Positions 1 through 27,326 of a stretch of DNA of 27,326 nucleotides are shown one piece after another. Under the pieces are notes generated by a model. It worked only from the letters and a program-made list of their open reading frames with translations. It ran no database searches and was not told the origin of the DNA. Within the stretch, counting starts at the first letter, position 1; each line of letters starts with the position of its first letter. Origin of the DNA: Clostridia bacterium (GTDB lineage Bacteria > Bacillota_A > Clostridia > Oscillospirales > CAG-382); assembly GCA_017517985.1 (NCBI GenBank), contig JAFWWX010000397.1, positions 1 to 27,326 of the forward strand. The letters run 5' to 3'. The translations under genes and the position numbers were made by a program.

Positions 1-820
1 CGCACCATACCTTGTATCCCTTCTGTGCATAAACAGCCGGAGGAATGAGCATTGCAAGGTTGGTCTTACCGCAAGCAGAGGGGAATGCAGCGGAGATATA
101 CTTGATTTCGCCGTTGGGGAATTCAACGCCGAGAATAAGCATATGTTCTGCGAACCAGTCCTCGTGCTTTCCGAGGTAAGAAGCGATTCTGAGTGCAAAG
201 CACTTCTTTCCGAGAAGAACGTTTCCGCCGTAACCGGAGTTAACGGACATAATTGTGTTGTCTTCGGGGAAGTGAACGATATATCTGTTTTCTTCGTCAA
301 TGTCAGCTCTTGCGTGAAGGCCCTTAATGAAGTCGCCTTCTTCGCCGATAGCGTCAAGTACGTTTGTACCAACTCTTGTCATAATGAGCATATTGAGTAC
401 AACGTAGATAGAGTCTGTAAGCTCAATACCATACTTTGCAAAGTCGGAACCTACAACACCCATAGAGTAAGGAATTACGTACATTGTTCTGCCCTTCATA
501 GAGCCCTTGTAGAGCTTGCCGAGCTTTTCGTACATTTCAGCGGGAGCCATCCAGTTGTTGGAAGCACCTGCATCTTCCTTCTTGGAAGTACAGATGTAGG
601 TTCTGCCTTCAACACGAGCTACGTCGTTGATTGCTGTTCTGTGGAGATAGCAGTTAGGGAGCTTTTCCTGGTTAAGCTTTATGATTTCGCCTGTTGCGCA
701 AGCTTCTGCTCTGAGAGCTTCAGCCTGAGCTTCTGTTCCGTCAATCCAAACAATTTTGTCAGGATTTGTCATAGCAGCCATTTCGTCAATCCAGGTAAGA
801 ATCTTCTTGTTGTTGGTCAT
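1..820 (-). CDS. pckG: Phosphoenolpyruvate carboxykinase (GTP), 5' part; runs off the window
   Basis: The enzyme interconverts oxaloacetate + GTP and phosphoenolpyruvate + GDP + CO2 in the cytosol. In anaerobic gut bacteria it often works in the carboxylating direction, but that is inference here. The first 273 residues are visible, starting MTNNKKILTWIDEM. The GTP-class nucleotide/P-loop signature FPSACGKTNLAM lies at about residues 246-257, and a substrate-binding NSGYGGNVLLGKKC stretch at about 194-207. The ATP-class enzyme instead has a GLSGTGKTTLS-type loop, so the GTP class is clear. The ATG at 818-820 is preceded by GAAAGGAAG at good spacing. The C-terminal half, with the rest of the active site, lies beyond position 1. 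Nothing odd is seen in the visible part. Confidence 0.95.
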   Translation of the reverse strand, partial: MTNNKKILTWIDEMAAMTNPDKIVWIDGTEAQAEALRAEACATGEIIKLNQEKLPNCYLHRTAINDVARVEGRTYICTSKKEDAGASNNWMAPAEMYEKLGKLYKGSMKGRTMYVIPYSMGVVGSDFAKYGIELTDSIYVVLNMLIMTRVGTNVLDAIGEEGDFIKGLHARADIDEENRYIVHFPEDNTIMSVNSGYGGNVLLGKKCFALRIASYLGKHEDWFAEHMLILGVEFPNGEIKYISAAFPSACGKTNLAMLIPPAVYAQKGYKVWC

Positions 821-1024
821 AATATTTCTTCCTTTCATAAATAATTACATTTTTACTTATCAATACTAGGAGTTGTTTCCAATCCTAAACCATTATAATT
901 ATATACAAAAAATTTGAATAATTATAGTACTATTGGAAAATATTTTGACAAAAAACTAACATATATATTGTGCAAAAATGCACGCCCAGTAAAACCGACA
1001 ACACAATTTCGCTGGCAACTTAAA
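821..1024 (-). promoter_or_regulatory. AT-rich leader/promoter region of pckG
   Basis: This gap lies between pckG and the terminator of the gene behind it, so it should hold the pckG promoter. The best minus-strand pair is TTGTCA (946-951) with TACTAT (924-929), spacer 16; TATAAT at 921-926 would need a 19-bp spacer. Other TATAAT-like boxes lie at 892-903. No box pair is convincing. No operator palindrome was seen. Confidence 0.3.
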
Positions 1025-1054
1025 AAATCGGGGAGACTTATCTCTCCCCGATTT
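1025..1054 (-). terminator. Rho-independent terminator of the cohesin-like/dockerin gene
   Basis: A perfect 12-bp stem (1025-1036 with 1043-1054, arm AAATCGGGGAGA) has a 6-nt loop and is followed on the minus strand by a T-run (ATTTTTTA). It lies about 65 bp past the stop codon at 1119 and separates that gene from the pckG promoter. Confidence 0.85.
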
Positions 1055-1118
1055 ACTTATACTGTTGAAATTAGGTTTATTTATCCTTATCCAACAATTA
1101 TTAGGCTGTAATTAACAA

Positions 1119-1829
1119 TCAGCTATTCAGCCACATCTGAAGTATAGCCGTTGCATCCATAAAGTCAACCCTGCCATCTTTGTTTACATCGCCCGCAACG
1201 CTCTGGTATTCTGTAAGAGTAATTGAGCCCATAAATGACTGGAGTGCCATAGTTGCATCTATAAAGTCAACAGTCTTATTTTCGTTAATGTCGCCGAGTA
1301 AAATAGTCTTTTCCACAACATCTGTCGTGCCGTTATTCTTTGTAACTGTTACAGTTTCGCCGGCAGCATTATATATTTCATCTATAATTTCAACGGCAAA
1401 AGCATTGTTCGCAGTAGCCTGCGCCGGAGCTTCAAAGCTTACACTAAAAAGCTCTCCCGACTCATTCTCAATATCATAAAGAGATGCTCCTACAAAGGTG
1501 ATTGTTCTGGAAGTCTCATCGTGATAGAAAGCATAGGTTTCACCTGCATAGCCTGCAAAATCAAGGTAGCACTTTTCCGATATTATTGCAGATACCGCGC
1601 TGCTGTCCTCAACATAAGTAAATCCCTCCGGATAGGTGAGCGTTACACCAAGAGTATTAAATCCGGTATTTGCCGAAAATTCAACAGTAGCGACAAACTC
1701 CTTACCAACCGCCACAGACTGTGGCACATCTACAGAAACAGTAATACCGTTTCCAGCGGCTGCAGCAGTAACGCAGAAGCAACCTACAAATATAATAACG
1801 CTTACTATAACACAAAACAGCTTTTTCAT
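1119..1829 (-). CDS. Small secreted protein: cohesin-like domain plus type I dockerin
   Basis: A 236-residue secreted protein. Residues 1-25 are a signal peptide (Lys-Lys, hydrophobic core, AAAA end). Residues ~29-163 form a beta-rich domain with the look of the cohesin/CBM fold (VDVPQSVAVGKEF, then alternating strands); this assignment is weaker. The C-terminal ~58 residues are a clear type I dockerin: two calcium-loop plus helix repeats, GDINENKTVDFIDATMALQ and GDVNKDGRVDFMDATAILQ, with Asp/Asn at calcium positions and the DFxDA turn. Dockerins bind cohesins and so attach a protein to a scaffold. The start is taken at 1829 because GGAAG sits just before it; the ATG 21 bp upstream (1850) has no ribosome site. 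A protein with both a cohesin-like and a dockerin domain could be an adaptor. No catalytic domain is visible. Confidence 0.85.
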   Translation of the reverse strand: MKKLFCVIVSVIIFVGCFCVTAAAAGNGITVSVDVPQSVAVGKEFVATVEFSANTGFNTLGVTLTYPEGFTYVEDSSAVSAIISEKCYLDFAGYAGETYAFYHDETSRTITFVGASLYDIENESGELFSVSFEAPAQATANNAFAVEIIDEIYNAAGETVTVTKNNGTTDVVEKTILLGDINENKTVDFIDATMALQSFMGSITLTEYQSVAGDVNKDGRVDFMDATAILQMWLNS

Positions 1830-1914
1830 CTTTCTTCCATTCCTTTCCATAAAAAGGTTTGATATATTCTAAATATTTGGCGAATATTATCTAGTTAAAC
1901 ATATAACTACTTTT

Positions 1915-1943
1915 ATTATACATTACTTTCTCAATAAAATCAA
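1915..1943 (-). promoter_or_regulatory. Sigma-A type promoter of the cohesin-like/dockerin gene
   Basis: Minus-strand -35 TTGATT (1938-1943), 17-bp spacer, -10 TATAAT (1915-1920). It lies about 85 bp upstream of the chosen start at 1829, so the gene is probably its own unit although it follows the GLUG/dockerin gene in the same direction. Confidence 0.65.
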
Positions 1944-2023
1944 GAGGTTTATGGAATTTTATAATATTTCTCCCAGGTTTTACAAAACGCAAAAGAAAAT
2001 CACTCAATTACATATAGCCGAAC

Positions 2024-3445
2024 CTACGACCCAATACTCGCACCCTTGCCTCTAAGATACCTCATAAAAGCATTAAGGTCAGAAATGCTGTACTCATCGT
2101 CACCGTCAAAATCAATGTTGGACATTTTAAAATTCTGCACACTCTTTTTATTTATAAAAATCTCAAGAGTATCAATTAAATCCTGGGCGGTAACCCGGCC
2201 CGTACCATCAGAGTCACCAAATACATTCAAGAAAGGAGCTACAACACCGGTCGCTCCACTCCAGACCTTTGAAAAATCAAAGTTTTTAAAATTATCCGAA
2301 TCAAACATACCATCCGTTGTCAGAAGTCTGCTTGTGCCGGAGTTTACAGTACCATTTGATACGCCACACAAATCTTCTGCGCTATTATCACTGACAACAC
2401 TGTTTATAATATCAATAATAACATTTTTATCTTCATGGTTATCAGGACCTGCAATACCGGTAATACCACCAAGACTTTCTTTGGTGGAGGTAATTTTACC
2501 GGAGTTAATACAGTTTTGCAACAGAAGTGCAATTTTTCTACCGTTTAGGTCTGAAGTAAAGTCCTCTGTTGACCCGACAATACCACCGGTACCTTTATCA
2601 CCGCTAATATTCCCTGTATTAATACAATCAAGAAATTTTACAGCATAATTTCCGTCGTCCTTATATACTACACCATAAGCTGAGGCAAGACCTGCAATAC
2701 CGCCCACACTGCTTTTGGTTGAAGAAACCGCACCATCAAAGGAGCAGTACTGAACAATTGCCTTTTTTGTATAGCTCTCAAGCTGTCCGACAATACCGCC
2801 CACGTTGATTGATCCATTAACAACACAGTTTTCAGCTTTGCAACCGCTTATGTACACTGTGGAGGAAGATGCTCTTGAATGACCTACAAAAACGCCGGTA
2901 TTTTTCCCTCCGTTGACATATGAGTACTTTATACCAAGGTTTTTAATCTGCCCATTGTATAAATACCCAAACAGTCCAGTGTCATTATTATCCGAATCAA
3001 CATACATACCGTAAATATCGTAATGTCCGCCGTCAAAATAGCCAGCAAAGCCTTTTATTATATAATTTACCGTAGCACCGCCGGGCGACCACTCATTTTC
3101 CGGTGGCTGTGTTTCCCACTCATAGAAATCTGTAATGTCATTAAGTACAATATCATTTGTCATTCTATAATATTTACCTGCGGTATTCTGATATGTTTCA
3201 GAAACCGTGTCATTTATATTCTTGGAGAGCAGTGCAAGATGTGAACCGTCAGAAACAAGGTACGGACTTTCCTTTGTCCCATCACCACCGGCAAAGGAGT
3301 CGGCAACAGTTCCATCCCAAACCGGAAGATTTGGTATATAGTCAACAGTTTTTTCCGCCTCTTTGGCAAAAGAAACAAAAGATGCGGATATGAGAATCAG
3401 CAAAAAAACTATTGCTGACCTTATCAGCCTTTTAATTCCGACCAT
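2024..3445 (-). CDS. Secreted GLUG-repeat protein with C-terminal dockerin
   Basis: A 473-residue secreted protein. Residues 1-27 are a signal peptide (VGIKRLIRS, then a long hydrophobic run). Residues ~40-100 contain the FAGGDGTKESPYLVSD-type motif common ahead of GLUG repeats. Residues ~155-335 carry spaced GLUG-like motifs (TGLFGYL, VGGIVGQL, VGGIAGLA, TGGIVGST, LGGITGIA), typical of adhesin or parallel beta-helix surface proteins. Residues ~409-466 form a dockerin-like pair: FGDSDGTGRVTAQDLIDTLE and IDFDGDDEYSISDLNAFMR. The start at 3443-3445 has an excellent GGGGGAGG site; the open frame extends 48 codons upstream but that region contains the promoter. Probable role: dockerin-attached adhesin or binding protein. 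No enzyme motif is seen. No clear terminator follows the stop. Confidence 0.85.
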   Translation of the reverse strand: MVGIKRLIRSAIVFLLILISASFVSFAKEAEKTVDYIPNLPVWDGTVADSFAGGDGTKESPYLVSDGSHLALLSKNINDTVSETYQNTAGKYYRMTNDIVLNDITDFYEWETQPPENEWSPGGATVNYIIKGFAGYFDGGHYDIYGMYVDSDNNDTGLFGYLYNGQIKNLGIKYSYVNGGKNTGVFVGHSRASSSTVYISGCKAENCVVNGSINVGGIVGQLESYTKKAIVQYCSFDGAVSSTKSSVGGIAGLASAYGVVYKDDGNYAVKFLDCINTGNISGDKGTGGIVGSTEDFTSDLNGRKIALLLQNCINSGKITSTKESLGGITGIAGPDNHEDKNVIIDIINSVVSDNSAEDLCGVSNGTVNSGTSRLLTTDGMFDSDNFKNFDFSKVWSGATGVVAPFLNVFGDSDGTGRVTAQDLIDTLEIFINKKSVQNFKMSNIDFDGDDEYSISDLNAFMRYLRGKGASIGS

Positions 3446-3536
3446 ATTTTCCTCCCCCTCTTGTTTTTCTGCAACGCATCCCGAAATTGAACCAATTTTA
3501 TCAAATTGGGAAAACACGCAATGTATATACACTTTA

Positions 3537-3565
3537 ATTATAACAGTATTCGACCTTATTGTCAA
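3537..3565 (-). promoter_or_regulatory. Consensus sigma-A promoter of the GLUG/dockerin gene
   Basis: Minus-strand TTGACA (3560-3565), 17-bp spacer, TATAAT (3537-3542): both boxes match consensus exactly. The leader is about 85 nt. It lies inside the longer open frame, which supports the internal start at 3445. Confidence 0.85.
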
Positions 3566-3630
3566 TCTATTTCTTTTTGGTTTTTGCAAAATAAAAAACG
3601 CAACCCTTTTCGGATGGCGTCCACTTATAC

Positions 3631-3664
3631 AAAGAACCCCTCGGCTGTTACACCGAGGGGCTTT
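3631..3664 (-). terminator. Terminator of the S-layer gene
   Basis: Stem CCCCTCGG (3637-3644) with CCGAGGGG (3653-3660), extended by AAAG/CTTT at the base and followed on the minus strand by TTCTTTGT. It lies 33 bp past the stop of the SLH gene and upstream of the next promoter. Confidence 0.8.
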
Positions 3665-3696
3665 GAATTATTCGATTAATTAATCTTTATTAGAGA

Positions 3697-6600
3697 TTAG
3701 TCACGAACGATTACAGCAAAGTTGATGTTGTATACAGTTTCATCATCATCAGAAGCCTTAACGTCTTCTTCGATGCAGAGGAATACTCTGAGAGCGTTTG
3801 TCTTTTCGCTAAGATATCTGTATGTCTTGGATGTAGAACCAAGGATAGATGCATCAACTGTCTGGATTGTTTCAGCGGAGAGGTCGAGGAAGGATACAGC
3901 TGTATCATCAGTTACCTTGAGGATATCGCTGTTGCCCTCAACTTCAAGGAAGCCTGTTGTTTCGTCGTATTCAACAACTTCTACCCAACCGAGGTCTGTG
4001 AGGGTTTCAAATGTGTCATCAACGTCGTAAACTTCACCGTCTACCTTGCTCATTGCAACGGAACCAGCTGCTTCGCCGCTATTGTCGATGTAACCTTCTG
4101 TTGTAAGACCAACGATATCACCAGCTACGAAAGGTGTGTTGTCATCTGTTTCAGCAGCTTCGATGCTGGATTCTGTAGCTCCTGTGAAGGGGTTAAATAC
4201 ATCGTAGATGTAGAGAGAACCGTCTTCTGTGTTGATTCTGGAGTAACCCTTAACGATTCTAACGTCAGCAACTTCACCGGGATCGCCTGTGAGCTCTGTG
4301 TTGAGTTCGCCGTAGAATACTACGAGGTTTTCAGAGTTTCTGGAGCTTGTGTTGTTCATAAGAACGTAGGATACGTTTGTGAATGTGTGGTTTTCGTTGA
4401 TGTTGGGAAGGTTGTCAGCACCGTAAAGTGTTACAACTGTATCGCCGTTTTCGTCAAGGGACTTGATGATGATCTGTGTGTAATCCTTAACGTATACGCC
4501 ACGGAGACCGTTTACATTAGCGTCTGCATCAGCATCTTCGATAACGTAGAGGTTGCCGGACTTCTTTGTGAGCTTAGCAGAAACGCCTGTCTGTCTGTAT
4601 TCGTTAGCTGCTTCTTCTCTGTCAGCGAGACCTGCAAATGCTGTATCATCAGCGTACTTGCCGAAGTCAACGAGCTGGAAGTAGTAAGCACCGTTCTTGT
4701 CAGACTTACCTGTAGCGAGCTTGCCTACATAGTCAGAGAAATCATATGTTTCAGAATCGAGGTCGTATGTTGCGGGAGTTTCAACGAAGCGGTCGCCGTC
4801 AACGTCCTTATCTTCAGCGATCTTCTTAGCCTTAACAGCCTTGATTTCGCCGCCGTTGTAGATTTCGATGTAGTCAGCCTTTTCAAGCTTGCCATCGATC
4901 ATTGTTGTTGTTGTTGTAACGTCTGCGTCGAGTACAACTACCCAGTTTTCGTTAACGTTGATTGCGGATTCAAGACCCTTAACGTATACGAGCTTGCCGT
5001 TAGCTGCGAAGAAGTATGTTGCTTCTGCGTCGAAGTTAACATCTGCTTCTGCATCAACAGCTGCGAGACCTGTAGCACCGTTAACAACTACAGCCTGAGC
5101 ATCCTTGTAGTAAATCTTTTCGCCTGTAGCGAGAGCGAAGTACTTGCTTGCCTGAGATGTGATGGAAGCGTCCTTACCTGTAAGAACTTCTGCAACCTTT
5201 ACATAGTTAGCAGCAGCGTTAACGTATGCAAGAACGATGTCCTTGTCTTCAGCTTCAGCGCCTTCAACGATGGACTTGTCTGTGTAGATAACAACATTTG
5301 CAACAGCGTCTGTAGCGTCGAAAGTATCTACTTCATCGTACATTCTGCTGTCTTCTTCAGTTTCGATTGTACCTACTGTGTAGTTCTTAACGAAGAGGTA
5401 GTCGGGCTTGCCGTTACCGTCACAGTCATATACATCGATTTCACCGAGACCGCCGTAGTATACCTGAGAGAGGTATCCGTTGTAATCAAGTGCCCAACCG
5501 TCTACATCATCATAAGTAGCACCGATGAGAGAGTCGTCCATATCCTGAGCGTCAAGAACATAGCTGAAGTTAACATCTACAACGTCTTCTTCAACATCTC
5601 TGCCATCATCAAATTCACCGAGAGTGATGAACTGTGCATTGTACTTCTGTGTATCCTGATCCTTAGCGAAAGAATAGGGAGCGTCAAAGAGATATGTTAC
5701 AGTGTCACCAAGTGTGAGCTTACCGCTAATCATCTTGTATTCCTTGTCTTCGCCGTCATAGTACTTTTCAGCTGCTGTGCCGGAAACTGTGCCGAACTTA
5801 ACGTCTTCAAAGCTTACTGTTTCCTTTGTACCTGTAGCTGTAGCACCAAATACTTCGTATTCGCCGTCAACTTCCTTAACGAACATAACGATGTCAGAGA
5901 GGAAGTAGTCATCAGCCTTGCCTTCGAGACCGAGAGCTGCAAATTCAACCTGGCCGAGGGAAGGAATGTCTGTTTCGTAGTCTGCGTAGTCGATTACGTA
6001 GTCTGCAGAAAGTGTGAGCATTTCTACGTCTTCATCAGGCATTTCATTGCCTTCGAAGCTGTAGTTAGGAGTAGCAACTACTCTCTGGCTAACCTTTTCT
6101 ACTTCAAAGATCTTTTCAGCAACTGTCTTGTGGTATTCAACAGGAACCTGGCCGTTGGATACGATGTGGGGGTTGCCCTGAGAGTCTTCAACTTCGATCC
6201 AAGTAGATTCGTACTTGATTTCTACTTCAGCTGTTTCAGCATAGAACATATTAGCAAGGATGATTGCGAGATCGCCTCTTGTAAGTGTGTCTGTGTAGCC
6301 GAGTGTAGCGGGAAGATCAGCATCGAGTTCGAGTTCTTCAGCCTTGGAGATGTAGCCGATCGGGTAAGCGAGTGTGCCGTCGTCATAACCGAGTGCACGA
6401 ACGATCATTGTGTAAGCATCCTGAAGTGTGATGCCACCCTTAGGATTGAATGTTGTGTCGCTTGTTCCCTTGATGATGCCCTGGCTGTTAGCCCAAGAAA
6501 TCATAAAGAAGAATGTGGGATCTTCGAGGTCCACGAAAGTAGTGTTGTTAGTGCCACCTTCAACGGTCTTGCCTGCCTTCATCATTCTGTAGATGAATGC

Positions 6601-6810
6601 TGCCATCTGTTCTCTTGTTACGTTGTTAGCTGTACCGAATTCTGTTTCGGAAACACCCTTTGTAACGTTGAGAGCCGCGAGGAGTTCAACTGCATCTGTG
6701 AGAGCTTCGTTGGAAGCGTCAACGTCAGCGAACTTTGCTGCGGATGCACTTGTAGCGATTGCGCTTACAGAAAGAAGAGCTGCTACTACGAGTGAAAGGA
6801 ACTTTTTCAT
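3697..6810 (-). CDS. Large S-layer protein with three N-terminal SLH domains
   Basis: A 1037-residue exported, very acidic protein. Residues 1-24 are a signal peptide ending SASA. Three SLH domains follow at about 26-80 (KFADVDAS...GVSETEFG...NVTREQMAAFIYRM), 91-145 (TFVDLEDP...IIKGTSDTTFNP) and 146-195. SLH domains bind pyruvylated secondary wall polymer and hold the protein on the cell wall. The remaining ~840 residues (Asp/Glu/Val/Thr/Tyr-rich, few Cys) match no family I recognise, which is usual for S-layer assembly regions. A perfect AGGAGG (6819-6824) precedes the start, and a promoter and terminator bracket it as a single-gene unit. Size, acidity and expression signals suggest the main S-layer protein; this is inference. 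The opposite strand is open for a long stretch, which is a codon-bias shadow. Confidence 0.9.
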   Translation of the reverse strand: MKKFLSLVVAALLSVSAIATSASAAKFADVDASNEALTDAVELLAALNVTKGVSETEFGTANNVTREQMAAFIYRMMKAGKTVEGGTNNTTFVDLEDPTFFFMISWANSQGIIKGTSDTTFNPKGGITLQDAYTMIVRALGYDDGTLAYPIGYISKAEELELDADLPATLGYTDTLTRGDLAIILANMFYAETAEVEIKYESTWIEVEDSQGNPHIVSNGQVPVEYHKTVAEKIFEVEKVSQRVVATPNYSFEGNEMPDEDVEMLTLSADYVIDYADYETDIPSLGQVEFAALGLEGKADDYFLSDIVMFVKEVDGEYEVFGATATGTKETVSFEDVKFGTVSGTAAEKYYDGEDKEYKMISGKLTLGDTVTYLFDAPYSFAKDQDTQKYNAQFITLGEFDDGRDVEEDVVDVNFSYVLDAQDMDDSLIGATYDDVDGWALDYNGYLSQVYYGGLGEIDVYDCDGNGKPDYLFVKNYTVGTIETEEDSRMYDEVDTFDATDAVANVVIYTDKSIVEGAEAEDKDIVLAYVNAAANYVKVAEVLTGKDASITSQASKYFALATGEKIYYKDAQAVVVNGATGLAAVDAEADVNFDAEATYFFAANGKLVYVKGLESAINVNENWVVVLDADVTTTTTMIDGKLEKADYIEIYNGGEIKAVKAKKIAEDKDVDGDRFVETPATYDLDSETYDFSDYVGKLATGKSDKNGAYYFQLVDFGKYADDTAFAGLADREEAANEYRQTGVSAKLTKKSGNLYVIEDADADANVNGLRGVYVKDYTQIIIKSLDENGDTVVTLYGADNLPNINENHTFTNVSYVLMNNTSSRNSENLVVFYGELNTELTGDPGEVADVRIVKGYSRINTEDGSLYIYDVFNPFTGATESSIEAAETDDNTPFVAGDIVGLTTEGYIDNSGEAAGSVAMSKVDGEVYDVDDTFETLTDLGWVEVVEYDETTGFLEVEGNSDILKVTDDTAVSFLDLSAETIQTVDASILGSTSKTYRYLSEKTNALRVFLCIEEDVKASDDDETVYNINFAVIVRD

Positions 6811-6864
6811 TGAGTTTTCCTCCTAAAATAATATGATTTAGCAAATCTTACTTTGCTTGACTAT

Positions 6865-6893
6865 ACTATACTACACCTTTTTAAAAAAATCAA
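6865..6893 (-). promoter_or_regulatory. Proximal promoter of the S-layer gene
   Basis: Minus-strand TTGATT (6888-6893), 17-bp spacer made largely of a T5A5 run, then TATAGT (6865-6870). This gives a leader of about 48 nt ending in AGGAGG. Confidence 0.65.
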
Positions 6894-7063
6894 TAGGTTT
6901 TGGGTGATTGTAACTTAACTGTAACTTAAGTAACATTTCCGGTGAATAATATGTCTGGTTTTGGGGAACAGCTTAAAATTATCATAAATTATATATATAA
7001 TATAATAGGAAGAGTTTTTAATTGAGTCAAATTCAAAATTCTGTGTTGTTTTGCAAAGTCTTT

Positions 7064-7091
7064 ATTTTATATTACCGTTCGCCGTTGTCAA
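7064..7091 (-). promoter_or_regulatory. Possible distal promoter in the 337-bp gap upstream of the S-layer gene
   Basis: Minus-strand TTGACA (7086-7091), 16-bp spacer, TAAAAT (7064-7069). If used, the S-layer transcript would have a leader of about 250 nt through an AT-rich stretch (6900-7060) in which I see no gene. Tandem promoters and long leaders are known for S-layer genes of other bacteria. Confidence 0.4.
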
Positions 7092-7109
7092 ATATATAAT
7101 TTTACAGCA

Positions 7110-7135
7110 CAGAGGGCGGATTTCTCCGCCCTCTG
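7110..7135 (-). terminator. Terminator hairpin of the AMP-forming ligase gene
   Basis: A perfect 11-bp GC-rich stem (7110-7120 with 7125-7135) with loop TTTC lies 13 bp past the ligase stop codon. The minus-strand tail is only moderately T-rich (TGCTGTAAAATTATA). Confidence 0.65.
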
Positions 7136-7147
7136 ATTTTAACTTAA

Positions 7148-8782
7148 TTACATTTCGTTCTGCTTCGCAACGAGATTGATACCCGCATACTTTTCACGAA
7201 GCTTAGGCTTTTCAATCTTGCCGGTGGGATTTCTCGGTATTTCCTCGAAGATGTACTTCTTGGGTCTCTTGTACTTGGGAAGTGTCATACAGAAGTCAAC
7301 AATTTCTTCCTCTGTGAGAGTAAATCCGTCTTTGGTTTCAATAACCGCAAGCGGAATCTCGCCAAGTCTTGCATCCGCAATACCTATAACCGCACAGTCT
7401 TTTACACAGTCGTGCTTTCTTATAAAGTTCTCTATCTGTACGGGGTAAAGATTTTCACCGCCGGAGATTATAACATCTTTCTTTCTGTCAACAAGCCAGA
7501 TAAATCCGTCTTCGTCTTCCATTGCCATATCGCCCGTGTAGAGCCATTCGCCGTGGAGAACCTCGTTTGTCGCCGCCTCGTCCTTGTAATAGCAGGACAT
7601 AACACCGGGGCCCTTAACCGCAAGCTCGCCGACCTCGCCTCTTTCAACGGTATTTTCGTCCTCGTCAATAATCTTGATTTCCCAGCCGTAGCCCGCCTTG
7701 CCGATTGCGCCTACCTTGTGTATATTTTCAACGCCAAGATGTACACAGCCGGGGCCGATGGACTCGGAAAGTCCGTAGTTTGTATCATACTGGTGATTGG
7801 GGAAAACAGAAAGCCATCTCTTTATAAGTGACGGAGGAACAGGCTGCGCACCGATGTGCATAAGACGCCACTGGGAGAGCTTGTATTCAGAAAGGTCAAT
7901 ATCGCCCCTCTCGATGCTGTCCAGAATATCCTGCGCCCACGGCACAAGAAGCCATACGATAGTACAGCCCTCATCGGAGGCAGTCTTTATTATCCATTCC
8001 GGCTTTGTACCTTTGAGAAGTACAGCCTTACCGCCGGAAAGAAGTGAGCCGAACCAGTGCATCTTCGCACCTGTATGATAAAGGGGAGGAATACAAAGGA
8101 ATACATCGTCTTTGGTCTGTCCGTGATGTGCCTGTTCACATCTACAGGAGTGCATAAGACTCTCGTGATTATGAATAATCGCCTTGGGGAAGCCGGTAGT
8201 GCCGGAGGAGAAGTATATTGCCGCATCGTCAGAGTCGGATATTTCAACATCCGGTGCGTGGGATGAGCAGTATGTAATAAGTGTATGATAGCTGTCCGCA
8301 AAGGTCGGGCAGTCCTCACCAACATAGAATATCTGCTTTACCTGCGGTATTCTGTCAACTATTTCCTCGATTCGTCCAATAAACTCAGGGCCAAAAACAA
8401 GCGCCGAACAATCAGCCTTGGAAAGACAATACTTGATTTCCTCGCCGGTGTATCTGAAGTTGAGGGGAACAGCCAGCGCTCCGCACTTGAGAATACCGAA
8501 ATATATAGGAAGCCACTCAATAGAGTTCATAAGGAGAATCGCAACATGGTCGCCTTTCTTTATTCCTCTTGTCAGAAGAAGATTTGCAAAACGGTTTGCC
8601 GCTCTGTCAAAGGCTCCCCAGGTGATTTCGCGTCTAAAAGGCTCGCCGGGAATAGGCTGCATAAGGCTGTAGTCCTTCCAGGTAAGACGGCTTGACGCCT
8701 CAAACTGAGGGTTGATTTCAACAAGAGCAGTACTATCCTTTTGTTCTCTTGCGTTTTTTTCTAAGAATTGTGTTATTGGCAT
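7148..8782 (-). CDS. AMP-forming acyl-CoA synthetase/ligase family protein
   Basis: A 544-residue class I adenylate-forming enzyme: acid + ATP gives acyl-AMP, then acyl-CoA. Family motifs are in order: A3 P-loop YFSSGTTGFPKA (190-201), A5 NYGLSES (335-341), A7 YTGDM (415-419), A8 DRKKDVIISGGENLYP (432-447), and A10 NPTGKIEK with catalytic Lys522. Length is normal for the FadD/CaiC-like group. The substrate cannot be read from sequence: fatty acid, aromatic acid, carnitine-like or bile-acid CoA ligases all belong here. GAAAGGAAA sits upstream of the ATG at 8780-8782. It lies downstream of the symporter gene in the same direction, but a 450-bp repeat-bearing gap separates them. No clear promoter was found just upstream. 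Confidence 0.85.
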   Translation of the reverse strand: MPITQFLEKNAREQKDSTALVEINPQFEASSRLTWKDYSLMQPIPGEPFRREITWGAFDRAANRFANLLLTRGIKKGDHVAILLMNSIEWLPIYFGILKCGALAVPLNFRYTGEEIKYCLSKADCSALVFGPEFIGRIEEIVDRIPQVKQIFYVGEDCPTFADSYHTLITYCSSHAPDVEISDSDDAAIYFSSGTTGFPKAIIHNHESLMHSCRCEQAHHGQTKDDVFLCIPPLYHTGAKMHWFGSLLSGGKAVLLKGTKPEWIIKTASDEGCTIVWLLVPWAQDILDSIERGDIDLSEYKLSQWRLMHIGAQPVPPSLIKRWLSVFPNHQYDTNYGLSESIGPGCVHLGVENIHKVGAIGKAGYGWEIKIIDEDENTVERGEVGELAVKGPGVMSCYYKDEAATNEVLHGEWLYTGDMAMEDEDGFIWLVDRKKDVIISGGENLYPVQIENFIRKHDCVKDCAVIGIADARLGEIPLAVIETKDGFTLTEEEIVDFCMTLPKYKRPKKYIFEEIPRNPTGKIEKPKLREKYAGINLVAKQNEM

Positions 8783-8973
8783 TTTTGTATTTCCTTTCAG
8801 AATGTAATTAAAGCATTATGTTTAAGGTAAAGTGTATTGTAGGGCGAGAAAGCTCTGTGCCAGCACCTCGAAACAGATTCTTGATTTCTTCGTAGGGGCG
8901 GATAGCATCCGCCCGATATGTAACGCCCTCTTGTTTTGTTTTTCTCCTCAATTCCGAATTCCGAAATCTCTTT

Positions 8974-9042
8974 GTCAGGGACTCCACAGCTCGAGGCGTC
9001 GGGGACGGAGTCCCTGACAGAGAGAGCAACAGGGCAATCGCA
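8974..9042. repeat. 63-bp direct repeat, copy 1, with internal inverted repeat
   Basis: The segment 8980-9042 recurs at 9116-9178 with only two substitutions. In this copy a 12-bp inverted repeat, GTCAGGGACTCC (8974-8985) and GGAGTCCCTGAC (9007-9018), could form a hairpin. Confidence 0.85.
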
Positions 9043-9115
9043 CTATTGGGAATATTATTGCCCCGCCCGAGGAGCTTTGCGAGTCGGGCAAAACTCGTGG
9101 GTCAAGGGAGTCCTT

Positions 9116-9178
9116 GACTCCACAGCTCGAGGTGTCGGGGACGGAGTCCCTGACAGAGAGAGCAGCAGGGCAATCGCA
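9116..9178. repeat. 63-bp direct repeat, copy 2
   Basis: Second copy of the 8980-9042 segment; substitutions are GCGTC to GTGTC and CAAC to CAGC. Its left flank differs (CCTTGACTCC), so the 12-bp inverted repeat is less complete here. Confidence 0.85.
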
Positions 9179-9232
9179 TTGTTTTTGTTGTGCGTTTTTT
9201 GTTAGCTATGTTATTTGCGTTTAGAAACAGAA

Positions 9233-10789
9233 TCAGTTTCCAAGACTCTTCTTTATGTCAACGCTTACCTTTTCTTCGTAGCAGGAGAAGGCATCATCAA
9301 TAAGCTTTTTGTCGGGCTTGGGAGTAATTGCAGAGATTACGGGAACGATAACAAGTCCTGCAATCATTACAAAAGCACCGCAGTTGATGGGAGACTTGAG
9401 AAGTATCGGGAAGTTTGCTCTGAAAATCATATTCAGTATCATAACACCTGAGCCGAAAATGAAGTTTACCCAAACAGCCGCCTTTGAAACCCATTTGCCA
9501 TACAGACCGTAAAGGAAAGGAGCAAGAAATGCACCTGCAAGAGCGCCCCAGGAAATGCCCATCATATCAGCTATGTAGCCGAGCTTATCCTTGTTGATGG
9601 CGATAAATGCGGAAATTGCAATAAATATTACAATAAACACTCTCATAATGAGAACCTGTTTTTTATCAGACATCTTCTTTACTATGTGTCCCTTAATCAT
9701 ATCAAGGGTGAGAGTTGAACTTGAAGCAAGAACAAGAGAGGAAAGTGTGGACATTGACGCCGAAAGTACAAGTACTATAACTATACCGATGAGAACATCC
9801 GGCAGATTTTCAAGCATTTTGGGAACTATTGCGTCATAACCACCGATGGGATCGCCCAAAGCATCAACACCGAGCGACTTTGAGAAAAGTCGTCCGAATC
9901 CACCGAAGAAGTAGCATCCGCCTGCAACGATTATCGCAAAAACCGTAGAAATTATTGTACCCTTTGCGATAGCACCCTCGTTCTTTATGGAGTAGAACTT
10001 CTGAACCATCTGAGGAAGTCCCCAAGTACCGAGCGATGTGAGAATAACAACAGAAAGAAGTCCCACAGGGTCAGGACCAAAGAAGGAGTTGAAGCCTCCT
10101 GCAAGAGCAGTTCCGTCTGCGGTGGTACAGGGGATTTCGGAAAGACCCTTGAGAGCTGCAAAAAATCCGCCCTGTCCGTTAAGTACCGCCCCGATAACCG
10201 CCACAATACCGATTATCATAATAATTCCCTGGATAAAGTCGTTGATAGCCGTTGCCATATATCCGCCTGCGATAACATAAACACCTGTAAGTATTGCCAT
10301 TACAATTACACACACAGTATATGAAATTCCGGGGAATGCCATTTCAAAAAGTCTTGAAAGACCATTGTAGAGGGACGCTGTGTAGGGAATAAGGAAAATA
10401 AATACTATAATTGAAGCAACAATTTTCAGCGCATCACTACCGTAACGCTTACCGAAGTATTCCGGCATTGTTGCAGTACCCAAATGCTGTGACTGTATTT
10501 TCGTTCTTCTTCCAAGAACTATCCAAGCAAGCAGAGAGCCTAGAATTGCATTTCCAATACCTATCCAGGTTGAAGCAATACCGAACTTCCAACCGAACTG
10601 ACCTGCGTAGCCTACAAAAATCACTGCTGAGAAGTATGATGTACCGTAAGCGAAGGCTGTGAGCCACGGGCCTACGGAGCGACCACCCAGAACAAAGCCG
10701 TTAACATCAGTTGCTTTTTTTCGGCACATAAGTCCGACACCTATCATTGTAGCAAAAAATACTACAAGTAAAATAATTTTGATTGCCAT
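9233..10789 (-). CDS. Sodium:solute symporter (SSS/PutP-like family), T-box controlled
   Basis: A 518-residue inner-membrane transporter of the sodium:solute symporter family, with about 13 hydrophobic segments. The N-terminus has the SSS layout: helix 1, GFVLGGRSVGPWLTAFAYG, then SYFSAVIFVGYAGQ, matching the conserved Na+/substrate region. The start is taken at 10787-10789 (MAIKIILL), preceded by AAGGG at 9 nt; the upstream ATG at 10841-10843 has no ribosome site and lies in leader RNA. The gene sits behind a T-box whose specifier best reads UAC, so expression should rise when tRNA-Tyr is uncharged. The family moves proline, pantothenate, sugars and other solutes; the leader suggests tyrosine or a related compound. 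The substrate is inference from regulation only. Confidence 0.9.
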   Translation of the reverse strand: MAIKIILLVVFFATMIGVGLMCRKKATDVNGFVLGGRSVGPWLTAFAYGTSYFSAVIFVGYAGQFGWKFGIASTWIGIGNAILGSLLAWIVLGRRTKIQSQHLGTATMPEYFGKRYGSDALKIVASIIVFIFLIPYTASLYNGLSRLFEMAFPGISYTVCVIVMAILTGVYVIAGGYMATAINDFIQGIIMIIGIVAVIGAVLNGQGGFFAALKGLSEIPCTTADGTALAGGFNSFFGPDPVGLLSVVILTSLGTWGLPQMVQKFYSIKNEGAIAKGTIISTVFAIIVAGGCYFFGGFGRLFSKSLGVDALGDPIGGYDAIVPKMLENLPDVLIGIVIVLVLSASMSTLSSLVLASSSTLTLDMIKGHIVKKMSDKKQVLIMRVFIVIFIAISAFIAINKDKLGYIADMMGISWGALAGAFLAPFLYGLYGKWVSKAAVWVNFIFGSGVMILNMIFRANFPILLKSPINCGAFVMIAGLVIVPVISAITPKPDKKLIDDAFSCYEEKVSVDIKKSLGN

Positions 10790-10815
10790 TTTAATCATCC
10801 CTTCATTTTTGTTCT

Positions 10816-10836
10816 GAGGGTATAAAAAATACCCTC
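10816..10836 (-). other. Small hairpin between the T-box terminator and the symporter start
   Basis: An 8-bp perfect stem GAGGGTAT/ATACCCTC (10816-10823 with 10829-10836) with a 5-nt loop lies about 27 bp upstream of the start codon. It could protect or tune the mRNA; no function can be assigned. Confidence 0.5.
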
Positions 10837-10857
10837 CTGCCATTTTGGCTTGAGGGC

Positions 10858-11231
10858 AATAAAAAAATCACCCTCGCATTGTTACGGAACATTCAGCTTG
10901 GAAAAATTCCGTCTAATGAGGGCGAATATATCGCGGTACCACCTCAGTTCGCTCCTTTCTCACAAAAGAAGCCTTTTCAGGTACTCGAAAGCAAACGCGT
11001 TTTGTTTTCGGTTATACCCTTACGCTTTTACGGGCGAACCCGTTACGCCTTCCTCTGGATTTCTGTGATACCCGGTATGAGTACATAAGAAATACAAGCT
11101 CTGCGTACTGCTCGCGGAATGTATTCAGAAAAATCACCGTGTCTGTCTTGCACCACCCGACAGCTCTCTTTACACCTTCAGAAAATTTCCTACTTCTTTC
11201 CGGTCGTCGCATTTGTCTTATTAAAAAAGAT
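10858..11231 (-). promoter_or_regulatory. T-box leader (tRNA-sensing riboswitch), specifier probably UAC (Tyr)
   Basis: Read on the minus strand. Stem I starts near CGACCGGAA. The loop E motif AGTA (11191-11194) faces GAA (11124-11126), followed by UAC (11121-11123) and a purine A (11120), closed by the CGGAA/TTCCG helix. The GA motif AGAGAG and a distal loop GGGTGGTGCAA (flanked by CTGTC/GACAG) follow. The canonical T-box is TGAGGTGGTACCGCGA (10931-10946); UGGU would pair with an ACCA tRNA end, fitting the A discriminator of tRNA-Tyr. The terminator pairs CCCTCATT..ACGGAA with TTCCGT..AATG.GAGGG (10871-10923), then TGATTTTTTTATT. Uncharged tRNA should favour the antiterminator. The specifier is inferred by hand; ACA or AUA are less likely readings. 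Confidence 0.93.
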
Positions 11232-11238
11232 TACTATA

Positions 11239-11267
11239 ACTATATCACAACGCTCGAAATTTGTCAA
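11239..11267 (-). promoter_or_regulatory. Promoter of the T-box/symporter transcript
   Basis: Minus-strand TTGACA (11262-11267), 17-bp spacer, TATAGT (11239-11244). A second TATAGT overlaps downstream (11233-11238). Transcription would start near 11231, just before stem I. Confidence 0.85.
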
Positions 11268-11303
11268 GAGCTTTTTGAAAATATTTCATATTAATAAAAG
11301 CAG

Positions 11304-11325
11304 GGAACGACCTGCGTGTCGTTCC
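11304..11325 (-). terminator. Second of two tandem terminators after the YlbF-family gene
   Basis: Perfect 8-bp stem GGAACGAC/GTCGTTCC with a 6-nt loop, then CTGCTTTTATTAA on the minus strand. It insulates the T-box promoter immediately downstream. Confidence 0.7.
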
Positions 11326-11342
11326 ATTGTTGTATAAAGAAA

Positions 11343-11368
11343 ACGCTGCACCGTTTTTGGTACAGCGT
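11343..11368 (-). terminator. First terminator after the YlbF-family gene
   Basis: A 10-bp stem (11343-11352 with 11359-11368) is fully paired only in the minus-strand RNA, where the single odd pair is a U-G wobble (it is C-A on the plus strand). TTTTCTTTATA follows. It lies 18 bp past the stop codon. Confidence 0.85.
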
Positions 11369-11386
11369 AATTTATAAATTCTTTTA

Positions 11387-11782
11387 TCAGTGGTGACATT
11401 CGTCATGGCAGGAACAGCAATCTCCGTGGCAATGCTCATCGGGCTCTGCCGTGTCGGGATTTTCACCATCAGCGGACTTTGCAACAATGGCAAGTACTCT
11501 ATCCATAAGATGACCAAATTCGTGTTTTGCTTCTTCAAAGGCTTTCATTTTTGGATTGGACATTATCTTGCCGTAAAGTTCCTCAAGCTCTTTGTCTATA
11601 CTGTCAAGCTTGTCTGTGTCTGTGATTCCGGCTATGCTATCACGCTTTTCGCTAAACTTTGCAATAAGTGCGGTAAGCTCCGGGTCTGCGTCTATCGCAT
11701 CGCCTGCGAGAGTTACTGCCTTGTAGCTTTCCTCCTCTTGTATTGCGTGTCCCAGCTGTCTTGCAAGTTCAATTGTATTCAT
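11387..11782 (-). CDS. YlbF/YmcA-family (DUF964) protein with Cys/His-rich tail
   Basis: A 131-residue, mostly helical cytosolic protein. The N-terminus MNTIELARQLGHAIQEEESY and the middle section around DELYGKIM-like and NPKMKAFEEAKHEF match the YlbF/YmcA family. In Bacillus, family members form the Y-complex that affects RNase Y-dependent mRNA processing, sporulation and biofilm, and the complex binds Fe-S clusters. The tail, residues 117-131 (HCHGDCCSCHDECHH), has five Cys and five His and looks metal-binding; which metal is unknown. The start at 11780-11782 follows AAAGGAAAAG; the ATGs upstream at about 11798-11803 lack a ribosome site. It forms a single-gene unit with two tandem terminators. 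No strong promoter was found. Confidence 0.85.
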   Translation of the reverse strand: MNTIELARQLGHAIQEEESYKAVTLAGDAIDADPELTALIAKFSEKRDSIAGITDTDKLDSIDKELEELYGKIMSNPKMKAFEEAKHEFGHLMDRVLAIVAKSADGENPDTAEPDEHCHGDCCSCHDECHH

Positions 11783-11804
11783 TTTTACTTTTCCTTTCAT
11801 CATT

Positions 11805-12075
11805 TCGGCTTTGCCGATTTTATATGCAGTTATTATAAAAAGACTTCACAAATTAGGTGCTTCTTAAAAATTTATCAGTACAATGAATTCTTTCTCTCCT
11901 TGTTATGAATTGGCGTTCCGCCATAAATTCTCGCTCCGCTCCATAAATTAACCTTTGCTTTGCAACGATTAATGCACAAAGTGCAATTCATACGCCACAG
12001 GCACAATTCATAAAATCGCAAGATTTCAATTCATGCCGAAGGCAATTCATTGAGTTCAAGTTTCATTTGAACTTA
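11805..12075. repeat. Chain of mini-hairpins separated by AATTCAT heptamers
   Basis: This gene-free region between the YlbF gene and the lysis cassette holds successive short palindromes with 3-4 nt loops: TCGGC-TTT-GCCGA (11805-11817), TGGCG-TTC-CGCCA (11911-11923), TTGC-TTT-GCAA (11955-11965), TGCAC-AAA-GTGCA (11973-11985), AAATC-GCAA-GATTT (12013-12026) and TGCC-GAA-GGCA (12034-12044). A larger one, AGTTCAA/TTGAACT, spans 12053-12073. The heptamer AATTCAT recurs at about 11985, 12005, 12028 and 12044. Stems differ in sequence but share size, loop length and spacing. A similar array lies in the greA-lysS gap. A TATAAT (11832-11837, minus) may belong to the YlbF promoter but has no good -35. 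Confidence 0.7.
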
Positions 12076-12133
12076 TTATATCACTTTCTGGCGGTATTGT
12101 CAAGAGATAAAAGAACAAATATTCGGATTTTGC

Positions 12134-12162
12134 TTGATTTTTTAACAAATTTGTGGTATAAT
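12134..12162 (+). promoter_or_regulatory. Extended -10 promoter of the lysis cassette
   Basis: TTGATT (12134-12139), 17-bp spacer, TGGTATAAT with -10 TATAAT (12157-12162). The TGn extension adds strength. The start of transcription, near 12169, falls inside the palindrome at 12166-12189, so a repressor bound there would block it. Confidence 0.8.
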
Positions 12163-12165
12163 AGA

Positions 12166-12189
12166 ACTATAGAACATATGTTCTATAGT
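12166..12189 (+). promoter_or_regulatory. LexA-like operator (SOS box) in a 24-bp perfect palindrome
   Basis: The palindrome is exact over 24 bp and centred on GAACATATGTTC (12172-12183). This fits the Gram-positive LexA pattern GAAC-RNRY-GTTY; only the outer C/G of the Bacillus consensus are replaced by A/T. An extra GAAC half-site lies at 12164-12167. Its place over the transcription start is typical for repression. LexA itself is not encoded in the window. Confidence 0.75.
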
Positions 12190-12267
12190 CGCCTGTCCCA
12201 CGGCGAAAACCAACGTCTCTGTCCGCAAAAGAGAGCATCAATACAGTAAAAATACGAAAGGACTAAA

Positions 12268-12579
12268 ATGGAGGAATTTATAGCAAAATACTGGCTTGAA
12301 GTTCTGTTTGGCGCAGTAATTGCAATGTGTACCCGACTCTCGGTAAAGTTAAAAGCAAAAAAGAATGAAAATAAGTGCCTTAAAAGTGCAATATGTGCAT
12401 TACTGCGAGACAGAATAATAGTCATATACAACAGATACACAGAAAAGGAATACTTCCCTATTCACGAGAGGGAAAATCTTTGTCATCTTACATCGGAATA
12501 CTACGCTCTTGGTGGTAACGGAATAGTCAGAGAGCTTGAGGCAAGACTCTGCGATCTTCCCACATCGCCGGAAAAATAA
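12268..12579 (+). CDS. Phage-type small membrane protein of the lysis cassette (holin-associated)
   Basis: A 103-residue protein with one N-terminal hydrophobic helix (about residues 8-25), a basic stretch (KLKAKK) and a soluble tail. The tail ALLRDRIIVIYNRYTEKEYFPI plus YYALGGNGIVRELEARL and LPTSPEK resembles, from memory, small proteins often encoded just before the endolysin or holin in clostridial prophages. Its exact role is not known; it could be a holin, antiholin or accessory protein. AAAGGA precedes the ATG at 12268. It is the first gene of a three-gene plus-strand unit behind the LexA-like operator, 47 bp ahead of the amidase gene. Confidence 0.7.
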   Translation: MEEFIAKYWLEVLFGAVIAMCTRLSVKLKAKKNENKCLKSAICALLRDRIIVIYNRYTEKEYFPIHERENLCHLTSEYYALGGNGIVRELEARLCDLPTSPEK

Positions 12580-12626
12580 AAAAACACCGCGAAAACTACA
12601 TATTATATAAATAAGGAGAAAGAAAT

Positions 12627-13391
12627 TTGGCAAGACTCACACCGGATTCAATGTATAAAATAAATAACCTTACAGTTAATGTAAAAAAAATCCCCTTTGG
12701 TACAAGATGGGAAAAGGACAGCGCCGGCTTTAAAAAGGGAGATTTGTATAAAGCTGACAGGCTTATGACGAACGGAACAGGAAAAGTGCTTGGGATAACA
12801 ATTCATAATACAGGTAACAGTGCCGATGCCGAGACCTATACAAGAGCTACCTTCAATCAGAATATGAACAGCTCGAGGGTGCATTTTTATGTAGATGACT
12901 TTGAGGCGTGGCAGAATCTTGAGGAGAACGAGGTCGGCTGGCACGCAGGCACCGGTGACAGAAGCACAGGTAACGACAGCTATATAGCTATTGAAATAAT
13001 AATGGGAGGCGAAGGGAACGATTCTGACAGAAAAGCCGAAGAAAACGGCGCGTTGCTGACGGCGCATTTGCTGAACAAGTACGGACTTACTGTCGAAAAT
13101 GTCGTAACCCATAAGCACTGGTCAGGCAAGAACTGCCCCATTTACATACTGCCCCATTGGGAGAAGTTTATTGCTCTTGTGAAAAAGTATCAGACAGAGC
13201 TTATGGCGGAAAAAGACGAAAACATAATACACACGCCCGACAACACCCCCGACGAATATGCAAAGGATGCTGTAAAAAGGGCTCTGGAGAAGAAGATTAT
13301 AATAGGCGACAACCTTGGCGACCTCAGACTTCATTCGGCGCTCACCCGTCAGGACTTTGCGGTGATTCTGTCAAGGCTTGGACTTATATAA
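12627..13391 (+). CDS. N-acetylmuramoyl-L-alanine amidase (Amidase_2 endolysin) with SLH-like tail
   Basis: A 254-residue peptidoglycan amidase that cleaves the MurNAc-L-Ala bond. The Amidase_2/PGRP fold shows GITIHNTG (zinc ligand His60), the VHFYVD strand, VGWHAG, AIEI (Glu123) and HWSGKNCP (His164, Lys168, Cys170). There is no signal peptide, so export would depend on a holin. Residues ~211-254 (YAKDAVKRALEKKIIIGD...ALTRQDFAVILSRLGLI) resemble a single SLH motif, which may bind the wall polymer. The start is a TTG at 12627-12629, chosen because AAGGAG (12613-12618) is 8 nt upstream; the first ATG (codon 9) has no ribosome site. It sits between two small membrane proteins, as in phage lysis modules. 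TTG initiation may keep its level low. Confidence 0.9.
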   Translation: MARLTPDSMYKINNLTVNVKKIPFGTRWEKDSAGFKKGDLYKADRLMTNGTGKVLGITIHNTGNSADAETYTRATFNQNMNSSRVHFYVDDFEAWQNLEENEVGWHAGTGDRSTGNDSYIAIEIIMGGEGNDSDRKAEENGALLTAHLLNKYGLTVENVVTHKHWSGKNCPIYILPHWEKFIALVKKYQTELMAEKDENIIHTPDNTPDEYAKDAVKRALEKKIIIGDNLGDLRLHSALTRQDFAVILSRLGLI

Positions 13392-13421
13392 AAATCTATA
13401 TAAATAATTAAGGAGTAAAAT

Positions 13422-13634
13422 ATGAACTATAAAGATTTGATACGAAAACTTTCATCAAGAAAATTCTGGGCGTGTGTGTGCGGTTTTGCCACCTCTGTTA
13501 TGGCGATGTACAACTTCAGCGAGGACAGAGTAGCCCTTGTAACATCCCTTATCACCTCTGCAGGATGCCTTATCGCATATATTTTATCCGAGGGGAATGT
13601 TGATGCAGCAAACAGCAAGAAGAATGAAGAATGA
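13422..13634 (+). CDS. Phage-type holin
   Basis: A 70-residue membrane protein with a basic N-terminus (KDLIRKLSSRKFW), two hydrophobic segments (about residues 14-30 and 37-55) and a charged, Asn/Lys/Glu-rich tail. This is the usual layout of small phage holins, which pierce the membrane and release the amidase. AGGAG (13411-13415) precedes the ATG, 30 bp after the amidase stop. The family within the holin group cannot be fixed by eye. Confidence 0.8.
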   Translation: MNYKDLIRKLSSRKFWACVCGFATSVMAMYNFSEDRVALVTSLITSAGCLIAYILSEGNVDAANSKKNEE

Positions 13635-13701
13635 TTTTAATTGATAACTATGAATTTTACGGGATAATCCCCCTAAATTACCTTCCGTGACACTACCTTC
13701 A

Positions 13702-13718
13702 TTTAAGGAAACCTTAAA
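13702..13718 (+). other. Small perfect hairpin after the holin gene
   Basis: TTTAAGG-AAA-CCTTAAA lies in the 136-bp spacer between the holin stop and the terminator. The 3-nt loop matches the mini-hairpins at 11805-12075. There is no T-run, so it is not a terminator by itself. Confidence 0.45.
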
Positions 13719-13770
13719 TCGCCGTATATTCTTCACTTGGCCACCATACATTTTCAGTAAGACAAAAAAA

Positions 13771-13796
13771 CAGAGGCGTACCGATGTGCGTCTCTG
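13771..13796. terminator. Bidirectional terminator between lysis cassette and beta-helix/dockerin gene
   Basis: An 11-bp stem (13771-13781 with 13786-13796) with loop CGAT is flanked by an A7 run and a T5 run. The two imperfect pairs are G-U wobbles in the plus-strand RNA, so it is best for the lysis transcript. On the minus strand it is followed by TTTTTTT and lies 22 bp past the dockerin gene stop, so it can serve both convergent units. Confidence 0.85.
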
Positions 13797-13817
13797 TTTT
13801 TATTATTCTGGCAGTTT

Positions 13818-15803
13818 TTATTTGTTTGAAAAACCAAAGTTTTTCTTGATAATTGCAAGGTCAGTAACACCAACCGAACCATCTTCGTCAAGGTCAACTA
13901 ATTTTATATATGGTTTATCCGCATCGTTTTCGATATTTTTACTGAAGCCTCTGATAAGTCTTATATAGTCTTCAATATCAACAATACCGTCACCGGCATC
14001 ATCTTTATAGCTTGCCTTGATGTCGCCGTGACCAGCCACGAAGTTTGCACCCAAACTTCCGATTTCGGTGGCTCTATAAGTCTCATCATCCAGGAAGTCC
14101 GCGGTGTCAACCTCTACAGAAACACTTGCATAACCGTTCTTGACAAGAACAAGACGAATTTTTTCGCCATAGAAATCCTCATTAAAGGCTGTGTATTGCT
14201 CGCTGACACCAAGAGTTAATGTTCCGTCTTCACCGGTACGAGAGCCGGCATTTTCAAGCTTTGCCTCTCCAAGTATGTTTCCGACAGTATCTTTAATTAC
14301 AAGCTTTAATTCGTTACCTGCAATCGGAGTTCCCGAACTTCTGCCGAGTGTAACCACTACATCTGTAAGGTCAATAGCTCCTACTTTTGCCAAAGGCTCG
14401 CCACTGAAGATTACTTCTGTCGGAGTGTTGCCTGAATTCATAGCTGAAGCCGACACGGTTTGTGTTTTTTCACCGTTTGTGTTTAATGTATATTCAGTTC
14501 CGTTTACGGTAACCTTTCTGTTGTCGGATGTAAATTTGAACTTAAGCTCACCTGATTCAACTACAACATCAATATAATCGTCTTTATCATCGCCACTGCA
14601 GTTCAATATGTAGTCATGGTAGCTGTTGAATTTGTTTTTATATGTGCTTCCCTGTTCTCCAATCTCTCCATATTGTCCAGCGTAAGAACCATTTGCGAAT
14701 ACAAGAATATTCTTTTCGGAGGTGTTTTTAGATCCAAGACGGCTTCCTGCAAAAACACCAATGTTCATATCAGACTCAGTAACAAGGTTAACATTGGGTC
14801 CAATTATAAGGGTTGTTGTACCATTTACATAATTACTTGATTCATAGGAACCAAACAAACTCACTTCATTATAACAACCCGAATAAACTCGTCTTGTTAC
14901 TTCACCGCCGGTAAGTGTAATATGAGTATTGCCGGTTAGCGTTCCGCCGGCAACTGCATTACCACCGAAAATACCTTCAACCGTACCGCCAGTCATTGTA
15001 ATATTGGTGTTGACTACTGCGCCACTACCTGTTTGTCCGCCGCCACCAAAGACATTATCATCTACCGTACCGCCGGAAATATTTATGTTGGTTGTGCAAC
15101 TTTGAAGATTAACGCCGTTACCTGTACCATAAATAAATTTTGCAGTTCCGCCGTTAAAGTTGATATTTGTTGATTTTGTTACTGCACCGCCATTACCGCC
15201 ACCAAATATCTCATCACAACTAGCATTTCCGCCAAATGTAACATTTGTGCTTCCGGTGACTCTATAACCATTTCCGCAGCCACCGTAAACATCACCGGTT
15301 ATCTTTGTGTTGCCCAATATCGTTACATTTGTGTCTCCTTTGATGTGCCTTATTCCGCCACCGTATATATTAGCGTATGTTCCGCTGTGTATTTCGATGT
15401 TTGTATTTCCGGGTATATCCTGACTTTTATCTCCCTCGATTTTTCCGCCGTATATTGTAAGTGCAGATGATGTAACAACATTATCACCAATATATAGCGG
15501 GTAATAATCGGCAAATATTGGGTATTCGCTTTGAATCGTAATGTTCTCGATTATCAATGCACGGTCGAGAAGGATTCCTGTCGTATCTCTTGCTGCTGTT
15601 TCGTTATCAAGTACAAGAACAGCACCGTTTCCGCCACCCGCAATATGCAATGCTCCGGTTGGATAATCTTCAAGAACTTCGCTGTAATTTGTGTTACCTG
15701 TAATTACCACTTCTGTATATTCCTGCGCCATAGCGGAGCTACAGAGCGCAAGGCAGGCAAAAATTGCACTAAAAATTAAGAATCTAAATCCAAGCTTTTT
15801 CAT
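13818..15803 (-). CDS. Secreted beta-helix-like repeat protein with C-terminal dockerin
   Basis: A 661-residue secreted protein. Residues 1-26 are a signal peptide (ends SSAMA). Residues ~112-310 consist of about eight degenerate repeats of ~25 residues of the type T-N-I-x-I-x-G-G-T-x(4)-I-F-G-G-G-x-G, for example TNINISGGTVDDNVFGGGG, suggesting a right-handed beta-helix or solenoid. Residues ~470-590 are a beta-sandwich-like module resembling the one before the dockerin in the 25053-27326 protein. Residues ~591-661 are the dockerin: DDAGDGIVDIEDYIRLIRGF and DLDEDGSVGVTDLAIIKKNF. No catalytic residues are recognised; an adhesin or glycan-binding role is inferred. AAAGGAC precedes the ATG at 15801-15803. 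Confidence 0.88.
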   Translation of the reverse strand: MKKLGFRFLIFSAIFACLALCSSAMAQEYTEVVITGNTNYSEVLEDYPTGALHIAGGGNGAVLVLDNETAARDTTGILLDRALIIENITIQSEYPIFADYYPLYIGDNVVTSSALTIYGGKIEGDKSQDIPGNTNIEIHSGTYANIYGGGIRHIKGDTNVTILGNTKITGDVYGGCGNGYRVTGSTNVTFGGNASCDEIFGGGNGGAVTKSTNINFNGGTAKFIYGTGNGVNLQSCTTNINISGGTVDDNVFGGGGQTGSGAVVNTNITMTGGTVEGIFGGNAVAGGTLTGNTHITLTGGEVTRRVYSGCYNEVSLFGSYESSNYVNGTTTLIIGPNVNLVTESDMNIGVFAGSRLGSKNTSEKNILVFANGSYAGQYGEIGEQGSTYKNKFNSYHDYILNCSGDDKDDYIDVVVESGELKFKFTSDNRKVTVNGTEYTLNTNGEKTQTVSASAMNSGNTPTEVIFSGEPLAKVGAIDLTDVVVTLGRSSGTPIAGNELKLVIKDTVGNILGEAKLENAGSRTGEDGTLTLGVSEQYTAFNEDFYGEKIRLVLVKNGYASVSVEVDTADFLDDETYRATEIGSLGANFVAGHGDIKASYKDDAGDGIVDIEDYIRLIRGFSKNIENDADKPYIKLVDLDEDGSVGVTDLAIIKKNFGFSNK

Positions 15804-15956
15804 AATCTAAAGTCCTTTCCTGAATCTGTTGTGTTATTTCAAGTACTGAAGATTCACGTACAATATTTTTACGATAACGTATTTTGAATGTTCACAGCAG
15901 TGCTGTTTACCTCTATTTTCTGCACTTGTGACAATAATAACATTCTATTAAGCTAC

Positions 15957-15985
15957 ATTATAGCACAACAATTTCCAATTGTCAC
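15957..15985 (-). promoter_or_regulatory. Promoter of the beta-helix/dockerin gene
   Basis: Minus-strand GTGACA (15980-15985), 17-bp spacer, TATAAT (15957-15962) with a TGC extension. The leader is about 147 nt. Confidence 0.72.
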
Positions 15986-16135
15986 TACCCATTTTAAAAA
16001 ATTACAATCTGTTCTTCTTTTGTACAAATTTTCCCTTGTCAAAAACCGTCATTTTGTTGCAAATTATACAAATGTATAGCCTACACGCAATTTATATGGG
16101 GGTAAAAACAGAACAAAATAATATTAAATAACCTA

Positions 16136-16164
16136 TTGACGAAACAAGAAAGAAGTTGTATAAT
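16136..16164 (+). promoter_or_regulatory. Promoter of the DnaC/DnaI-like gene
   Basis: TTGACG (16136-16141), 17-bp spacer, TATAAT (16159-16164). The predicted start near 16171 leaves no room for a ribosome site ahead of the ATG at 16174, which supports initiation at 16204. Confidence 0.8.
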
Positions 16165-16203
16165 TAAAGTAGTATGCGATATTTTTTGCAAAGGAGTGAA
16201 AAT

Positions 16204-17211
16204 ATGTCCTTTACAGAGGAAACAGCAAAAAAAGTCCGGGATGAATTTGACAGAAAAAGAAACGCTGCGCAGGACGATGCCGACGCAAGACGAAGTGCAA
16301 TACATTCAAAAATCCCCGATATAGAAGCTATTGACAGACAACTTGCAAACACCGGTCTTGAGGTATACAAGAGTGCAGTTCGCGGAGAGAACATAGAAGA
16401 TAAAATATCATATATGAAAAAAACCACCGCAGAGCTTAAAAAGCTTCGTGCGGAGATTCTCAAAAAGAACGGCTACTCGCCCGACTGCACTGATGTCAGA
16501 TACGAATGTAACATATGCTCTGATACAGGATATGACGGAATCCACTACTGCGAATGTTTCAGGCGTGAGATGATAAAGGAAGCATATCTCAGCTCCGGCC
16601 TTGGCGGAATGCTCCGCGAGCAGAGCTTCGAGAGCTTCTCTCTTTCTTATTACAGCGACGAAAAGGATTCCTCCGGCATTTCCGAGAGGGACAGAATAAG
16701 AAGCATTGTTACCAACGCAAAGAAATATGCAGAAAACTTCGGCAACGAAAAGCCGGGAGAATGTAAGAATCTTATTTTCTTCGGCGGAACAGGACTTGGC
16801 AAGACACACATATCCACTTCAATTGCAAAAAAAGTGATTGAAAAGGGGTACAGCGTGGTTTACGATACCGCATCAAATATTCTCTCCGCCTTTGAAAACG
16901 AAAAGTTCTCAAGAAACAAGGCAGAGTCGCAGACAGAAAAGTATCTTGAATGTGACCTTCTCATTATAGACGACCTTGGCGCTGAGTTCCGAAGCCAGCT
17001 TACCGAGGCACAGCTGTATAATCTTCTCAATTCAAGAATCTGTGCAGGCAAGGCTATGATTATCAGTACAAACCTTGATGACGGCAAAGCCCTCTCCTCT
17101 GCCTACAACGAAAGAATCACATCAAGACTCCTCGGTGAGTTTAGAGCCTTCGGTTTTGTGGGAAGCGACATAAGATTCCAGAAAAGAAAGAACGCAAAAA
17201 AGGCAAAGTAA
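16204..17211 (+). CDS. DnaC/DnaI-like AAA+ ATPase (probable replicative helicase loader)
   Basis: A 335-residue cytosolic ATPase of the DnaC/DnaI/IstB type. The N-terminal ~90 residues are charged and helical, a likely helicase-binding region. A Cys cluster CNICSDTG...CEC (Cys102, 105, 116, 118) would bind zinc, as in DnaI. Walker A GGTGLGKT is at 194-201, Walker B LLIIDDLG at 252-259, sensor 1 STN at 288-290, and an arginine-finger region NERITSRLL at 302-310. Length and order match chromosomal helicase loaders; IS21 IstB is less likely because there is no transposase next to it. The start at 16204 has AAAGGAG at ideal spacing. It is a single-gene unit ended by the hairpin at 17260. Confidence 0.85.
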   Translation: MSFTEETAKKVRDEFDRKRNAAQDDADARRSAIHSKIPDIEAIDRQLANTGLEVYKSAVRGENIEDKISYMKKTTAELKKLRAEILKKNGYSPDCTDVRYECNICSDTGYDGIHYCECFRREMIKEAYLSSGLGGMLREQSFESFSLSYYSDEKDSSGISERDRIRSIVTNAKKYAENFGNEKPGECKNLIFFGGTGLGKTHISTSIAKKVIEKGYSVVYDTASNILSAFENEKFSRNKAESQTEKYLECDLLIIDDLGAEFRSQLTEAQLYNLLNSRICAGKAMIISTNLDDGKALSSAYNERITSRLLGEFRAFGFVGSDIRFQKRKNAKKAK

Positions 17212-17259
17212 CAAGCAGGATTATATACGCAGAATGATTGATGCGTGTAAAAACAAAAT

Positions 17260-17290
17260 GCCCCCTGAAAGCACAACACTTTCAGGGGGC
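17260..17290. terminator. Bidirectional terminator between the ATPase and PHP genes
   Basis: A perfect 12-bp stem GCCCCCTGAAAG/CTTTCAGGGGGC (17260-17271 with 17279-17290) has a 7-nt loop. It is followed by GTATTTTTAT on the plus strand and ATTTTGTTTTTAC on the minus strand, serving convergent genes on both sides. Confidence 0.9.
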
Positions 17291-17347
17291 GTATTTTTAT
17301 ATTTTGAGGTTACACCTCGGTCGGTATCTGTTACCCTTTTACCGTTT

Positions 17348-18076
17348 TCATTCCCGATACGCAGGATTCTGCAAGTTTTCTCCAAAGTTACCTGCTTCAA
17401 TGTTTCTTATAAGTCCCACATTTCCGGATTTCACAAGTCTTACGAAATCCTTTTCATTTTTTGCACGCTCCGGCAGAATTATCCCTGCATTCCCAAAACT
17501 GTCGGTATGGTGTACATCACCACCGGAAAGCATAATAAGTCCTGTTTTCTTTGCAAAAGCCTCCGCTTTGATATTATCTTCGCGAGAATTTCCAAAATTG
17601 TAAACCTCGATTGCATCAAAGAGAGTGGCACAAGGCTCGGCGTCGGGATTCTTTATATAATATCTCGCTCTGAACGGGTGCGCGCAGGCAATAAGTCCTC
17701 CATTTTTTCTTACAAAAGCTGATATTTCAGCTATGGTCATACGAGGAAACTCACCGCAATCAGCAATAGTTTCCGGAGAAAGACCGTAAATAAGACACTC
17801 CTTACCGCCACCATACCCTTCTTCAAGACCAAAAAGTACGTCAATATCATATTTGTCACCAAGTTCCTTTGCACATAGCCAGTCGTTCTCATAATGGCGA
17901 ACAAAGTCACGCCAGGGGAGAGTTCTGTCTATCGCCGTGTTACCACGGTAAAAGTGGTTGGTGAATACCATTCCGGCAAAGCCCTTTTCCTTTGCTATTT
18001 TTATATATTCCGTTGAATCGGAAACTCCGCAGGCGCTTGTGCCGGCTGAATGAAGGTGTATTTCGTATTTAAACAT
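17348..18076 (-). CDS. PHP-domain metal-dependent phosphoesterase
   Basis: A 242-residue cytosolic protein with the polymerase-and-histidinol-phosphatase fold. The metal-site motifs are in order: HLHS (His7, His9), TNHF (His41), GLEEGY (Glu85), AHPFR (His133) and GGDVHH (Asp187, His189). Stand-alone PHP proteins hydrolyse phosphate esters such as histidinol phosphate or nucleotides; the substrate is not evident, and length and motifs do not settle whether it is a histidinol phosphatase. AAAGGA precedes the ATG at 18074-18076. It follows the M20 gene by 89 bp but has a promoter of its own, so the two may be transcribed separately. Confidence 0.88.
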   Translation of the reverse strand: MFKYEIHLHSAGTSACGVSDSTEYIKIAKEKGFAGMVFTNHFYRGNTAIDRTLPWRDFVRHYENDWLCAKELGDKYDIDVLFGLEEGYGGGKECLIYGLSPETIADCGEFPRMTIAEISAFVRKNGGLIACAHPFRARYYIKNPDAEPCATLFDAIEVYNFGNSREDNIKAEAFAKKTGLIMLSGGDVHHTDSFGNAGIILPERAKNEKDFVRLVKSGNVGLIRNIEAGNFGENLQNPAYRE

Positions 18077-18112
18077 AGACTGTTCCTTTTTCTGTATTGT
18101 ACTATAATAATA

Positions 18113-18141
18113 CTTATATCAAAAAAAGAAGTGTTTGTCAA
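18113..18141 (-). promoter_or_regulatory. Promoter of the PHP gene
   Basis: Minus-strand TTGACA (18136-18141), 17-bp spacer, TATAAG (18113-18118), in the short gap after the M20 gene. Confidence 0.75.
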
Positions 18142-18165
18142 TTGTATTTTGGAATACCTTCGGCT

Positions 18166-19374
18166 TTACTGCGAAAGATTCCCAAAAAATCCAAGACACA
18201 CCGAAACAAGCGAGGCACAGCCATTTATCATCGCTTCTTCGTCAAAGGTGACCTTCGGATGATGTAGCGGATAGGTGTAACCATCCTTTACATTTCCCGA
18301 GGCAAGAGCAAGCATAACAGATGGTACTTGCTGACTTATATATGAAAAATCCTCCGAGCCTGAGGTTTTTGTGCTTTTGGTATTAAGCTCTGCGGAATTT
18401 ATAACGTACTTCTTCCCAAGTACCCTTCCAATACTTTCAAGGGCAATGTTGCAAAGGTTTTTATCATTCACAAGCGACGGACAACCACTTGTAAATGTAA
18501 CCTTTACACTTGTGCCAAAGGTTTTTGCAACTCCCTCGGATATTTCAACAATCCGCCTTTTTATATATTCCCGAAGCTCGTTCGTAAAGCAACGCATAGT
18601 TCCTCTGAGTGTAGCAAATTCCGGAATAACATTGGCAGAGTTCCCTGCAGTTACAGAGCCGAATGTCAATATCGCCCTTTGGGAAAAGGAAAGCTCCCTT
18701 GAAGTTATCTCCGAGAGGGATGTAACTATTGTGCAGGCGGTATAAATGGGGTCTTTGCCAAGGGCGGGACTTGAGCCGTGACAGCCTTTCCCGCTTACTG
18801 TAATTTCAAAAAAGTCGGCGCAGGGAGCAGATTCTCCGGGAGTTGCGACAATTACCGTTCCTGTTTTAAGCTCTGTTGCTGTCATAACGTGAATCATTAA
18901 TGCTCCGTTTGGAGTGGGGTTTTCAAGTATACCGTTTTCTATCATATCCACAGCACCGCAAAGAATTTCCTCGGCCGACTGGAACATCAGCTTTACACAT
19001 CCGCCAATTTTCTCACATTGCGTTTTCAGTATTTTTACCGCGCCCAAAAGCTGCGCCGTGTGTATATCGTGTCCACAACTGTGCATCCTGCCGTTCCTTG
19101 AAGCGTATTCAAGGTTTGTTTCTTCCGCTGTAGCAAGTCCGTCCGTATCTGCACGCAGAAGAAAGCACTTTTCACCCTCTCCGATAATTGCGGAAAGTCC
19201 GCATTTTCCGACAAATTCCGCCTCTATCTGCATTTCTGATAGCTTTTGGTGTATATACTGAATAGTCTCGTTGTTGTCAAAGTCGACTCCTGGGTTTTTA
19301 TGCAGATGCCGTCTTATTTCTCGCATATATTCGAGGTTTTCCCGCGAGAGTTTTACAATATCTTCGCACTTCAT
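18166..19374 (-). CDS. M20D-family amidohydrolase/peptidase
   Basis: A 402-residue cytosolic metallohydrolase of the M20D group (IAA-amino acid hydrolase, N-acyl-amino acid amidohydrolase, HipO-like). Motifs include RRHLHKNPG, LLRADTDGL (metal-bridging Asp), MHSCGHDIHTAQLLGA (Cys100, His102), FQSAEEI (Glu135-Glu136), MIHVM (His162) and LHHPKV near the C-terminus. Such enzymes remove acyl groups from amino acids or cleave hippurate-type amides; the true substrate is open. The start at 19372-19374 is set by GGAGGAG 4 nt upstream; a longer frame begins at a TTG at 19410 without a ribosome site. A small open frame with a ribosome site lies just upstream (19418-19486). Confidence 0.88.
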   Translation of the reverse strand: MKCEDIVKLSRENLEYMREIRRHLHKNPGVDFDNNETIQYIHQKLSEMQIEAEFVGKCGLSAIIGEGEKCFLLRADTDGLATAEETNLEYASRNGRMHSCGHDIHTAQLLGAVKILKTQCEKIGGCVKLMFQSAEEILCGAVDMIENGILENPTPNGALMIHVMTATELKTGTVIVATPGESAPCADFFEITVSGKGCHGSSPALGKDPIYTACTIVTSLSEITSRELSFSQRAILTFGSVTAGNSANVIPEFATLRGTMRCFTNELREYIKRRIVEISEGVAKTFGTSVKVTFTSGCPSLVNDKNLCNIALESIGRVLGKKYVINSAELNTKSTKTSGSEDFSYISQQVPSVMLALASGNVKDGYTYPLHHPKVTFDEEAMINGCASLVSVCLGFFGNLSQ

Positions 19375-19417
19375 ATTACTCCTCCATTTCGTCGCACAGT
19401 TGCGGCACAAAAAGATA

Positions 19418-19486
19418 TTAAAAATTCCGTAGGAATTTTTGGGCGTGAAACATCTGCAAATAGATAAGCAGACTGTTGTTTTTCAC
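19418..19486 (-). CDS. Possible 22-residue leader ORF upstream of the M20 gene
   Basis: GTG start at 19484-19486 with AAAAAGGAG 8 nt upstream; the peptide reads VKNNSLLIYLQMFHAQKF and four more residues, and stops at TAA 19418-19420. The stop lies next to the 9-bp hairpin at 19420-19440, and the M20 start is 43 bp downstream. It could be a leader peptide or the decayed start of an older gene. No homology can be claimed. Confidence 0.3.
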   Translation of the reverse strand: MKNNSLLIYLQMFHAQKFLRNF

Positions 19487-19711
19487 GATATTTGCTCCTT
19501 TTTATTTTATTATCTGCTCTTTTGCACGCAGTATTCCGGAAAGAAAAGAAAATGAAATGTGTATCTTTCCATTTTTCGCAGAACTGCAGTTTGCCGACAA
19601 AATCAAAAACCTAAAATACAAAGTCGGTGAAAATAAGTCAATAAAGGGGATAAAATACACATATAAAGCCCGTTGTGCCGAGGTATAGGCGCAAAATTCA
19701 CAAAATCCGGC

Positions 19712-19740
19712 TTGAATGTTCGTAAAATGTATAATATAAT
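19712..19740 (+). promoter_or_regulatory. Promoter of greA (and probably lysS)
   Basis: TTGAAT (19712-19717), 17-bp spacer, TATAAT (19735-19740). An overlapping TATAAT at 19730-19735 has a spacer that is too short. The leader is about 37 nt. Confidence 0.7.
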
Positions 19741-19783
19741 GTAGGTTGTTATATTATGTAAATTAATTAGGAGGAATTTCCTT

Positions 19784-20257
19784 ATGCAGAAGAAACAGGT
19801 ATATGTATCCGCAGAGGGTCTTTTAAAATTACAGGAGAGACTCGAATATTTAAAGACAACCGGTCGTAAAGAAGCGGCAGAAGAAATCAAAAAGGCAAGA
19901 GCCTTCGGTGACCTTTCGGAAAACAGTGAATACGATGAAGCTAAAAACCATCAGGGTCTTCTTGAAAAGGAAATTGCAGAGCTTGAAGAACAGCTTGCAA
20001 ACGCAGTTATAATTGACGAAAACACCTCCACCGATTCAGTAACAATCGGCTCAAAGGTAAAGGTTTATGACTACGACTTTGAAGAAGAAATAGAATATGC
20101 AATTGTCGGCTCAACAGAAGCAGACCCGCTTCAGTTTAAAATTTCCGACGAATCTCCCATAGGCAAGGCTCTTCTCGGCAAGAAGGTCGGCGACGAATTT
20201 CTTGTTGAAACTCCCGGCGGAGACGTTAAGATTAAGATTATTAATATTTCCAAATAA
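19784..20257 (+). CDS. greA: Transcription elongation factor GreA
   Basis: A 157-residue protein of normal family length. GreA enters the RNA polymerase secondary channel and stimulates cleavage of the nascent RNA in backtracked complexes. The N-terminal coiled-coil hairpin (about residues 8-75) carries the acidic tip [14 protein letters not shown] (Asp43, Glu46), which positions the catalytic magnesium. The C-terminal FKBP-like domain ends in the typical [20 protein letters not shown] section. AGGAGG lies 8 nt before the ATG at 19784. lysS follows after 410 bp on the same strand; greA-lysS is a common order in Firmicutes. No terminator was found between them, so lysS is probably read through from the greA promoter. 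Confidence 0.97.
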
Positions 20258-20667
20258 GTTGGATGTAGTGTGGATTTGAAAATGCATAATGCATAATGCG
20301 TAATGCATAAAAAGAATCCAGAGGATTCCTTAAAGAAATCGATGATTTCTTTATCGAGGTTGGAAACTTCATTTTCTTCATTTAACAAAAAATGGCGGGG
20401 CAATAAGCTGTCTGCGAGACGCCCGTGGGTTGGGCGGCTTGCACGGAATACAGTAACAAATTTGAAGTTCCCAAAAGAGGCACAGCAACAATGCTGAAGC
20501 CTTCGACTTCAAAAAGCAATCCCCGGAGCCGGAGCGTAAGCGAGGGCGGAGAACATAAAATTCTTTGCGTCTCTTTCCGAAAGTCAGCAAAGGTGACCTT
20601 ATTCGACCTTGTCGAACTTCATAAGAGACCCGCCGGAGGCATCCCGTAAAAGAAAGGAACAGACAAA
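20258..20667 (+). other. 410-bp greA-lysS spacer, no gene
   Basis: No coding sequence, promoter or terminator is convincing. The left part holds the AATGCAT heptamers and mini-hairpins. The right part is GC-richer and contains GGCGGGGCAATA (about 20394-20405), the inverse of a segment at about 9056-9067, a GAAG/CTTC mini-hairpin near 20502-20516, and a CCGGAGCCGG palindrome near 20524. It is unusually long for a greA-lysS spacer and looks like inserted repeat material in the leader of lysS. Confidence 0.6.
20281..20370 (+). repeat. AATGCAT heptamer array followed by three mini-hairpins
   Basis: Four tandem 7-mers (AATGCAT, AATGCAT, AATGCGT, AATGCAT) occupy 20281-20308. Then come GAATCC-AGA-GGATTC (20314-20328), TAAAGAAATC-GAT-GATTTCTTTA (20331-20353) and GAGGTT-GGA-AACTTC (20356-20370, one G-U pair). 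All have 3-nt loops. The heptamer differs by one base from the AATTCAT spacers of the array at 11805-12075. Confidence 0.75.
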
Positions 20668-22617
20668 ATGAGCGAACAGATAAACAATGCAAAGCAAAGC
20701 GAAGAAAAGGTGCTGACAGAAAAGGAGCTCAGCCAGCAGATGCAGGTAAGACGCGACAAGCTCGCTGCACTTCAGGAAGCCGGTAATGACCCCTTTGAAA
20801 TAGTAAAGTATCCGCAGGATACACACACAGATGAAATTATCAACAACTTTGACCAGATGGAAGGCAAGACTGTATGTATTGCAGGTCGTCTTATGGCAAA
20901 GCGTGTTATGGGTAAGGCGTCTTTTATCAATGTTCAGGACAGAAACGGAAACATCCAGTGCTATGTATGCCGTGACGACCTTGGTGAAGAAGCTTATGCG
21001 GGATTTAAAAAGTACGACATCGGTGATATTGTTGGTGTTAAGGGTACTGTTTTCAGAACAAAGATGGGCGAAAAGTCCGTTCACGCAACAGAGTGTACCC
21101 TTCTTTCCAAGAGCCTTCGTGTTCTTCCCGAAAAATATCACGGTCTTCGTGACACAGAAATCAGATACAGACAGAGATATACTGACCTTATTGTAAATCC
21201 CGAAGTTAAGGATGTATTTGAAAAGCGTTCAAGAATTATAAAGGAAGTAAGAAACTTCCTTGACGCAAAGGGCTTTATGGAAGTAGAAACTCCCGTTCTT
21301 CAGACAATCGCAGGCGGTGCTTCCGCAAGACCCTTCATTACACATCACAATGCACTTGATATTGATATGTATATGAGAATCGCTCTTGAGCTTCCCTTAA
21401 AGAGACTTATCGTAGGCGGTTTTGAAAGAGTATATGAAATTTCCAGAGTATTCAGAAACGAAGGTATCGACGTTCGTCACAATCCGGAATTTACTCTTAT
21501 GGAGCTTTATCAGGCATATACCGATTACCACGGAATGATGGACATTACAGAAGAAATGTTCAGAACTGTATGTGAAAAGGTAAACGGAACAACAAAGATT
21601 ACTTACGGCGGATACGAGCTTGACCTCGGACAGCCTTTCGCAAGACTTCCCATGGTCGAAGCGGTAAAGCAGTTCTCAGGTGTTGACTTTGACACTCTCA
21701 ATACTCTCGAAGAAGTAAGAGCAGCTGCAAAGGAAAAGCACATTGAATACGAAGAACATCACCTCAAGGGCGATATTCTAAATCTGTTCTTCGACGAATT
21801 TGTTGAAAAGAATCTTATCCAGCCTACATTTATTATTGACTATCCTGTTGAAATCTCTCCCCTTACAAAGAGAAAGCCGGATAAACCCGATTACACAGAG
21901 CGTTTCGAGCTATTTATTATAGGCAGAGAATACGGTAACGCCTATTCCGAACTTAACGACCCGATTGACCAGAGAAAGAGATTTGAACGCCAGGCAGAAC
22001 TTCGTGCTGCAGGCGACGACGAAGCAAACCTTATTGATGAGGACTTTATGTGTGCTCTTGAATACGGTATGCCTCCTACGGGTGGTCTTGGTGTTGGTAT
22101 CGACAGAATGGTAATGCTTCTCACAGGTGCAGAATCCATAAGAGATGTAATTCTTTTCCCAACAATGAAGCCTATCGGAGAAAAGGACAACAGAGCTAAA
22201 GCGGAAGAAAACAACATTGCAAAGCAGAGCGAAGAAAAGATTGACTTCTCAAAGGTAGAAATCGAACCGCTTTTCAAGGAATGTGTTGATTTTGAAACAT
22301 TCTCAAAGTCTGACTTCAGAGCCGTAAAGGTAAAGGAATGTGAAGCTGTTGCAAAGAGTAAAAAGCTTCTTAAGTTCGTACTTGATGACGGAACAGGCAC
22401 AGACAGAGTAATTCTCAGCGGTATCCACTCATACTATGAGCCGGAAGAGCTTGTAGGAAAGACACTTATCGCAATTACAAATCTTCCTCCAAGACCCATG
22501 ATGGGAATTGAATCCAACGGTATGCTTCTTTCAGCTGTTCACAACGAGGAAGGCGAAGAAAAACTTCATCTTCTTATGGTTGACAACCATATTCCCGCAG
22601 GAGCAAAACTTTATTGA
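20668..22617 (+). CDS. lysS: Lysyl-tRNA synthetase (class II) fused to a C-terminal tRNA-binding domain
   Basis: A 649-residue class II lysyl-tRNA synthetase (lysine + ATP + tRNA-Lys gives Lys-tRNA). The OB-fold anticodon-binding domain is at about 65-150. The catalytic domain spans about 165-503, with motif 2 [20 protein letters not shown] (254-273) and motif 3 [15 protein letters not shown] (473-487). After a charged linker (504-530) comes a ~105-residue EMAPII/Trbp111-type tRNA-binding domain (about 541-649; [59 protein letters not shown]). Usual bacterial LysRS ends near residue 500; this domain is typical of the MetRS C-terminus. AAAGGAACAG precedes the ATG. The linker repeats part of the N-terminus (AKQSEEK at 8-14 and 518-524). 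Confidence 0.96.
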
Positions 22618-22626
22618 TAAAAATTC

Positions 22627-22650
22627 CCCCTCGTATTATGTTACGAGGGG
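22627..22650 (+). terminator. Terminator of lysS
   Basis: Perfect 9-bp stem CCCCTCGTA/TACGAGGGG (22627-22635 with 22642-22650) with loop TTATGT, then ATATTTTTGT. It lies 10 bp past the stop codon. Confidence 0.88.
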
Positions 22651-22687
22651 ATATTTTTGTATATTGACAAGTCACTTTATAAAATTC

Positions 22688-22720
22688 AAAGAAGGCCGTA
22701 AGAATCTTACAGCCTTCTTT
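22688..22720. terminator. Terminator of the SLH/cohesin-like gene, possibly bidirectional
   Basis: A 16-bp stem (22688-22703 with 22705-22720) has its one imperfect pair as a U-G wobble in the minus-strand RNA, pointing to the minus gene that stops at 22749. The plus side is followed by a T7 run, so it can also back up the lysS terminator. Confidence 0.75.
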
Positions 22721-22748
22721 TTTATTCTTTTTCGTTGTTTAACAATTA

Positions 22749-24746
22749 TTACTTTGTAAGTGCATCCTGAGTTCTTACAAATACAGCCGCAGCCTGAGCT
22801 CTGATTGAAATTCCACCAGGAACAAGAGTTGTGGGTGACATACCATTGATAATACCTCTGCCACATACCCACTTCATAGCCTCAACAGCGTAAGGAGATA
22901 CCGCAGAGTAGTCCTCGTATGCGCTCACATCTGCAAGGGTTGTCATATCTGCGTTAGTGTAGCTTGCATATCTGTAAACCATTGCCGCCATCTGCTCACG
23001 GGTGATGTTGTTGTTGGGAGCAAACTCTGTCGGTGATACACCGTTTACGATGCCGTTTGCACTTGCCCAAGCAACTGCCTTATCGTACCAGCTGCCTGCT
23101 TCAACGTCTGTGAACTTCTCGTTACCGTTGTTTGCAGGTTCACCTGCCATTCTATAGAGAACAGTTACAAACATAGCTCTTGTTACATTGCCATTAGGAT
23201 TAAATTCGGATTCTGATGTACCCTTCATAAGTCCTCTTGCGTATGCTTCTGTAACAGACTCGTAGTACCATTCTTCTTCCTTAATATCCACAAAGGGATT
23301 AACAACCACTGTGCTCTTATACTGTGCATAGAATGTGGTTGTAGACTTGATTTCAACTGTTGTCGGATCAACAGCTGTGCCGTCATTTGTTGCCCAGCCA
23401 ATAAATTCATAGCCTTCGTTAGCCTTAACTGTAGGAACATTTGTGGGCTTTTCTCCATCCTTTACCTTCTCGGTTTTGCTTCCGCTAATCATTGTACCGT
23501 TAGCACCAACCTGATATGTTACAACATAGTTCAAAGGCTCGGAAGGAGTCTCAGCAGCGCCACCGCCGCCACCGCCACCGCCATTTGAACCACTTGTAGG
23601 TGTTGCAGTCTTTTCATCGGAGTATTCGCCTTCGCCAATTGCGTTGACAGCCTTAACCTTAATTGTATACTCTACACCACCGGTAAGTCCTTCAAGCGCA
23701 AGTCTTGTTGTGCTTGCGTCATTAATTGTTTCAGTCTGTTCAGTTCCGTTCTTCTCTGTGTAGCTTACAACATAGCCTGTAATATTTGAACCGCCTGTCA
23801 TTTCCGGCTTTGTCCAAGTTACAGTAAGTTTTTCCTTTCCGGCAGAAACACTGGGTGTATCCATCTTTTCAGGAGCAGAGATAATTGCATCTGTACCGTC
23901 TTCAAGTGTCATATAGTCATCGCTCTCGGAAAGCTTATAGTATACAGCGTAGTCCTCGCCGCTTACCTCAAATGCAACCTCACCCTTTGCGTTTGTCTGA
24001 TTTTCTTCAGAGCCTATTTTAACGAAAGCACCCTCAACCGGAGTTCCGTCTGCGTAGGTTACATTGATTATAACAGTTTCTGTTTCATCTTCAATGTCAA
24101 GACCCTCAAATGCGACAGAGAGATAAATTCTGTTCTTTGCATTGTCCGAGTTTCTGAACGCTTCTGTTTCTTCATTTCCACAGTAAACGCCGGATTTATA
24201 TCCTTTTATGCTTGTGTTTGAGGGTGTATCGGAAGCAAACTTAATAAGGTCTGTGCCTGCATCCTCAAGGTCTTCTACCTCAACACCGTCTGCAGTAACA
24301 AACTTGATAGTGAGAATTTTTACATCCTCATCTTCTGCTTCGACATAATAGGCACCATTAGCATACCACGCAAAGTAAAACTCGCCGTCTTCCTCATTAA
24401 CAAGGTTAGAAACCCTGTTTGATTCAGCTGTAGGAACAACAGCAGATAACGCACTCTTAACAAAGCTTGTGATATTAAGACCGCTTATATCGTAATCAGA
24501 GGTAACCTCTCCGCTGATTGTTGCAGCAAGATCAAGAAGCTCTGTATCATAATAGAGACCCAGCTGACCTACTCCACCGCGACCACCTGTTACATAAATA
24601 TCAGAGGTGATAACACCAGTTTCTTCATCATAGGTGTTCACCATCTTGTAGCCGGGAGTTGTTCCCTTTGCCGCATAAACAGCAAGAGAGCCCGCTGTAA
24701 GTGTCAGCGCAAGAAACGCCGCAGCAATTTTCTTTGTAAAATTCAT
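22749..24746 (-). CDS. Surface protein: cohesin-like domain, Fn3, InlB-type repeat, three C-terminal SLH domains
   Basis: A 665-residue exported protein. Residues 1-26 are a signal peptide. Residues ~30-215 form a cohesin/CBM-like beta-sandwich (VGQLGLYYDTELLDL...FYFAWYANGAYY...LTIKFVTADG); this call is by pattern only. Residues ~223-290 are a carboxypeptidase-regulatory-like fold, ~297-384 a fibronectin type III domain (LTVTWTKPEMTGGSNITGY...YTIKVKAVNAIGEGEYS), then a Gly9 linker, ~406-480 an InlB B-repeat (GYEFIGWATNDG), and ~485-665 three SLH domains (FVDIKEEEWYYE, FTDVEAGSWYDKAVAW, final WVCGRGIINGMSP). The SLH domains anchor it to the wall polymer; the N-terminus would face outward. If the cohesin call is right it could hold dockerin proteins on the surface. 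AAAGGATG precedes the ATG. Confidence 0.88.
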   Translation of the reverse strand: MNFTKKIAAAFLALTLTAGSLAVYAAKGTTPGYKMVNTYDEETGVITSDIYVTGGRGGVGQLGLYYDTELLDLAATISGEVTSDYDISGLNITSFVKSALSAVVPTAESNRVSNLVNEEDGEFYFAWYANGAYYVEAEDEDVKILTIKFVTADGVEVEDLEDAGTDLIKFASDTPSNTSIKGYKSGVYCGNEETEAFRNSDNAKNRIYLSVAFEGLDIEDETETVIINVTYADGTPVEGAFVKIGSEENQTNAKGEVAFEVSGEDYAVYYKLSESDDYMTLEDGTDAIISAPEKMDTPSVSAGKEKLTVTWTKPEMTGGSNITGYVVSYTEKNGTEQTETINDASTTRLALEGLTGGVEYTIKVKAVNAIGEGEYSDEKTATPTSGSNGGGGGGGGAAETPSEPLNYVVTYQVGANGTMISGSKTEKVKDGEKPTNVPTVKANEGYEFIGWATNDGTAVDPTTVEIKSTTTFYAQYKSTVVVNPFVDIKEEEWYYESVTEAYARGLMKGTSESEFNPNGNVTRAMFVTVLYRMAGEPANNGNEKFTDVEAGSWYDKAVAWASANGIVNGVSPTEFAPNNNITREQMAAMVYRYASYTNADMTTLADVSAYEDYSAVSPYAVEAMKWVCGRGIINGMSPTTLVPGGISIRAQAAAVFVRTQDALTK

Positions 24747-24881
24747 ACTTTTACCATCCTTTCATAAAACGGGAGTGTGTACCTGAAAAGGCACATAAAA
24801 TTCATCATCAGACTTAATTACATAAAACGCCAAAACTCCCGAAGAAATATCCTTTTGCGCAAAAAGCATATAACCGCTTCA

Positions 24882-24959
24882 ACGCAGTAAAACCGACACC
24901 GTAATTCATATGCTGTCAGCTTTACTGCGTCGGGGGAACATTTCTGCTCCCCTGACGCA
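24882..24959 (-). ncRNA. Structured 5' leader of the SLH/cohesin-like gene (candidate cis-regulatory RNA)
   Basis: The 306-bp gap 24747-25052 has no gene. In the minus-strand RNA, 24914-24930 pairs with 24882-24898 over 17 bp without a mismatch; the two non-Watson-Crick pairs are G-U wobbles that would be mismatches on the other strand. A second hairpin (24926-24937 with 24948-24959) shares five bases with it, so the two compete in part. Nearer the gene, CGGGAGT (24770-24776) can pair with ACTCCCG (24835-24841), and TTTTGCGCAAAA (24853-24864) is a palindrome. It does not fit a riboswitch class I recognise. No clear promoter was seen in the gap. Confidence 0.45.
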
Positions 24960-24995
24960 TTTTCTGATATTTCAAACAATTTAATATTTACAGTA

Positions 24996-25019
24996 TTGGG
25001 GAGAGTCGCCCCTCCCCAA
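24996..25019 (-). terminator. Probable terminator of the large dockerin gene
   Basis: Perfect 8-bp stem TTGGGGAG/CTCCCCAA (24996-25003 with 25012-25019) 33 bp past the stop codon. The minus-strand tail TACTGTAAATATT is poor in T, so termination may be partial and allow read-through into the SLH/cohesin-like gene. Confidence 0.5.
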
Positions 25020-25052
25020 CACTTTTTATTTATGCTGTGAAAATCAGTTTAA

Positions 25053-27326
25053 TTATCTTGTTTCGCCGTAATTGCTCTTTACAAATGCAAGGTCAAATAC
25101 TGTTACCTCGCCGTCTTCATCAACGTCAACAAGTCCGTTGTAATCAGCATCCGCGAGAAGATCTGCGTATCCTGTGTTGTCGCTGCCTTCTTCAAATGCA
25201 CGAACAATTCTTGCGAAGTCGTAAAGGTTGATTACATTGTCGTCGCCAACATTATTGATTCCGTAAACGTTACCTGCAACACCTGTGAGTTCAACTTCGC
25301 TTGTTTCGTCGTAAACAACTGTGAATTCATCAGATGTTTCAGCAAGGTAGCCGTTCTTTTCGAATACTACTGTGTAGTCGCCTGCAAGAACATCTTCAAA
25401 TGTTGCAACGAATGTGTCGCCTGCTTCTGTTCCTTCAGTAACTGTATCAACTACTTCGCCTTCAGCATCAACAAGCTTAATTGTACCGAAGTTCTTGTAA
25501 GCAGCGTCTGCAGCATCTCTTACGAGTGCAACTTCAACTGTAACTGTACCGAGTTCTTCAGCTGTCTTTTCGAATGTGTAGCTGATTACTAATGTATCGC
25601 CGTCTCTGGATACAAGAGTTGCAGTTTCGCCGTTAATTGTGTATGTGGTTTCGCCGGAGAATGTATAGCCTTCTTCCGCCTTAACTGTTACTGTAACGGT
25701 GTATGCTGTGTCAAATTCAAATTCATCAGCTGCAGGAGTCCATTCAACCTTTTCAACTGTGTAGGTTTCATCACCTGCTACAGCGTCAAGGTCGGGTGTT
25801 TCGCCTGCTACGGGTTCATCAATACCTGTAATTACAACTGCTTCAACTGCAGGGAGGTATGTGAATATGATTACAACATCGCCGAGAACTTCTTCACCAG
25901 GGATGATGTATGTTACGCCATCATCTTCAGCTACAAGTGCGCCCTTAGATACGCCTGCTACTGTGTAGGAAACTGTTGCGGGAGTTTCACCTTCAGCAGT
26001 TGTAACTGTGAATGTGATATCTGTAAGCATTATTCCTTCTGTTTCGAGACCTTCAACTGTTGTAATGTCAGCATCTACGCCTTCAGTTGTGATTGCAATA
26101 ACATTGTTATCAACAAGTGCTGTGAATGTGATGGGATAGATTATTTCTGTGGGGTCGAAGCTGGTAGCATCATTCTTAATGAACTGCCATTCGCCGTTTT
26201 CAAATGCACCTGCGATATCAGCTGCAGGAGCGTACTTACCAAAGTCTGTTGCGGGATCGAACTCTGCATACTTTTCTGCTGTCATATCAGCTGTGAATGT
26301 ACCAACAAGAACGGGAGTCTTGAGGTCATCACCGAAGAAGTTGCCTGTTGTAGACCATGCAACGTCTGCAATGTAGCCTTCGCCGGATACAGCATTTGTG
26401 CCTGTTGTCATGAAAGCGTCATCATATGCGAATGTGAGGTTTTCAAGGATTTCTGTGTCGTACTGAACACCAAATGCTGTCATGTTAGCCTGGGGTCCTT
26501 CGTAGTACATATCAATTGTGTACTTTTCATTTGCAACGTCGAAACGACCTTCAAATGTGTAGGAAGCATCTTCAACAGCAACTGCTTCTCTGATTACATA
26601 AAGTGTAATAGGTGCGTTAACTGTAATCTTTTCGCCTGCTGCGTATTCAGCTACTGTTGCTCCTTCATCTGCTGCAAAGCCAAGTACTCTTGTTCCAAGA
26701 ACTCGTTCGGGTGTGGGAAGTGTATACTGTGTGCCTTCGTAAACATATTCGCTAGCGATTGTATCGTCACCGTCATAGATTACAACTGCATGCTCAGGAA
26801 TATCATCCCAAACTGCTGTAAGTGTTACATCACCTGTAAGTTCGAATGTATCGCCAGGCTGATATGTTGTTGTACCGTCAGACCAGCCTTCGAATGTGAA
26901 GCCGTCAACTGCTGCAGGAGCGTCTGCTACTGTGATTGTTGTGCCTTCGTCTTCTGTAACTGCTGCAGGAGCTGCACCCTTAGCGTTTTCATAAGTTACT
27001 GTGTACTGTTCAACTGCGGGAGCTGCGAGTGTCAGAGATGTTGTGTTTGCCTGCCACTTGCCATCTTCTGTTCCATCAGGAAGAACGTACATTGTTGTTG
27101 CATTTCCTGAAGCTTCAAGAATGCTAAAGTTACATGTACCACTCGCGCCTTCAACGAGTGTGAACTGAGCCTGAAGGAGAGTACCCTCGATAGAATATGT
27201 GGGATCAGTAGCCGCAAAACTTGCAACAATGTCTCCCCTGGAATTCAAAGAAATACTATCATAGGTTGATTCAAATTCTTCGTCATCATTGTACACAAAA
27301 AATGATTTTTTCTTGCCTGTCTGATA
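25053..27326 (-). CDS. Large surface protein with cohesin-like and InlB-type repeats and C-terminal dockerin; N-terminus beyond window
   Basis: At least 757 residues; the frame stays open to the window edge (YQTGKKKSFFVYNDDEEF at the edge), so the GTG at 27294-27296 is not the real start and the signal peptide is missing. In order: the end of a cohesin-like domain (GTLLQAQFTLVEGASG), two InlB-type repeats (YTVTYENAKG...FTFEGWSDG and VVIYDGDD...), another cohesin-like domain (FGVQYDTEILENLTFAYDD), a beta module, an MBG-like segment (AYTVTVTVKAEEGYTFSGE), and a pre-dockerin beta-sandwich. The last ~75 residues are a dockerin: NNVGDDNVINLYDFARIVRA and DVDEDGEVTVFDLAFVKSNY. The acidic composition resembles the S-layer protein. 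Probable role: surface adhesin or scaffold part; no enzyme motif is visible. Confidence 0.85.
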   Translation of the reverse strand, partial: YQTGKKKSFFVYNDDEEFESTYDSISLNSRGDIVASFAATDPTYSIEGTLLQAQFTLVEGASGTCNFSILEASGNATTMYVLPDGTEDGKWQANTTSLTLAAPAVEQYTVTYENAKGAAPAAVTEDEGTTITVADAPAAVDGFTFEGWSDGTTTYQPGDTFELTGDVTLTAVWDDIPEHAVVIYDGDDTIASEYVYEGTQYTLPTPERVLGTRVLGFAADEGATVAEYAAGEKITVNAPITLYVIREAVAVEDASYTFEGRFDVANEKYTIDMYYEGPQANMTAFGVQYDTEILENLTFAYDDAFMTTGTNAVSGEGYIADVAWSTTGNFFGDDLKTPVLVGTFTADMTAEKYAEFDPATDFGKYAPAADIAGAFENGEWQFIKNDATSFDPTEIIYPITFTALVDNNVIAITTEGVDADITTVEGLETEGIMLTDITFTVTTAEGETPATVSYTVAGVSKGALVAEDDGVTYIIPGEEVLGDVVIIFTYLPAVEAVVITGIDEPVAGETPDLDAVAGDETYTVEKVEWTPAADEFEFDTAYTVTVTVKAEEGYTFSGETTYTINGETATLVSRDGDTLVISYTFEKTAEELGTVTVEVALVRDAADAAYKNFGTIKLVDAEGEVVDTVTEGTEAGDTFVATFEDVLAGDYTVVFEKNGYLAETSDEFTVVYDETSEVELTGVAGNVYGINNVGDDNVINLYDFARIVRAFEEGSDNTGYADLLADADYNGLVDVDEDGEVTVFDLAFVKSNYGETR

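Follow-up and report, generated by a model that had tools for sequence, protein, structure and literature searches.

A LexA-boxed lysis cassette in a clostridial chromosome, predicted to be the lysis arm of a split element resembling a gene transfer agent

The lysis cassette and its promoter

The window, by which we mean the whole stretch of 27,326 nucleotides analysed here, carries a cassette of three plus-strand open reading frames, ORF1, an endolysin gene and a holin-like gene, whose positions and intact frames agree with those of the initial annotation. ORF1 (12268..12579, plus strand) encodes a phage-type lysis-module protein of 103 amino acids (phrog_4105, E 8.6e-18 against PHROGs), with a long helix spanning residues 2-60; a structure search returned no PDB match at E 0.001. 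Genes of this type adjoin the holin type in phage contigs, and ORF1 is probably a holin or antiholin partner.

The second gene (12627..13391, plus strand, TTG start) encodes an N-acetylmuramoyl-L-alanine amidase of the Amidase_2 family (70.9 bits, cut-off 26), with phrog_15001 as its best PHROG (1.4e-51). As the initial annotation had it, there is no signal peptide, the N-terminus not being hydrophobic (best 19-residue Kyte-Doolittle window 0.03), and H60, H162, K168 and C170, which we take to be the catalytic residues, are all present and are invariant across 34 sequences. The C-terminal tail is presumably SLH-like, with no profile match, and the nearest solved structural relative is XlyA, which we take to be the PBSX amidase. 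By sequence the cassette appears to be of phage type. The third gene (13422..13634, plus strand) encodes a membrane protein of 70 amino acids, whose best PHROG match is weak (phrog_9987, E 0.024) and for which neither Pfam (E 0.001) nor NCBIfam (E 1) gave a family. We tentatively call it a predicted holin because its homologues occur in viral contigs, part of them beside endolysins or ORF1-type genes. In hydropathy the third protein has a best 19-residue window of 2.12; ORF1 is only weakly membrane-like (1.56, at residue 4).

A sigma-70-type promoter, TTGATT-17-TATAAT, lies at 12134..12162 on the plus strand (10 of 12 matches), its -35 beginning at 12134 and its -10, preceded by TG, occupying 12157-12162. 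The promoter is flanked by two LexA/SOS-type boxes on the same strand: a strict box, GAACATATGTTC, at 12172..12183, 9 nt after the -10, and an upstream box, GAACAAATATTC, at 12113..12124, which has one mismatch to GAACNNNNGTTC and ends 9 nt before the -35. A stem-loop resembling an intrinsic terminator (13766..13801, plus strand, 16 pairs, with a T run) follows the last gene. The promoter, operator and terminator of the initial annotation are all found, together with the upstream box, which it had missed.

The strict box GAACATATGTTC, the only one in the window, is weak evidence when taken alone, because at least one strict box also appears in 36 of 100 shuffles. The window has a single instance of upstream box plus promoter at the observed spacing, whereas none of 400 Markov-resampled windows contains one. 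The same upstream 12-mer, GAACAAATATTC, occupies the corresponding position at the cassette promoter, before its -35, in two related genomes, G001 and G002, and it is also found at the promoters of a Y-family polymerase gene in G002 and of uvrB in another genome, G186 (both gene names by ORF reading). Counterparts of the downstream box are GAACATAAGTTC in G002, which is strict, and GAACTTATATTC in G001, with one mismatch. The lexA and Y-family polymerase genes of both relatives have near-matching boxes. Recurrence of the two-box promoter in two related genomes lends sequence evidence to the SOS control proposed earlier; the cassette promoter appears to carry a LexA-type operator conserved in these relatives, and LexA would be expected to bind the boxes.

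Genomic setting, conservation and distribution

The surroundings of the cassette are chromosomal, in agreement with its earlier description as free-standing. Seventeen chosen proteins of the window were compared with PHROGs at E 1e-5, and among the 25 of 32 matched families that were listed there is no integrase or capsid family; outside the cassette, the listed matches include a DnaC-like loader and a 'major tail protein' (1.9e-14), one of each. In G001, about 31 kb separate the cassette from dnaA on a 46-kb contig that also carries mreB, dnaN, recF and gyrB, and on which no phage genes were recognised when the ORFs were read by eye (at least 60 aa for the first 19 kb, at least 130 aa for the entire contig). 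The ylbF gene adjoins the cassette both there and in the window; the G002 cassette is elsewhere, adjoining rpsR-ssb-rpsF (all names in the G001 contig and G002 by ORF reading). We reject the possibility that the cassette is a prophage edge, given that the PHROG families listed for the window include no integrase or capsid and that no phage gene was recognised by eye on the G001 contig; in that relative no recognisable prophage borders the cassette.

G001 and G002, both examined genomes of the nearest genus, have the cassette with its two-box promoter. Across the three genomes the cassette proteins share 62-75% amino-acid identity, the frames are intact with no internal stops, and pN/pS is 0.21-0.34, with synonymous change at or near saturation. 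This pattern of purifying selection bears out the earlier suggestion of selection and not decay. At E <1e-100 the cassette was found in 2 of 63 family genomes (G001 and G002, the only ones of that genus in the set), with two more having a remote partial match. The amidase was detected at E 1e-20 in 28 of 394 order genomes, mostly as remote relatives, and ORF1, with a profile at E 1e-8, in 24 of 394; only G001 and G002 are near for the amidase, and they are far ahead for ORF1. In a class sample, the A1 profile at E 1e-45 found 1 of 391 genomes, G001 itself. The initial annotation would have taken absence or frameshifts in most relatives as a sign against domestication: the frames are intact in all three genomes, but most family genomes yielded no cassette.

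Phage relatives of the cassette proteins are of moderate similarity. Among 50,697 phage records, no relative above 60% identity was found for ORF1 or the endolysin; an amidase relative at 55% is present in Faecalibacterium phage Mushu. In viral contigs, the lysin has relatives at 40-42% in 5 loci (single-protein query), ORF1 at up to 53% among the best 80 of 282 loci, and the holin type at up to 52% among the best 80 of 145. In one viral contig, L138, a phrog_4105-type protein, an amidase and a holin stand in the same order as here, with one extra small ORF between amidase and holin, and are set among apparent tail genes, whereas the present cassette stands alone behind a LexA-type switch. Separately, another genome, G280, has a set of ORF1-type, membrane-protein and amidase genes with an lgt-like gene and other genes of the chromosome on its two sides; the stretch read there showed no strict SOS box.

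The phage relatives of all three protein types, the shared gene order in L138 and the Mushu amidase would suit a prophage remnant, that is, the last lysis module of a decayed prophage, functionless now. We consider this very improbable, as three genomes retain the full cassette under a boxed promoter of the same type, at the divergence and pN/pS given above, and no phage gene was recognised beside it in the matches listed for the window or, by eye, on the G001 contig.

A head and packaging operon behind a similar switch in relatives

The reported lack of structural phage genes near the cassette fits the window, but the relatives have such genes elsewhere in their genomes. G001 and G002 each have an unlinked operon of 10-11 kb, with podovirus-type packaging and head genes behind a box-promoter-box switch. 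In G002 it encodes a ZnF-like protein, TerS (GP3_package, 52.5 bits), TerL (Terminase_3, 48.8), a P22-like portal (P22_portal, 59.2), a scaffold-like protein, a capsid protein (Phage_capsid_4, 32.3, cut-off 27) and neck or tail candidates. No integrase, replication or lysis genes were recognised beside the operon in either genome. Its flanks largely match between the two and differ in other genomes; the capsids are 90% and the portals 70% identical, with a capsid pN/pS of 0.11. In the relatives, head and packaging genes appear to stand without genes for replication or integration, as expected of a gene transfer agent (GTA); a head operon in the window's own genome is predicted.

The portal was found in 15 of 63 family genomes, with no match weaker than E 1.7e-198, and a cut-off of E 1e-50 gave 24 of 394 order genomes. 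Of 22 additional order genomes in which the portal match was strong, 20 were examined, G236 and G245 being left out. Gene order in the operon is kept in 12 genomes (G001, G002 and loci L308-L317), with single genes unrecognised in some and one gene, g318, compared by position, size and eye. Upstream boxes were inspected at 24 loci. At the 13 with the first gene recognised (those 12 and a viral contig, L306), the operon start has at least one strict box in 12, and L317 has only a one-mismatch box. At the 11 without a recognised first gene (L307, which is cut at a contig end, and L318-L327), no strict box was found, and there is one one-mismatch box (L320). Among the 50,697 phage records, portal relatives are remote (21-26% in 4 records), and none was found for the capsid.

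G002 (3.1 Mb) has 5 strict boxes, one in the cassette promoter and three clustered before the terminase operon; G001 has 13, four of them clustered before the same operon. A reversed control pattern gave 235 and 161 sites, respectively. Over 12 of the 24 portal-positive order genomes, the arrangement box-N8-10-TTGAC occurs at 23 sites, compared with 9 for the reversed control: 11 head operons, 2 amidase cassettes, one cassette of M23 peptidase plus holin, one uvrB, 2 unassigned promoters and 6 others. The M23 cassette belongs to G049, which has a head operon together with this unrelated SOS-boxed lysis cassette (M23 peptidase, Phage_holin_4_1). A TATAAT-plus-box pattern was also tried as a signature and rejected, as it is not enriched (10 sites, control 12).

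The initial annotation proposed that the cassette could free bacteriocins, vesicles, DNA or public goods, and a stand-alone SOS suicide or release module, discharging DNA, vesicles, enzymes or bacteriocins from a fraction of damaged cells while the relatives' head operon served separately, would agree with the window, where the cassette is seen alone, and with the differing ranges of the two loci (cassette 2 of 63 family genomes, head operon 15 of 63). Lysis genes of other elements do free other cargo. We nevertheless think it unlikely, since both cassette-bearing genomes have the boxed head operon and, in G002, 4 of the 5 strict boxes are at these two loci. The evidence does not support bacteriocins, vesicles or public goods as the most specific cargo. 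The relatives' unlinked head operon has a LexA-type promoter arranged like that of the cassette, so a release of particles that pack DNA is more specific as a reading.

The head operon yielded no certain tail genes, only the neck or tail candidates; if a tail is absent, the particles may not inject DNA. The operon might be a satellite that forms capsids, or a prophage lacking a tail, and take tails and lysis from elsewhere, with the cassette serving an unrelated helper; chromosomal islands are known that make capsids and rely on the tails of a helper. Two observations make this doubtful in our view. In two species the operon sits at a largely conserved chromosomal position, and their capsids are 90% identical. 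In the flanks of 11 head blocks, 64 proteins of 140 aa or more, taken from 72 listed ORFs, matched 11 PHROG families at E 1e-10, of which 5 are nameless and the 6 named include no integrase, repressor, tail or lysis family.

A proposed split, LexA-controlled element

Our preferred reading, to which we give a probability of roughly 60%, is of a GTA-like element, derived from a phage, domesticated, LexA-controlled and split in two, with the cassette as its lysis arm. DNA damage would activate RecA, and cleavage of LexA would leave both boxes around the cassette promoter free, together with the box-promoter-box switch of the unlinked head operon. The head operon would supply terminase, portal, scaffold and capsid for a small podovirus-like head, which host DNA would fill, as no element with its own replication or integration genes was recognised. 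The holin-like proteins would open the membrane for the signal-less amidase, and the cell would burst and release the particles. By sequence, G001 and G002 share both the cassette with its boxed promoter and the head operon with its boxes; that the two loci act together, and that particles form and carry host DNA, we infer.

A number of observations count against the split-element reading, the missing enrichment of the TATAAT-plus-box pattern and the lack of certain tail genes among them. The G001 cassette promoter has no strict box and lies about 0.8 kb upstream of ORF1, no box was found at uvrB of G001 and G002 in the stretch read, and the cassette position varies between the window and G001 on the one hand and G002 on the other. 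This amidase was not found at E 1e-20 in 13 of the 15 portal-positive family genomes; a boxed lysis cassette was present in one (G049) of the 7 searched among these 13, and none was found in three portal-positive genomes outside the family. Finally, the ten remoter portal loci, L318-L327, have no strict box that we could find and no recognised operon start.

Comparison with known systems

PBSX of Bacillus subtilis is akin to the present case in that XlyA, the nearest solved relative of the endolysin, belongs to it. PBSX is induced by DNA damage and packs host DNA. In contrast to the split element proposed here, it forms a single contiguous prophage, which is defective and has a repressor and lysis genes of its own.

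Among published cases, FpGTA of Faecalibacterium comes closest (Nat Commun 2026, PMC12946183). As described there, FpGTA also comprises two unlinked operons in clostridial gut bacteria and lacks replication genes; one operon, about 10 kb long, has podovirus-like genes for TerS, TerL, portal, scaffold and capsid, and the holin and endolysin locus stands apart from it (PMC12946183). The paper gives its capsid as RCH50849.1 and its portal as RCH50851.1 (PMC12946183). Its operon II adds baseplate, tail fibre and receptor-binding genes, whereas the lysis locus here is lysis only, and LexA has no occurrence in the paper's main text (PMC12946183). The remote portal loci, at 33-38% identity, may or may not include FpGTA, to which the likeness is by description only.

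RcGTA of Rhodobacter capsulatus is siphovirus-like and alphaproteobacterial. As in the arrangement proposed here, the published account gives its structural genes and its lysis cassette a promoter each, and both answer to one regulator, GafA (PMC6363796). That account has it activated by GafA and CtrA, with LexA acting via CckA (PMC6363796), whereas the common signal here would be a LexA-type operator.

Implications

The case seems to us evenly balanced for a wider claim, that uncultured gut Clostridia harbor a widespread, vertically inherited GTA lineage under direct control of the SOS response, with a LexA-boxed head operon and an unlinked, LexA-boxed, exchangeable lysis cassette. The lysis enzymes would be exchanged (the amidase here, an M23 peptidase with an unrelated holin elsewhere) and the switch and the partnership would stay. 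Few GTAs are known outside the Alphaproteobacteria, and the sole clostridial one with identified genes that we found in the literature dates from January 2026 and does not name LexA in its main text. If the reading is true, a direct LexA operator on both capsid operon and lysis cassette would explain the timing of particle making, and box-N8-10-TTGAC would be a sequence signature by which the separate pieces of these elements could be traced in the genomes carrying them. DNA damage, such as that caused by antibiotics, would then be linked to the exchange of genes among gut and rumen bacteria.

The lysis cassette and its relatives

The initial annotation had described a free-standing, apparently SOS-controlled lysis cassette, and the sequence confirms that such a cassette is present, free-standing, SOS-boxed and conserved. 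We consider it likely, with a probability of roughly 0.6, that this cassette is the lysis arm of a split element resembling a gene transfer agent (GTA). The cassette region (12113-13801, plus strand) comprises a promoter between two LexA/SOS-type boxes, followed by three genes (ORF1, the endolysin and a holin-like gene) and a terminator-like stem. Both neighbors are on the minus strand, one being a YlbF-like gene (Com_YlbF, 73.3 bits) and the other coding for a protein of 661 aa whose dockerin match falls under its cut-off. A PHROG scan of 17 selected window proteins (E 1e-5) matched 32 families, of which the best 25 were considered; a DnaC-like helicase loader and a single "major tail protein" match (1.9e-14) are among those listed outside the cassette.

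Several other features of the surroundings were recorded. Long secreted-looking proteins, mostly judged by eye, surround the cassette (1119-6810, 13818-15803 and 22749-27296); two were scanned, one having SLH and fn3 domains and the other a sub-threshold dockerin match. A T-box leader (RF00230, 97.7 bits; 10915-11216, minus strand) lies upstream of a sodium:solute symporter gene, with an AMP-binding enzyme gene farther downstream.

The endolysin is an Amidase_2 enzyme by family profile, and it is closest, by profile and by predicted fold (model pLDDT 82), to XlyA, the PBSX amidase (35% identity, Foldseek E 1.2e-13). Residues H60, H162, K168 and C170, presumably the catalytic set of T7-lysozyme-like amidases, are invariant across 34 relatives. 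The model of ORF1, a 103-aa phage-type protein, has a helix of 59 residues and, after it, two short helices (pLDDT 87), and has no PDB match at E 0.001. The 70-aa membrane protein of holin type gives a weak profile match. Among the collected loci, the three types occur together in seven: the window, loci L001 and L002 (described below) plus three extra copies of those two places, and a phage contig (L138). Other collected loci combine two of the types: 14 have ORF1 and the holin type, 14 the holin type and a lysin, and nine ORF1 and a lysin.

A query with the endolysin alone over a collection of 84,980 species genomes, which reaches close relatives only, found two loci at 71-72% identity: L001 in Oscillospiraceae bacterium SIG622 (genome G001) and L002 in Clostridia bacterium RGIG7291, from water buffalo cecum (G002). 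These two genomes alone represent the nearest genus in the collection, and both have all three cassette genes in order. Two of 63 family genomes have a near cassette, and two more have remote partial matches. Additional near relatives are present in the protein database, where 36 of the best 120 of 559 matches cover at least 96% of the amidase at no less than 53% identity. The upstream neighbor in G001 is the YlbF gene, as in the window (84% identity), and in G002 the upstream neighbors are rpsR, ssb and rpsF, as named from reading of the ORFs. Comparison of the three genomes gives pN/pS values of 0.21-0.34 for the cassette's three genes, and synonymous change is at or near saturation; the values indicate purifying selection, though not its precise strength. 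A row of an ORF1-type protein, a small membrane protein and an amidase was also seen in another genome (G280 C303:6671-8357), flanked by lgt-like and other chromosomal genes (named by reading); the part that was read shows no strict SOS box.

The LexA-type switch

The cassette promoter lies between boxes GAACAAATATTC and GAACATATGTTC in the window, GAACAAATATTC and GAACATAAGTTC in G002, and GAACAAATATTC and GAACTTATATTC in G001. About 0.8 kb separates the boxed promoter of G001 from ORF1; this spacer (L001, 7090-7880) looks repeat-like by eye. In both genomes a box with one mismatch follows the lexA promoter (GTACAAATGTTC, GCACAGATGTTC). One-mismatch boxes are also found at a Y-family DNA polymerase gene of each genome (named by reading), those of G002 including the exact 12-mer GAACAAATATTC. 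The same 12-mer occurs at a gene read as uvrB in a further genome, G186. In the part that was read, uvrB of G001 and G002 has no box. Control by LexA is thus well supported, short of proof.

A whole-genome search for strict boxes found 13 sites in G001 and five in G002; the reversed pattern has 161 and 235 sites, respectively. The scarcity of strict GAACNNNNGTTC sites beside this control is striking, as if they were avoided outside operators.

An unlinked head operon behind boxes of the same type

Four of the 13 strict boxes in G001 and three of the five in G002 lie no more than 180 bases upstream of one operon (G001 C138:30407-41690; G002 C26:54743-65322), and another of the five in G002 is at the cassette promoter. 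This head operon, with family matches computed on the G002 proteins, carries genes for a zinc-finger-like protein, TerS, TerL and a P22-like portal, for a scaffold-like protein, for another candidate head protein, for the capsid, and for four more proteins, two of them smaller and the others about 610 and 365 residues long. Between G001 and G002 the capsid is 90% identical and the portal 70%; the 610- and 365-residue proteins reach 52% and 48%. The flanks are mostly common to both genomes, with some extra genes in G001: HAD- and DHH-type genes upstream, separated from the operon in G001 by a 1026-aa gene, and a class II aldolase (99%) and a 580-aa protein (78%) downstream, all named by reading. 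No integrase, replication or lysis genes were recognized at this locus in either genome. Among 50,697 phage records the portal matched four (21-26%), and the capsid and 365-residue protein matched none; among viral contigs, the capsid was found in one short contig (76%) and the portal in two (52% and 70%).

Of the 394 order genomes, 24 have the portal with an E-value of 1e-50 or better and another 22 reach E 1e-5; 15 of the 63 family genomes have it, every one at E 1.7e-198 or better. Of 20 portal regions compared from further order genomes, ten (L308-L317) keep the gene order of G001 and G002, with capsids 57-75% identical to that of G002; single genes went unrecognized in some loci, mostly L315-L317. 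Around the first gene's start (420 bases before to 60 after it), 12 of 13 loci have one or more strict boxes and the thirteenth (L317) has a one-mismatch box, where shuffling leads one to expect 0.07-0.20 boxes of at most one mismatch. Strict boxes were found neither in the ten remoter regions L318-L327 nor in the truncated L307, in all of which the first gene went unrecognized. Flanking genes vary among eight loci compared. The 64 scanned flanking proteins, each of at least 140 aa and together from 11 blocks, match 11 PHROG families at E 1e-10, five nameless and six named (two esterase families, a methyltransferase, a RuvC-like resolvase, an acetyltransferase and a clamp loader).

A different boxed lysis cassette in G049

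The pattern GAACNNNNRTTC-N8-10-TTGAC occurs at 23 sites in 12 head-operon genomes (control, nine). Eleven precede head operons (all except that of G359), two are at amidase cassettes and one is at a different lysis cassette, in G049; the others are at a 502-aa gene of G057, a G002 promoter near a contig end, one uvrB promoter and six other places. The boxed promoter of G049 leads into an M23 peptidase gene (84.8 bits, no apparent signal peptide) and then Phage_holin_4_1 (109.3 bits), amid genes read as chromosomal. These lysis proteins belong to different families from those of the amidase cassette, with an identical box arrangement, in a genome having the head operon. No other observation hints as strongly that the head operon and a lysis cassette are partners. 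In the remaining nine genomes no lysis cassette turned up with this pattern; they may have imperfect boxes, or none.

Two of the other sites were inspected. In G057 (C43, locus L354 in reversed orientation, promoter at 2402) a LexA-type box and promoter precede the gene of the 502-aa protein, which has no Pfam match across 475 residues and a C-terminal part that looks lysozyme-like by eye; small ORFs come next. The site near a contig end (L332, G002 C14:5828) is the third box-and-promoter arrangement of G002.

Comparison with known gene transfer agents

The GTA of Faecalibacterium (FpGTA) is described as consisting of a head operon of 10.5 kb and, unlinked to it, a 5.5-kb operon that carries tail and lysis genes; it produces particles of about 40 nm that pack 8.4-8.9 kb of host DNA (PMC12946183). 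The genes of G001 and G002 show the same division into a head operon and an unlinked lysis-bearing locus; the second FpGTA operon differs in carrying tail genes along with lysis genes. The discussion of that paper states that GTAs can be induced via the SOS response, and its main text does not contain the word "LexA" (PMC12946183). In the GTA of Rhodobacter capsulatus, the GafA activator is reported to bind structural and lysis promoters alike, and LexA to work through CckA (PMC6363796). Titles and abstract openings, in a search with subscription papers and preprints largely outside its coverage, yielded nothing on LexA boxes at a clostridial GTA.

This is not a wholly new kind of system. What would be new relative to known GTAs is a LexA-type operator placed directly at each of the two arms, together with lysis genes that can apparently be exchanged.
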